DNA of 64,000 nt from Gracilaria domingensis. Lineage: Eukaryota > Rhodophyta > Florideophyceae > Gracilariales > Gracilariaceae. Of this stretch, positions 1 through 64,000 are shown piece after piece. Both the position numbers and the translations under genes were made by a program. The notes under the pieces were generated by a model. That model ran no database searches. It was not told the DNA's origin and worked only from the letters and a program-made list of their open reading frames with translations. Where the stretch lies: the NCBI GenBank assembly GCA_022539475.1, contig VCMS01000123.1:62001-126000 (forward strand). Direction: 5' to 3'. How positions within the stretch are numbered: position 1 is the first letter of the stretch; each line of letters starts with the position of its first letter.

Positions 1-275
1 GTGCCACTCTGAGAGTGTCGTACCTTGCGCTGACCAGCACTCCGATACCTCCGCCGCTGGAAGGCACCCCCTGCGCTGGCACCGACTTTCTCCCCTGCAC
101 GCTGCAAGCGCGAACATCACGATCCCCCTCGGTCCCTCCGGAGCTTGCTCGCGCAGCATGCCGTTCGCGACCGATTCAGTCAACCTCTCCCGGCTCAGCG
201 TCTTTCCTCTCGCGAGCATTCGTCAGTGCTGAACAGTGCCTGCTCCTTCTACTTCTTGTGCACCGCGCCGGGGGT
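1..275 (+). repeat. Dispersed repeat, block B copy 1
   Basis: Bases 1-275 match 20310-20590 in the same orientation with many substitutions; shared stretches include the Ser/Arg-rich segment near 180-215 and the C/T-rich stretch near 240-270. The open frames here are short and conflict with one another, so I read it as repeat, not gene. The left end is cut by the window edge. Confidence 0.6.
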
Positions 276-1445
276 AACACAACTCGAGACCGTTCTCTGC
301 TTCGGTCATGACCTTAAAGTACTTGAGGCGTTTCCGTGGTCTGGCTTCTACGTAGGAAGGCAGTTTTGCATTCAGGTGAATCCTAATTCGCACTAAAAGC
401 GCCACGAGAGGTGTTTGCAGTGCCATTATCTTTGCGCAACAACGCTTCAAGCAACTGAGCAAACGCGCAGCCACCGCTGGTAATTGCTAGTTCTCGCCGC
501 GCGACAACGTAAAACGCACCGACTCATCGTTCTTGCTCAGCCACTTGGAAAAGCTGCACGAGTCGGTCCGCCTGGTTCAATCATGGAGATGCGCTACGCT
601 GTGGTGATTTTGTCTCAAACAATATCAGATACAAAAAGATATGGTCTATCTATACGAAGTGCTTCACCCCTCACCAAACTTGGGCATTGACTTCTGATTA
701 AACAAAAAGTCAGTCAGAGCACGGAATTTCAATCCAAACGCTTGCCCACGACGTTGATCTTCGTTATCTTGTTTACAAAACCGACATTAAATGCTTTTGT
801 GCCACCGTTGTAAAAAAACACTATTGGTTGTTGTCGCGGCTTTGCAACCTCATGATCTTGTCGCACCAATGGCTCCCGCAGCTGGTAATGCCAACGTTCA
901 GCACTAGATGCGTACTCCCTCACGTAAAACTGCTTTTGGCCATTACGAATCAACGCACTCTCAGGCACAGTCGGGTCCAAATTAGGATGTTTGTCACGCA
1001 TCTGCGCAGCGTAGATTAGCATTTGCCGCAGGCACCAGCGAGGTTCGCACCTTGCCGGTGAGCACAACTGCAACGGTGAGAAAGAGAACCAACACATCAT
1101 CTACAGATAGATTGGGTTTAGATTTTGGTTTAGGATCCAAGGAGAACAGAATAGTAGTTTGAGAGAGCAGCTGGTAACAAAAGAAACGACAAGCGATCGG
1201 TGCTGTCGTGTCGGCGTTTACTTCTTGGGTCGGTGTCTACCAGTCTAGCTACGTAGTTCGAGTCCTGCAGCTGCTGCTGCAACCCTATCTAGTGCGTGCT
1301 GTACTGCGGCGTGCAACGCCTTCCACCGAGGTCACTGTTCTCATCTCTGGTGACCAAACTGCAGAGCACTGCCTGCAGCCAGAGCAGTTAGATCTTTCTG
1401 GACAAGATCTTCTAGTTAGTATTAGAGTTCGGTTGATCAATAAAT
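276..1445. other. Spacer with no convincing gene
   Basis: An open frame on the minus strand at 729-1100 (123 codons) has no recognised domain and no paralogue here; it could be a fragment of a lost gene. The other frames are short. 1200-1440 contains CTGCAG-rich sequence but no clear structure. Confidence 0.4.
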
Positions 1446-1643
1446 CAGGGGCGTACTTAAGACTACCCATATAGTCAAAATAAATAGTCATATCTATATG
1501 AATATAGTCACATAAGCTCCAAATCTAGTAGTCAGACCGCCGCAAAAGTATTCAAAACATAAGATAGTGACTACTCGTTTTGCCGGAGTAGTCAGTCAAT
1601 GTCCATAATTTAGCAAAAATAGGTAGTCATAAATACGGCCCTG
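1446..1643. mobile_element. hAT-like MITE, short subfamily, with 8-bp target duplication
   Basis: The element starts CAGGGGCGTA and ends with the imperfect inverse TACGGCCCTG, the CAGGG-type terminus of hAT elements. It is 198 bases long, non-coding and rich in TAGTCA. Perfect 8-bp direct repeats CAATAAAT flank it at 1438-1445 and 1644-1651, the duplication length expected for hAT transposition. Its right half resembles 11566-11746 and the inverted copy at 24735-24919. Confidence 0.85.
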
Positions 1644-1954
1644 CAATAAATATGATCGTATCGGTACACCTGCAAAGTTTTTGTTTCGCCCGCACGTCGG
1701 CAGCATGAACTGTGGCGTGTCCATCACAATTGTAGACAGGCAAATTTTGAGAGAAAAGTAATGCCAAAAGATCTTTCAAATTTGATTGAAACAGACCCCA
1801 TTCCGGCAAAATTCTTTCACAGCTTTCATTTATACCGGAGTAACAGCGAACACATGTAAGGATTGTATACAACGCAAATGTATTTTTGACAACTATCTCT
1901 TCTTCAGAACTGCTGGTTACCCTTGGAACCACTTTTACCCGATGGAGTATCAAT

Positions 1955-2541
1955 TCATATGTGGTTAAACAAAGATAATAAATGGCGATATAAATGCGAG
2001 CGGAATTTCTTAGCGTTTTTCTTCTGCAGCTTTTTCTCACGATCAGAAATGTCCCCAGCAAAACGCAGTGAAGAATGCGCACAAATTAAAGGATCTGGTT
2101 CATTGTCCTCTTTCAGACATTCGAGACATTCTGGGTGTTCCGATTTGATTCCCTAGAATCCGATTGTAGCCCTTGACTATATTGCTGGAGCTCCAGATGA
2201 AGTGATAGACTTTCCAACGTGTCGTCATCTATTATTTCTAAAAATGCAGACGGCGGCTCTGAATCCTCAGTTTCACATTCACTGAATCCATCACTTAATT
2301 CTCTCTCCATCAACTCTAAGAGACTTCTAAACTTCTCGTGCCCAATCATTTGTGATAAATCTCCAAATGCCATTCCGTTATCCGATTTCAGGGTACTTTG
2401 CTCATTCGAAACTGAAGGAGATAGTTTCTGTACCCGGTGGAATTGAAATCCAGATTTGCGACCTCGATTTCCGGCTGGCCGCTCGTCTCCTTTCCCTTCA
2501 TCGCAGGCAAAATTGACTCTATTCGTCGTTCTCTTGTTCAT
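1955..2541 (-). pseudogene. Unknown acidic protein, frameshifted paralogue of 30974-31417
   Basis: Reading from the ATG at 2541, the first frame runs to about 2150 and contains QFHR..QKL, ELSDGFSECE and an acidic IIDDDTLESLSL stretch. The homologous second half, with LKEDNEPDPLIC, SSLRF and a Lys-rich tail, continues in another frame to a stop at 1955-1957. The copy at 30974-31417 carries the same motifs in one unbroken frame, so a single indel near 2130-2165 broke this one, or the assembly has an error there. I recognise no known domain. The charged tail suggests a nuclear or nucleic-acid-binding role, but that is only inference. Confidence 0.6.
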
Positions 2542-2690
2542 TACGAGGGGAGTGATGTGAATATTTATCACGATAGAGTCAGAACCGAACGGGAAAAGAT
2601 GGCATTACCCTTTTCAAGTATTAAAGATGGCAAGTGGATAACGTTTTGTGGAATTTAAAAATTGTTACAGTTTTATATGAAATACAACGA

Positions 2691-2999
2691 TGTAGAAATA
2701 CATTAGCAATAATATTTATTTTGGTTTAATTTGTGATGTAAATAGCACGGTGATAAGAGGATTTCAGAAATTTAATGGGTTTGATTTTGTTTCTTCCTAT
2801 TATCTTATTTTAGTTTTGCTCAAATTGTATAATTAACTTGATTTCGAACAATTATCCGAGTTGCCTCAAATTTTCGCTTTCTAATCTAATGCACTCATTG
2901 GTCAGAACAAATGAGAGACTGAAAGAAATTCCTGACAACCTTGTTCAGCGGTTGTCGCATTTGGTTGCACATGTCAGTGTGGACAGCCAGCAGCCGTAG
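2691..2999 (+). repeat. Dispersed direct repeat, copy 1 (pair 24932-25232)
   Basis: About 300 bases align collinearly with 24932-25232 with scattered substitutions. Shared words include GTGATAAGAGGATTTCAGAA and TAATTAACTTGATTTCGAA. It lies just upstream of the broken gene at 1955-2541. It is non-coding and its origin is unknown. Confidence 0.75.
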
Positions 3000-3484
3000 C
3001 AGCAACAACAAAGTTCTGTGATCGAAGATTATGATGCGTCGAAGGGTTCAATGAAGCGGAGCATGCCGAAGGCTACCCTTGGTATCCTCTTCATTCATTT
3101 ATGGAAACGCTTTGAACAGAACTGCTCCTAGCTCCTAACTGAATATGAGTACGCTTCATTAAATTCAGTGCAAAGCTTTTGATTTAATCCAAAGTCTGAC
3201 TTCTTTTGGTCTTTTTGCGAGTACACGTATCCGACGTTGACTGCTATGGTCATCACAGCCATCCTGGTCATCAGTGCCTACACCTCTATGGTGCGTGCGC
3301 CGAATGCAGTCAGGAATGCGGGTACTGATGCGTATGAAGAAGGGATTAATAATGTTGTGAAGCACTAACGCTAGGCAAGCAGTAGCATGGATAGAACCCT
3401 TGAGAGCAATACAAGTTTCTTTCTCAGAGCATTTTGTGCAAAGCACGATTGCCATCAAGAACGCTCAAGGCAACGAAATACGTT
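3000..3484. other. Spacer with no convincing gene
   Basis: The only long frame is 3165-3458 on the minus strand (97 codons, no domain). It lies 3' of the Cys-rich gene and may be its untranslated region. Confidence 0.35.
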
Positions 3485-4108
3485 TCACTCAATCCACTTG
3501 TCCACACGAACACAGCTCAGTTTGATGAAATCACAGTAATCGCCCGAGCACATCATACCACGGGCGTAGTACCCCTCATCACAAAGCCCCACAACATTGT
3601 GCTCCGAAAACCACACCGATTCCTTCGCATCGTTGACGTCCAAACGGTATCCTGACGCAAGGTGACCGCACTGAAGCCTCATATCGCTACAAAAGTCTCC
3701 TCTGCACTGAACCCCGTTCATTATCATGTCATCTGGACACGAAGCTGAGATCGGATACAATGAGTTAAACCAATTCGTCCAATGGCCCGAGTTCTGCTGA
3801 GGTGCTAGCTGCAGGTCAACTGGACCGTCCACAATGCCAAGTCTTACCCCACACAGCATAGAATTCAATGTCTAAGTACAAGATGTTAACTGCAAGAATT
3901 GCCCAGAACGAGTGCCACAGAAGTTGAGCATGTTTCCCTTGCTATTCATGGCTATATGATAACAATGCTTTCCGTCCGCATGTGCTGCAGAGAACAAATC
4001 AGCCATAGCCAACGATACACTGTAGAGAAATGCATTATGAAATGTTCCAGATATGTATCTGGATCTCGATGGTTTTGGGACCCAGGAGGAGTACTGTAGG
4101 AGTCGCAT
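3485..4108 (-). pseudogene. Cys-rich repeat protein interrupted by one in-frame stop
   Basis: Two open segments, 4108-3872 and 3868-3485, share one frame and are separated only by a TAG codon at 3869-3871. The second segment holds two copies of a roughly 30-residue Cys module: CPDDMIMNGVQCRGDFCSDM and CDEGYYARGMMCSGDYCDFI, each followed by a hydrophobic residue pair and a final Cys. The first segment has HCYHIAMNSKGNMLNFCGT, which may be a related module. The pattern suits a disulphide-bonded extracellular protein. No signal peptide is obvious at the first ATG, so the true start may be elsewhere. It is either a pseudogene by a single nonsense change or has an unrecognised splice. Function unknown. 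Confidence 0.5.
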
Positions 4109-4143
4109 TTGTGTGGTGGTGGAACTACGTTTACTGATACAGA

Positions 4144-4169
4144 AGATATATCTCTCTCGAGAGATATAT
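4144..4169. repeat. Short palindrome
   Basis: GATATATCTCTC and its exact reverse complement are separated by 2 bases. It lies in the 5' flank of the minus-strand Cys-rich gene and could be a binding site or a MITE remnant. Confidence 0.5.
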
Positions 4170-5818
4170 CGTGGATATACCGTATTTTATTTATTAGAGG
4201 CGCATATGCGCCTGTCTAGAGCTCCTGCAACTAATCTGGCTCAGCGGGGAGATACGCGGTTTAGCAGGTTTACGCTATCTCGAACAGTACTTAAGTAGAG
4301 AGCTAGTTGTCGGTGAACGACTTCACTGTCTTTAACTCATCAATAAACTATTCTACTTACTTCTACAGTACTACATCTGTGTGCCGCTCGCACTCGATAT
4401 ACGCGACGCAGCCCCAGCGGGGGCCGTTAGTCTCGTGCACATGCAGCCCTGCCGAGGGCCGCCACTGTGCAACCCCGACGCCGTCCGTTCACACAGCCTC
4501 GCAGGGGCCGCAGGTCCGGACTACGTTGGTTCGTGCTCTAGCTCTGAGAAGAGCCAGAAGGCACGTGCTTCGGACAGAGCTCGACATACACGTGCATCAG
4601 GTGTCAAATAGAGTACACCGAAATGAGGCCGCAGTACAAGGTAATTTTCTATCCACCAAAAAAGGGCTTCATGAATGAAGCGGCAAATGTTTCTTTGAGG
4701 ATTTCGCGATGGCAGACAACTGCGACAGCTTTTTGCATGTGACACGGCGCGAGAAATAGATCCACTGCGCAATGGACAGAACTCCGGGGAGGAAAGCCCG
4801 TATCTGCTTGTCTGTTTTCTTCCTTCATCTGCCATGAGAGTGTATGAGATTTTTTTTCTCGCAATCAACCACATCCGTCAGGACCTGTACCCAAAGAACA
4901 TGGGTGTGCAGTGGCGGTTTTTTCAAAGAAAGGGCGCACACAGATCTAAGCTTGAACGCATGCGCCCACGGGCCATCCGAATAAAATTGTGCTATTTCTG
5001 GACCGTTATTTCTCGTATTTAGCATTCTGATTGGTGGGCTTCTGGTGCAAGAGTAAGATATTGCTTACCACATGTACACAAATACACATGAACCCGATGT
5101 GAAATTTCGACATTTTGCCTGTATGTAAACTGGTAAACCCAAACATTTTACGAGATATTTAAAAACAGCAGTTATTTTTAGTTGCATCTAGTTTTTGACT
5201 CCATTCGAAAAGTTCGTACCAGGTTCTAGAATTTCTTGCATACGATCTCCATGCATAAGTCCTACCAAAAACGGTGATCGAAGTCGACTAGGACAAACTT
5301 GTTACGTACTTCAAAACTCCCTGTGCTTCCGGCAACTTCATCATACCTTTCATGCAAAAATATCTGGACCATTGCTGCGGTGTAGTAACTACTCCAAACA
5401 AAAACAAAACAAAACAGGATCTCATGGAAGCATTTGAATGCCGATATTGCGGTGACATTCATTTTCAGAGTGGCTTACAATATACACCAAGTACATAAAG
5501 AACACGTTTAACGCGTGGCATGATCCTAATGGCCATTTTTGCCAGCCTTGATGAACATGAATGTACGCGAATCGAATTCTGAAAGGAAATGATGTCCTCT
5601 CTCAAGTGTGCAGCTTCTGCCATTTCAAGCTTTCATGGCATGGAAGATCTTCGACGAGAAAAGTTTGTACGCCACAGGGTACCGCCCACTAGTTTAAAAC
5701 GGCGATACTCATGGGCTTTCCTACTCCTCACCGTGCGCGTCGTGCTATCCTCATCTCCACTGCCTCCAATTTTCATCCATGAACTAAGCCAAATCACACG
5801 CGTAATCCATACGCCGTC
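4170..5818. other. Intergenic spacer
   Basis: Open frames here are under 125 codons, contradict each other across strands and carry no recognisable domain. The last 200 bases should contain the promoter of the DUF2306-like gene; I see no clear TATA box. Confidence 0.4.
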
Positions 5819-6592
5819 ATGACTGCTCTCTTCACAACGTACGTGCTCAGCCGCATGAGCATGGTTGTATGCTCGATCCTTCTTGTCTTGAATACGGTGG
5901 ACGTTCTTTCTCTCCGCAATCTATGCCTGCCCATCTGGCAAATCGTGCGGCAACGCCTTCAAGACGATCCGATTAAGTATTCATTGGAACTGGCAACATT
6001 CGACGTCGAGCGCGTAAAGCTGTCAAACTGGTTGGGCTTGCACGTGTGGCCCGTTCCTCTCTGGCTTCTTCTTGCGTTCCTTCAAACCACGTCCGTGGTT
6101 CGTCGCAAGTATCTCAACTTTCATCGATGGACGGGTCGATTTTTCTTGTTGCTCAGTTTGTACATGACGTTTGGATACACCATGATGTTTGTCACAGGTG
6201 AAAAGATTCTCGGAGAAGAAGAATTTTACATCGACGTGAATCAACCACGTAAGTTTTTCACGTTTCGCGCAGCTACGGTTCTGTACACTGTATGGTGGTT
6301 TGTTTCTGGGATCAAGGCGTACTTGTACGCTAAAAGGAAGCAGATCATGCTTCACAAATACTGGGCGTGGCAATTCTTGGCCACTGGCTTTGCTGTGGGG
6401 ACCATGCGAGTATTCATGGCTGTTGTTATTGTGGGATGGTATCTGAAGGGTGGCGAAAATGTCTACGGGAAGAATGAACAAGACTGGCTCGCTGGGTATA
6501 GTTCATGGCTTGGATTCTTGGTGTCGGCAATGTCAGCACATGTTGTGGTTCGAAGGGAGATGGCGGCATCTGTAAATGTAAAGAAAAAGTGA
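5819..6592 (+). CDS. DUF2306-like multi-span membrane protein
   Basis: A 257-residue protein beginning at ATG 5819 and ending TGA. Hydrophobic spans lie near residues 10-30, 72-92, 106-128, 150-172, 186-210 and 232-248. Two signature stretches match the DUF2306 family: FHRWTGRFFLL after the second span and LHKYWAWQFLATGFAVGTMR in the penultimate segment. Family members are small integral membrane proteins in bacteria and fungi with conserved His/Arg and no settled function. The frame is uninterrupted, and the neighbours on both sides are repeats rather than partners. This is one of the clearest intact genes in the window. Family assignment is fairly sure; its role is unknown. Confidence 0.85.
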   Translation: MTALFTTYVLSRMSMVVCSILLVLNTVDVLSLRNLCLPIWQIVRQRLQDDPIKYSLELATFDVERVKLSNWLGLHVWPVPLWLLLAFLQTTSVVRRKYLNFHRWTGRFFLLLSLYMTFGYTMMFVTGEKILGEEEFYIDVNQPRKFFTFRAATVLYTVWWFVSGIKAYLYAKRKQIMLHKYWAWQFLATGFAVGTMRVFMAVVIVGWYLKGGENVYGKNEQDWLAGYSSWLGFLVSAMSAHVVVRREMAASVNVKKK

Positions 6593-6789
6593 GAGTCGAT
6601 TGATAGAACGTACCAACGATGATCTTGAATATTTTAGATCGTGACGCAAACCGTAATTTGAAGTATTCTGAGGCTTGTCCTAAAACTTAAAAGTTGTGCC
6701 AAATATGTTTTATATCTGGTCGAAGAAAATTCGATCGAGGCAACCCTCGCACGGCAAGCCACAGTAACGGTGTCGATTGTTCAAACAGT

Positions 6790-7103
6790 GTTGATGGCTA
6801 CGCAGTGTAGACACTGCATGGCTGGGAGAATTCAACACTGATTTGTATCAGCTCCGTAATCGGAACTGCGTAGGTAGTTGTGTGGGTGCACTCACAAAGA
6901 ATTGTGCAAGTGCGACCCATGACGGAGGACAGTTGTCTGCATTCGCCTGAGTCAGGCATAATAAATACCCGGACACAGCAGCAGTCTGCTAGTGTCCGGG
7001 GGCAATCCCCAGGAGAGTCTCCTGAGGGCTTCGTGCCTTTTCATTTTGCCTACCGCGACTACGTGCGACTGCAGTGCCGTCCTGTCTCTGTCTTGACCAA
7101 CAA
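6790..7103 (+). repeat. Dispersed repeat with internal hairpins (inverted partner at 59692-60037)
   Basis: Aligns over about 310-350 bases with the reverse complement of 59692-60037, beginning GTTGATGGCTACGCAGTGTA and ending in TCTTGACCAACA. Inside it, 6968-6976 and 6992-7000 (CCCGGACAC / GTGTCCGGG) form a stem, followed by a second short inverted repeat (CAGGAGA/TCTCCTG). The frames through it are open in both copies but differ by indels, so coding is doubtful. It may be a solo LTR or a structured non-coding repeat. Confidence 0.65.
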
Positions 7104-8397
7104 ACAGGGAAAGGATTTTTGCATGCACAAAAAAACAAAGCCTAGTTCGCGAGGAGCTGTGTAACCCTTTTCTTTCAGAAATGGCGTCTCAAAGCTCTGA
7201 TCTTGGCTCAAAAACTAAGGAATATAGTGCAAGAGCTTGTCCCCCTGAAACAGAAAAAAGCGCAAGAGCCACGGAATGCTGTGTGCTGCCTGTTGTGGAA
7301 CGGAAGGTTCGAATAGAAGGCAGAAAATTTCCGTAGCTCGTCAATGCCACGCCTCGGTGGCGCAGTGCCTGATTTGAGCATTCAGCGAAGAGGAGGCGAG
7401 CAGAAGTGTGTTGGCTGAGCTCGAGACTGTGGAATACGTATGCCAATAGGCGAAACGGAATACGGAACTGCAGCTGCGATTGATTATGGACTTGTAGCAG
7501 TCGGCGAAACCAATTTCTATGGCGTTCACGTATCAGCTGACGGATTGTGGCCGAAACACGTTCCCACGTCGCCATCTTTTCCGTTTGCAGGCAACCAATA
7601 CTGTGTGGAATGCTCCTCTAAGATACAGTAGGGCAGGCTCATGCTTCAAAAAAGTGGGGTCAAAGCTGAACACCGAAATTCCGCGCTTTTGAGTGCTTCT
7701 GCGAGGAAAACACAGAGACCAAAGGGTGTTCAACATTGACCCCATGGTGTAACCGCGAACTGCGTCACAAAGCGATGCACATTTTGCCGTCGTCGAAGAG
7801 TCTAAAGCACTCTAACCCTCGACTGCTCAACATCAGCAAACATGTACACATCAACGGCCCGTCACAGATTATAGAAATGGACTTTTCGTTCAACACACTT
7901 GCCGAAAAGGCTGCCATCCCGACACTCTAGTTTAGAACTTCTTTCTATGATAAAGTGGCTGTATAGCAACACACAAGGTAATCGCTGCGTCACGCATTGT
8001 CTGCGTACGTAGCAGAGCACAGCATGTCCTCAGGTCCCGGCTTCTATCCAATTGCTCTTGTTGAACCGTGCGAGAGACAAACTAAGCTACCAATCGCGTA
8101 GCCACAAAAGAAACCAAACTCTTTTTTACCAACCGCAAAGTTAAGAAGCGCTCATAGAAACGATAAACAAGTCCCTTTATAAACTAGTCTCAACCAGTAT
8201 GAGACTCTAACTCATAACCATTGGCACCCCAAGCAAAAACCTTTCCTCCTCTTTACCATTGATTCAGTTTTAGAATTCAAGATGCCGTACAAGCACAAGT
8301 GGACGCGCAATCTTTAGCCATGTCACTTATGTAAGAAGTGCAAAACTGTGCACAAACGCACTGAAAACTGTTTCCTTGTTTGCGCGTCACACGGGAG
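7104..8397. other. Spacer between repeat and transposase
   Basis: A small ORF at 7181-7336 (ATG, 51 codons) directly follows a pyrimidine-rich tract ending in CAG, which resembles a 3' splice site; it could be the end of a spliced exon. 7189-7575 is open on the minus strand (128 codons) without a domain. At 8282 an ATG opens a short frame that stops after 11 codons, possibly a decayed transposase start. Nothing else can be supported. Confidence 0.35.
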
Positions 8398-10090
8398 ATG
8401 AGGCGGGCCGTTTTCGCAGTGAAAGGAAGAGGGCTATCATTTCACAAAGCCAGGCACACATTTTGCCTCCCAGTTTCTTCCATCCATTATTGGCTTCATC
8501 GCATCAATTTGATCAACCAACCAGCCCGATCCAAACCTTATGCTTTGACCGACACTGAAAAAGAGCACATCGTACAGGTGCTAAATCACTATTCTACTAC
8601 CAATAAGCACATGACCAGAAACGACTTGAAAGACGAAATGCAGTTCCTAGTTCAGTCTTTTCCGCTTGAGCGACAACAGAAGCTACGCTTTAAGAGTGGA
8701 CGTCCGAGAGACGACTGGTGTAGGTCCTTTCAGGCGCGACATGAAGATGTTATCATGTATCGAAAGGTATCTGTTCAGAAGTCGCAAAGGTACATAGCCA
8801 CAAGTGCTCCTTACCCATCTGGCGAAGATATCGGAGGTTATACAAATGTACAAGATAGACCGTCGCAGACTATTCAATTTGGATGAAACCGGCTTATCGA
8901 TCGAGAAGAAGGACAATAAGACGCCTAGAACCCGACATTACGACTCCGTCGGAGATGTACCAGAGGTTCAGGGAGCGTCTTTCAAAAATATTTCTCGCGT
9001 TACCTGTCTTTCTTGTGTTTCCGCTGAAGGAACTGCCATTGATCCAATGTTCGTTTTCAAAGGATCGAGGGTGCGCACAATGACCGAAAATGACTCTGGC
9101 GATGTGGAACCGATTCATGAAGTGCTGCCTTGCGGGGCTCTCGTCGCTGCTCGTAGGAATGTTGCCGGCGTTGACGCGAACAATTTCTTCCAGTGGGCAA
9201 CACTTTTCGTTTCCAATACAGAAGATCTTCGTTCAAATGGTCGTCCTGTTTTGCTGATCTACGATGGCTACCGTAGCCATATGTCTGTTCACGTGTGTGA
9301 GCTCTTTCGATCAAACCGTGTCATAGAGTACCTGCTACCCGCGCACACTAGCTCAACGACGCAGCCGTTGAATGTGTCAGTGTTTTCGGCCATGAAATCT
9401 TCTTTTCGGGAGCTTCTCGCGTCATGCGTGGCTTCATTGCCATTATATAACAAAGAGTTGGACGTTTTTGACCTTTGTCGTCTCATTACGGAAGCGTACG
9501 GTAAAGCAATGACTCGTGAGAATATTCAAAGTGGATTTGTCAAAACCAGTCTGTGTCCCGTAGATCCCCACCACTTGCTTGGAGAGTACCGCCCGAGAAG
9601 CTTTGAGTGCTTTTTGGAACGTGTTGGTATAGATGAAATGATCAAGATGCTCCAAAAGAAGAGAGAAAAAACGCGGGGGGAGTTGCTGGGCACTGCAACG
9701 TTGACTAAGACGGGTTTTATTGGCAACAGTGAAGGTGTTGTTTTGACCTCTGACGCCGCGTACGCTTTGATCTCACAGCAAGCAGAAAAACAGAAAGCCA
9801 AAATGAAAGCAAAGAAGAAGCGTGAAGAGGCTAAAATAGCCAAGAACAGTGCGATAGTTGTTCAGAGGCGTGCCGCTAACATTGCGAATACGATAGAAGG
9901 TGCTCTGCGTCGAATCAAACGCTTTGGTAACATTGTGGCTGTTCCGCGATCGCTAGAAGAGCTTCGTCCCATTGCCCGTAACAATTTGGTCACCAGAAAT
10001 ATCACCGCAGTAGATCACACGACGCGTAGTATTGGGGACGACAATGTAGCGACAGAGGCTGTAGATACGACGGAGGCTGCGTCTGATTAA
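8398..10090 (+). pseudogene. Pogo/Tigger-like DDE_1 transposase, frameshifted
   Basis: Two overlapping frames make one protein of roughly 560 residues. The first, from ATG 8398, carries a psq/CENP-B-like helix-turn-helix region and a linker ending near RYIATSAP. The second continues from about 8804 with FNLDETGLS, the first catalytic Asp. LLIYDGYRSH supplies the second Asp. The third motif reads TSSTTQPLNVSVF, with Asn where pogo-type enzymes have Asp. A Lys/Glu-rich coiled-coil-like stretch near residues 330-350 of the second frame follows. The single-base frame change near 8800 and the Asn both argue that it is inactive. I could not find terminal inverted repeats. Confidence 0.8.
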
Positions 10091-10312
10091 GCTTTTTGTT
10101 CTTTGGAGCAGATTTCAATTTGGGCCTGCCTCGAAGTTTGGTGTACCAAGAAATAGATTTGGGGCTTTTATATGATTGATTTTGTTCAACTTTGACCCCA
10201 TGCTTTTCTTGAATGAGCCTGTTTTGGTCTTTGTTAGTAAAGACGTCATATCTGTTCCGTTTCGTTACCATTTTGCTTCGTTTAAAGCTTGTTCAGTAGC
10301 GAAGACATCGTT

Positions 10313-10345
10313 CTTTCTGGTTCTATAACCAGATTAACCAGAAAG
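10313..10345. repeat. Inverted repeat 3' of the transposase
   Basis: CTTTCTGGTT at 10313-10322 pairs exactly with AACCAGAAAG at 10336-10345 around a 13-base loop. It may be part of the transposon end or a 3' hairpin of its transcript. Confidence 0.5.
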
Positions 10346-10407
10346 CGAGGATAGTGAGAATCAGAGGGATTTCCAGCTTCCGTTCAAGTGTTGAGCCGAC
10401 CCTACTG

Positions 10408-10712
10408 TATATGCGTCATTTATTGGACTAAACAATTTTGTGCTGGCACCCCCAGCTGAAATGGGTTGATGACGGTCTCATGCTGCGAGACGAAGAGAGG
10501 GCCAGCAGGTGAGTAGGCACACGCAGTCAGCTGTGATCGCCTTCGCTCGCATGCCACAGACACGATTCTACTCGTCACCTGTGGTGACGAGTAAAGTACA
10601 AGGGTAGAATCGAGTTTGGACCATCGAACCGTGTCAATTAATGCAAGCCAGCCACAAAAACCAAAAAATCTGGAGCGCCCAGCACGTGTGCAACGAAGTA
10701 AAACATTAACGG
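10408..10712 (+). repeat. Dispersed repeat, block A copy 1
   Basis: Collinear with 19981-20275; shared words include GCGTCATTTATTG, CTCATGCTGCGAGACGA and GAGAGGGCCAGCAGGTGAG. This copy lacks block B that follows in the other. Confidence 0.7.
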
Positions 10713-11260
10713 GTAGTATACAACGGTAACCTTCCCCCTCTACAACGATACGAGGATACCGCAAGCGTAGAGCAACGATGTACGCCACGTACGCCAGTAC
10801 GACCAGGTTTGCACGCGTGCAATGTTGCAATACGTGTAACGTCTTCGTCTTGCTTCAGAAGCTTTGGGCTCAAAACAAAAGATACACAATTTTTCTCCCA
10901 AAAGCTCAAAAGTTTCCACATTACGTGCGCTCTACACCGAAATATTTTCGTGTGTTTGATAGAAAGTTTGGGCGTTCAAATCTTTCGAGACAATGGATGA
11001 CGGAAATCATCGACCTGCATGAAGAGCCCTCCAGAGTTGCTTCCGAAGTGATTGCTCTCGTTACGCACATCGCCCGACATAGATGCAGTGCTTTTCCTAG
11101 CCCTATTGGATCGCACGGCTTCGTGGTAGATGAAGAAGTGGTGCCTTGATATATATCGGCAAAATGTATCTCTCCGACGATGGGTTACATCGGCGGCGCT
11201 GGCTCCGATGCATTCCAGCCATAAATTTCATATTCCACAATTAGGAGGCTCGGTCTGCTC
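10713..11260. other. Spacer with no convincing gene
   Basis: A 123-codon frame at 10778-11149 (plus) has no domain. It ends just before the hAT-like terminus at 11261. Only weak coding signal. Confidence 0.3.
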
Positions 11261-11565
11261 CAGGGCCGTACTTTTGACTAGATTTTTGAGCAAGTCCAAA
11301 AGTCTAAGTTGCTCAAAAATATTCATAGTCAGTCACATTCAGTCACATTTTTCTTAATTCTTTTTCTAAGCGATTTGGCTTAGATATTAAACTGTACTGC
11401 CCTTTCTTTGAGATATATAAGTATATTTGTTAACTTTGTAAGGCTCTAACACCGTAAATTCGTTCTAAAGAATGTTAATATCGAAATTTAAAGTTTTTAA
11501 AAAGTTTTAAAAATGACCAGAAATTTGAAAGCAAAGGCAAAACTAATCAAACAATTTGTTTGATA
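11261..11565. mobile_element. hAT-like element, left end
   Basis: Begins CAGGGCCGTA like the other CAGGG elements here. It contains an internal inverted pair (ATTTTTGAGCAA / TTGCTCAAAAAT, near 11279-11318). The matching right end may be at 17452, since GTCTGC follows that end and also precedes this one; this would make it the outermost layer of a nest. Confidence 0.55.
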
Positions 11566-11746
11566 CAGGGGCATATTTTTGACTATCAAAATATTAAATT
11601 GAGTAGTCATTAGTCAACAAAAATGGCAAATCGACTAGTCACAACGCTCTAAAAATAAGAAAGAAATAGGATGATGACTATTCGTTCAGCTAAAGTAGTC
11701 AGTCAATCTATAATTTGGCAAAATAGTCAGTCACAAATACGGCCCT
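11566..11746. mobile_element. hAT-like MITE, short subfamily
   Basis: Starts CAGGGGCATA and ends TACGGCCCTG; 181 bases. Its reverse complement aligns along its length with 24735-24919, and its right half with the element at 1446-1643. No 8-bp target duplication is visible, so its flanks have been altered. Confidence 0.75.
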
Positions 11747-12064
11747 GCATACAAAGGGACATCGTTATGAACTAACCAGACCTTAACTGCCCGACAAATT
11801 GCACTGTAAAGCAGCATTTTGAACCATTTGTCCGTGACATGTTGGTCACATACAGTCACGGTCGATTCTCGCGGGAGCGTGCATCGGCAGCTGCTGATAA
11901 ATGCACGAGCGAGGCATGCTGCGTTCTTCTCTGCCGCCATCATCATTGCTACTGGTCCGCCTTTCAGCTGCCATCATGATGGTGCTTTTACTGGAAAGAT
12001 GGGCGGTTTAGGGGTTTGTGGACTGCAAAAGATGAGTTGCGGGCGCTGCGCTGTAGGAAAAAAT

Positions 12065-12145
12065 TGAGTCATGCAGGTCTTAGGGATGGACTGGGTCATG
12101 CGAGTTTTAAGGATACACTGAGTTATACAGGTTTCAGGGGTGTTG
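12065..12145 (+). repeat. Three 27-bp tandem repeats
   Basis: Units start at 12065, 12092 and 12119 with the pattern TGRGTYATRC.AGTYTT; they have diverged but keep an exact 27-base period. They lie inside the MULE-like element. Confidence 0.65.
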
Positions 12146-12245
12146 TAGACAAAAAGTGCAGAGAGTTTAACGAATAAGTGGGTATTAGGGGCTTATATTG
12201 TTTATTTGGTTGGTGGGGTACTATCTAGGCTTTAAGGTTCTAAGA

Positions 12246-12326
12246 GTAAACATGCTTTGTGAAGTTACACTGTTGCACTTCAGTACTACTGAAGTGCAAC
12301 AGTGTAACTTCACAAAGCATGTTTAC
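12246..12326. repeat. Perfect 40-bp palindrome with 1-base centre
   Basis: Bases 12246-12285 are the exact reverse complement of 12287-12326 with a single C between. There are no mismatches and no loop. The surrounding bases are not complementary. It is the strongest inverted repeat in the window. Confidence 0.95.
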
Positions 12327-12593
12327 TTGTTTTGTTGAACGCTCACTTTGTGAAACGTCCTGTTGGTGGTTTTACTTCGCAAAAGTTTACATTTGGTACC
12401 AAGGTAACTTCGTCTTTCATCTCTGCATTCAAAGTTTGGAGTGCCCGGTTGCAATCATGCGTGACGAAAGTGACATGCCACGCGACTAACGGGTTCAACG
12501 TGTATATTGCTTACAGCTGCAATTTGTCGGGCAGTTAAGGTCTAGTTATGAACTACGTATACTACTTTTTGTGAAGATAAAACTTGAGACTTC

Positions 12594-12853
12594 TGTTGGA
12601 ACTCGACTGCCCAGACCCTGAAGTCCTTGACCAGTCTGTAACTTTATATACCGCATAGGAGCTGTAAACCTGCAAAACCAGCTCGCTAGACTTTGACAGT
12701 CCAATTCAGCAGGAGACACATCAAAGTATCCATTCAAACTCTAACTAGATATCATATCACTACCAACTACTAATGTAATCTGTACTGTCATCAGATATGA
12801 CGCAACACAATTCACAATCAGATATATCTTGCGACATCAATTCAGTTCTATCA
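12594..12853 (-). repeat. 3' LTR of copia element
   Basis: 260 bases, TGTTGG...CTATCA on the plus strand; about 98% identical to 17012-17271. The gag-pol stop codon lies inside it (12837-12839). Confidence 0.96.
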
Positions 12854-15800
12854 ATCCCTCCCTTGCCGCAAGATCAACAATACCAAGGTTCTCCCTCAGA
12901 TCTCGAAAACGCTGCATCGGGAGCGGCTTAGTCAGCATGTCCGCAACCATCTTATCTGTTAGGCAGTACACAATCCTAACAAGACTCTTCTGAACAGCAT
13001 CGCGAACGAAATGATAACGGATGTCCACGTGTTTCGCTCGTCGTTGTGAAGACGCCCAGGCAATCGCTCCGCTGTTATCTTCATAGATCTCAGTCGGTTC
13101 TCGAATGTGAACGCCAAGTTCACCGAGCAGAGTCCTAACCCACAGAACCACCTTCACGCTCTCGGACAGAGCAATATACTCCGATTCGGTAGTCGATAGA
13201 GCCACTGAGCGCTGCTTCATACTCCGCCAAGTGATGGGAATACCATTCAGCATCAACACAAACCCAGTAGTAGACTTCCTATCTCGCTTATCGCCAGCCT
13301 AATCAGAGTCTGAAAACGCTCTCAAGGTGCACCCGTTTGGACTACTCGATTGACAAACCATCCCGTAGGTCCTTGTACCACTCAAGTACCTCAGAACTCT
13401 CTTCAGGCGAATCCAGTCGGAGTCTGTTGGATTCTTCTGGTTTCGACTCAATACATTGGTTGCGACACTGAGATCAGGGCGGGTACGGGAAGCAATATAC
13501 ATGAGTACACCAGTATGTTCTCGATACTTCTCAGACAAGGAACCCGAAAGCAACTCATTATGGCCTCCTGGGTCCGATCCTGTAAGGAGAGGAGTGGCGA
13601 CCGGTTTGCTCTCACCCATCGAAGCATTCTGCAAGAGATTTGCGATCATGATACTCTGATCGAGACAGAGCATGCCCTCCCTGCGAGTGATACGAATACC
13701 CAGAAACTGTGAGGCGACTCCCATGTCCTTCATTGAAAAACGTTTCATCATTTTCGACTTCACAGTGCGAATCAGCTCCAAATCGGGACCAACCAGAAGA
13801 ATATCATCGACATAGACGAGCACCCAGACAAAGAACTCATCACTCTTAAGAACGTAGAAGCATTCATCACATGCAAGTGGATGGAACCCCATACTGTCCA
13901 GTGCATCGCTCCATGTCTTGTGCCAGATCTTTGGGGCCTCCCGCAATCCATAAAGAGCTCTGTGAAGAAGTAGGGCCTGTCCTCGTCGTAGCTTGAGGTC
14001 CAGTCCACGCGGAGGAGAGATATACAGCTTCTCGCCATTGGAACAGAGCTTTCCATTCAAGAAAGCAGTTTTCACATCCATTTGATGGACGTGATAGTTC
14101 CGAATGCATGCAATTCCAAGAGCAATTCGGACTGTGTCAAAAGCGACAACTGGAGCGAAATGAGACGCTGAGGGCCATTGCTGACACCCTTTTGCCACAA
14201 GTCTCGCCTTATACCTTTCCAGGTTTCCATCATCATCTGTCTTCCGAGCGAATACAAACCGCGACGGAATGATCTTGGTGCCAGGCGAAGGTGTCACTAT
14301 GCTCCAAGTGTTCATCTCTTGTAGACTGTTCAACTCATCTTCGATCGCAACGCGCCAGTCTTGAGCCTCATCGGAATCCAAAGCCTCTTGCACATTCTGC
14401 GGAACTCCTTTCCCAACATCGACACTTACATGAGAGCTACCAAAGCGATCAGGGGCGCGGCGATCTCTGTCAGGGTACCTTCTCACAGGGTAATGAGTAA
14501 GAAACTCTTGAAGAGCGGACCCTGTGAGTTGTGTGTGTTCACTCTCGTCACTCTGCTCGCTACCATGCACGTTGGAGTCTTCTATGACACTACCAACAGC
14601 GCTGCTCTGATCGTTCTGCTGGGCTGCTGACCCAATGTTGTCGTTGGGCGCACCAGTGTCTTGTGGAACCTCAGAGTATTCACTTCCGTGCGGTTGTTCA
14701 TCATCTTCATGATCCTCTTCATAGAGTTCACCACCATTGTCTTCCTGAACTACAGAGGCCGGTGAAGGGTGTGAAAATATGTCACGTCCCGGAAATACAC
14801 TCTCATTGAACTTGACGTGTCTGGCTGTGATAACCCTTCCACTTCCGATGTCGTACACCCTATAGTTCAAATGTGGAAGACAGCGGAGCAGAATGCAACG
14901 TCTGGACTTGGGTTCAAGCTTCTTCCGCTTAGAAACATGCACCCATACTTCACATCCGAAGGTTCTCAAGTTGCCAACGTACGGCTTCTTTTGAGTGAGC
15001 ATCTCCATTGGTGTCCTTCCATCATTACTATCAACACCAGTTATGTTCCTGAGGTAAACAGCGGTGCATAGTGCCTCTCCCCAGAACTTTGAGGGCAAGC
15101 TCGCATGTCTAAGCATGCTCCTAGTCATGTTCAAGAGTGTTCGGTTCAGACGTTCTGCGGTCCCATTCTGCTGCGGCGTGTACGGGGCAGAGGTCTCACA
15201 TTCGACCCCATTTTGTCGTAAGTAAGTCCGAAGTCCTACATACTCTGGACCGTTGTCCAAGTAAAGTTGCCGCACCAGACAAGAGAATCGTCTCTCAAAC
15301 CACTTCTGAAATTGAATAAAGGATTCTTTAGCTTCACTTTGTGTCTTCAAGAGATCGACATATCTGAACGAAGAGTAGTGGTCGGTGAAAGTAACAAAGA
15401 ACTTCCTACCGCCAATACTTGGCACAGACAGCGGACCACAAATGTCCGAATAGATAATCTCTCCGGGTTCGTATGCAGAAAAGCTTCTACTCTTCACGGA
15501 GAGCCTGGACATCTTTCCCTCATTGCAAGGTACACAACTGACTCCTACGTCACACTTCGCGGTCATATGAAGACCAGTCACAACGTTCTGAGAGGACATT
15601 GCTTGAACTCTCTTCTGATCCAAATGTCCAAACCTCTCGTGCCATATCTTGATAGCATTTCTGTCTCTTTCAGAAACCTTGTGAACAAAATCACGGTGCA
15701 CGGGATACACAGTACCCTGAACCTCGTACAGTTCACTAGCATCTCTCATAGGAAACAAGACGTTACCTCCGGGATGACCATGGACATTACAACCATGACC

Positions 15801-16873
15801 ATTGAAAGATACCTCATACCCATCGGCAACCAATGCTGGACAAGATATCAGACAACAATCGAGGCCAGGAACATACAAAACATCCTTGAGAGTGAACCGT
15901 ACAGTTGAGTGATCATTACTAGCCACGCTAAGCTCGAGGTCTCCGACGCTGAGTGCTTTCACTCGCCTTCCATCGCCAAGGGCAATGGGTCTAGGCGAGA
16001 TCTGTCGAAACCATCGAGTCAGGGTGGCAGTATTTATCATGTGACTCGTTGCGCCAGAGTCCACAATAAAAGTCTCCTTCTTCATGCTTGCAACGTTCCG
16101 AATGACCATTGCGTACTCTCTTCGACTGTTGGAGTCGACAGAGACATTCATCTTCTTCCTGCAGTCTCGCTGAAAATGACCGAATTTGCCACAATTGTAG
16201 CACTGCACCGCGGCCAAGGTCTTCATAGCCTTCTCTGAACCACTATTCGAGGGAGATCTGCTTACTTCGTTCGATTCCCTGGTTTCATATTCCTGCAGAA
16301 GACGAGCCGTGGCCTTCTCCCAGGTCAAATCAACGTCTTTCATCGTCTGCAATGCGCTGATACCCGGACCATACGGGGATTCACTAACGCTGCCAAAGCT
16401 GGCCAGCAGTATAGCAACCTGCATTGACTCCGAGACTGCACTGTCCATTGCTTCAAGACGATTGAAAACAGACTCCATCTCATCTATGTACTCCGACATT
16501 GTCTTCTCCTCGCGATACCGTCTTTGGTGGAGCTCTGTTTGTAACTGAACCCTCGAGGCAACATTCTGACTGGCATAACGATCTCGCAACTTCTTGTACA
16601 TTAGATAGGGATTCTTGCGTTCTCCAGCAATCGAACGAAGCGGTTTGTCCCCCAGGCTTTGCACCAAAAATACATCCGAGCCTTTGAAACGTTGAGCTTG
16701 ACGTCATCTGGCAGAGCTTCGAAGTTACCGTCTCCTGCTGGGTCAGAGTTCACAATTGTGAGCAGTTCCTTCGATTCCAAAAGAGCCTCGAACTGCATGG
16801 TCCACAAAACAAAGTCCTCCCGTCGCTTCGCAAAGAATCTAGGGATTCTCTTCGCAATGTCTTCATCCGACAT
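12837..16873 (-). pseudogene. copia gag-pol polyprotein with two lesions
   Basis: About 1340 codons from ATG 16873. GAG ends in a zinc knuckle (CYNCGKFGHFQRDC). The protease has VDSGATSHM. The integrase shows the HERFGH..CVPC zinc region, a D with DNGPEYVG and TPQQNGTAER catalytic surroundings. The RT has QMDVKTAFLNG and the VYVDDILLVG active site. RNase H has STTESEYIAL and YEDNSGAI. Lesion 1: the frame shifts by one base at a T5 run (plus strand A5 at 16666-16670). Lesion 2: an in-frame TAG at 13299-13301 replaces the Trp expected in the RNase H motif DWAGDK. Everything between is open, so damage is recent, or lesion 1 is a homopolymer sequencing error. Confidence 0.93.
12854..12864 (-). 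other. Polypurine tract of copia element
   Basis: On the minus strand AAGGGAGGGAT lies directly against the 3' LTR, the expected site of plus-strand priming. Confidence 0.75.
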
Positions 16874-17011
16874 AATGCCCTGGTTGGAAGCAACTACGAT
16901 GCCGAAAACGGGAAACGAAAACTTCGGGAGAGAAGCAGATAGCGCTTGAGATGGTTAGAAGTATTACAAAAGAATCGACCCCCAGCGACGTTTGGAGGCG
17001 ATTGTACCAGT

Positions 17012-17271
17012 TGTTGGAACTCGACTGCCCAGACCCTGAAGTCCTTGACCAGTCTGTAACTTTATATACCGCATAGGAGCTAAAAACCTTCAAAACCAGC
17101 TCGCTAGACTTTGACAGTCCAATTCAGCAGAAGACACATCAAAGTATCCATTCAAACTCTAACTAGATATCATATCACTACCAAGTACTAATGTAATCTG
17201 TACTGTCATCAGATATGACGCAACACAATTCACAATCAGATATATCTTGCGACATCAATTCAGTTCTATCA
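17012..17271 (-). repeat. 5' LTR of copia element
   Basis: 260 bases; includes a TATATA-like promoter sequence. A primer-binding candidate beginning TGG (complement at 17007-17009) follows in element sense. Confidence 0.96.
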
Positions 17272-17276
17272 ACTTC

Positions 17277-17452
17277 ATTTGAAAACCATTCAACCTATCA
17301 CATTACACAAGTGTAGGAATATTAGTGGTTGTTAGGTTGCCACGTGTCTTTGTCCGGACTTGTACTGTAAATGACTAAATTTGACTTGCATTAAATTGCA
17401 TATGCTAGTCATTTATTTTTCTATCTAGTCAGTCAGTCACAAATACGGCCTG
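17277..17452. mobile_element. hAT-like element, right end fragment
   Basis: The sequence ends with GTCACAAATACGGCCTG, the right terminus of the CAGGG family. It begins right after the copia target duplication, so copia seems to have inserted into this element. The following GTCTGC matches the six bases at 11253-11258 before the left end at 11261. Confidence 0.55.
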
Positions 17453-17799
17453 GTCTGCGGTGCGTTCTGTGATTGTTTCTCAAAGAATAAACTCGCAGCT
17501 ATTTCACTAAACAAAAAAAAATATAATCCATTTCTCTAAGACTCACTACATTTACATTTACTATAGTTCTACATTTCCTGGTTCCCAGATGCTCACGTGA
17601 CTAACGTACTTCGACAGCGCGACTTTTCTACCGCACTTCGAGCACCACACGTCCTGCGGCCCATGGCTTAAACGATAAAACAATATTGTTGTATTTGTGC
17701 CTATGAAAACAGTTAATGTCGGCTCTCTCGTTACTCACGACAGTTTTGGTATTCAAAGTATAGACCTTGACGACACTAGGATATATAAGGAAGAAAAGC
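17453..17799. other. Spacer with no gene
   Basis: AT-rich with short frames only; nothing recognisable. Confidence 0.4.
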
Positions 17800-18293
17800 C
17801 AGGGCCGTATTTGTGACGGACTGACTAAGCTAAAAAATGAGTGACTCATGACTGACTGACTACGACGGTAAAAAATATTTAGTCATTTTAGTCATAGCAA
17901 AGTTTAGGTTCTTTACAATGGTGTATTAAACGCGGAAGTCTACCGTGTTACCGAGTTACGAACATATTCACAAAAATTAGAGGTTAGACATGTCCTGTTG
18001 CACGAAAATAAACTCAAAGGTTTTCAAAAAAAAATTGTTTGAAAACATTGAATTTATTTCGATTTTTTGTTACGAGTAAGCTTAAAGACGATTACGTAGC
18101 GCAGACTACTCTTATAAATCTTGCGAAATGCACCGAAGGTGCTTTGGTGGACGCCATTGCGTGTTAAGTTGATAAAACTGAGCAAAAAAAATATTTCAAA
18201 GCTTTTAATGACTAACATGACTGACCACCTGATTTTTTGTTGTGACTAGTGACTAAGGGAAACTAAATTTAGTCAGTCACAAATACGCCCCTG
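17800..18293. mobile_element. hAT-like MITE, long subfamily
   Basis: 494 bases from CAGGGCCGTATTTGTGAC to the inverse ACAAATACGCCCCTG. Flanking 8-mers AGAAAAGC and AGAAAATC match at seven positions, a decayed target duplication. The reverse complement aligns with 31861-32312 over its length. Non-coding. Confidence 0.8.
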
Positions 18294-18647
18294 AGAAAAT
18301 CTTTCCATGCGTGCGCTGCTTTGGACTCGTGAGAGATATAACATGAAATTGGCTCTCATGGAACTAATCGCGTCGCTCAATCTCCTATATTTTACTTGAC
18401 ATTTCATTCACAGACCTTTTTTATATTTAATTTGAACACTGTTTTCAGGAAACCAAACTGAATTCTGGAATAGGGTAGAGTCCAAGATTGCTAAAAACGC
18501 GGTATTTCCAGCTCCTTCCAGGGGAAACTTGGCTGAAATCTACTGCAACTGTTGAACAGGATCAGCGAAATTCCACAATGTGAACGTGGTATCTATCAAC
18601 AATTGGTGAACTCCACACAGAAAGGCGAGGAAACTTCACCTCCTGTT
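18294..18647. other. 3' flank, no gene
   Basis: No frame of note; probably the 3' flank of the secreted-protein gene on the minus strand. Confidence 0.35.
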
Positions 18648-19286
18648 TCAAGCGCAGAAACCAGTCCCAGGCTTACATACGAGGTTAAAACATTGTTTTT
18701 TAGCACCAATCCCAGTCAACACACAGCAGAAGTGACAGCCAGTAGAGCATAGACAACGACGAGTGCGCGGTCGACGCGGCTGACGTGGCTTTTGCGGTTG
18801 GCGTGTTTGACGCGGTTCACGCGGTTGGTACGGCTTACTTGGTGTAAAAGGTTGATGTGGATGGTGCAGTTGGTCTCTGGGTTGAGTATTGAGAACATTC
18901 ACCACTGGTTTCGGAAACGGTACAATTGACCTCTCATTGATAACCCTGGGTGACTTGTCGTTGTAGCGCACCAGGCGTGATGGCAAGCTTTCCGACGACC
19001 ACATACAATTCACCAGCGATTGGGCGACATACTGAGCGACTGTCTGTTGATGATAGCAGTCTATCTTTTCGCCATCTATGACGCGAACTTCCGGGATAAA
19101 GCTCATCGCCCGAGAACGTAAACATGTTCCAGCACTCGCCGGGAGCCCAAGTCGAGATGACTTCTTTTCAAACGTTTGCCATAAGCGACTCCAATCGGAC
19201 TGCGACACGCACGAACTTTCACCACTGCCAGAAGCGAGACAAATGAGCAACACAATTACGGGCAAAACTTGGATGCGAAAGTACAT
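18648..19286 (-). CDS. Secreted protein with Pro-rich linker and Cys-rich tail
   Basis: The ATG at 19286 is preferred over one 39 bases upstream because it begins a clear signal peptide (MYFRIQVLPVIVLLICLASG). The 212-residue product has a folded N-terminal part with four Cys up to about residue 105. A basic, Pro-rich linker with repeated PxQPR-like units follows (about 140-178). The tail ends in a dense Cys cluster beginning CLCSTGCHFCCV, with nine Cys in about 35 residues. TATAAA lies 87 bases upstream. It is probably secreted or attached to the cell wall or matrix through the basic linker. No known family is recognised. Confidence 0.75.
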   Translation of the reverse strand: MYFRIQVLPVIVLLICLASGSGESSCVSQSDWSRLWQTFEKKSSRLGLPASAGTCLRSRAMSFIPEVRVIDGEKIDCYHQQTVAQYVAQSLVNCMWSSESLPSRLVRYNDKSPRVINERSIVPFPKPVVNVLNTQPRDQLHHPHQPFTPSKPYQPREPRQTRQPQKPRQPRRPRTRRCLCSTGCHFCCVLTGIGAKKQCFNLVCKPGTGFCA

Positions 19287-19372
19287 GGTAATATTGTCGT
19301 GAACAAGAAAGAGGAGAAGAAACAATCCCCGAAGTGGAGCAAGACCAAGCTTGCGATGGATGGCGAAGAAAG

Positions 19373-19378
19373 TTTATA
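19373..19378 (-). promoter_or_regulatory. TATA box of the secreted-protein gene
   Basis: TATAAA on the minus strand, 87 bases before the ATG at 19286; position and sequence suit a core promoter. Confidence 0.55.
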
Positions 19379-19980
19379 TGCTGGTGAGGATGAGTGGTGA
19401 TGAAGCGTCAAAAGTTGGGAGGTAGACGTTGAGTGGGTGCGCACATGTGGTAGCGAGGAAGCTCTCGAGATTTTGCTATGTGGTTCTGCCAGTGTATGTC
19501 TGATATTGAGGCAGCCGTGCGTCCCACGGGGATCGAGTACATCTTGTGACGTGTAATGGTGGTGATGATTAGTCTTGATTGGACCCGTTTGGTATAATAC
19601 GGCGTCGAATTCTCGGGTTTTGTTCCGAAGGTATCACTGGCGAGCAAATGATGGAATTGCTCCTCTCTCGGCACTTGCCCTTCCAAATGCTTGGCATGAA
19701 GAATGACACCGAATTCACGGTTCGCAGGCCGACACCTCTCGCAAACCAGAGCTCACCCAACTCTAACATCTACTGATGACTACAATTCTCTCCCATTTGC
19801 AACATACAGTACCAGGAAATGCGGAAGTAGATCTTGAGATTGCAGAACACACGGACCCGAAATCCAACATCATCTAGTTTGGGAAGAGGATGAGTTATCA
19901 AGACCATCTACTCCATCTTCGCACAGAACTCTCATGACTGAGATCGTATACAAACGTGTGTATTTATGTCCCGAGTGTAG
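19379..19980. other. Spacer with no gene
   Basis: Frames of under 95 codons on both strands contradict each other. Presumably the upstream region of the secreted-protein gene. Confidence 0.35.
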
Positions 19981-20745
19981 AAGTATGCGTCATTTATTGA
20001 ACTAAACAATTTTGTGCTGGCCTGCTGAAAGGGGTTAATGACGCTCTCATGCTGCGAGACGAGGAGAGGGCCAGCAGGTGAGCCGACACATGCGGTCAGC
20101 TCTGGTCGCCTTCGTCCGCATGTCACAGACAGGCGATGAGTGAGTGGAATCGAGTTTGGACCATCGAACCGTGTCAATGAATGCAAACCAGCCACCAAAA
20201 CCAATAAAAGCACTGCGACAAATTTTGTTACAACAAGTACAGCGCGGTGAAACGCGTGCAACGTACTACAAAATTAACGAAATCACGCATCCTCTCGTGG
20301 AGCTCCTGGCCGTGCCTGCTGCTGCGCTGTAACAACGACCACGTACTGCCGTACCACCGCCGCAGAAAGGCACCCCCTTCTGCTGCCCCATGCTTTCTCC
20401 CGCGCACGCTGAGGACACGGACATCTCGATTCGCCTCGGTCCTGTCAGAGCCTGCATGCTCGCTGAGCGTGCCTTTCACGACGCACTCAGTCAATCTCTT
20501 CCGGCTCAGCGTTTCGCCTCTCGTGGGCGTTCGTCGGTGATGAAGAATGCCTGCCAGCTCCTTCTACTCTTTGTACGCCGCGCCAAGTCCGACTATCACG
20601 ACTCTAGATCGTTCTATGGAGAGTCAACCAGGCAGAAAGGATGCGGTCCTTGCCTCCTTCTTTAACAAAATTAAACAAGACACAGATGTCTTGTGATCTC
20701 TGCGATGCAATAACAGACTATGGATTTTCCGGCCGAGGAAGTAGA
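19981..20745 (+). repeat. Dispersed composite repeat, blocks A, B and C
   Basis: Block A (19981-20275) recurs at 10408-10712, block B (20310-20590) at 1-275, and block C (20625-20745) at 25655-25750. Only this copy has all three in order, so it may be closest to the full element. Coding is doubtful: frames are short and broken. Block C contains ACAAGAC/GTCTTGT around ACAGAT, a small hairpin. Confidence 0.65.
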
Positions 20746-21743
20746 TTTATTGGAAAATTTGGGAACTGTGACTGGATCTTTGCTCGTCCTGCCCGCTGCC
20801 AGTTCTGTATTTATGGAAGTCGTCGGAGCGGCAGCGGGCAGTTGACTCCGACCAGCATCGATCCATCACAACCTTCTGCGACTTTGACGAAGGGTCTTCG
20901 AGAGATCTGTCTTTTTTCCCACCCACCCTCGCCTGTAGCTTTTTTCAGGGACATGACGCATCTTCTAGATGCTCGCGTAGCTAGATTACTTTGTAATCGA
21001 GCTGGTGTTTTTCAGTCTTTACTGAGACACTCTCACCTACACCAAAACATTAAAGATCGCTCATGGAGCTGTACCCAAGTGAAACAATAATGTCTATTCT
21101 ACATTTTGAAGATCTAGCAAGAGATCTGAAGTATTCCAAGTATTCTAGTTTCTGGATCTAAGCATAGAATATAGATTTCTGTTTCAAAAATACAAGCTTG
21201 GAACTAAGAAGATGTTAAAAAATGCTCGGTTTCTCACATGGTGCAGAACTCGTTTTTTATTTGCACATCTCACTTTTGCTTTTAAATATATTTCAATAAT
21301 GTTTCTTATATGGTAATTTTTCCATTTTTGCACTACTTGACTAATCCGCTGCTTTACAAGAATCCAGCACATACAATTGTAACTCGATGACAGCGCCGCA
21401 CTGTGGCTGTGTAAGTCTCCTACTGCGGACATTGGTGCACATGGCGAGGCACTTCAGCAGTTTGCCGTTGGCATCCAACACTTTACCCAGTCGTAGAAAT
21501 ACACGATAGAGCACCAGTAGGTGTCGTGACTCATTATAGCAAAGCTTCTACTAACATAAGGTCTCAGCTAATGTTGAGCTAATCGATCAATTGCTCAACT
21601 CAAAACCTGTTTTAAAGCTGCAAGTAGTTTCTTTTAGGTGCTCTGAATCTACTGTTTGGTACAACCTCGAAACGAACCGCTTATATTTTGAACAGATTGT
21701 TCTTCTTTAATGTTAGCATAATTAGGCAATAAAAAAGTATAAA
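20746..21743. other. AT-rich spacer
   Basis: A 149-codon plus frame (20641-21090) begins inside repeat block C and has no domain; I treat it as chance. The rest is AT-rich without structure that I can name. Confidence 0.35.
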
Positions 21744-21772
21744 AAAATGCGCCGTGTCACACGGCGCATTTT
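21744..21772. repeat. Perfect palindrome around GCGCCGTGT
   Basis: 14-bp arms AAAATGCGCCGTGT and its exact complement with one central C. A near-identical palindrome lies at 36076-36106. Confidence 0.85.
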
Positions 21773-23069
21773 CTTCCTTTTCTGGGGACCTCCTAGAGAT
21801 TAGATCTACTGCCGCCAACAAATTAAAATTCAGAGAAGATTTCTTCTATCTCACCAATTTGGAGAGAATGCCTGTACATATCCTGAAAGTTACATTGGCG
21901 TCATCATTTGAAATGTATTGTCATCACCACTGCCAAAAGTTTGGCACCAAACAAGACAAAGTTTTTCATCATAAACAAAGAGCAAAACAGTTTAAAACTT
22001 TTAAACTTTGGGACACCATTTTCAAAAGACGGTCAGAAAGTGTTACTGTGTTGAAATCGCAAGAAATAAACCCCAATCAAATCTTTTTTCAGTTTCGTTA
22101 GCTACTCAACTATTATAAATTTGAAACCATCTAAATATGCGCCATAGCCAATTGTTTCATGCCACTTCTGTCACTTCTAGATACCATAAATAATATATTT
22201 ATCAATAAATTCTAATTAAAACTAAATATCAGTTATGACTACTTGAGAGTATTTAATTTCTATTTTGTCTTAAGGCATACTCTATCAAATTTTTGAGCAG
22301 AGGAGCTTTGCGAAATTTTCCCTTGGGGAAGCTTGCTTCTCAAAGCACTGATACGACGAACAAGAGAGTTTCAGCAATTGGTCGCATCGTATCCGAACTC
22401 AATTTCTGTTTCACATCCTCCTTTTGAGTCGCTATCCTGCCGTTCGACCCATCCTCCTACTCCGCCACCGATATTGCCATCAACTTCACATACAATCATC
22501 GTATTTTATGTACAGTCTGAACCCCTCATCGCTCGGCACAGCAGGTTTGCTTTCTGCGTCTCGTTTCGTCGTCACGATCTTCTTTGTCCCGCGTGGCGCC
22601 GTGTATCCCAATCCATCCTCTGTTCTGTACGTCTGAATCGTCTGTTGCTCCACCGAAATCACCCAAAACGTCCATTAATGTAAAGCTGATACTTCACGTT
22701 AGTCCCTTCCCAAACGGCCGTTTCCCAAAATAGAGATCCACCAGAAGGTGAACAATAATGCACGTAGGTCTCATTCATTAGATGCCCTGCACCAAAGGAA
22801 AAATGTTGTTCGAATTGTCGATTCGATCTACTCTGAGCAAGCTCAGCACAGATTTGCAGAGTCTCAAGTGGATGGCTTTCCCTCTGTTCACCTCACTTGC
22901 CTGCGTAGGAAAGAACTTGCTCTCTGAGCAGCAGCTTGCGGCTGATGGGATGCAGTTGTTGATACGCGGTCTAAAACACGTGTATCATAAACTTTCAGCT
23001 TCTAAATTGTTGAAAAACTACATCGTTAGCATCCGAGGAAAACCTTCAGTTTCATGACTAGAAGCTCAT
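21773..23069. other. Spacer with weak open frames
   Basis: 21754-22101 (115 codons, Lys/Phe-rich) and 22782-23057 (91 codons) are open on the plus strand but have no domain. 22307-22316 contains GAGCTTTGCG, also seen near 35265 and 36301. Nothing firmer. Confidence 0.3.
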
Positions 23070-23813
23070 TTAACGTTGTTCTCTACGACAGTTGTCCCGC
23101 ATATGTCTTCGCAGATTGTCCTTTCGGGTGAACCGAGCTCCACAATTTGGACACACATATGGCCAATGCAAAACATGTGTGTGTTCGTGACGTCGTAACG
23201 AAGACTTGCGGAGAGTTATGAACCCACAATCCTCAACCGAGCATGGAAGTTCTCTGCATCGGTGGAAATCACTTCGAATGGCCAACCTGCAACTGCGGCA
23301 CTTATTATTGGCACCAAAAATTCCACCTCTGATACGCCTTTCGGTATGACCGCGACGATTTCCTGGCTCGTCACTCCTTGGCGCATCATTCGCTGGCATT
23401 CGAATCGGGTTGGAATGGTGCCATGCACTTGACGCCCTTGGTGGTCGGGAACCAGCATGATTATGCGGAAGGCTTGAAGCCGAAGACAAGTTTGTGGACT
23501 GGCCAAAATCCATATCAATGACCTGTCTTTGATTCCCAGCGTTCGTAAGAGCCACTACAGAAGCAGTGGAAACTGGAGCAGCCGTGATATAGAACGAGCC
23601 CAATACAGACTCGTTACGAGCATGGAATGGTATATTCACGTTAATGCGTTCGGCCTGTCTATCTACCTCAGGAAATGAACGAAGTTGGTCAGACCGGCTG
23701 GATTGGATTGAAAGCCCCTGACGTTGACGCTGGTTACGATTCTGCTTTCGAATTCGATGGGAGGTCTTCCCACGAAAATGCTGCTGGTTTGAATTTCTGT
23801 CGTTGCGATCCAT
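23070..23813 (-). CDS. C2H2 zinc-finger protein
   Basis: 247 residues from ATG 23813. The N-terminal 170 residues are polar, rich in Arg, Gln, Asn and Ser and probably disordered. Then come CRSCRL...H, and two adjacent C2H2 fingers at the C-terminus: CSVEDCGFITLRKSSLRRHEHTH and CPNCGARFTRKDNLRRHMRDNC. In the second the last ligand is Cys, giving C2HC. The linker HVLHWPYV differs from the TGEKP linker. It is probably a DNA-binding nuclear regulator. The frame is intact, with no neighbour on the same strand. Confidence 0.8.
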   Translation of the reverse strand: MDRNDRNSNQQHFRGKTSHRIRKQNRNQRQRQGLSIQSSRSDQLRSFPEVDRQAERINVNIPFHARNESVLGSFYITAAPVSTASVVALTNAGNQRQVIDMDFGQSTNLSSASSLPHNHAGSRPPRASSAWHHSNPIRMPANDAPRSDEPGNRRGHTERRIRGGIFGANNKCRSCRLAIRSDFHRCRELPCSVEDCGFITLRKSSLRRHEHTHVLHWPYVCPNCGARFTRKDNLRRHMRDNCRREQR

Positions 23814-24734
23814 TAAGAAATAGTAAAGCTTTTATGTGCGTGTGTTTTTGTGCTTCTGCTTAGGTAGTGATGTGAGTTTTTGGGTCGCTGATGTGAAGCA
23901 GGGCAGGACCATATATTTGTAGGACTGATCTTCGGGTCTGGGGTTGAGTTAATTGGTACTTCTAAAGATATCAAAGAGATTATGAGAAGTTATACTCTTA
24001 TTTCTTTCATGCAATTTGATTTGCAAAGGTCTCACATGTATATTATATAAATGTATTTGTAGGAAACCGTTGGGAAAACGAACTTGATTTAGCTCCGTAA
24101 AGAATTTTTCATCTTTGGTAAAGAATATACATATTCTTCCTACATATTCATATGTAGGAATAACTTTGATTTTTAGCTCTATCGTTTCATTTTGGCTGAG
24201 ACGCTCCGTTTTCCCTCAGTTGTGGAAACTGTAAGAGCCTCAAAATTATTTTTACGTGTACAAGCTAGATGCAATGTCCAGTCGAGCCCAACCGCTTTCC
24301 CAGTTTTGTACCTTTATTGTCCGCTGCGGGACGTGCTTATGCTCTGAAGATCATTTACGTCTTGGAGAGGAGGGGGCAACGAGACCGGACATGATTTCGT
24401 CGTGCGTATGGACATCGTCCATGGCACACGGCATCTCTCCACAAGAGAGATGCCGCTCCTCTCAGGGTTGGGAGGGTTGGGAAAACGAAAACAACCAAAG
24501 CTGTACGGCCAGCAAGACCCCCGATGGCGCGATCTGGACGAAGACGAGCGGTAAGACGAGGGCGTCGGCGGTGCGGCCGCCGGCTCCGCGGCCGCCGGCG
24601 CCGCGCACTGAAGAGCATCTCCAGAGCTCCGCGTGTCCCTGCGCTGTAATAAAACTTCTTCTGCGTTCCTAGAAATCATAGTGACAAGTATTCACCCCCC
24701 GATATCCTTGTTTGGAAGCTTCCTTGAAAACATC
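23814..24734. other. Spacer with hairpins and GC-rich patch
   Basis: 24429-24455 is an inverted repeat (CGGCATCTCTC, 5-base loop, exact complement). 24136-24160 holds TTCCTACATA with its complement. 24560-24605 repeats GCGGCCGCCGG twice. Frames at 24256-24679 are open on both strands because of the GC bias and lack domains. Confidence 0.4.
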
Positions 24735-24919
24735 CAGTCCCGTATTTGTGACTTACTTTTTTGCGAAATAATAGAAATTAACTGACGACTTTAGCAAAAC
24801 GAATAGTGATCATCCTATTCTTTTCTTATTTTTAGAGGGTTGTGACTAGTCGGTATGCCATTTTTTGTTGACTACTGACTACTCAATTTACTATTTTGAT
24901 AGTCACAAATACGACCCTG
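24735..24919. mobile_element. hAT-like MITE, short subfamily, inverted copy
   Basis: 185 bases from CAGTCCCGTATTTGTGAC to TACGACCCTG. It aligns with the reverse complement of 11566-11746 along its length. No target duplication remains. Confidence 0.75.
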
Positions 24920-24931
24920 GATATACACCGC

Positions 24932-25232
24932 TATAGAAATATATTAGCATATTAAAGTATTTATTTTGTTTTAATTTCTGCTGTAAATAGCTCGGTGATA
25001 AGAGGATTTCAGAAATTTAATGCGTTTGATTTTGTTTCTCCTTAATATCTTAATTTAGTTTCACTCAAGTTCTATAATTAACTTGATTTCGAATAATTAT
25101 CCGAGCGGCCTCAGATTTTTCTGTATCTAATCTAATGCGCCATTGCTCAGAACAAATGAGCGACTGAAAGACATTCTCCACACCGTGTTCAACTGCATTC
25201 GGTTGCACATGTCAATGTGAACAGTCAGCAGC
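24932..25232 (+). repeat. Dispersed direct repeat, copy 2 (pair 2691-2999)
   Basis: Collinear with 2691-2999. It is followed directly by a CAGGCCCGCATTTGTGACT terminus (25231-25250), so a truncated hAT-like end abuts it. Confidence 0.75.
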
Positions 25233-25320
25233 AGGCCCGCATTTGTGACTGACTGACTTTATAGAAATATAAATGACTAATGATTGACTGAGTAGCATAT
25301 GAAATAAAATCACTGTGGAA
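25231..25320. mobile_element. hAT-like terminus fragment
   Basis: Begins CAGGCCCGCATTTGTGAC and keeps the GACTGACT subterminal words, then loses similarity; no partner end nearby. Confidence 0.45.
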
Positions 25321-25389
25321 CGCTACGTCTTGGCACTACATTATGTTGCTTTCAGCTGAAGCTGGATGCGAGTGGCGTCCAGCGCGGCT

Positions 25390-25640
25390 GTAGCGAGGCG
25401 GCGAGTGTGAGACGCAGGGAGCGGAGCGACGGTGGCACCGTCTCTGATGGGCGAAGGCGGTTCGGTGCAGAGTTGCGCGTTCAGCGCGGACGGGAGGCGA
25501 TTGGTGTGCGGGGCACCTGGCCACGGGCGCACGTGACGGGCGCATGAATACACGTTGTGCGCGTGGGAGCGGACTCGGGGATTGCATCCCCCCGCGATGG
25601 CGCGCGCGTGGTGCTCACGGCGCGCTCCACGTGTGCGACT
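25390..25640 (+). pseudogene. WD40-repeat relic
   Basis: One plus frame reads RV, stop, DAGSGATVAP, then GGSVQSCAFSADGRRLVCG. This is a WD40 strand pattern, with TGA standing where the Trp of an RVWD motif belongs. The frame is lost soon after. The same sequence, including the TGA, recurs at 30390-30560. GC-rich. Confidence 0.6.
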
Positions 25641-25654
25641 TGTGCGACAGCGCG

Positions 25655-25750
25655 CACACGAGGCAGAAAGGATGCATTCCTTGCCTTCTTCTTTACCAAA
25701 GCACAACAAGACACAGATGTCTTGTGATCTCTGCGCTACAATAATAGCTA
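25655..25750 (+). repeat. Dispersed repeat, block C copy 2
   Basis: Matches 20625-20745, including AGACACAGATGTCTTGTGAT. Here it follows the WD40 relic instead of block B. Confidence 0.65.
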
Positions 25751-26003
25751 TCCTTCGGGCTATCCGAGCGTGCAATGTGCTGGGTTGACTCCTTACAACA
25801 CTCTGCAATCTACCACGACGTCAAACAAGTCGATGCCACCGTCGTTCTTCGCGACATCCTGACGATCGGCGCCCGATCTTGTTGCTGTCTTGGACGCCTT
25901 GCTAGGCTATCGTTGTAGAGCGATCCGTGGCCTCTTGTGAAGCAGTCCAATCCTCCTTAGGATGTCCATGGAATTATAGTCGGCATGGATATAGTCATCC
26001 ACC

Positions 26004-26264
26004 TCATGCGAGCATGTACTCGAGTGAAAAGGGGTACCAAGTATGGAACACCACTTGCTCCGAAAGGACTTGCGCGCGAATGAAGTGTGTACTGGACGTA
26101 TCTGCAAGAAACGGTAGTTTGGATTTGTCGCATATTGCTTGTATGCCGGCGTCCGTAACACATCCCTCGGGCCGGCAAAAGATGTATACCGTAGAGCCGA
26201 CCACGGCGTTAGCATACCGCACCAGAACTGTCGTGATCATAAGTAACAAACAAAATCGCTTCAT
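26004..26264 (-). CDS. Short secreted protein, truncated paralogue of 28470-29009
   Basis: The ATG at 26264 begins a signal peptide (MKRFCLLLMITTVLVRYANA). The mature part aligns with the protein at 28470-29009: a VYIFC....GCV segment, an A.C....LPF segment, HFIRA, and FSLEYML. At 86 residues it stops where the paralogue has about 90 more, and no matching continuation is evident in other frames. It is either a truncated copy or a natural short form. CATAAA lies about 107 bases upstream, close to the TATA spacing of the paralogue. Likely secreted; function unknown. Confidence 0.6.
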   Translation of the reverse strand: MKRFCLLLMITTVLVRYANAVVGSTVYIFCRPEGCVTDAGIQAICDKSKLPFLADTSSTHFIRAQVLSEQVVFHTWYPFSLEYMLA

Positions 26265-26376
26265 AGTGTCGTGGCGCGCTGCGGCGAAACGGCGGGGTGG
26301 TTCCTTCCGAGTGGGAGACACAATTGCAAACACATCTCTGGCGGTACGTTTTCTTGGCATGCTCCTGTGTTTTATG

Positions 26377-27291
26377 CTCTCAACGAGTTTCTACTTTCGA
26401 CCACTTGCATGGTGAACTGCGTTGACAAGTTGCGCGATCCATGCTGAACAACTGTTTACAAGGAAGCCCTTGTTCAAATCACCAGTGCACCATGCCCGAT
26501 GTTACTATTCACACCAGATTCATCCATTAGGAGGAGTACATGCCGTCTTAGTGCCAACTTGCGACACGGCAACACATTCTTCCCTCTTCAAGCTTCTCCG
26601 TTCTTCTTCGCACTTTTCTGACAACAAATTAATGCCCCTACAGCATTCAGTAGGAACGTGTAGGAGACGCAAAACGAGCACACATAATATCACATATAAG
26701 CTGCGGAATGAAGTTTTTTTCGTTTCTTCAGTTGCTATGCTTGATATTTCTTCTCGAAGAATGCAGCAAAATCCACGAAGCTTTTGTTGTCCTCGTATTG
26801 CTCTACAGTATGTGCTGAGCTCGCAGGATTGTTCGAATATGTGCGTGCCAAGGGAAATGTCCCTCACCAAATGGTTGGACGCTATCATAACGTGATCAAT
26901 TCTTTACACAGCTTGATTCAATCCAAACCATGACCGCATGCTGCTGAGCATATGTTTGTCCAGTTGGCACGGGTCTAAAGAGCACCAGCGAGAGTTGCCG
27001 CAGTCGAAGCCTTGAGGTACCAAAAGGTTGTGAACACGACTGTATATGGCGCGAAAAATATCAGGTATTTCAGGTAGTTATCCTTCTTTGTAACACGAAT
27101 ACTGCATTGTCACGAAGTACACCGCCAAGATGCGCACTATCGAGGACTGAAAATGTATTGAATGAAATACAACCATACTCTCCACAAAGTATCTAGTTGG
27201 ATTTCCATGGCTTTCTTCCCACGTTTCTTCACAAAGTCAATAGCCATTCTTCTTTCTTTCATCAACGCATATCGTGGAAGAAGAAAGGAAA
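26377..27291. other. Spacer between divergent genes
   Basis: Overlapping frames at 26422-26895 (plus) and 26520-26888 (minus) mirror each other and have no domain. The rest has no visible structure; it should hold the promoter of 27292-28338. Confidence 0.35.
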
Positions 27292-28338
27292 ATGACTGTG
27301 ATTCCGTTGAAATCCCCATTTGTCAGTCTCATAATCACGCTCGTCTTCGCCTTGTCTGAAATATTAACTCTATACTGTCTTGGAGCGGCAAATGCGATTT
27401 CTGAAAGTACTCGGCTTCGGAAAGGAGGGCATGTAAACCTCAAATCTCATCTCAGGCGATCAAGGCTTTTCACGGTCATTTGCTTATTGTTGTTCATTGC
27501 TTTTGAAGCTGTGGTATCCAACTTCAGTGACCCAGTGCAAACCCCGGTAATAGAGTCGCAAGATTGTATTTTGGTTGATACACTCACCAGGGAAAATGAT
27601 ACGCAGGATTTGCATAACAGAGTTGACATTATTGAAGCTCAATGTGCTAAGTTTGACAACACCTCGTTCACTCAAATGGGAGGTAACGTAAGCATGGTTT
27701 CTAACAGTTTCACATGCTCCGACACGCCAATATTCAAGGTTGAATTCGCATGGATTGGACAATTTAAGACAGTGACAGGGGCTGGAAAGACAATCGGGTG
27801 TTACGAGAACAACTGCGTGTTAACGTTCAAGGAAGGCGATTTCACTTACTCCTCGTACGTGTTTGATGTGCTCTTTCTAGAAAATATGACGAACCCCGCA
27901 GTTGTGACGGATTTCATTCGCACATTGGTGTTTTTCGATACTGAACCTTTGTTGAAAGTAATTGCTGAACGTGAGGCAAAGGCTCTGGCAGAAGAGGGAA
28001 TCACTGATCCCTATGAAGCTCGAAGACGAATGTTTGCCGGGTCTCGGTACACGAAATGCCCAATAACCGTATCAACAGTGCAGGAGACGTTGATTCCCAA
28101 CGCACTTCTGGCGTTTGTTGCGGCTGTTTTTGCTCTGTCCCTATTCCTTTCGATGGTTTGCCTCGGTACTCGGAGAATCCGCTTTGCAAAGCTCAGTGAC
28201 CCATTACAGTGGGCGTGTCGAACGTTTCGAAAGGGAGAACATCAGAGGATTCTTACCTCGCCCGTTTTGCGTTCTGAAAAGAGTGAAGAAGGCATAGTGT
28301 TTGTGGTAGACGACTTGAAACCGGTTTCGGAGCTGTAA
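27292..28338 (+). CDS. Three-span membrane protein with Cys-rich lumenal domain
   Basis: 348 residues from ATG 27292; the frame is open from 27274 but only with GTG. Hydrophobic spans lie at about 5-28, 60-78 and 275-297. Between spans two and three is a domain of roughly 190 residues with seven or so Cys and several NxS/T sites (NDT, NTS, NVS, NMT), which suits a lumenal or extracellular fold. The C-terminal 50 residues are basic then acidic and probably cytosolic. The arrangement resembles the larger protein at 55546-57696, which also ends with a hydrophobic span and a short tail. No named family. Confidence 0.75.
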   Translation: MTVIPLKSPFVSLIITLVFALSEILTLYCLGAANAISESTRLRKGGHVNLKSHLRRSRLFTVICLLLFIAFEAVVSNFSDPVQTPVIESQDCILVDTLTRENDTQDLHNRVDIIEAQCAKFDNTSFTQMGGNVSMVSNSFTCSDTPIFKVEFAWIGQFKTVTGAGKTIGCYENNCVLTFKEGDFTYSSYVFDVLFLENMTNPAVVTDFIRTLVFFDTEPLLKVIAEREAKALAEEGITDPYEARRRMFAGSRYTKCPITVSTVQETLIPNALLAFVAAVFALSLFLSMVCLGTRRIRFAKLSDPLQWACRTFRKGEHQRILTSPVLRSEKSEEGIVFVVDDLKPVSEL

Positions 28339-28469
28339 AAGGTGTTTTTTTACGTGTGTCTAGGGTTGCGCGCATGTTCGTGTCTGTTTAGACTGCAAGT
28401 AAAGAGGAGAGTAGGGCAAGCTCACTACGAGTATTTTGGAAAGTTTAATGACATGCCAAACTGCAGGGT

Positions 28470-29009
28470 TCATGGGAAATACATTGGCGCTACATAGATG
28501 CCGTTGCACGCAGGCGCATTGGATTTGGAGAGCTGAGTGACGTATGTTGCTCCGTTGAATACACAAACAAGCCCAGCAAGATTGCTACCACCAAACATTT
28601 CCGCGGTGCTATTCGAAAGTTTGCTGAACTCCATGACACATGATGGGTTTCCCGATGTAAACCACCATTGTACGTATTCACGCACGTCCGGCGTTAAAGT
28701 GGATTGGCGATGAGTGATAGTGTCCCAAACCGAGCCAGAAAACGAAAACAGCTTCTCAGGAAAAGAGAAATGCTTAGTGACCTCCAGTCTGATCGCGTTG
28801 CCGCTTTGGATAGTGGCTTCGGCTTTTAAGAAATGAGAGTAACCCTCTTCCTGAGTGAATTGCAGTCTGGTGTCGTTTGCACAAAAGGCTACAGCTCCGC
28901 AGCGTGAAACCATGCAGCCGCTCGAAGAACAGATGATGTCGAACGTTTGCTGCGCGCATATCTTCGTGAAAAGGAAGAGAGCGACCAAAATGCACACGAG
29001 AAAGCTCAT
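28470..29009 (-). CDS. Secreted protein, full-length member of a local pair
   Basis: The ATG at 29009 starts the signal peptide MSFLVCILVALFLFTKICAQ; the frame extends 99 codons further upstream but through the TATA region, so this start is preferred. 179 residues. The mature N-terminal half (FDIICSSSGCMV, AFCANDTRLQF, HFLKAEA, FSFPEKLFSF) aligns with the shorter protein at 26004-26264. The second half, with a W-rich EYVQWWFTSGN stretch and three Cys, is present only here. Probably an extracellular disulphide-bonded protein; family unknown. Confidence 0.75.
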   Translation of the reverse strand: MSFLVCILVALFLFTKICAQQTFDIICSSSGCMVSRCGAVAFCANDTRLQFTQEEGYSHFLKAEATIQSGNAIRLEVTKHFSFPEKLFSFSGSVWDTITHRQSTLTPDVREYVQWWFTSGNPSCVMEFSKLSNSTAEMFGGSNLAGLVCVFNGATYVTQLSKSNAPACNGIYVAPMYFP

Positions 29010-29120
29010 GATGGGTTGCGTGAGGGACGTTAGGGATTGTGTGGCGGGCTTGTGTGGCGGGCGTGTGTAGTACAGCGTATGGGGTGATGCTGGTGAGGAG
29101 TTGCGTTCGCAGAGCAAACA

Positions 29121-29126
29121 TTTATA
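29121..29126 (-). promoter_or_regulatory. TATA box of the secreted-protein gene
   Basis: TATAAA on the minus strand, 112 bases before ATG 29009. Confidence 0.5.
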
Positions 29127-30389
29127 GCTGCAGATGAGTGAAGGGTTGCCAGGCATGAAAGGCTTCGTGGACGCACGGCGCACGGCAGCAGCCATGACGC
29201 AGGCAGACTCAGAAGAGACGAGTGATCGGGACGAATTGGTTTCGATGTCGTCGGTGAAAGCTGGACACAAAATTGTGTGCACGAGACACAATGTTAATCC
29301 CCCCACTGCAAGCTCGCAATCTCAATTGCCGACAACAACGTTCCCCCTCGTGCATGCCCACCGTTTTGCTCACCACCACCTGCCAAACAAGCGCGCAGCG
29401 CCACTCATGCTCTCTTCCGGGAAAAAGCGGTTACAGAGCTCGCAGTCGCGGTTCAGCGGCGTGTTGGGTGTTGGCCAACGCACACTTTCCCGTGTTCCGC
29501 AGCTGTGCGCAAAAGTGGATGGGGCCGTGCTGCAGGTACGGTCGCGAGATGATCGTCATTTCTCCCCATGCGAAGTGAGACGCGCGCCCAAAGCTGTGGG
29601 CGTGGGCGTGGGCGTGGGCGTAGCTGCGTGCCATGTGCGCCGCTGCGGCGGCGGGTAAGTTGGTGCTCCTGGCGGGCCGAAGTGGAGCGCGCGCCCAACG
29701 CCGTGGGCGTGGTCGAAAGTGCGTGCCACGTGCGCTCGCTGTGGCAGCCGGTACGCGGGTTCGCCGCGCTGGCGGCGGTGGTGCCGTGACGGACGGTACG
29801 AGGCGATGAGCGAGAGCGCGCGGAGCACACCGACAGCGAGCAGCGGCAACTAAGTTGACGACTTGGGTGTTGTGATGGGCGTCGCTCACATGGGGCTTGT
29901 GGTAAACGCCGCGCTTCTAGCCGCGTGTACTTGTTTGTTTGCTTTGCCTGCTCGCTCGCTTTTTGTATCTACGCCTCCAGATGGTTCCCTGCGGAAGCAG
30001 TGCGAGGAACTGTGCGGAGCCTGTTTGCGGGCACAATCTCAGCGCACTAAAATATCGCAACGGAAAGGAGCGAGGCGAAGAGCGACACCCCGAAAACCAC
30101 GCTCCAGGCTCACGCCGATGTGTTCGGGAAGCGCTTGTGGAAGCACGAAGTGCTTCTCTCTCTCGTTGTCGGAGATCGTGCACCACCCAAACACATGGGC
30201 ACGTGGCCACTCGCCCAGATCACACACTTCGTTCACAGCGTGGACACGTGTGTTACGGGAGGCGTCGGGGCGGTGCAGCATGTGCGTGGCGGCGGAATGA
30301 AGCGCCACGTGCGCGTGATGCGCGCGCCCCAACGTGGCCGCGCTCGCGGCGAGCGCATTACGTTCTCGTCATTCGCCCGCGCGCAGGGA
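29127..30389. other. GC-rich spacer with degenerate tandem duplication
   Basis: 29570-29680 and 29681-29770 are two related copies (GCGCGCCCAAMGCYGTGGGCGT...TGCGTGCCAYGTGCGC). The first has four GTGGGC units. A frame from ATG 29875 begins with a signal-peptide-like stretch (MGVAHMGLVVNAALLAACTC) but then becomes Arg/Ser-rich with no domain. I cannot support a gene. Confidence 0.4.
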
Positions 30390-30560
30390 GGCGGCGAGTG
30401 TGAGACGCAGGGAGCAGAGCGACGGCGGCAGCGCCTCTGATACGCGAAGGCGGTTTGGTGCGGAGTTGCGCGTGGTGCCCGGTCACGGGCGCACGTGCTG
30501 AATACACGCTGCGCGCGTGGGCGTCTCAGGCTCCCCGCCGCGCGATGGCATGCGAACGGT
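30390..30560 (+). pseudogene. WD40-repeat relic, second copy
   Basis: Reads RV, stop, DAGSRATAAAP, then EGGLVRSCAW in the frame homologous to 25390-25640, sharing the same TGA at the WD Trp. It is followed by GC-rich sequence to 30900 that is open in several frames. Confidence 0.55.
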
Positions 30561-30973
30561 GCGGACGCGTGTGACGGGGAACACGGATGCGCGCTGACAC
30601 CGCCTGACGATGCTTCTTCGTGCCAGCCCTGCGCCGGCGCCGACCGCACGCGCGGGTGCTGTGCCCACTGGCTGGCTCGGTGCGATGTGCGCGCCGCGCG
30701 GCGCGTCGGCTCGATGCTCGCGCCGTTCGACCGCGCCGCCCGACCTGTGCTCGGCGCGTCGAGCGAGCTTGCTCCTCTGCGGGACGTGCGGTTGCTGCTC
30801 TGGGAGAGGCGCGATTGTATTCGGCTCTTTGTAGTGTGCTCTCAGTCGCGCGAGCGCCTCTGCCAACGTCGTCGTCGACGCGTTGTTCGTATAGGAAACG
30901 CGTTTGTAGATTTTATTTTTTCCGAACTGCTGGGCAGCTTTGAAACTGCTCTCTTGTATGACTAGCTGTCAAT

Positions 30974-31417
30974 TCACTTTCGCTTGAACAGAGAGCAAAA
31001 ACGGCGGCACAAATGCCAGCGGAATTTCTTACCCACTTTTTTCTTCAGCTTTTTCCTACTATCAGAACTATCCGAGAATCGCAGTGAAGCATGACCACAA
31101 ACTAAAGAGTCACATTCATTGTCCTCCTCCAGACACGGCAGACCTGCGCGTTTTGGAGTTACGTCTCTTGAATACTCTTGTAGTCCCAGAATAAATGGAT
31201 CCCGCACCAGACGAACAGAAAGACTATCCGTCGACTCATCATCGATTATTTCACATTCAGCAAAACCATCACTTAATTCTGAGACACTTCGAATTTTGAG
31301 TTTCTGCCCGCGGTGGAATTGAATTCGAAATTTGCCGCGAACGTTTTCGGCCGGCTGCTCATCGACTTTCCTCTCATGGTAAGCAGAGGAGAACATTTTA
31401 GTCATTACTTTGTTCAT
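30974..31417 (-). CDS. Unknown acidic-to-basic small protein (intact paralogue)
   Basis: 147 residues from ATG 31417. Motifs shared with the broken copy at 1955-2541: MNK..T start, FHRGQKL, ELSDGFAECEIIDD, SLSVRL, CLEEDNECDSL, SLRFSD, then a Lys/Arg-rich end (KKLKKKVGKKFR...FKRK). The strongly basic tail suggests nuclear targeting or nucleic-acid binding. It is unclear whether this is a host gene family or an accessory gene of a repeat; the ~300-base repeat near the first copy is not obvious here. Confidence 0.6.
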   Translation of the reverse strand: MNKVMTKMFSSAYHERKVDEQPAENVRGKFRIQFHRGQKLKIRSVSELSDGFAECEIIDDESTDSLSVRLVRDPFILGLQEYSRDVTPKRAGLPCLEEDNECDSLVCGHASLRFSDSSDSRKKLKKKVGKKFRWHLCRRFCSLFKRK

Positions 31418-31860
31418 TGAAAGGTGAATAATGTTGGTAGTTGTCTCAGACGAGTCGCGAACACAAAATACAAAGAACTAAATTCCCCTTTTTACGTATT
31501 GACGATAGCCCGTCATTCAAGTGTTTGCAGGATATGAAATTGTTTCTGATAAATATGAGAACACAATACATATATATTAGCGAGAATTTCATTTTGGTTC
31601 AACGCTTAGAATATGTAGGTTAGAGAAGAAGACTCAAACATGTGTCTGAATTTTTTTCATGTGGGTATTAATTAATTAGTTTGTATCACAGTATCCCATT
31701 CATAGAAAGAGACACAATTACCAGCATGGACAGTAGCGCTTCCGCAGTATCCACCGTCGGTAGAGAGTGTGCTAGAACCTGACCGAGTGAAGGAAATGTT
31801 GAACAAAATGCGTTCATCAGCGTTGGAGAGCTTAAAAGCTATTCAAAACATACACACAGC
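31418..31860. other. AT-rich spacer
   Basis: No gene; upstream flank of the small protein gene. Short frames only. Confidence 0.35.
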
Positions 31861-32312
31861 CAGGGGCGTATTTGTGACTGGCTAAATTTCGTTTCCCTTA
31901 GTCATTAGTCACAACACAAAAAGCAGGTAGTCAGTCATTTTAGTCATTAAAAGCTTTAAAATATTTTTTTTGCTCCATTTCATAAATTATAAACTTTACA
32001 CGCAACGGCGTTCACCAAAGCATCTTCGGTGCATTTATAAGAGTAGTGTGCCCTAAATAATCGTGTTTGAGCCTACTTCCAACAAAACTTTGAAATAAAT
32101 TGAATGGTTTCAAACATTTTTTTGAAAACCTCTAGAGTTCATTTTTGTGCAACAAAGCATGTTTAACCTCAAATTTTTGTGATTATGGTCGTAATTCAGT
32201 ATCATTGTAGTTCGTCGTCGAATAAACCATCGAAAAGAACCTAAACTTTGCTATGACTAAAATGACTAAATCTTTTTTCAGTCGTAGTCAATCAGTCACA
32301 AATACGGCCCTG
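31861..32312. mobile_element. hAT-like MITE, long subfamily, inverted copy
   Basis: 452 bases from CAGGGGCGTATTTGTGACTG to TACGGCCCTG. It aligns with the reverse complement of 17800-18293 including the central GGTGCTTTGG-type block. Flanking 8-mers do not match. Confidence 0.8.
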
Positions 32313-33663
32313 CCCCATCGTCAAACATGGCGCAGGATGCGAAGAGTCCCCGGCATGCTTTACCCTCGACAACAACTTCATGGAAAAAGCAAAGCTTGTG
32401 CGCCATCGCTCCACTGCTTCGTGCGCAGGATCCATAGAGAGTTGGAGTGCGTGCGCAAGTCTTAACCTCGGGATGGAATGAGATTGCTGGCAGCACGTGC
32501 GGCAGGCTGGCTTGTTCCTATTGCAGCTTGTGTCCTAATGGTTGCATGTGGTTGCCGTCGATTCACTTCCCGCTGACGATTCGAGTCGCAGGACTGCGAC
32601 GAGGGCGTAGACGCCGTCAGAGGACCAAATACACAAGAACAGTGTATGGAACGGCAAAGTCCTCGTTCCTTCGCAACGCGAACAGGAGAGACCAAAGTCT
32701 TGCGAGATATATATGTGCATATGAATATGATAATTTCGACGATGGCGCAAATCTGTGCTTCCGGGGGCCAGCTTTCCAACTTGCATCCAAGAAGCTAGCG
32801 ATGGTGACGGAGAGAGCAAAATCTGCGTCCGAGATAAGCTCGTTTGAACGGAGATATTTTATCCAGATGGTACCCACGTCATACACGTGGGGATATGCGA
32901 TCCTGCACGAGCACCAACACGCAAATATGATTCTGAATTCGTAACTCCTCTGCCGGCGGACCTGCGCGAAGACGCATGTCGCTGCACATTCCCGGACAGC
33001 CACACTCCGCGATCGCTTCAGCGGTGGAACAAGATGTTCCACCGCTGAAGCCATCGCGTGAGTGTGACTGTCTCCAGCCGGTGAGTCTTGCGGACTAAAA
33101 TTGCTGGTACAAACGCATTTCCGCTCGTCGTGTTCGCAGTTGAGCATGCAATTAAAACATCCCGGCGCACTAGGCCTTTTTTGCGAACCAGACAAACAAA
33201 CCAGGACAACTGCGCACGGCAGCACAGCCAAAGTTTCAAATCCCTGACATTGCTGCTCCATGAGGCCATGAAACTGTTGCACAAGGCCCAAATGTTCAGT
33301 GTCAATAAACCAAACATTTTCACGAAGGATGAAAAGTACAAGCAAGCATTTATTGTATGAGAAACTGGTAAAAAATCTTTTCCGCATCTCTCAACTCAAC
33401 TTCGGTAGGCATAATGTTTTACTGTATGATACTTGCTTCAAATAGTTTCTCCACAAGTACACAAAGTAGATTAAAGATGCACTACAGATTCATTTCCTTT
33501 TCTACTCATGTTTATCGTAAGAGATGCAGACTCCAAATGTTGGAAGTGATGGACCGCGTCTTCATTGAGTGGGGACAAACATTTCCGTTAGAACTTCACC
33601 TGTATGGCAACAACTTGTCCGTACTCTATAAGAAGCAACACAAACCAATAAAGTAGATGAGAT
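32313..33663. other. Spacer, uncertain minus frame and hairpin
   Basis: 32617-33387 is open on the minus strand for 256 codons but has no domain or signal peptide, and overlaps a strong inverted repeat at 33008-33058; I do not call it. No other gene. Confidence 0.35.
33008..33058. repeat. 24-bp stem hairpin
   Basis: Arms 33008-33031 and 33035-33058 are complementary with a single mismatch around a 3-base loop; the inner 17 bp (GCTTCAGCGGTGGAACA) are perfect. Confidence 0.9.
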
Positions 33664-35133
33664 ATGTACAATGGTAACTCAGAAAACTCAGCTCACCCCT
33701 CAGCCCTGGTAGATAAGTTATCTCCCTGGGAGAATATCTCACAGCCGTTCATCGTACAAAAGGCGCCCAATGCTCTTAGCGGAGCTGCTCGATTCTGCAT
33801 TCCTATCTGCACATCAATGGATACTCCGATAATCGACTCCTACTCGTCCATCCCCGTCGCGCACTCCTCTGATGCTGCAGCTGCAGCTACTACTCCACCT
33901 CGCTTATCGATGCGTCCCAATCAATGGCACTCCGTTCTGAAGCGCCGGTCTTCGCATGTTCTTTTGCTTGTGACTGCCGTTGCAGCTCTTGCTTTTTTCA
34001 CGGTGGGCAAAAACAGCGTCCCCCGACTCTATTACAATCATATTGTGAGTGTAGACAGGTATTTCCGCTCTATCCCACACCTTCGAACCAACGTCAACGC
34101 CGTTAAGGTCCCATTTTTCCTGTCGAATGCGCTCACACCTATCCACTCAAATGCCAAACGGTTCGGTAGTGTAATCCCTCCACGCTTTTCCCCTCTGTTC
34201 CGCACTAGTGGCTCATGTGGTGGAGGAGATTTGGAAGACTTTTCCCTGGATGAATCGGTTAGAACTGGTCGCTGTGGCCGCGGGAAGCGATGCATAGCAC
34301 GACTTGTATTGGAGAAGGAAGGCAGTCAAGTAACCATCAAGGGTGGATACAACCTTATCTCTCGTGCAGAACCCAGAGAGGTCAATAGTGCCGAACAGAG
34401 TAAAAGTGCAGCTTTGTATCGGAGTGAGGCCATTACATGGGCTACAAAATTGCTCGTGAGAACTCAGGAGGCTTTGGCAGAGGTAAACTGTGCTGTCACG
34501 GCAGATCAGATCGCTGATTCCATTCTGGAAACCACGGATAGTGTGGCTCGATGCCCCATAACCAGCGATCCGCTCTGCTCTCAACTCATCACCATCCAGG
34601 TATGCTCGCTCAGCGCTCCTTCTTCCGAAACCGGGTCTCAGAAGCAATGCCGCAAGTTTCTAGAGTCTGGCGCTGAGGTCGAAAGCCTTGACTATCTCGA
34701 GAATTCTTCACCATGTGCTGAATACTTCATGGAAGATGAGGAAACCAAACTCTTGTTCATCTCTGCTCCCTTTTGCACTACGAAATGCCCTACATCTTCA
34801 TGTCCAGACACTGATCACGTTGTGTACGCACCGTTCGCGGTTCTGGGTCGTCCGACATTCAGCGTGAGTGACGAAGAGCGTTTGCGATTGGTTGGTTCCG
34901 CTTTCTCTATGGCCTACAAGAATCTAATCGGTAATGATATCCGTTCCTGCGATAATTTGCCATACACATCAGTCATGGCAGGAACTACTGAATACATGGT
35001 TTACACACCGAAGGAGACAACGGCTGCATTGGAAGCGTTCAGTGAGCAAGGAGTTGAAATCACTTCTGTAGTGTACAAAACAGCCCCAACGCTAGATGCA
35101 CTTCTTTCTACGAGCTGTGATTCGACCGCGTAG
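33664..35133 (+). CDS. Single-span membrane protein with large Cys-containing ectodomain
   Basis: 489 residues from ATG 33664; later ATGs at residues 52 (MDTPII) and 82 (MRPNQW) are alternatives. A Ser/Ala/Pro-rich N-terminus precedes a hydrophobic span at about 98-115 (HVLLLVTAVAALAFFTVG), giving a type II topology. The remaining 370 residues contain paired Cys (CGGGD, CGRGKRC, CPITSDPLC, CTTKCPTSSCPD, CDNLP) and resemble a secreted or lumenal domain. No family recognised. The stop codon TAG is followed without a gap by a perfect hairpin. Confidence 0.75.
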   Translation: MYNGNSENSAHPSALVDKLSPWENISQPFIVQKAPNALSGAARFCIPICTSMDTPIIDSYSSIPVAHSSDAAAAATTPPRLSMRPNQWHSVLKRRSSHVLLLVTAVAALAFFTVGKNSVPRLYYNHIVSVDRYFRSIPHLRTNVNAVKVPFFLSNALTPIHSNAKRFGSVIPPRFSPLFRTSGSCGGGDLEDFSLDESVRTGRCGRGKRCIARLVLEKEGSQVTIKGGYNLISRAEPREVNSAEQSKSAALYRSEAITWATKLLVRTQEALAEVNCAVTADQIADSILETTDSVARCPITSDPLCSQLITIQVCSLSAPSSETGSQKQCRKFLESGAEVESLDYLENSSPCAEYFMEDEETKLLFISAPFCTTKCPTSSCPDTDHVVYAPFAVLGRPTFSVSDEERLRLVGSAFSMAYKNLIGNDIRSCDNLPYTSVMAGTTEYMVYTPKETTAALEAFSEQGVEITSVVYKTAPTLDALLSTSCDSTA

Positions 35134-35159
35134 TGATGTCCTCAGAGCGGAGGACATCA
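35134..35159 (+). terminator. Hairpin directly after the stop codon
   Basis: TGATGTCCTC / GAGGACATCA, a perfect 10-bp stem with 6-base loop beginning one base after TAG (35131-35133). Possible 3'-end or translation-termination structure. Confidence 0.5.
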
Positions 35160-35237
35160 TTAAGCTGAGTGTAGTATGTGATGCAAGACGCGGGTTGAGT
35201 AAGATAATATTCATCTTACACGAGGGAGAGATCAGCG

Positions 35238-35261
35238 TTTTGAGAAGCAAGCTTCTCAAAA
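35238..35261. repeat. Palindrome followed by A-run
   Basis: TTTTGAGAAGC / GCTTCTCAAAA around AA, 11-bp arms; on the minus strand it would be preceded by U-rich sequence. Confidence 0.55.
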
Positions 35262-36075
35262 AAAAGTCGCAAAGCTCTTATAGTTCTTTATTTTTCCCCA
35301 ACGTAAAGGCCTTACTTCAAGCCGGAGTACTCAATTTCAATGAAACAATCCAATGAATAAGTAAACTTAAAGGCAATACGAAACCGTATTAAGACATTAA
35401 AAAAAACAAAGAAATGTTATTTGTTCCAAAGTTTTGAATTATTGTTATAGTTAATTACAAAAAGCAGAATTCCGTCTCCGCTGCGGAGATAGAATCCTTA
35501 TGAGTTTAGGAAACCACAGAAAAATTTTAATTTACAAGCCCTTTATTCATTCATTTTAAAGAATTCTGCACGCTTTAAGCACAAATATTTGGTTCAAAAT
35601 TAGATTTGACTCAAGAAAGACAAGGTCTTACTGTAGAACGAGGGTTTTAAAATTTTTGTTTGGTTTAAACATTCAATTTAAGAAACATTAAAGTTATACT
35701 GATACTAAGCGATATATTTTTTAGATAAGAAGAAATTACCAATTTGATTAATGCAGTATACGAGCCATGCACTTCTAAAGCGCATATAAGTCTTTTCGTC
35801 AAGCGCTGTTACAAAGATAGATTTCTACGAACTTTTAGAACGTTTTCAAATATTTACCGTTTTTCTGTGATGTTTACTCTTTTAGATGATAAGCCGTTTT
35901 GGAAGTGTTTTGAACTGCCAATTGAAAGACACATTACTAGTACATTCATTGAGTGAATTTGGTTCTGACTTGTTCTTCACCTCCAGATGTAATGCATACG
36001 ATGCATTTTTTTCACTCAATTTTAATTTGCTGGAGAAATGCTGATCCAAATGAAGCTGTGTCTCCAAAATCAAAC

Positions 36076-36106
36076 AAAAATGCGCCGTGTGACACGGCCC
36101 ATTTTT
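36076..36106. repeat. Near-perfect palindrome around GCGCCGTGT
   Basis: 15-bp arms AAAAATGCGCCGTGT and complement with one mismatch and a central G; same core as 21744-21772. Confidence 0.75.
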
Positions 36107-36300
36107 TTAAAAAACAATATATCAATTTGAGTATGTTATTGAAACAAATGGATGCTTTCTATATATAAGCGGGAAGGTTTTGCTCATGCTCCAAAAATCT
36201 TGGAGATCACCAGAAACATAGTTTTAACTTCTGTATTGAAAGAATTTGCTCTAAGTAGCTCTAAATATTGATCTAATTTCTAGTTTCCCAGTGTGTAAGA

Positions 36301-36321
36301 GCAAAGCTCTAAGAGCTTTGC
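36301..36321. repeat. Perfect palindrome GCAAAGCTCT
   Basis: 10-bp arms with a central A. Its half-site also occurs at 35265 and, inverted, at 22307. Confidence 0.7.
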
Positions 36322-37087
36322 GATCAGAATGCCCTGGCCCTGTACACGTGTAAACGTTTGCATTTCGTAAGAGCTGTTGTGGAACATGATTTAAAATTAT
36401 GTCTTTATTGAATTTGGGGTGATATATCTACAGTAGTATGTAATGTTGCTATTTTGCTAAGGAAAAATGTGTTGGAGATAAGTGTTGGTTTCTGTCAGTT
36501 TTAATTGTTGTCTACAGTGCTAGTACTAATTATTTTAGTGCAGTATATTTACTTTATTTAGTTAAAGTCTATATAAACTGTTTTGCGGGGGCGCTCTTCC
36601 CTCTCTCTCGCCTTCTCCGCCCAAGTGCGGACTGGCAAGAGCGCCAAGAAGAGCCTCCCCAGCATTAGCACTCTTTCCTGAAATTCAGGTTTGTCCGTAG
36701 AATATTCTGAAAGTCCCAAATTAATTCCAAAACCAAAAAACAACAGTTAGTTCTAAAAATATTTAAAAACAAAATATTTAAAACACTCTAGATTGCTACA
36801 ATTTGGTAGCATCGCCTTTCAGTAATAACCTTTTCTTACAGTGACCTCTCCTACTGACAGTAAGTCTGGAAACGTAGCCAGTGTGACAAAGTTGTCAGCG
36901 TGGACAGCAAGGACAAAGAAACCGCCAATAAGAGAATGCCAATTGTAACAAGTTATTCACCGGATCGTGCCGAGAAGACACCTGTTGAACCAGCCACTAA
37001 GAACACGTGGGCAACAGAACTTTAATCACAGGTCACACGGAAGAATAATATTATTACCTGAAACCCCTGAAGCGATGGAAAGAATGA

Positions 37088-37720
37088 AAACAAGAGGAAG
37101 GAGAACAAGCCATTCTGCGCGTCGCAAAACTCATTCTCGGAGAGTTTCCAGAAACCCTGTCCAAGCACTGTGTTCACTGCAGGGGTCTCGAAGGATCTTG
37201 CCTCTGTGACCATGGCTGCCCTCCCAAGGAGTCTACAGAGTGCTCGGCCGCAGGCCACTGCAAGCATTGCAAAGGCATTGAGTCTGGGGCGTGTTCGTGG
37301 GAACTTGACTGCCCCCGAGGACAGACCGCCAAGTGCTTTGTCGTTCACACTTCAGTGACCTGTGATGCATGCAGAGCGATAGGACTCAGGAGTTCGCGCT
37401 TCAAGTGTGAGGAGTGCTTTAATTATGATCTATGCGAAAGGTGTTACAGTGAAGATAGTCACGAGTTGACGCATTCCTTCTCCAAGATTGAGCGTGTGGG
37501 TTCAAATCTCATCCATCTCCCTCCTCGTCAACAAAAGGTTGTTTTGGAACCTGAAGTAGAAGATGTGACTGAGCCGAATGCGAATCTGCCATTACGTTTA
37601 CCGACCACGCGGGCACAAGCCGATTCGAAACAAGCGAATGCGGCAGCCAGCGCCAGCGAGAAGCGTGCGGTAACATTTGTGGATGAAGGACTACTTGAAG
37701 GAAAGTGGTGTGAGTTATAG
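37088..37720 (+). CDS. Cys-rich protein with ZZ-type zinc finger (start not defined)
   Basis: The frame is open from just after a stop at 37085-37087 to TAG 37718-37720. No ATG opens it before the Cys-rich part, so an upstream exon or start is missing. Order: LSKHCVHCRG, CLCDHGCPPK, HCKHCKGIESGAC, then a ZZ finger with CDACR, FKCEECFNYDLCERC and HELTHSF at about 90-135. ZZ fingers bind two zinc ions and often read histone or N-degron tails. The frame ends at EGKWCEL, overlapping a second frame that carries a SAP-like region, so the two probably formed one gene (37088-38111) broken by an indel or joined by splicing. Confidence 0.6.
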   Translation, partial: KQEEGEQAILRVAKLILGEFPETLSKHCVHCRGLEGSCLCDHGCPPKESTECSAAGHCKHCKGIESGACSWELDCPRGQTAKCFVVHTSVTCDACRAIGLRSSRFKCEECFNYDLCERCYSEDSHELTHSFSKIERVGSNLIHLPPRQQKVVLEPEVEDVTEPNANLPLRLPTTRAQADSKQANAAASASEKRAVTFVDEGLLEGKWCEL

Positions 37721-38111
37721 GGGAGTCCGGGAGAGAGAAGAGCTGTTGAAGCTTGTATGGGAAACGCAGGTGGAATCTATGGGTGCAGCTGAACTGGACG
37801 CTTTCATCAACGAACATGGTCTCAGCTGTGGCACAGGTCGCAGTGCGAGCGCAAGAAGAAAAGCGGCCGTAGCCGCTTCTGACGTGATTCACCGCGAAAA
37901 TGGTTTTGCGCAAGCTGACGATGCGTTTTGCAATGGGGAGGTTGTACAGCTACATGGCTTGAAGAAGAAGAGCATGAACGGAATGCTTGCGGCAGTGGTA
38001 CGCAGTGAGCTCGAAAATGGGAGACTTCAAGCGCAGCTTGTCGATGACGCAAATCATCGGTGCAATATGCTGGCGAAGAGCTTGCGAGCTGCTGCTCAAG
38101 ATTTGGATTGA
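37683..38111 (+). CDS. SAP-like helical C-terminal part
   Basis: Open from ATG 37683, overlapping the end of the ZZ frame in another frame. MKDYLKESGVSYRGVRE...LLKLV matches the helix-extended-helix pattern of SAP/ARMET-type modules (Leu, Gly, Arg-Gly, hydrophobic Leu pair). ELDAFINEHGLSCGTGR...AAV looks like a second, weaker copy. The last 50 residues are helical with charged heptads. SAP modules bind DNA or serve as protein adaptors. Whether it is a separate protein or the continuation of the ZZ protein cannot be settled by eye. Confidence 0.5.
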   Translation: MKDYLKESGVSYRGVREREELLKLVWETQVESMGAAELDAFINEHGLSCGTGRSASARRKAAVAASDVIHRENGFAQADDAFCNGEVVQLHGLKKKSMNGMLAAVVRSELENGRLQAQLVDDANHRCNMLAKSLRAAAQDLD

Positions 38112-38945
38112 TTGCAGTACCGATAGAGCCTGGTGGGCAACGAGGAAACGCGGTCCACGTCAAAACGGGATGAATATTTTAGATGTTTTTACTTGATTTG
38201 AGAATAACAGTTTTAACGAGAAAAATGAAAACCATCGCAAATGAATAAGTCTTTTTCCAAAACGTTCGCCACATTTCAAAGATGCATTACTTCAAAGAAG
38301 GGATCGGAGATGCCTCGCGTGGCAACGAGACACGTCTGCCACGCATGGACATTTCGACACATGTGCGAAAGTGAGCTAACATTTTTCTGACACATGGTCA
38401 TATGTGTGCTGTGTTGGAAAATCATGATTGGCTTCTTGAAGCAATCATTTCGCACGCGGAGCGCGCCGCAAGTGCGCTGCGCATGCGCCATGCGAGTCGC
38501 GCAGCTGCTGTGCGTTGGCCAGTTGCCAGCGCGTGAACGCCTGGCAGGCGCTGCTGGCGCGCGCCACGAACGTCATTCTCGTTCTTTCAAAGCTTTTGTG
38601 CCTTCCTACAGAAAGTACAGCTGTCACACGAATGTCCAGCAATGGCGCGCGACGCGCGCTGGCCGATGGCCTCCGCTGGCAGCCCTCCTTGTTGCCCCCC
38701 TTCTGAACCGAGTGTCCATTCCTGTCTCTCCCCATGTGCACATGCCATCCTGTCCCAGTCTTTGTCCTTTAACCGCAAATCATCAATGCATCTTCTACGA
38801 CATCTTCTTCGTCACAGAACAACTAGTGATCCCGTTGATAAGCTTGTCAAATGCGCATCTGCTTTCGTCCTTGCTCGCATTTCCAATGCAGCTCTACACT
38901 TTTGGCGCCACAGCGCCCACTGATTCAGCTCTCGAGCAGCTCATG
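38112..38945. other. 5' region of the Cys-rich gene
   Basis: The frame of the next gene is open through here from 38394, but its composition (many Arg/Ala/Cys, no domain) and the TATA box at 38946 argue it is promoter DNA rather than coding. Confidence 0.4.
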
Positions 38946-38953
38946 TATTTAAG
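38946..38953 (+). promoter_or_regulatory. TATA-like box
   Basis: TATTTAAG 72 bases before ATG 39018. Confidence 0.5.
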
Positions 38954-39017
38954 AGACACCAGCGTCGTCAACAGCATGCGCTTCACGTCTCAACTCTCGC
39001 ATCCAGCGCATCCCAAC

Positions 39018-40199
39018 ATGTCTTTCTCCCGTCTTGCCCTCATTTTCGCCCTCTTCTTCTGTGGCGCGCTAGCCGTCCCTCCTTGCGAAACAGGGTACCA
39101 TCTGTATGCCGATGGACGCTGCGTCAAGTGTTCACCAGGATTTCGTGATGCCGGCTATGCTTGTCAACCGTGTAATGCTGGCACATATCAGCCGGAAGCC
39201 GGTCAAGCCGAATGCCTTCCCTGTCCTCCAAACACAGACTCGCTCGACGAAGCAACAGAGTGCATCTCCTGTCCAGAAGGACAAGCGCTCTTGCTGACGA
39301 ATGAGTGTGGAACGTGTCCACCCGGCAAATACCTCGGCTTCCATTCCTGTGACCCATGTTCATCGGGATTCTTCAAAGCGGGAGAAGGGTTTGGTCCATG
39401 TTTGCCTTGCCCGAGAAATTCGCACTCTCTGCCTGCCGCCGCCGAATGCATTGCTTGTCCTGAGGGCCAGACGATAATGGAAGATGGATCCTGTGCCCAG
39501 TGCCCCGCTGGGACTTTCTATTCATCGTATGATTTCAGGTGCGAAGATTGTCCCACAAACACATACACGGACTCTCCAAATATCATGTTAGGGTGTTTCA
39601 CGTGTGGTGGCAACTCGTTTTCCCCGCCAGGTTCGGCGGAATGTGTGGACTGTCCCGCTGGGAAGGTGTTTATCGAAAGTTCGAACAGTTGTGAAAGTTG
39701 TGAGCCAGGGCAGCGCTACGACCAGAATGCTCAAATTTGTGATGAATGCAGTTACAACCGGTTTACCGTGTATGAAAATGAGCCGATCTGCAGGCATTGC
39801 ATGCATGGAACCTTTTCCCGACCCGGGTCGACGATGTGCTTCCCATGTCCGTGGGGACAGGTTTATCTTGCTGAGACGGATGCGTGTGGAGAATGTCCGA
39901 TTGGTGAATACGATAGCCACGCCGCACGCTGTTATTCGAGCAACTACTACTACTACGACACACCGATGTCCGAGCCGGTCGAGCTGCCCATTTCTTCGCC
40001 GGAGCCATTCGAGGGAGTGTTTGCCTCTCCGGAGTTATTCGAGGAGCCTAATTCCATTGTCTCCGCCGACCCGACTTGGGAGCTTCCAGGAGAGCCAGAA
40101 CCTTGGGCAATGCCTAGTGCATCACCCGCACCGATTGAGAATCGCGTTGAATCGGAATACGAAGAGGAACTAACTTTTGACTTTGCCGATGAGCAATAG
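39018..40199 (+). CDS. Secreted GCC2/GCC3 (ephrin-receptor-like) Cys-rich repeat protein
   Basis: The start at 39018 is chosen because it begins a signal peptide (MSFSRLALIFALFFCGALA) after the TATA box; the frame is open 208 codons further upstream. 393 residues. About residues 22-305 consist of seven or so repeats of roughly 45 residues with the pattern CP.G.......C..C..G.......A.C..CP, as in GCC2_GCC3/Ephrin_rec_like and TNFR-type modules. The C-terminal 75 residues are acidic, Pro/Ser/Glu-rich, with a Tyr run (SSNYYYYD) and repeated SSPEPFE-like units. No membrane anchor is visible, so it is probably secreted or wall-associated. Such proteins bind ligands or matrix. Confidence 0.85.
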   Translation: MSFSRLALIFALFFCGALAVPPCETGYHLYADGRCVKCSPGFRDAGYACQPCNAGTYQPEAGQAECLPCPPNTDSLDEATECISCPEGQALLLTNECGTCPPGKYLGFHSCDPCSSGFFKAGEGFGPCLPCPRNSHSLPAAAECIACPEGQTIMEDGSCAQCPAGTFYSSYDFRCEDCPTNTYTDSPNIMLGCFTCGGNSFSPPGSAECVDCPAGKVFIESSNSCESCEPGQRYDQNAQICDECSYNRFTVYENEPICRHCMHGTFSRPGSTMCFPCPWGQVYLAETDACGECPIGEYDSHAARCYSSNYYYYDTPMSEPVELPISSPEPFEGVFASPELFEEPNSIVSADPTWELPGEPEPWAMPSASPAPIENRVESEYEEELTFDFADEQ

Positions 40200-41034
40200 G
40201 TATTTTATGAGTCGTTTTTTTTGAAAACAAGAACTGCAATTTTGCAGCGCAATTGGTACCAATTTTTGCATTCTTCTTTTGCCTGAAAAACTGTCATTTT
40301 CGCCAAGTTTCTTTACAAATACCTCTCGTTTGTCAACTCGCTCGGAGCAGGGCTCCCACAACGCAGCAAAACTTCATCAATTCTGACCCGAACCAATTCT
40401 ATTTGTATCTTGGGAATTTTCCTTTGCTGCAGAATACAAGTTCGAAATGTTGGCGTGAACTGAAAATTGCTCAAACTTTGCCGGAAAAAAAAGTAAACTA
40501 TTTGCTTTGAGTTTGGCCCCTTGAGTTTTACGATTCCTTTTCCGTAAGTTCGACAGGTGTCTGGCCGGACACTTTTGTAAAATCGACGATTATCCAAATG
40601 TGCACAAATCTTTTTCAAACCTCTTTACGATCAGGAGTTCAGTTACATGTAGGAGAGTACTAAGATTGCCACTGGCTGCAGATTTGGCAACGTTGTGACT
40701 TGTCCATTGGGACAAGTGTACGCCCCCACTACGCACGGCGAGCGGTGCGGCGAGCCCGCCGCCACGCGCGCGCCACGCGCTGACGCCGCTACCGCGGAGG
40801 CGCGGCGCCGTATTGTTCGGGTTTGGCGCTCAGCGAATCGCCAGCGGCGGCCACCCGCCGCGTGTCTCGCACGCGCACGGCGCCGCGTAGCGTGCGCGTG
40901 TGCCGCGCGCGCACGCCCTTGCGCACGTCAGCAACGTGTGGCGCCCGCGATGTTTGTCAAGCGCCAGTTGCGAAACCGTACAACGCGCGGACGGCGTCGC
41001 TCTTTCTCCCGCGTTGCTCACATCAATTCAATCT
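40200..41034. other. Spacer turning GC-rich
   Basis: Up to about 40700 nothing coding. From 40720 the GC content rises sharply and all frames open up, which marks the start of the solenoid-gene cluster; no domain is readable until 41035. Confidence 0.4.
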
Positions 41035-41290
41035 GAGGCAGCTGCTGGAGGATGGCGCCAGCGGAGTGGCGCCGGACGCGCGGCGCGCATGCGAGCTGTA
41101 CCAACGGGCGGTGGATGAGGGGGGCCATGTGAGTGCCATGTACAATCTGGGGCTGTTGCTGCTGAGTGGCGCGTGGGGAGTGGGCCAGACGCGGTGCGCC
41201 CGCGCGCGCTGTGGGAAGGGGCGGTGGGTGAGGCCTGTCGGTGCGATGGCAGGTCTGAATAAGTTGGCGAGCGATGGCGCAGAATAAATG
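41035..41290 (+). pseudogene. Sel1-like repeat fragment
   Basis: Reads LLEDGASGVAPDARRACELY then QRAVDEGGHVSAMYNLGLLL and LSGAWGV, the helix pair pattern of a Sel1 (TPR-like) repeat. The next unit continues in a different frame (ALWEGAVGEA) and stops, so the copy is broken. Neither a start nor other units are preserved. Sel1 proteins are adaptors. Confidence 0.65.
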
Positions 41291-41829
41291 GGCCAACAGA
41301 TGGCGGCGGCGCGCTGTGAGTGACAGTGTGTGGTCGGCGACGGTGAGGGTAAATGACACAAAGCGCAGGGAGCGTTGCGGGCGTTGACAGTGTTGGAACG
41401 CTTTGAGAGCGTGGCCCGATGGCCTTGCGCTTGCACTGGCAGTGACCATGGCTCGAGCACTGCGTGTAAGGGCTGAGGTGGCGGCACACTTGAAGTTCGT
41501 TGCTGCGCGGCCTCAGCGTGTGCGAATTATTCGAATTGTTGCCGTTTGCGGCCACGGCGCGTGGCAATTGGGAGCAGCTGGGCGTGAGCGCATTGCGTGA
41601 GGCGGAGCTGCTCGGCGCTCAAGGCACAGAGTGGCTGCGGGCAGTGCGACGCGTTGGTGCGAAACAACGCTTGTTGCATTTGGGCCAGGCAAAAACCGGT
41701 GCGATGACGAGCGAGAAGGCGATTTTGGTTCGGGCCGTGGCTGTTGTACCTTCTCGAAAACACACGCAATGGGGCGGGTGAGCGGCAGAGCGCGGGTGCG
41801 TGTGAGGAGGTCGTGGGAATAACGATGGG
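41291..41829. other. GC-rich sequence before the ankyrin gene
   Basis: A frame at 41500-41781 has helical composition (LREAELLGAQGTEWLRAVRR) but no family. It may be another solenoid-gene remnant. Confidence 0.3.
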
Positions 41830-41836
41830 TATAAAA
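41830..41836 (+). promoter_or_regulatory. TATA box of the large ankyrin gene
   Basis: TATAAAA 54 bases before the ATG at 41890; a near-consensus box in GC-rich surroundings. Confidence 0.7.
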
Positions 41837-41889
41837 CCGCGCGCCCTGGGTTCGCGGCGGCGCGAGGCGCGGCGGCGGCGGCGGCAGCG

Positions 41890-43761
41890 ATGGGCGCCGA
41901 CGAAGAGCTGCGCGCAGCGGCGGGACGCGGCGACGTGCAGTGCGTGCGCGTAGCGCTGGCGGCCGGCGCCAACGTCCATTGCAAGAACGGCCAAGAAAAC
42001 ACGCCGCTTCACAACGCCGGAAATGAGCAAGTCGTGCAAGCGCTGCTGGCGGCCGGCGCCGACGTCCACTGCAAGGACCGCGAGGGATACACGCCGCTTC
42101 ACTACGCCGCTGGGATGGGACGCGAGCAAGTGGTGCAAGCGCTGCTGGCGGCCGGCGCCGACGTCCACTGCAAGGACCGCGAGGGATACACGCCGCTTCA
42201 TTACGCCGCTGGGATGGGACGCGAGCAAGTGGTGCAAGCGCTGCTGGCGGCCGGCGCCAACGTCCATTGCAAGAACGGCCAAGAAAACACGCCGCTTCAC
42301 AACGCTGGCAACGAGCAAGTGGTGCAAGCGCTGCTGGCGGCCGGCGCCGACGTCCACTGCCAAACTGGCCGTGGAGACACGCCGCTTCACTACGCCGCTG
42401 TGATGGGACGCGAGCAAGTGGTGCAAGCGCTGCTGGTGGCAGGCGCCGACGTCCACTGCCAGAACGGTCATGGAGACACGCCGCTTCACAAGGTTGCTTC
42501 GAGAGGACGCGAACAAGTGGTGCAAGCGCTGCTGGCGGCCGGCGCCGACGTCCACCGCAAGAACGAGAACGGAAACACGCCGCTTCACGAGGCCACTTTG
42601 CGGGGAGGCGAACAAGTGCTGCAAGCGCTGCTGGCGGCAGGCGCCGACGTCTACTGCCAGAACGGCCATGGAGACACGCCGCTTCACAACGCCGGCAACG
42701 AGCAGGTGGTGCAAGCGCTGCTGGCGGCCGGCGCCGACGTCCACCGCAAGAACGAGAACGGAAACACGCCGCTTCACGAGGCCACTTTGCGGGGAGGCGA
42801 ACAAGTGCTGCAAGCGCTGCTGGCGGCAGGCGCCGACGTCCACTGCCAGAACGGCCAGGGAGACACCCCGCTTCACAACGCCGACAACGAACAAGTGCTT
42901 CGAGCGCTGCTGGCGGCCGGCGCCGACGTCCACTGTCAGAACGGCCGTGGAGACACGCCGCTTCACAAGGCTGCTTTGTCCGGAACCGGACAAGTGGTGC
43001 AAGCGCTGCTGGCGGCAGGCGCCGACGTCCACCGCAAGAACGAGAACGGAAACACGCCGCTTCACGTGGCTGCAAGCAAAGAGCAGCTCCGAGACACGCT
43101 AGGGGTACAAAGAGAAAACGTAAATCCCTGGCTTACGGCGTTGGCGCTGTGGCGCGCCGGCGCCGACCCGCTCCAACGCAACAAAAAGGGCCAGACTCCG
43201 CTGTCACTACTTCCGGATGATAGCTTTCTGCACGACGAACTGAATGACTCTCCGCTCACGCAACTGGAGCTTCTCTGGCTCTTAGCCCAAATATCCCCCA
43301 TCACACAGCCACAGCTAATAGCCGCGCTCAACGCCGACCACATTACCTCCTTCTCCGACTTTGTGCTCGCTCACCACCTGCTGCTGCTCGCAGTGCGCCA
43401 GCTTGGTCTCACGCGCTCGCAAGTCGCAGCCATCGGCGGTGGTCTCCATGACATTCTGCACAATGTGTACCATCTGGGCACTAAACTGGCTCTCACACAA
43501 CGCCAAAAACGCTGGGTCTCGGAAATTGTTTCATACGCCAAAAGCGTTGGCCTCATCGACCCAAAACAATCCGACCAACTGCACATCCACTTCGATGACG
43601 ATGAAATGCACCCATTTTTCAGAAAAGTCGCCGTTCAATCGTTCCTCGCCTTTGCAAGCAATGTTTCTCTGTTGTACTACAGGCTTCGACTTCGAGCCGA
43701 TCAAAGGAAAATTGTCGACTGCCGAAAAAACAGTGCTAGCAACCGTTCAAAAAGATCGTAG
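41890..43761 (+). CDS. Ankyrin-repeat protein, N-terminal part (12 nearly identical repeats)
   Basis: 623 codons from ATG 41890. After a capping unit, about 12 ankyrin repeats run to residue 395, with consensus TPLHxAAxxGxEQVVQALLAAGADVHC. Eight units are 33 residues. Four (first, fourth, eighth, tenth) are 30 residues with NAGNEQ replacing the usual AAxxGREQ. DNA copies are almost identical, pointing to recent expansion or gene conversion. A degenerate unit with WRAGADPLQRN closes the array, as in the second ankyrin gene. Next comes a helical region (AAIGGGLHDIL, KRWVSEIVSYAKSVGLID). At about 43680 the homologous frame moves to another frame, and this one ends 70 bases later. Intracellular protein-binding scaffold likely. 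Confidence 0.85.
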   Translation: MGADEELRAAAGRGDVQCVRVALAAGANVHCKNGQENTPLHNAGNEQVVQALLAAGADVHCKDREGYTPLHYAAGMGREQVVQALLAAGADVHCKDREGYTPLHYAAGMGREQVVQALLAAGANVHCKNGQENTPLHNAGNEQVVQALLAAGADVHCQTGRGDTPLHYAAVMGREQVVQALLVAGADVHCQNGHGDTPLHKVASRGREQVVQALLAAGADVHRKNENGNTPLHEATLRGGEQVLQALLAAGADVYCQNGHGDTPLHNAGNEQVVQALLAAGADVHRKNENGNTPLHEATLRGGEQVLQALLAAGADVHCQNGQGDTPLHNADNEQVLRALLAAGADVHCQNGRGDTPLHKAALSGTGQVVQALLAAGADVHRKNENGNTPLHVAASKEQLRDTLGVQRENVNPWLTALALWRAGADPLQRNKKGQTPLSLLPDDSFLHDELNDSPLTQLELLWLLAQISPITQPQLIAALNADHITSFSDFVLAHHLLLLAVRQLGLTRSQVAAIGGGLHDILHNVYHLGTKLALTQRQKRWVSEIVSYAKSVGLIDPKQSDQLHIHFDDDEMHPFFRKVAVQSFLAFASNVSLLYYRLRLRADQRKIVDCRKNSASNRSKRS

Positions 43762-46094
43762 CGACAAGCAAGATAAGCCCACATTCGACCTCCTGGACAT
43801 TGCCTCAGTCAATCTTGAGCTTTTGTACTCTTCGTTGCAGAAGAGAGGTCCTGGCAAAGCTTTCATAGGCGCCCTCGCATCCTCTGTCCTTGTCATTATC
43901 CCGATTATGGTTGCGGAATTATTACCAGTCCCGATCTTTCAAGGACTGGACAACCATGGTTTTCCCCTACATAACCCACTCTCTGTCATGGAGCTTTTGT
44001 CCGTGGACATCTTCGATTTTAGCTCCATCTCAATGCTCTTTAGCAATCAATTTCTTCCCACACTCGGATGGGGAGGGAGGTCAGAGAAATGTTCGCGAAG
44101 TTGTGGAGGGAACCCGGTTCAAGGAACTCTCTCATCTTCAACAGCAGCTCAGTGCAGCCATCTTGGAGCTCAAGGACACTCAATTTTACTCGGAGAAACA
44201 ACTCACCAACCCTTCAGAAGCTCTGTGTAACATTCTCAAAGACGCACCACTAGCTTCTCCCGAGCTTTATCTCAAGCGCAACCTACGTACGCTACCGCAC
44301 CTACGCCTTTGCACCTCTTCCGTTTTTGAACACTGGCTGTTGCTTGCTCTCAAAAATTTTCGATCCGAACATTCGTCCCTCTCTTCCGGATGGACACACA
44401 ATGTGGAATCCCAGATTCCGGCCACCTCAACGCAGATTCTTGCATCTGCCATGGTATATTGGGCTTCGGTGACATTTGCGCACGCTACAAAATTGGATGA
44501 CAATCAGTTTCGTGTGCTTTTGCTCCATTCTGCGCTACGTATCTTCCGAGATATCAAAGATTTCTCAATGCACGCCGAATATGTTTTGAAATTGCTCTCG
44601 AGAGTTCTCTCCGACGACTTGAACTTACTTCATCAAAATCTAACACTGATCGAGGAAAAACAGCTCATGACACGAGTGGGTGCTCACATCCCGTCGCGTA
44701 TGCACTCGCTTGACGACGACGAAAAAAGAAAAGTGCGAAAGGCTTGGCAGCTCTTAATTCTTATGCAAATAATATCTCTTGGGAACGATCTGGAGCTTGA
44801 CGAAGAAGACTTTTCTCTCATCTCGGAGTTAGATGCAGCAGCAGAGTTTCCTTTTTGGGACCTTGAAAAGCAGTTCGAAGATCATGGAATTTACGTTCAA
44901 CCTATTCCCAAGTCCCAAGTCCCAGACCCTCTCAGCTCATCAGATTCTGATGTTTTGACTTTCAGCAACCAGAAAAGCTCTCTCTTAGTCTATTTCGAGT
45001 CAGATCGCTTAGGTGCCGTTGGGTTCTCAGTTCTCTCTCTAATTCTGGTACCTGGTAAGTCAGACCTGCGAGTGCTTTTGGCGGTGATGCGAAAAATCAA
45101 ATCGTTTCAAAACTGCCTCCTGTCAGAATTTACAAATGAAAATGGGTTAGATTGTCAACCTGATGACAGAAGAGGAATATGTACAGATAACGAGGATCCA
45201 CAGCTTAAATCGGCTGTCCCCAGCAGGAAAGTTTTTGTTTCTCTCGAATGGTTATATGAGCTAAAACTCTCGCACGACTTTGTCGCAGTGCATGGAACCG
45301 TAGGAAGTGCAGGGGTGTTGCTGGGAAATAATGTACCTTCAGCACTTCAAGATTTCCTTCGCTCAACAGCAAGACAACTGTCTGAATGTTTTGGAATTTT
45401 AGGTGGACCCGCTGGTGCAAGTAATGAACAGCTTGGAACTATGAACAATCATGTAAGAAGTCAAGATCATTCTTTACCTGTATTTTTGGATGGTGAGAAC
45501 AAGCTTGTATACCAGTGTCCTAGAAGATCCTTTTGGATTTGCATAAGTTCTGTAACAGTTCAGATTGGTTTCTTTGGAATAGAACTACAGGCTGCGCAGA
45601 GAGATAATGTTAGGCGATTTTCTCTGGTAGGCTTTCAACACTTTATGACTTTCTCGTCTCCGAAAAGTCCGGGATTCATGACTAGGGTACACTTTTTGGA
45701 GAGGGCCCTGAGAGAGAGAGAGTTGTTCCCAAGAGGGCACAATCAAAGCTTGTTGAGAAACATAATCAGCGAGGACGTGTCTTCCTTTGCACCATGTGCA
45801 CTATTTCAAGATTTGGATTGTCGTTTACGTTTCAGAGCTCTACAAAAAGGAAAACTGCCGTTCCCAACTCAGCAGGTATTGGAAAATGATGATTCACAGG
45901 CGCCCAACGGATCTGTGTGCTTTCAAGATAAATTGTTTGCAGCAGAAAGCTCGGAAAGTAGATGTACGCTTCCTTTTCGAATTAAGAATACTGATGAAGA
46001 AGAAGTAATGCAAATCTGTGGGCGTCGTGGTCTAAGCGATATTGGAACTGAGGAGATCAATCTTAGCACAGAGATAATTTTCGACATTGTCTAA
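43683..46094 (+). CDS. C-terminal part of the large ankyrin protein, two frame changes
   Basis: From about 43683 a second frame reads GFDFEPIKGKL...SVNLELLYSSLQ and then a hydrophobic segment AFIGALASSVLVIIPIMVAEL, until about 44080. From there a third frame (open from 43890 to the TAA at 46094) gives about 670 helical residues with no recognised domain: FKELSHLQQQLSAAILELKD, the LLLALKNF region, ALRIFRDIKDFSMHAEYVLK, an acidic DDEKRK stretch, and a Ser-rich end. The hydrophobic segment corresponds to KLIPIAGGAAAHALVAGLEV of the second ankyrin gene. I see no good GT-AG pair that restores the frame at either point, so these are indels, errors or unusual splices. Total protein would be near 1,400 residues. 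Confidence 0.6.
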
Positions 46095-47264
46095 ATTCGT
46101 ACATTTGGATTTTTATATTGGCTTCTCACCTGTGTTGTGATTATCAATCTCTATTGAACTCGTAAATGGAACTCGTTTAGGTGTGATCGCTATCTTTCCT
46201 CAACATTGCCACCCAAATTACGTAAAATTCTTCAACTTCGTCTGCGAGCGGAGTACTGTACTAGATTGGTGGGCATTCTGCTGGTAAGTGCGGGATAATT
46301 CAACATTTTGACATCATAAACTAGATGCAAAACTAATAGACTTTGTTTGACAAGGTTAGATGCTTCTGCTTATTTCCATTGAAAAAATGTATAGATATGT
46401 TTCTCCAAGTAAATCATCGTTGCAGTTTCTTTATTAGATCACATACTTGGATTTCTACAAGAAAACGAAATTGTTTGCGAAGAAACTGGACAACGCAGCA
46501 TTTCTTTCCTATATATGTCAAATGTCTAATACATCTTCTGTTGTGGAAGCATCTAGAAGCCTTTTAGAAGCAACTGGAAACTACTTCGTTCTAGAATGTT
46601 CTATACAACATATACGTAGAAATGCTTTATACTATATGATAGAAACTATATAGAAGTCTAGAATACTATAGAACTTTATTGAAACAGTATAAAAGAGTAG
46701 AAGAGAACTCTCGTTTGACGGAAGATAAAAGTCCAGCCGAGTGTCAGTGATTAAAACCACTTTTGTTTATTGTATGCTATCAGTTTTTTTAAACAAAATG
46801 GCAAAGTTCTAAATATAAACGCCCAAGTTCAGGAGTGTGCCAAACGGCATGGTTGAAGTGCCAGAAATCAACTTGTTGCTATCTTAAAACAAGAAAATTT
46901 GTAGAATAGCTCTACTTTAGATTTAGATTGATCAGCCTCAGTGTGGCTAGGAGCTTTGCTATGATACTTCATTTTCAAGTTGACGAATGCAGAATTGACT
47001 ACTTGTGTCCTTTGCCAAGATAACTGTCCTCATCGCCAAATCACGAAGTGCCCCGGGCCCACTGTGTCAAGCTAAGAAGAGCAATGTGCATGTGTAGCTC
47101 ATTTTTGCTCCCTCCCAAGAACACTGTGGGGCTTGGCTCGCAATGGCAGCTGTTCGATGGACACGATTGTTTATATCAGAGCTGAAAGAAAAGATGGCGC
47201 GTGTTGGCAGCGCGCAATGCGTGAGATGATGAGTTTGATGTTTTTTATTCGTCAAGATTCTGGT
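46095..47264. other. Spacer with orphan promoter-like island
   Basis: No gene. 46550-46700 is a promoter-like block (see the regulatory entry) with no coding frame downstream on the plus strand. The rest is AT-rich. Confidence 0.45.
46589..46695 (+). promoter_or_regulatory. Heat-shock-element-like array plus TATA box
   Basis: TTCTAGAATGTTC at 46589-46601 has three alternating nTTCn/nGAAn units, a heat-shock-element pattern. TATAAAAG follows at 46688-46695. TAGAA occurs eight times between 46550 and 46680. No gene follows, so it may be a solo LTR or a SINE-like promoter. Confidence 0.4.
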
Positions 47265-48790
47265 TTAATCCGGACGGACAAAACGCTTGAGACGATCACT
47301 GCTGCAGGAGACAGAATCGCAAACCTTTGTCGCCATTGCTCCGCGGGTCGCAAAAGAAGCCACAATGATAGCGTCCGGTTGCGCGCGTCGGCGAGCTCCA
47401 ACTTGGGCGACGGCGCCCAACACAGAAGCAGCTGGTGCTGCGCGGGGGGTGCGGCACACATGCCGAATGCTGCAGCCGGCACAGATGCGTGGAGCGATCC
47501 GCTCCACCTGAAACGGCCGCCACCGGAGAAGGAAACGGTGCGTGGTCACGCGCGACGCCACGTGCGACACGGCCACCACGTGGTCGACGTATCCCCCCGC
47601 CATGCGCGAACCGTCGGCTGACAGCGGCACGCACAACACACACGCCCGACAGCCGCGCCGCGGCGCACGTCCCACAAACGCGAACTCCCCCCCTCGTCGT
47701 CTCCCCGACGCGGCGCGCGAGCCGTCGGCGCACTGCGCACCGCCCCACACGGGGCGACGGAGCCGGAGTGCACGTGCCACACACGCGCACCGCACCGCCA
47801 AAGCCGCCGGACGCGAGCCGCCGCGCGTCCGCGCTGAACGATAGATATCGCCCACACGGCGTCCGAGTGCGCGCGCAGCACGTGCGGCCGCAGCGCGCCG
47901 CTGGCGCCGTCCCACAGCCGCACCGTCCCATCCCGCGACCCCGACGCAATCCACCGCCCGTCCGCGCTCACGCACACCCACCAAATCGCCTTCTCATGCG
48001 CGTCCCCACCGCGGCTGCCGCTCTCCGACTCCGCGCGCCTCACGTACCACGCTCGAACGCTTCCGCCCCACGTCCCGACAAGCCCGACTGAGCCGTCCTC
48101 ACTGGCTCTCGCGTACCTCACTCTGCCACTCACATGTCCAACTGCTATCGGACCAACTCTGCTCTCATGCACCCACACGCCAAAGTCCCCACTACCCGTA
48201 GCCCACAAAACCAGTTTTCCTCCTTCGGCGAACGCCACGCTTGCCCCAGTTTGCCCAAGTCTAACAGAGCTCACACAACCTTCGCTTTTTGAATTGCACA
48301 CTTCCATCGTTGCTTCCATCGACCCAGTAGTAATCAATTCTCCATTCGCACTGAATGCCGCACAAGACGCGCTGTCATCGCTGTCGTCTTTCCAATAACA
48401 GTTTCCTCTTCCCTCGCAGCATCCCACTTCTTCACATTATTATCCTCGTGCACATACACAACCATTCGTACATCTCTTGACAACGCAGCGTCTCTAACCC
48501 GTTTCATCTCTCTTTTCAAACTGCTTCGAGTGCCATCATTAAGGGCACACTTCACTCTTTCCAACTTCTCCTTTATGCCAAACCAAGATCACCAACTCAC
48601 TTCCAGGTTTTCGGATACCTGATACTCTCTCCCCCACTTGTATGCGCTCCATAGCAGCCCCGCCCGCAGCTGCCAGGAACCATTTCTTTGGCTTCAACCG
48701 TTGTCCTTTTGTCTTCTCCGCAATCTGTTCTACTTCCTCTTCGAACCTTCGCGTTGTGTTACTCTTCTCTGAATACGTTATCACTGCTGA
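47265..48790 (-). pseudogene. WD40-repeat gene relic
   Basis: Several minus-strand frames in succession read as WD40 blades. From the 5' side: VRDAALSRDVRMVV then EDNNVKKWDAA (48540-48430), SCAAFSANGELITTGS, VCVSADGRWIASGSRDGTVR then LWDGASGALRPHVLRAHSDA, and in the next frame FSADARRLASGGFGGAVRV, then CADGSRAASG and LSADGSRMAGG in a third. At least four frame changes are needed, so it cannot make a propeller as it stands. GC-rich, same family as the relics at 25390 and 30390. WD40 propellers are protein-binding platforms. Confidence 0.75.
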
Positions 48791-49080
48791 AAATATGCCT
48801 CGTGCGGGTTTTGTCCCACTGCATCCTGACTCAGTCTCGAAGCCTGCACAATCACTCCCTGTGTACTCTTCTTCTCTTCCTTCGTTGCTACGTCCAAGCA
48901 GTCGAGTGCCGTCTGCCCAGTGTACAGGTGTACAACGTCATTCTCAGCAGCCAGTATTCCGCTCTGAGTAAGGCGCGTCATGATCCACTGAGGCTTCACA
49001 AAAAGCCTAACCAGTTGCTCTCCAGCTTCTTTCAAAAGTCGACACACGTTGCTGTCCAGATATTCGTCTTCGTCCTCCAC
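48781..49080 (-). pseudogene. Ankyrin-like remnant upstream of the WD40 relic
   Basis: A 99-codon frame with GILAAENDVVHLYTGQTALD then CLDVATKEE, which matches the end of an ankyrin unit. It is preceded in another frame by 49032-49292. It may be the 5' part of the WD40 relic gene or a separate fragment. No start can be assigned. Confidence 0.4.
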
Positions 49081-49292
49081 AGTCCACCACTCCCTTCCTT
49101 TCCTTCCGTAGTATGGTTCACAGCTGCTCGCGTAACGGTAGTATCTCTCCTTTCTTCATTTTCGTCCGACGACCAGCAGCAAAATCGCTTAAAGTTCAAC
49201 CGTGGCCCAGAGGTTTCAGTTTCTCTCTCTTTACCATTCAGAGAACTCATTTGGTCGAGCTTCAACAGCATAACCGCCATCCGGCCGAGCAT

Positions 49293-50009
49293 TAAATCTT
49301 ACCATTGCTGTCACAATTAGAACAAACACGTGCACAGGTGCACACGTAAGACACGATACGCGCTACGCCTTCCCTTCTTTTCTTTTCTTTGCCATTCCGC
49401 GCCCCTCCTGTGAGCACGTGAGCACAGCTGGGCATGTGCGGTATTCGACAAGTGCGCCACGTTGAATACGCCTTTGCGTGCCAGGTGTCCCACCTGGCCG
49501 ATCTGGCGCAGACACGAGCGTTCAGGAGCGAAATATGCGGCATACCGGACAGGCGCCATTGCGTGATGCGGCTGCACGCGCTCGGCCCGGAACGAAGCGG
49601 CTCAGATTGCTTGACGTCACTGGAAGCATCGCCCAACGGCGTCGCACGAAGCGTGCTGACGCAAGCAGGCGTGTCATGCGCCGCGGCGCTTCTGACACTC
49701 AATGCCGTGCAATCGGGCCCCACATGAAGGGCTTGCGACACTCGCATGGCCACATCACCGGGCTGAACATCACTGCTGCTCGGGACGCGGCGCCAAAGGC
49801 GCCTCGGAGGGACAGCCACGAGACAACTGAATTGCACCTGGCGAAAAAGAACGAAAGGCATTCTGAGAGGCATTCTGGCTGGGACTTGGCATCGAAGGTG
49901 CCGGAGGGCGAGAAGGAAAGTAACGGCGCCAGTGCCAGCGCTATATCACAGAGCCAGAACTGCCGCAGCTGCCGAAAGTCCAGCGCAGAATGTGCATCCG
50001 TCGCCAACC
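49293..50009. other. Spacer before the second ankyrin gene
   Basis: Open frames on both strands (for example 49292-49873 minus) lack domains. TATATCA at 49942 lies 68 bases before ATG 50010 and may be the core promoter. Confidence 0.35.
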
Positions 50010-52722
50010 ATGTCGTATTCGTTGTGCAGACAGCTGGTTGCAGCCTGCGAATCTAGAGATATCGAGCGATTGCGTCAGCTCCTGGACAGCCACATTGACT
50101 TGAACTCAGAGAGGTACGTTCGCGATGCATTTCACGCAACGAACCGCGCGCACCGAATTGTGCCAAAAATATGTTTTGAACCACTTGAATAGTAACAAGA
50201 GTTCTCTCTTCTCTCGTGCCTAGGTTGTTTTGTGCACTTGCGTTGCGGCAAGCTGCTAGCAACGGCCACCCAGAAGTGGTGAAAGAGCTGCTGCAACGCG
50301 GCGCCGACGTGCACAGCGCAAACAAGTACGGTCAGAAAGCGTTGCATATCGCTGCTATACATGGAAGAACAGAAGTTGTGAAGGAGCTGCTGCAACGCGG
50401 CGCCGACGTGCACAGCGCAGACAACGACGGTCGGAACGCGTTGTGTTTCGCTGCTGCCAACGGACACACAGAAGTTGTGAAGGAGCTGCTGCAACGCGGC
50501 ACCGACGTGCACAGCGCAGACAAGTTCGGTCGGAACGCGTTGCATAGCGCTGCTGCCAACGGACACACAGAAGTTGTGAAGGAGCTGCTGCAACGCGGCG
50601 CCGACGTGCACAGCGCAGACAACTACGGTTGGAACGCGTTGCATATCGCTGCTATACGGAACAGAAGTTGTGAAGGAGCTGCTGCAACGCCGGCGCCGAC
50701 GTTCACAGAGCAGAAATGCGTGGTTGGAACGCGCTGCACTTAGTCTCTGAGGCGGGAAAAAACGATGTCGCCGTCATTCTTTTGCACGCAGGAATCGACG
50801 TGCAAAGCCAAACTAGTCGCTACCAGTTATTTTCCGGCTTTGATACCGCGCTGCATTTGGCAGCGCGTCAAGGGCACTTAGAAATGGCCGCCATGCTGTG
50901 GCGCGCCGGCGCAGACCCGCTCCAGAGGAATTTCCGACGAAGCACAGCGTGTGCGCCGCTCAAAGAAACCGACCGCCAGCTGTACAACCAGATGCGCTCC
51001 GGACGCGTTAGGCACCCGAGATTGCCTCCTCTTCCTCAATCAGACATCAACCCCTCTCCTTCCGTCAGCCCTTTACAGGACGCTCTTCAGTCGGTTCTGC
51101 ATGGCTCTTCCGTCGCCTCGGAACTTTGCTCCACTCTCATACAGAAGCAAAACTGCTCTCGCTCGCTCCCAGAATGGAACGCCGCTCACACCCTTCTCGT
51201 ACTTGCCGTCACTGATGGTCAGATCGACGCAGAAGGTCCTGAAGGCCAACTGTATTTCTGGAGAGATCAGTTGTATTGCACCGTATCCGATCTATCCATA
51301 ACCAGTGAGCAAGACAAGCTCCATGTGTTCAAATGCCTTCGCAGAGCTCAACAACTCAACCTCATTCATTCAGCCGATGCCTACATTCAAGGAATGCACG
51401 TCATGCAGTCTGTCCATGCGGAGCTGTTCGTGTTGAAAAAAGCATGCATTACGCTTTTTGAACGCCTTCTTGTTCTGGAGTTCTCTCTAGAAGATCTGCG
51501 AGCTTCATTTGAGGCGTATCGCCAGCAGCAGTTGTACAGCAACTTGATATCCATAGCGCTCAAATTGATTCCAATTGCCGGAGGAGCGGCCGCTCACGCC
51601 CTCGTGGCCGGATTGGAGGTATATGGTGAATTATCTGGCGCGGACGTTGTCGAATACGCCCTATCGGCAGCCCAAACCATTCTAGAGGAAGGAAATTTCT
51701 CCAGGCTACCGCGTGAGCAACAAGCGCAGATTCTCAATGTTTTTGACGAATTCGGGTACACCACAGATCAAGTTCAATCTTTGTTCTCTAACCGCCAGAA
51801 TATTGATGGTACTGCAGTTAGACCCGGCTCTGGAGCTTCGCCTGATTTGGAGTCACACTCCTCTACTGATCAACGTCTTCATAGCCCTGCTGTTTTGGAA
51901 GCCCCTCCCATGGAGTCTGCAGATGCCACCGCAAGTTTCTCGCATCCAAATGCTTCCAACGACAGTTGTTCCGAACATCCTATCCCCAGTGAAACTGAAT
52001 TCAGCAGCAATATTTCCGACGGTAGTGAATCTGATCAAACAGTTTCCGTTCAGCTGGATTTCGTTGATCCTGAATGCAATGAAGAACAAAATAATCATTA
52101 TGAGCTACAAACGCAAAACACTCTAAACCGATACGATTCAACATTGGCAATTACTGGCTTTGCGAGACGCTGGGCCCATTTCGTTCTGAACTCAAACGAT
52201 TGCAACGAACATTTGTTTACGATTTGGAATGACTGTTTGACGCGCTTTCTTGAGGATCAAAGCGTTTCACCAAACAGCTTAAGAACAGGATCTTCATCAG
52301 ATATCCTAATCTTGAACGAGGTCGCTTCGAGATTTATCAAAAGTAATTTGGAACCATCGGCATTGAAGATAGGATTTGCATTCCGAATGGCGCAATTTAT
52401 TCATCAACACTCGCAACATCTCCCCCATGAAATGAATAATGAAATTGGACATGCAACAATCAATGAAACGGCCGACAAATGGACGCGGTTCATTTTAGGA
52501 TCAAGAAATGAAGATGAAGAACTGCATGCTCGCTTGAATAAGTGCCTCATTGTCGTGCTCGAACAAGAGAGCATCTCGCCGCAATCACTGAAGTTTGGAT
52601 TGGAATCAGACATTTGTGAACTAAAAGCAGCAGCCCTGGAGCGTATTAAGAACGAGTTGCGAGAGGATATGAAAGTGGGCTATCGCTTGAAGCTGACAGA
52701 ACTTATGGAGCATCGCCTGTAA
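50010..52722 (+). CDS. Second ankyrin-repeat protein, one intron, one frame break
   Basis: Exon 1 (ATG 50010 to 50113) encodes SYSLCRQLVAACESRDIERL and the start of a cap. After the intron, exon 2 gives four near-identical ankyrin units (EVVKELLQRGADVHSAD, with NALHIAAIHGR-type helices) and a fifth. Near 50660 five bases are missing and near 50692 one is extra relative to sister repeats, so the frame changes and the rest (from about 50716) is open to TAA 52722. That part has two more ankyrin units, the WRAGADPLQRN cap, a helical region with a hydrophobic segment (KLIPIAGGAAAHALVAG), a Ser-rich linker, and a tandem pair of ~85-residue modules at 52149-52400 and 52469-52720. Roughly 860 residues if the frame were continuous. 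Probably an intracellular adaptor. Confidence 0.8.
50114..50223 (+). other. Spliceosomal intron
   Basis: 110 bases, donor GAG|GTACGT, pyrimidine-rich acceptor CTCTCTTCTCTCGTGCCTAG. Removal joins AG+G into an Arg codon and leads directly into the ankyrin frame. Confidence 0.85.
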
Positions 52723-53889
52723 AACATGTCAGTTTTGTTGCAGCGGGACCATGCAGCTCAAAGTCATTCTTGACGAGGTTAACGATTTCCTTGCCCAGAA
52801 ACCAATTTCATTGTGGTAAAGGCTATCCTTATTGTCTTCAAGCAAGAAGCGATGGTGATTAAAGTGCATCATGCCGCGCTTCAACCAGTTGCATAGGGGG
52901 AAAAGCTGTCATAGACCTCATGCCGAGCGTCAAAGTGAAACATTGAGACAGCTTCCTTGTAATCTTGGCCCCTTTGTTGAAATCTCCATACGGTACGAAG
53001 CGTACCCTATAGGACACGATAGGGATGGAAATCACAATCTGAATCGCTCCCTGCCGCGCAACCGCTCGCATGGGCTTCCAACGGTGGGAAATCATGGCAT
53101 ACAACCAAGAAAGCGCCCTATGACAAACACGGCAATGTAGGAGGCATGTCGGTTGTAGACCACAGAAGAAAATTGCTGGCGACCCGAAGGATACGCGGAC
53201 TGGAGCGCAAACTGCGTCAACTTTTGCCTTGTTTTCGCAAACGATTGCTGACCACTACCCTTCTACACCGTGCGTTCCCCATCGCTTGCTTCTCGCTTTT
53301 TGCGCCCCTTCCACTTGGGGTGTGCCATGGGTATCTTAACTCGGCCTCCGCTTTCTTTTTCCACACATGGCGCAACCTTTTCCTCGCTCCACTCCAGCTT
53401 TTTCGATTCGAGGTACACGTTCAACACGTGTGCACTGTGTGTGCGAGTACACGTTCACCACGTGTGCACTGTGTGTGCGAGTACAACGGGTACAACATTC
53501 TTGCCTGCCAGCGTGGAACAACTCATCAGTCTTGTGCTGCAGCTGGCGATCCAGTCAAGACAAGACACGTGGAAGACAAATTGGGCCCGGCCCAAGACGG
53601 TAGACCAATTTTTCTTTCTTGATGTCATAGTGATTGTCGACATGGCTTCTAAGCCGGCAAAAACCGAGAAACGCACTCGTGTTTGGCGGAGCTCCCTTGT
53701 GGCACACAAGACGAGAAGAGGAAAAAGCAATCTATGGCCATAGTTCTTATTTCGCCAATATGCTCACTTGTTTGCGGGACAGTCGCAAATCGATTCAGTT
53801 GCCCCCTTTTGAGAAAAACTCACTCGAATATGTCTGACGGTTTGCCCTTCGCCAACGAGTCATTGTCGAAAACGCACCGCCCCCGTCCA
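52723..53889. other. Spacer, no convincing gene
   Basis: Frames at 52859-53104 (minus) and 53146-53743 (plus) lack domains. It includes the tandem repeat at 53413-53480. Confidence 0.35.
53413..53480 (+). repeat. Tandem repeat, 2 x 34 bp
   Basis: Two copies of a 34-base unit starting GTACACGTTCAMCACGTGTG differ at one position. Each contains the E-box-like CACGTG. Confidence 0.8.
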
Positions 53890-54912
53890 CTAGTCCAGCG
53901 TGTGATACACCACACGCATTGGCATGAACAGGCCCTCTGTGGCTCCTCCAAATACGGTTTCCGCAAAGTAAGACACGACGGCATGCGAAATGGAACGCGC
54001 CCCCCTATGCACCGCACTCAATACGTCAAACTTCAGAATATCCAGATTCGGAGCGGTCGTACCGCTGAACAGATTATCGCCAAGGTACTCGCCATCGATG
54101 TAAAAGTACTCGCCCTTGTACGCATCACCTTCGAACGCAACCACTGTTGTCCTGGCCACCGACGTACACTGATTGCCCGAAATGCAATCCACGTGATTCT
54201 CATACACGTCCTCCGGGTACGTAAACGTGAAGTCGTCCACGCAGAGGTTCACGCGCGCAGCTGGAAGATCGCGCCGCTCGTACACAACGGCAAGCGACCA
54301 TGCGGCATACGCGCTGTTCAATTCGCAGTAGGGTTCGTCGTTATCGAACCAGAAGTGGCCAACCGTGTACAAACCGTTGGTGTTCACCGCGGCGGTCACG
54401 TCCGCCCAGGCGGCGTAGAACCTGACAAAGTTGCTGTATCCGTCCACATACGTCCTGTTGGCCGCCACCACCTCGCCGTTCAAAGAGGCTGTGACGTGCC
54501 TCTCCACGAGGTGCCCGGACGCAGACCAGTACAGAATGGCCTTCTTGACGCTTGCTCCCGGCGGGATGTTCAAGGTGGCCGAGCTCGTCTCCGAGTGCTC
54601 GCAGTTGGGGCGGTCCTCGCTCTGGCTCTGAGAGTTGCCAATCACCACGTAGTCGCCAGGCCCGTCAAACGAGAAGCAATCGTTCTGGCGACATGGCGTC
54701 TCCTTCAGCAAGGCGCGAGCAGGCGCTGCGTTGGCCTCGCAGCTCGCTGCGAGATCGCGGTGTCGTTCGAACGCAGTTTCACAAAACTGCCCAGCGCGGA
54801 GCGGCGCGCGCGGCGCCGCGTGGATGTGCGAGGCGGCGGCGGCGGCGAGACGCAGAAGGCACAGGAAGGCGGACAGGCGCGCGAGTAGCACACGCGCGGC
54901 GACGCGGCGCAT
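53890..54912 (-). CDS. Secreted beta-rich protein of bacterial-like appearance
   Basis: 340 residues from ATG 54912. The N-terminus is an Arg/Leu/Ala-rich signal peptide (LLARLSAFLCLLRLAAAAAS). The mature protein reads GDYVVIGNSQSQ, KKAILYWSASGHL, ASLNGEVVAANRTY, FVRFYAAWADVTAAVNTNG, LYTVGHFWFDNDEPYC, AWSLAVVYERRDLPAARVNL and CVDDFTF. This series (IGN, A.LYWS.SG, V..NG..V.A..., FADVT, Y.V, W.L.VVYE, R.V.L) is known to me from secreted beta-sandwich domains of bacterial surface proteins. Six or more Cys could make disulphides. The GC-rich 5' part contrasts with the average 3' part. Transfer from bacteria is possible but not shown. Likely extracellular. Confidence 0.75.
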   Translation of the reverse strand: MRRVAARVLLARLSAFLCLLRLAAAAASHIHAAPRAPLRAGQFCETAFERHRDLAASCEANAAPARALLKETPCRQNDCFSFDGPGDYVVIGNSQSQSEDRPNCEHSETSSATLNIPPGASVKKAILYWSASGHLVERHVTASLNGEVVAANRTYVDGYSNFVRFYAAWADVTAAVNTNGLYTVGHFWFDNDEPYCELNSAYAAWSLAVVYERRDLPAARVNLCVDDFTFTYPEDVYENHVDCISGNQCTSVARTTVVAFEGDAYKGEYFYIDGEYLGDNLFSGTTAPNLDILKFDVLSAVHRGARSISHAVVSYFAETVFGGATEGLFMPMRVVYHTLD

Positions 54913-55545
54913 GACGGCGGACAGGAGCCGCCGGCGCTGGGGCGCGGCGGCGAGACGGCGAGCTGCGGCCGATGGTCGTACCTTCGCCCGTCGAGCGCAA
55001 GTCTGCCATCGAAAAGACGTTTACGTGCGCCCGTTTCGCTGTTTGTTGCCACAAGCTCATTGGGCACAAAGTTGTTTCCGGTCGAATTGCGGCGGATTAT
55101 AAAAGATTCAAAGTATTTCATCAAATTGGTGTATTTCGGAAATAAGACAACTTTTGGAGCGCTGTTGAAGACTCGTGTTGCAAGGTTACTTTGGTTACAC
55201 ATACGAAAAAGGAATACACTGTATAGATTTATAGATTTTATTTCTCTTCGAAACATCATATACTTTATAATAAAGACTCCTGTGTTTCTGCGAACGTCGT
55301 CACCAACGCTACCGTCCAACTGAATGCAGCCGAAGCCTTTTCCGCCCATCTAGCCCTTCTTGACGCGCTCAGCTAGGTTACAGCGCCGGGCTTTGAACCC
55401 CGAAGCTGCCAGCAATGCGCTTCACTGAAGAACTATTAGACCATGTTTGTCAACCACGTAACCTCTCGCCGCAACGACATCGAAAGCCGTTCTCCCGCTC
55501 CCTGCTTCAACATAAACCCCTCATCATCCTCATAATTTCCACCTC
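54913..55545. other. Divergent intergenic region
   Basis: GC-rich up to 55000 then AT-rich; lies between divergent genes and must hold both promoters. TATAAAAG at 55088 (plus) is far from the ATG at 55546. Confidence 0.4.
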
Positions 55546-57696
55546 ATGTTCTCCTCCATTTTGCCTCTAATGCTAATACTTTCGTGTCTTCACGGATGCA
55601 TTCCCCTTCGTCAAGTAATGGCTCAGCAGGACAACGTCTTCACGTACGACGATGTCTACATCATGATCAGCATACAATATCCCCCCTGGCCACCGCTCGT
55701 TCCCGTTCTACCATCAGATGTCACCGGTCTCATCGGTGACGAGTGTAACGGCAGTTTCGAATGCATTGCACCACGACAGTGCCAGAACTGCGCTTCTCCT
55801 CCGTGCTTCTGCACCGCTTCGGCAGAGTTTTCGGCTTGTTCATCCTCGAGCGAATGCCACCCTGGAGAGTACTGTAAGTGGTCCCCACTCCTGGGCGTCA
55901 CCACTGGAAGTTGCGCCAGTTTCCGCGCTCTCCGACAAGAAGAACAAGTACTGCAACAACCTGTTGGCTCTTTGGACCACATGATTGGTCTTGGTCGATC
56001 TGGCGATCGATGCTTTTCACTCTCTGATTGCCATGGCGGCCGAAATTGTGTCGGCGGCGCTTTGCTTGGCTCACGCAGTCCACTCCAGAACGTGTCTGTA
56101 TGTCGATCATCTCTATTACCGTGCATTTGTGTGCCGGTTGAGTTCATTGAATGTTCCTCCAATTCTGATTGCGTGTCTTCTGATGAAGTCTGTGCCTCTG
56201 TGCTCTTTGATAAGTGGTCGACTTACTCTTATTTCCCGTCGGATGAATTTGAATTTATGAAGTTCCCTCCGCTCTGTGTGTCTCCTTCTCTTCTTCAACT
56301 CCCGTTTGTATTTCCGATTTCGAACTCTTCGGCGATGGAATTCATATCCGAATTCCCCACTGCAGTCATCCAACACCCAAGGTCGATTGAACCATCTGTG
56401 TTACAACCAGTATTGAATATATCGCTGGACACGATACCCTTCTCTGTTTCTCCTCTATCCGTTTTCAATTCGTTCACGACCAATGAGCTTGCAAACGACT
56501 TTATTGGAGGCATTTTATCCCTAATCGTCGTTTCTCAACTGCTCAGGATCTTTAAAGGAATGATCTACTTTTTTCCAGGTATTCATCACCGTGGATATTC
56601 GTCGTATATCATATTCTCGCGATTGCTCTCTTTCCGGCATTTATTCCGGCTTTTCAAGAGACGTGAAACCCTCGCCACCGCTAAAGGACATCAACGCCAT
56701 CAAGACTTGGAACGTTGCAGCTTCAAAATGATTCTATTCCCTATATTGGCATTAGCGTTCTTGTACGTGACCGAGTTTGTCACGATTATTGCAGGGACAC
56801 AACGACGTTCAGAAATCTTCGCGGAGCAAAATTTTGATCCCAAGATATCTCTTGTGCGCAACGAACAACGGCCTCGAAGGGTTGATAACCTTCGGAACGA
56901 TTGCGACGACTTCTTCGTGTCCACAAGGGGATTGTCCGAATCCGGCAAGGTGCTGAAATGTGTTTCAAAAGGCAATCATCCCCCTTTTCCGTACAAAAGT
57001 ATGTTTGGCCTTACTGTGTCGTACGAAACTGGAGAAACGACCTTTTATTTCTCATCGAGTACTGGCAATTCTGCGTCTGTCGATCTTTCTGTTTTTCTCC
57101 GCACGAAAGGGGGCGTGAATATGAGAACAATGCCTTTCCGTCCAGAGATTATGGGTGAAGCTGAGCGAAATCTTTTGTTGAATGGTATTCTGAATGGCGT
57201 TCGACATCGACTGGGATACAGAGAACTAGATGCTCGTCATAAATTATGGGCAGGGACAACATCTTTAACCATATCTGGGGTAGTGTACTTTGTCGATTTG
57301 ATCCACTTTCATGATTGGAACGATTCTGTGACACCTCAGATGATCACAGCGGCGCTCATAGCAGAACTGCGATACTTGGATCTGGTGCTAAACAGCACTG
57401 GTAAACCGTGGGTGTTCAGCAGAGGGCTCACGTTTGAACAGTTGAGCCCCTCCATTGCTGTGGTGAAACGTTACAGTATTGCACACGGATGGCTTCTGAT
57501 AGCTACCGTGCTTGTGACTGTGATTCAATTTCTTGTGAACTCGAGAGTGACTCATTTCGAGGAAGTCGCCTTTGTGGCAATGAAGGAATTGATGGGAGCA
57601 GATTGTGTACTTGGGCCTCTTGCGGCGAATAGTGAAGCTGGAACGGATGTAGAGCTTCTCGAGGAAGACGTCACTGTGTCTCAAGAATCGACGTAA
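55546..57696 (+). CDS. Large Cys-rich multi-span membrane protein
   Basis: 716 residues from ATG 55546, signal peptide at 1-26 (MFSSILPLMLILSCLHGCIP). An ectodomain up to about 300 has two or three Dickkopf/EGF-like Cys motifs: CNGSFECIAPRQCQNC, ECHPGEYC, RCFSLSDCHGGRNC, ECSSNSDCVSSDEVC. Hydrophobic spans are near 318-336 (FIGGILSLIVVSQLLRIF), 392-415 (MILFPILALAFLYVTEFVTI) and 645-662 (WLLIATVLVTVIQFLV). Between the last two lies a ~230-residue domain with LTVSYETGETTFYFSSS and Arg/His-rich helices. The tail is acidic. No named family; the plan resembles 27292-28338. Probably at the cell surface. A hairpin overlaps the stop codon. Confidence 0.8.
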   Translation: MFSSILPLMLILSCLHGCIPLRQVMAQQDNVFTYDDVYIMISIQYPPWPPLVPVLPSDVTGLIGDECNGSFECIAPRQCQNCASPPCFCTASAEFSACSSSSECHPGEYCKWSPLLGVTTGSCASFRALRQEEQVLQQPVGSLDHMIGLGRSGDRCFSLSDCHGGRNCVGGALLGSRSPLQNVSVCRSSLLPCICVPVEFIECSSNSDCVSSDEVCASVLFDKWSTYSYFPSDEFEFMKFPPLCVSPSLLQLPFVFPISNSSAMEFISEFPTAVIQHPRSIEPSVLQPVLNISLDTIPFSVSPLSVFNSFTTNELANDFIGGILSLIVVSQLLRIFKGMIYFFPGIHHRGYSSYIIFSRLLSFRHLFRLFKRRETLATAKGHQRHQDLERCSFKMILFPILALAFLYVTEFVTIIAGTQRRSEIFAEQNFDPKISLVRNEQRPRRVDNLRNDCDDFFVSTRGLSESGKVLKCVSKGNHPPFPYKSMFGLTVSYETGETTFYFSSSTGNSASVDLSVFLRTKGGVNMRTMPFRPEIMGEAERNLLLNGILNGVRHRLGYRELDARHKLWAGTTSLTISGVVYFVDLIHFHDWNDSVTPQMITAALIAELRYLDLVLNSTGKPWVFSRGLTFEQLSPSIAVVKRYSIAHGWLLIATVLVTVIQFLVNSRVTHFEEVAFVAMKELMGADCVLGPLAANSEAGTDVELLEEDVTVSQEST

Positions 57697-57740
57697 ACGT
57701 TGTAGATTCATCTACGGGAGGTAAACGCCGTTTACGTCGA
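57688..57740 (+). terminator. Nested hairpin overlapping the stop codon
   Basis: TCGACGTAAACG (57688-57699, containing the TAA stop) pairs exactly with 57729-57740. The loop holds a second small stem (GTAGA/TCTAC). Possible 3'-end or regulatory structure. Confidence 0.55.
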
Positions 57741-59014
57741 CACCTACACCTTTTAATAATGTATACACTTATTCTTTATTATTCCACACTGTTCACTTCG
57801 CCAGAACAAATGTGGCATGTGGCACATTTCAGAACCGAGAAATTCGTTTACTCACTTTCGGAGAAGCCTGCACTTGTGGCAGGCATTGCCTTTCGTCCTA
57901 GACTGGGAGGTCAATGCCATTGCGATAGACATTGGGGACGAAACCTCCCAGGTTGTGGCGGTTGCTCGCCACAGTAGACGCTATAGGCATTAAGTTATAC
58001 TATAACCGTGTTCGTCAGACATGCTCGGGAGGGTGGGAGAAAAAGAGAGAATTGGCAGGACGAGAGGAGGGTTGGCCAAGATGAACGTGGATTGAGATGC
58101 GGAGCTGTCCGAGATTGAACAGACGCAGTGAAATGAACTTGCAGGTAATATACGAGTAGGAACAACCAGTTCACAGAGCACGAAGGACACCAAGAAACGC
58201 AACCACCCACGCAGTTTGCATTGCAATGTTGGCTGTCGAATGTCACCCACGCAGGTCAAACGAATAATAAAACGTTTGGACGGGTGCATTTGCGTCTCGT
58301 TCCCAGATGTTCCAATCAAATATCATCTTCGATTAGTCCATAGTTGCTTTAAAAGCATTATCGCTGTTGCCTTGTAACACTTGCCATAATTTAAATGGAT
58401 CGCAAAAGAATGAGTAACCCTCCCGGCGGCTTAATTCGACAACATTTTAACTCCACCAGAAGGGCGGCTGTTGCTCACCACAGGGCAGTTTATTTTGACA
58501 GAATTGTACCGCACACCTTTCAATAATCAGAGGTGGCTTAATTTGGAAACTGTACGCATCTTCCTCAAGCGATCTTGCCAAGCTCATCAACGATAGCCAA
58601 GACCTAAGAGCGCCTCCGCCGCATCTGTAGCGGCACTTTTTTCTTCATTGCAAGCAAGAGACACAGATCTGTGTCGCCTCCGAAGCTGTAACAGCACAAT
58701 ATCATCCAAACACTTTCGAAAATTCCCATTCCTTTTTTCGCTTTCGTTTGAACCGTTTTGCCTTTCTGTGAGACACTTTCCCACACTTTTTCTCTGATTC
58801 CTTTAACACGATTCTTGTTTGTTAGTGACATTCTCTAAAACATTTTTCTCCGTCAAATTCGCAGCTGCTGCACCAAAAGCAGGTCTTCCATTTCCGTTAA
58901 TGTTTCGAACAGGCGTCTCCAGCGGCACAGTATCCCATAACACCCGATGAGTTTATCGTTTCTTTTGTAACGTTTTCTCTATAAGAGCCACATCTCTTGT
59001 AGGACAATTTTTTT
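57741..59014. other. Spacer, no convincing gene
   Basis: Frames at 57990-58319 and 58587-58831 (minus) have no domain. GACACAGATCTGTGTC near 58660 is a 16-bp palindrome that echoes repeat block C. Confidence 0.4.
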
Positions 59015-59676
59015 TTAGAAAATTGTTCGAATCTGGGAGTATATGACGCGATCGCTCATGCGGAGAGTCATACGGAGAGGACTTTGGTCGTCACAGTCGT
59101 TGTCTGTGTCAACTTGATTGCGATTATTAAGTCGCTTTTCAAGCATTGAGAAGGACTGAAACTCCCTTGGCCACAACCCCGTGTTTAGAAAGCTCTTTTT
59201 CACAATAGTCATTGTGAGAATCTGAAACGCCGCTACGCCGAGTTTTGTCTTGAAGACAATGTTTGCGTTGCTATACAATCACGTTTGCAATAAATGTCTC
59301 TGAATCTTTTCGCCTTTTCTTTCAATGCACTATTGGTCGTGTCATCACAGAATTGTAGAAAATGGGATGTATTGGCCGGGTGCCGCACCACAATAATATT
59401 TTCCGTTCTACACAATTTCATCCCCTCCTCTCCGTTCCGTGAGCTGTGACCGTCGAGCAGCAAGAGAACCCCCTTTTTTTGAGAACAATCTTGCGGACGA
59501 AGGCGTTGACGTGACTTATGATGTCTGGCATGATCTCCATTTCCACTGAACCCTTCGTTGTCCTGCAAATGTTGCTTGGATCGGGAAGCCAATTTTTTTG
59601 CAGCCATCCATGCTAGGAAAGCTGGAAGCTTGGTCACTGTTCCTTCATCGACTGGTTTCTTCCAGGAAGGCATCAC
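59015..59676 (-). pseudogene. DDE_1 transposase fragment, frameshifted
   Basis: The first frame (59676-59233) reads GVLLLLDGHSSRN, ENIIVVRHPANTSHFLQFCD and NSALKEKAKRF, the region around the second and third catalytic residues of pogo/jerky-type transposases. The usual LQPLD motif is altered to LQFCD. The second frame (59278-59015) continues with a KTKLGVAAFQIL helix and the conserved NTGLWP. It lacks the N-terminal DNA-binding part and the first catalytic Asp. Not closely similar to the copy at 8398-10090. Confidence 0.65.
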
Positions 59677-59691
59677 CTTCTTACCGGAGGC

Positions 59692-60037
59692 TGTTGGTCA
59701 AGACAGGAACAGGACGGACTGCAGTCGCACGTAGTCGCTCGCGTAGACAGTGCGTGGAAAGACGGAGAAAGGCAAAAGCAAGAAGAACAGGCACGAAGGC
59801 CTCGGGAGGTTCTTCCCGAGCATGCCTCCGGAAACTAGCAGATTGCTGCTGTGTCCGGGTATTTATTGTGCCTGACTCAGGCGATTGCAGAGGACTGCCC
59901 TCCATCGTGAGTTGCACTTTCACAATTCTTTGTGCGTGCGCGTACAAACTACCTACGCAGTTCCAGTTCAGAAACTGATACAAATCTGTGCTGAATTCTT
60001 CCAACCATGCAGTGTCTACACTGCGTAGCCATCAACA
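59692..60037 (-). repeat. Dispersed repeat, inverted copy of 6790-7103
   Basis: The reverse complement aligns with 6790-7103 over its full length, including CGCCTGAGTCAGGC and AATAAATACCCGGACACAGC. Here it abuts the transposase fragment. Confidence 0.65.
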
Positions 60038-60204
60038 GCGGCCACAAACATTGGTGGAGCAACATATCCAGGTGCCGACATCATAATTACTGCAGTCACA
60101 TGTGTTCCAATCTCTTAAATATTATGCCGGCGCTCACCTAGTTTTGATTTCGCAGCAGTGAAAGCGCGAATACCTTTCCCGAATGGCGCGTTAACGGCGG
60201 TTTC

Positions 60205-61053
60205 TATAGAGCAAAACGCCATTTGCGGGGATGCACCGAGGTGTTTTTCATAGTTTGTTGATCCGTTACCGGCTTCGACATCTCATGTTATGAGAGGTTA
60301 CTGTAGTGATGGCCCCATTTTGGGGTATGCCTAGGACGGGTAGTGTCTCTGCACACGTGTGCTGAGTTGACCCGGTGCCGGGTGCGCTGTAGCAAGCCTG
60401 CCACGGTTGCACACCTGTAGTGTGTTGGCCGGCCGGGTAGTTAGATATTTCTAGTCGATATTTTCAAGTGCCTTATATAGGTGGCGGCACTTGCAGCCAC
60501 TGTACGGGAAGTAAACCTCAAGGAGGCTTCTGGCTCTGACTTTCTTGCCGCTTGCGAACGGTCTTCGTCCCTAACCAAGCAAACCGCCGCAAGCCCGGGC
60601 TGGTCATCCGAGCTCTATTACTGAGAAGTTCTAGACCGTCATTACTGCATCTTTTCTGTTGATTCTCTGTTATTATTTCCGTCATACGGCTTCTATTACT
60701 CTGCTTTGCTATACAGGTTTGACCCACATTGTCTGGGAATATTTCTCGATCTCGCGAGTCAGTGCACCGCTGCGCGGCTCGTTGGTTGTCCGTTTTGTCC
60801 AACACCGTTGGTCTGGATATCTCCACTCGCTGTGGTTCGCCGGAATTACCCGGATTCTACGCCGATTCTACCCACCTCCACTTCCGGCTGCACGCCCAGA
60901 ACGGGGCTGCCCGGATTTACAACCGGCTTGTGTCAGCCCTACCGGAGGGTTCTACCACCGTCCCTACCCCTATAAGGAGCGGGGCTCTAACACCCTGTCG
61001 GTGCTCTCTCCGCGACGTGGCTCTTGTTTGCCCACTCGTGGGATTGCACCACA
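60205..61053 (+). repeat. LTR in plus orientation (849 bases)
   Basis: Runs from TATAGAGCAAAACG to GATTGCACCACA. It matches the reverse complement of 61299-62148 throughout, at roughly 85-90% by eye. TATATAG at 60474 is a promoter candidate. AACTGGTCTCCCGACT follows at 61054, where TGG suggests a primer binding site. The first dinucleotide is TA instead of TG. Confidence 0.75.
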
Positions 61054-61298
61054 AACTGGTCTCCCGACTTAGAATCGGCTTTATTGGCCAACATTTGTTG
61101 GAGCTCGTTCGTTTGTTTGGAGCCCAGAGAGTTGGGAATATCCGTTCTTACGGTTCTCTCATTGCCCGTTTTCGAAAGTTGTTTTGGTTGCCAATCGGCC
61201 GACTAGGTCGGTGAACGATGTCATCCCGTCGCAGGAGCGGCGCGCCCCGTGCCGCTTTTGTGCCCGGTTCGTCCGGGTTGCCGGCAAGTCTGCCTCCG
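61054..61298. other. Sequence between the two inverted LTRs
   Basis: About 245 bases; the left part should be the 5' leader of a truncated element. No coding frame. Confidence 0.4.
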
Positions 61299-62148
61299 TG
61301 TGGAGCAATCCCACAAGTGGGCAAACCAGAGCCGCGTCGCGGAAAGTGCCCCGACGGGGTGTTCGAGCCCCGCTCCCTATAAGGGTAGGGACGGCGATAG
61401 AACCCTCCGGTAGGGCTGACACAGGCCGGGTGTAAATCCGGGCAGCCCCGTCCTGGGCGTGCAGCCGGAGGTGGGGGTGGGTTAGAATCGGCGTGAGATC
61501 CGAGCTGTTCGGCGAGCCACGTCAAGTGGGATATCCAGGCCAACGGTGTTGGGCAAAGGGGGCAAATTACGAGCCGCGCAGCGGTGCACTGACTCTCGAG
61601 GTCAAGAAATATTCCCAGACAATGTGGGCCAAACCTGTATAACAGGGCAGAGTGATAGGAGCCGTATGACGGAAATAATAACAAGAAAATAAAAGAAAAG
61701 ATGCCGTAACGACGGTTTAGAACTCCTCAGTGGTAGAGGTCGGATGACTAGCCCGGGATCGCGGCGGTTTGCCCGGTAAGGGACGAAGACCGTTCGCAAG
61801 CGGCAAGAAAGTCAGAGCCAGAAGCCTCCTTGAGGTTTACTTCCCGTGCAGTGGCGGCAAGTGCCGCCACTTATATACGGCACTTGAAAATATCAATTAA
61901 AATATCTAACTATCCGGCGCTGCCGGCCAACACACTACAGGTGTGCAACCGTGGCAGGCTTTCCACGGCGCACCCGCTATCGGGCCAACTCAGCACACGT
62001 GTGCAGAAACGCTACCCTTCCTAGGCATATCCCAAAATGGGCAATTGCCACGATGCCTTCTCATAAATGAGGTGGCGAAGCCAGTAACGGATCAACAAAC
62101 TATGACAAGCACCTCAGTGCATCCCTGTTCAGGGCGTTTTGCTCTACA
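61299..62148 (-). repeat. LTR in minus orientation (850 bases)
   Basis: In its own sense it starts TGTAGAGC and ends GCTCCACA, short terminal inverted repeats typical of LTRs. Same family as 60205-61053. It contains TATATAAG (complement near 61875-61882) before a small GTGGCGGCA hairpin. Confidence 0.8.
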
Positions 62149-62162
62149 TCTCCCCCTTCTCA
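62149..62162 (-). other. Polypurine tract next to the minus LTR
   Basis: On the minus strand TGAGAAGGGGGAGA abuts the LTR start TGTAGAGC, the classic PPT-LTR junction, which makes this the 3' LTR of a minus-oriented element extending to the right. The same 14-mer recurs at 63922-63935. Confidence 0.7.
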
Positions 62163-62190
62163 GGCTGAGACACCCGACTCCATCGGCTCG

Positions 62191-63873
62191 ATGCGCCTCG
62201 CGATGAGGGTATATAACGACGCCTCCTCGGAGGGATCTGTCGAGAAATGTTCGGAACCACGCACACCGAGTGCCACAAGCTCCCCTGCTCCTAAGAGTCC
62301 AACAGATATGTCTGGCGCGAACAACTCGAACACCCCGAGCGCTCGTCCGTCCTCGACGGCTCGCATGCAAGTCTCCAACCCGCCGTTCCGGTCAGTTCCG
62401 CTTCCGCAGTCAGCGGCTGTCGCCCAGCCGGGTCCTTCCGGTCAAGATCCCGGTCTAACTCCAGCTGGTTCTGCCCCCGTGTGGGATTGGTTCAACGCCG
62501 AGATGCCAGCTACGCTGGGTGGATGGCCTACAGCAGGCGCGTTGCGCCTCCGGGATCCGCACCGGCACAGCTTTCTTTTCGCCCAGGCTCCCTGGCTTGA
62601 TGCCGAGGCCGTTCGGGACACAGAGCTCGTCGACTCGTACGCGGTCGACGGTCAACTCCCTGGTGGGCTTCCTGCTGACGTGACCCGTTCCTGAGACTGG
62701 ATCGCTCGCGTTGCGGTTACACCGAGTTGCCTGTTTGTAGGTCGAAACGAGACGAGGCAGTTTGCTCGTAATGAGATGGCCCGCATCGGGTACGCGCGAC
62801 ATTTTCGAGCTCCGAACGAGCATCCGGTGCCGGCTAAGTACCAATATGATGTGGCACGTTACCGAACTTTCGGCGAGGTCGGCTACGGCGACCATCTAGC
62901 CAACGCGTTAGACGAGATAGACCGATTTTCGGACACGGTGCAGCCCCAACAGGAGTTGATTCTGTGGGCTCGGCCCATTCTTCGTGCCGAGTTTCGGTAT
63001 CTTCGCCGTCCCGCACGGTCTCAATTCCATGAGGGCCTCAGGTTCGAGAGGAAATGGCGTTCCCGCTTCGGGGCACTCGTGCCGTACCAGTGTACGGAGG
63101 TTGAGCGCATCGCTCGTCACTCCCACAGTGGGTGTTATCTGCCGCTGCCGTCGTTCTGGCCTGCGGTTGAAGTCCCACGAGGGTGTTACGTCGAGCTCCC
63201 GCCCTGCCTGACGTACATAGGGTCCTATTTTCTCAATGATCCGCCCCGCGGCCTTTGGAGTATCCTGGCCACCGAGTGGACCGTCCGCGTCGCGGCTTTT
63301 CTCCTCATCGAGGCATATGAGTCCTACCGGTTGTGGTTCATTCCGGAACTCATCCGGCAAGCGATCCGGGCGTTGGACCTCTCCGAGGTACTCGGCTCGG
63401 TCCGTAATGCGCGAGAAGCCACCGCGTTGGTTGACGTCATTGACCAGATCGACTGGAACGAAGTGCCTGCTAGCCAGCTTTCCGATGGGGTTCGTCGGCA
63501 GTCTGACCGTTCTCCAGGACGGAACACCGATGCCGGCGATTTTGTGTACTTTGATCCATGGATCTGGGAGATAATCGGACCCGCTGAGGCGGCTGGTCGC
63601 CGCTGGGAGGACCGACATATCCCGGAAGAGCACCCACGTGGGTTCGTGTACGTCGACGATGACGGTGATGACCCTGCCGAGGGAGGAAGCCCGATCGAAG
63701 AGGGAAGCCCGATGGGTACGGTAGAGGAGCAAGAGCCCGATGGAGCGGGAGAGGGCGACATTGTCGAAAACGTCGACCCACCCGCCGAAGCGGCTCCTGA
63801 GCCTGAAGTCCCCTGGGGGCAACCCGTTGTGACAACCGACGCTGTCGGCGCTTCCATGACGCCCCGTAGCTGA
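62191..63873 (+). CDS. GC-rich retroelement-associated ORF with one in-frame TGA
   Basis: Open from ATG 62191 to the TGA at 62692-62694, then in the same frame to TGA 63871-63873, so a single nonsense change splits a protein of about 560 residues. The N-terminus is Ser/Pro-rich and disordered. The middle has aromatic, Arg-rich helices (QELILWARPILRAEFRYLRR, WTVRVAAFLLIEAYESYRLW). The C-terminal 100 residues are acidic. It could be a GAG-like protein or an accessory protein. It lies between two copies of a polypurine tract and runs antisense to the neighbouring LTR. No zinc knuckle or enzymatic domain is visible. Confidence 0.55.
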
Positions 63874-63921
63874 AGTAAACTTCTCCGGCTGTTGCCGGCT
63901 TGGCTTTGAATTTTTTTCTGC

Positions 63922-63935
63922 TCTCCCCCTTCTCA
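63922..63935 (-). other. Second copy of the polypurine tract
   Basis: Same 14-mer as 62149-62162 on the minus strand, just beyond the end of the long ORF; possibly an internal plus-strand priming site. Confidence 0.5.
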
Positions 63936-64000
63936 ATGGGCAATACCTCGTTCGAGGCTGTTGCGAGTGACCCACGAGAGAGGGGCTAGCCTTCCGCAGT

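Follow-up and report, generated by a model that had tools for sequence, protein, structure and literature searches.

Does the cluster of solenoid genes at this locus encode recognition proteins of the kind known from fungal NLRs, as its repeated and broken ankyrin units suggest? The original prediction, which concerned about 12 kb of the 64,000-nt stretch analyzed here (the window), had drawn that parallel. A fungal origin can be set aside: the host is a red alga, and phycobilisome linkers are encoded in its genome. The cluster of ankyrin, WD40 and Sel1 pieces is nevertheless real, and its two ankyrin genes are two damaged members of a large, fast-changing family, adjoining the decayed tail of an NLR-like gene. 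Our main reading, with a probability of about 0.5, is that both belong, as degenerate copies, to an expanded red-algal family whose proteins are NOD-less and receptor-like, and that the WD40 relic is the tail of a separate NLR-like gene. The observed part of this reading comprises architecture, copy number, constraint on the core, array-length differences between paralogues and the frame breaks in the window. The features are:

40991..41284, + strand: Sel1 fragment (Pfam Sel1 E 7.2e-6, 26.8 bits, below the cut-off of 30.7)
41890..43200, + strand: N-terminus and ankyrin array of gene 1 (Pfam Ank_2 1.9e-129; TRF; unit pattern)
43258..44150, + strand: type A core of gene 1 (tblastn with the L005, L007 and C156 cores; three frames)
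44151..46094, + strand: C-terminal region of gene 1, of unknown kind (within ORF 43890-46094)
47297..49293, - strand: headless NB-ARC-WD40 relic (three frames; tblastn with L058 and L054-L056)
47735..55077, no strand assigned: segmental duplication shared with C87:11.7-19.9 kb (pieces 81-95% identical)
50216..50740, + strand: ankyrin array of gene 2 (Pfam Ank_4 1.7e-41; 5 units by anchor)
50716..52722, + strand: remainder of gene 2 (two final ankyrin repeats, core, linker and tails)
51070..51795, + strand: type B core of gene 2 (242 aa; alignment of eight sequences; hydropathy; dN/dS)

Both ankyrin genes gave strong Pfam ankyrin matches and TRF tandem-repeat scores of 1142-1437 (gene 1) and 644 (gene 2). 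Their units, called almost identical in the original prediction, have a mean DNA identity of 0.83 over 7 full-length units in gene 1 and 0.80 over 4 full-length units in gene 2. The frame breaks were also confirmed: the gene 1 core is matched by tblastn in three frames (43285-43542, 43769-44065 and 44079-44150), and gene 2 has a single frame change near 50.67-50.71 kb, close to the last of its 5 anchored units. The gene 1 array (41955-43065 by TRF) holds 11 units by pattern, or about 13, some of them short, by reading when the first and closing repeats are included; unit sizes are 33 and about 30 residues, and the array closes with the common closing repeat '..ALWRAGADPLQR'. Behind it lie a core 54% identical to that of L005 and a C-terminal region that has no Pfam match and is 34% identical to C156 and to C71. 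The C156 counterpart of this region follows an ankyrin array and core in frame, within a 1666-aa frame; the C71 counterpart has no ankyrin match. In gene 2 the array spans about 50219-50710 (anchors 50285-50676), the core holds a hydrophobic Gly-rich segment, IALKLIPIAGG, by hydropathy, and an acidic Ser-rich linker leads to two helical tails, related to each other and each about 85 residues long. The Sel1 fragment is one Pfam stretch, and its best relatives lie elsewhere in the genome inside frames of 1422-2055 aa.

A genome search, which the original prediction had proposed, found abundant paralogues, and the two window genes proved to be distant members of one family, here called ANK-core. 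Its layout runs from an N-terminal ankyrin array through the common closing repeat and a homologous core to variable tails, and both window genes, though frame-broken, fit this array-then-core order, gene 1 as type A and gene 2 as type B. Type B is represented by 23 matches at 16 loci (core whole at 10, in part at 4, tail only at 2) and the type A core by 25 matches at 22 loci. Among the ankyrin matches listed, 15 of the 22 type A cores share an open frame of 694-1666 aa with ankyrin, and at three more loci only the first part of the core does so. Thirty of the 55 ankyrin loci listed adjoin the family.

The conserved part of these genes is the C-terminal core, which the original prediction had overlooked. 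The core measures 240-290 residues across both types. On profile evidence, the two core types are homologous: an A-B comparison by hhalign gave 81.6% (E 1.1e-5), and hmmsearch linked them through L005 (1.2e-6) and L007 (2.1e-6), the best of 600 shuffles reaching 0.031. The link is seen only with the three better type A cores, of which C156 on its own gave no A-B match (hmmsearch 0.5); an earlier comparison that used two type A sequences had shown no link (1.3%), and another was weak. The type B core shows dN/dS of 0.13-0.26 in 28 of 28 pairs; for type A the L005-L007 pair gave 0.19, and the other cores are less constrained, at 0.31-0.41 in pairs with C156 and 0.43-0.71 for the window fragment. 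Against Pfam and PDB the core gave coiled-coil-type or weak matches only: HAUS5 was matched by one of three type A cores (3.4e-5); for myosin and surfactant coiled coils, E was 0.02-1. Sequence-profile searches of the core and tails recognized no known effector, death-fold, TIR or other, and scans of prokaryote and viral sequences found no core. An AlphaFold model from the single window sequence had a pLDDT of 42.5. A search of the open full-text literature, outside whose coverage most subscription journals lie, found nothing on the ANK-core family. Receptor or not, the core is apparently an unannotated domain, and this single genome carries it, complete or partial, at more than 30 loci.

The coiled-coil-type matches to HAUS5, myosin and surfactant proteins would also suit an ordinary multigene family of ankyrin scaffolds or adaptors, whose near-identical units arose by neutral tandem duplication and gene conversion and serve no recognition. 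So would the Pfam searches, in which no signaling domain was recognized, a result that also weighs against our main reading: NB-ARC, NACHT, TIR and death-fold were not found in the pieces scanned, which covered both window genes, including the C-terminal regions in which the original prediction had proposed to look for them, four paralogue pieces, three type A cores and one C50 frame. An LRR-like stretch noticed by eye in C50 had no Pfam match and was rejected.

The arrays speak to this alternative in both directions. Array length differs between close copies, as compared among paralogues: ankyrin matches listed beside 11 type A cores, themselves 73-100% identical to the query, extend over 528-2652 bp, or roughly 5 to 27 units, and this about fivefold difference argues against a plain scaffold. 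Conserved-unit solenoids with changing unit number were thus found, between paralogues only. The window arrays have a mean unit identity of 71-72% in amino acids, on average under the >85% unit-identity measure of PMC4986451. At exposed positions, dN/dS reached 1.52 (1.15-2.06) in the 15-unit array C213a, with 0.41 at the rest, and 3.76 (2.39-6.1) in L005, which comes from a separate array set and has 4 units only; the two window arrays gave 1.26 (0.48-2.91) and 0.77 (0.26-1.77), with wide intervals. C213b, also outside the eight-array set, gave 0.64 exposed and 0.36 at the rest. Within the set of eight family arrays the interval includes 1 in seven, as a scaffold would have it, and lies wholly above 1 in C213a; the exposed value exceeds the rest in three (C87, C213a and C297; ratio interval above 1) while the core is constrained, which speaks the other way. 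Control arrays outside the family gave 0.64 (0.34-1.13) for L001, 0.53 (0.48-10.26) for L004 and 1.32 (0.99-3.99) for L006, itself weakly like gene 1; such true controls are few because L002, L003, L005, L007 and L008 proved to be family members. The excess of replacements at exposed positions is therefore clear in one well-sampled array, C213a, and is not family-wide. The original prediction had staked recognition on varying repeat number and on selection at exposed residues. The outcome is mixed: the former was borne out between paralogues, the latter, judged by a lower bound exceeding 1, in C213a and L005 alone. We regard a scaffold family as a possible explanation with rather less than an even chance.

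Are the window copies themselves still functional? It is somewhat more probable than an even bet that segmental duplication left the ankyrin genes and the adjoining NB-ARC-WD40 tail as dead copies, without function at this site. Frame changes occur in both ankyrin genes and the WD40 relic, the gene 1 core fragment shows dN/dS of 0.43-0.71, and the C87 duplicate is no healthier, its ankyrin copy having several frame changes and its WD40 relic 4 stops. Over 583 codons, gene 2 and its C87 copy differ by 36 nonsynonymous and 13 synonymous changes, a dN/dS of 0.80 that does not differ from 1 (P 0.49). Against mere decay, this pair shows 3 nonsynonymous and 5 synonymous changes in the core versus 33 nonsynonymous and 8 synonymous elsewhere (P 0.023 by Fisher's test, in a comparison chosen after the data were seen), and relatives in the family have long open frames. 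The duplicates differ in array size, with 5 units in gene 2 and 16 in C87, where 7 of 14 lag-2 comparisons stand at 96-98%. At the family level, decay of the window copies is compatible with our main reading.

The WD40 relic, found on the - strand at 49293-47297, is the piece of the cluster that ties a solenoid to an NLR-like family. It comprises the region behind the NB-ARC domain and WD40 repeats, the NB-ARC part being absent. In tblastn it matched L058 (50%, E 1e-66 and 46%, E 1e-71), where a 1431-aa frame on C232 also contains NB-ARC, and L054-L056 (E 8e-45 to 3e-49); L062 rows lie in an antisense frame and were excluded. As judged from these matches, the relic derives from a separate NLR-like gene of the NB-ARC-WD40 type, of which it is the truncated, frame-broken tail; it is a remnant and no working member. 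No ankyrin-like remnant was found beside it (46.0-50.15 kb, E<=0.1, three ankyrin queries). Local spread of such relics was rejected: the best that 25.4 kb offered was a match of 33 residues (E 0.001 against a 6-kb target), and around 30.4 kb the best match had E 0.24.

That no NB-ARC is visible was correct within the window, where the best E was 0.062. Genome-wide, however, 88 NB-ARC places exceed the cut-off and there is one NACHT place, and the window's own contig has NB-ARC outside the window, at C123:10532-11125 and 23099-23761. Could the ankyrin genes then be sensor parts that became detached from fungal-type NLRs with an NB-ARC or NACHT domain? They do use the same solenoid types as fungal NLR sensors and show similar repeat dynamics (PMC4986451). 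However, in the members read, ankyrin starts close to the N-terminus and is followed by the core. No fusion to NB-ARC or NACHT was found among the places listed (for ankyrin, 150 of 196), none of 96 NB-ARC places coinciding with the 23 type B and 25 type A places. Clear WD40 accompanies three of four scanned NB-ARC loci and ankyrin none, among the rows listed. Core profiles did not single out the N-terminal parts of the eight NB-ARC genes tested, the six best rows being shuffles. An NLR architecture for the ankyrin genes is thus not upheld, and a detached-sensor origin is very improbable. A possible clustering of ankyrin with NB-ARC was also rejected, 4 of 55 ankyrin loci lying within 20 kb of NB-ARC with 1.9 expected (P 0.12).

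Under our main reading of a NOD-less, receptor-like family, the ankyrin array would be the binding surface, and its specificity would change as blocks of 33 or 66 residues are duplicated or lost and as residues at exposed ankyrin positions are replaced. The core would relay the signal, perhaps by self-association or by using its hydrophobic Gly-rich helix to contact membranes. Immunity or self-recognition would be the likeliest biological role. More tentatively, and on balance doubtfully, red algae may possess a second large class of NOD-less intracellular receptors beside NB-ARC-WD40 NLRs, in which a recombining, diversifying ankyrin array is joined directly to an undescribed conserved helical output domain, its Gly-rich hydrophobic helix maybe membrane-acting, for recognition of pathogens or self. 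In such a class a fast-changing solenoid would be linked without a NOD to a conserved output domain, and the family would provide a concrete gene list for studies of seaweed disease and allorecognition.

In fungal NLRs such as the Podospora HNWD family, the WD, ANK or TPR repeats of the sensor are highly conserved (PMC4986451, PMC12222747); the red-algal genes share near-identical solenoid units, changing repeat number and, most clearly in C213a, variability on the presumed binding face, but have no NOD and place ankyrin N-terminally with an unrelated core at the C-terminus. Intracellular recognition in red algae has been described in terms of NB-ARC-WD40 and NB-ARC-TPR proteins (PMC6928737, PMC8307928). 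NB-ARC-WD40 proteins are reported in Pyropia and Porphyra (PMC6928737, PMC8891106, PMC8307928), and three NB-ARC+WD40 genes of Pyropia rise in red rot disease (PMC6928737); the window's WD40 relic matches this architecture, although it is frame-broken and has lost the NB-ARC part. In brown algae, ROCO and NB-ARC-TPR proteins with shuffled repeats are candidate receptors (PMC11378527), a further algal case in which a repeat domain is diversified. There, exon shuffling acts on LRR or TPR units next to a GTPase or NB-ARC core, whereas the ANK-core family joins a core of unknown kind to in-frame ankyrin arrays within long open frames.

Two ankyrin genes in the window share one architecture, an N-terminal ankyrin array followed by a C-terminal core, which we term type A in gene 1 and type B in gene 2. 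Both were searched against the assembly (77.9 Mb in 680 contigs, denoted C plus number; L numbers are sequences from the same genome), in which the window corresponds to C123:62001-126000.

Features of the window and type B loci of the genome
41890-46094, gene 1, which has an N-terminal ankyrin array (Pfam Ank_2, 1.9e-129)
43285-43542, 43769-44065 and 44079-44150, type A core of gene 1, matched in three frames
50216-52722, gene 2, which has five ankyrin units counted by sequence anchor
51070-51795, conserved type B core of gene 2
49293-47297, minus strand, WD40 relic in three frames, matching NB-ARC-WD40 genes over their WD40 repeats and the part that follows NB-ARC
Type B core whole, 10 of 16 loci: C123, C87, C213 (three: a, b and c), C297, C27, C45, C379, C104
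Type B core partly present, 4 of 16 loci: C50, C259, C181, C31
Type B linker or tail matches only, 2 of 16 loci: C38, C128

The end of gene 1 falls inside a 734-residue open frame for which Pfam returned no match; its relatives lie on C156 (34%), in frame after an ankyrin array in a 1666-aa frame, and on C71, without ankyrin. Gene 2 shifts frame near its fifth unit, then carries two further repeats, and its core is followed by an acidic Ser-rich linker and two mutually related helical tails.

The original prediction had described birth and death of copies, and the genome search did recover paralogues: 23 type B matches at 16 loci and, for the type A core, 25 matches spread over 22 loci, with 54% identity for the copy in the window. 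Fifteen of the 22 type A cores sit in open frames of 694-1666 residues that also give ankyrin matches, as judged by equal frame length in the ankyrin listing; on C73, C39 and C123 the ankyrin frame includes the first part of the core. Among 55 ankyrin loci drawn by hand from 150 listed of 196 matches, 30 fell inside or next to a match of either type (for one, on C128, the neighbour is a type B tail only). At C50 (L042) and C259, a type B core piece and tail share one frame with sequence that by eye resembles LRRs; Pfam gave no match on the C50 frame. In C213c (L036), the type B tail has given way to one strong transmembrane-like segment, with a hydropathy of 3.02.

By profile comparison, the two core types are homologous. 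Their alignment with hhalign gave 81.6%, E 1.1e-5 over 154 columns, and hmmsearch between types gave 1.2e-6 for L005, 2.1e-6 for L007 and 0.5 for C156, against a best value of 0.031 among 600 shuffles; an earlier comparison with fewer sequences found nothing. A hydrophobic, Gly-rich stretch, either IPIAGG or IPIVGG, is common to both. Pfam returned only coiled-coil-type or weak matches to the cores (HAUS5 at 3.4e-5 in one of three type A cores; 0.021 at best for type B pieces), the best PDB match had E 0.024, and viral and prokaryote contigs, when scanned, yielded no relative.

Arrays evolve unlike cores. Among eight type B cores, dN/dS was 0.13-0.26 in all 28 pairs, many of which had dS close to 1 or higher; the type A values were 0.19 between L005 and L007, 0.31-0.41 in pairs involving C156 and 0.43-0.71 between the window fragment and the others. 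The arrays, in contrast, contain a 66-residue block three times in C156 and identical unit repeats in C213c. Next to 11 type A cores that match the query at 73-100% identity, the listed ankyrin matches extended for between 528 and 2652 bp away from the core, equivalent to some 5 to 27 units, an extent of matches and not a count of units. The block holding gene 2 (window 47.7-55.1 kb) is shared with C87 in pieces 81-95% identical, yet its array has 5 units in the window and 16 in C87, where it expanded as a two-unit block (7 of 14 lag-2 comparisons at 96-98% identity, 4 of 12 lag-4 comparisons at 99-100%).

Gene 2 and its C87 copy look decayed or decaying. Across 583 codons, 36 of the changes between them are nonsynonymous and 13 synonymous, giving a dN/dS of 0.80 that does not differ from 1; the core accounts for 3 and 5 of these changes, the sequence outside it for 33 and 8 (Fisher P 0.023, for a comparison picked after the data were seen). 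Assembly indels may produce such signs of decay, although 51 of 88 NB-ARC places in the same assembly have open frames above 1,000 codons.

We then considered exposed ankyrin positions, which we take to be 2, 3, 5, 13, 14 and 33, as in designed ankyrin libraries; dN/dS came from simple counts bootstrapped over units, with no gene conversion in the model. The interval at these positions lay above 1 in C213a (1.52, 1.15-2.06; rest 0.41) and L005 (3.76, 2.39-6.1; 4 units only), but it included 1 for C213c (0.65), C27 (0.51), C87 (1.48) and both window arrays (1.26, 0.48-2.91; 0.77, 0.26-1.77). C297 and C156 were saturated at exposed sites. The interval of the exposed-to-rest ratio lay above 1 in three of eight arrays (C87, C213a, C297). 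The few outside control arrays gave 0.64 (0.34-1.13; L001), 0.53 (0.48-10.26; L004) and 1.32 (0.99-3.99; L006, weakly similar to gene 1).

The WD40 relic matched L058 (E 1e-66 and 1e-71), a 1431-residue frame on C232 that includes an NB-ARC domain; the relic lacks the NB-ARC part, and gene 2 starts about 0.9 kb past its break. The genome gave one match to NACHT and 96 to NB-ARC, of which 88 exceed the cut-off by themselves and another does so in combination with its neighbour. A Pfam scan of four NB-ARC loci showed clear WD40 repeats in three, one also with TIR and APAF1_C; WD40 was weak in the fourth, whose sequence was ended early by the fetched flank. L050 carries a TIR-like N-terminus (TIR_2 1.2e-15) with NB-ARC, APAF1_C and WD40, and L049 a TIR-like N-terminus by eye (L050 and L049: C13, C173). 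Several NB-ARC matches are grouped on single contigs (C70, C74, C206, C148, C28, C220, C522), some with internal stops. No ankyrin-NB-ARC fusion was among the matches listed, and 4 of 55 ankyrin loci had an NB-ARC gene no more than 20 kb away, against 1.9 expected (P 0.12, contig ends ignored); the simplest view of the window cluster is therefore that members of two large families adjoin there by chance.

Elsewhere in the window are a CENP-B/pogo-like transposase frame (8804-10090, plus strand) and a Ty1/copia-like polyprotein (13299-16667, minus strand), both by eye, and a secreted-looking Cys-rich protein with ephrin-receptor/TNFR-like repeats (38394-40199, plus strand; Ephrin_rec_like 2.4e-16). 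A high-copy repeat at 60207-64000, containing an inverted pair some 0.85 kb in size, has its main part in at least 38 further places at 83-98% identity (39 of 773 candidates scored) and resembles a mobile element bounded by long inverted ends. Just to the left of the window, Sel1 repeats (C123:60260-60529, in a 1356-residue open frame) are a possible source of the window Sel1 fragment.

We put the probability that the ankyrin-core family is receptor-like at about 0.5; that it is an immune or self-recognition class is less likely. Conservation and hydropathy suggest that the core most likely relays a signal. The genome holds 14 phycobilisome-linker matches, one of them a frame of 878 residues on C680 that carries three linker domains. 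This identifies the host as a red alga, and the fungal frame of the original prediction therefore does not apply. Two NB-ARC families are reported from multicellular red algae (PMC8307928), and NB-ARC with WD40 from Pyropia and Porphyra (PMC6928737). Given the repeat dynamics seen here and the precedent of fungal NLRs (PMC4986451), the array most likely binds a ligand, and its rearrangement and exposed replacements would most likely alter what it binds.
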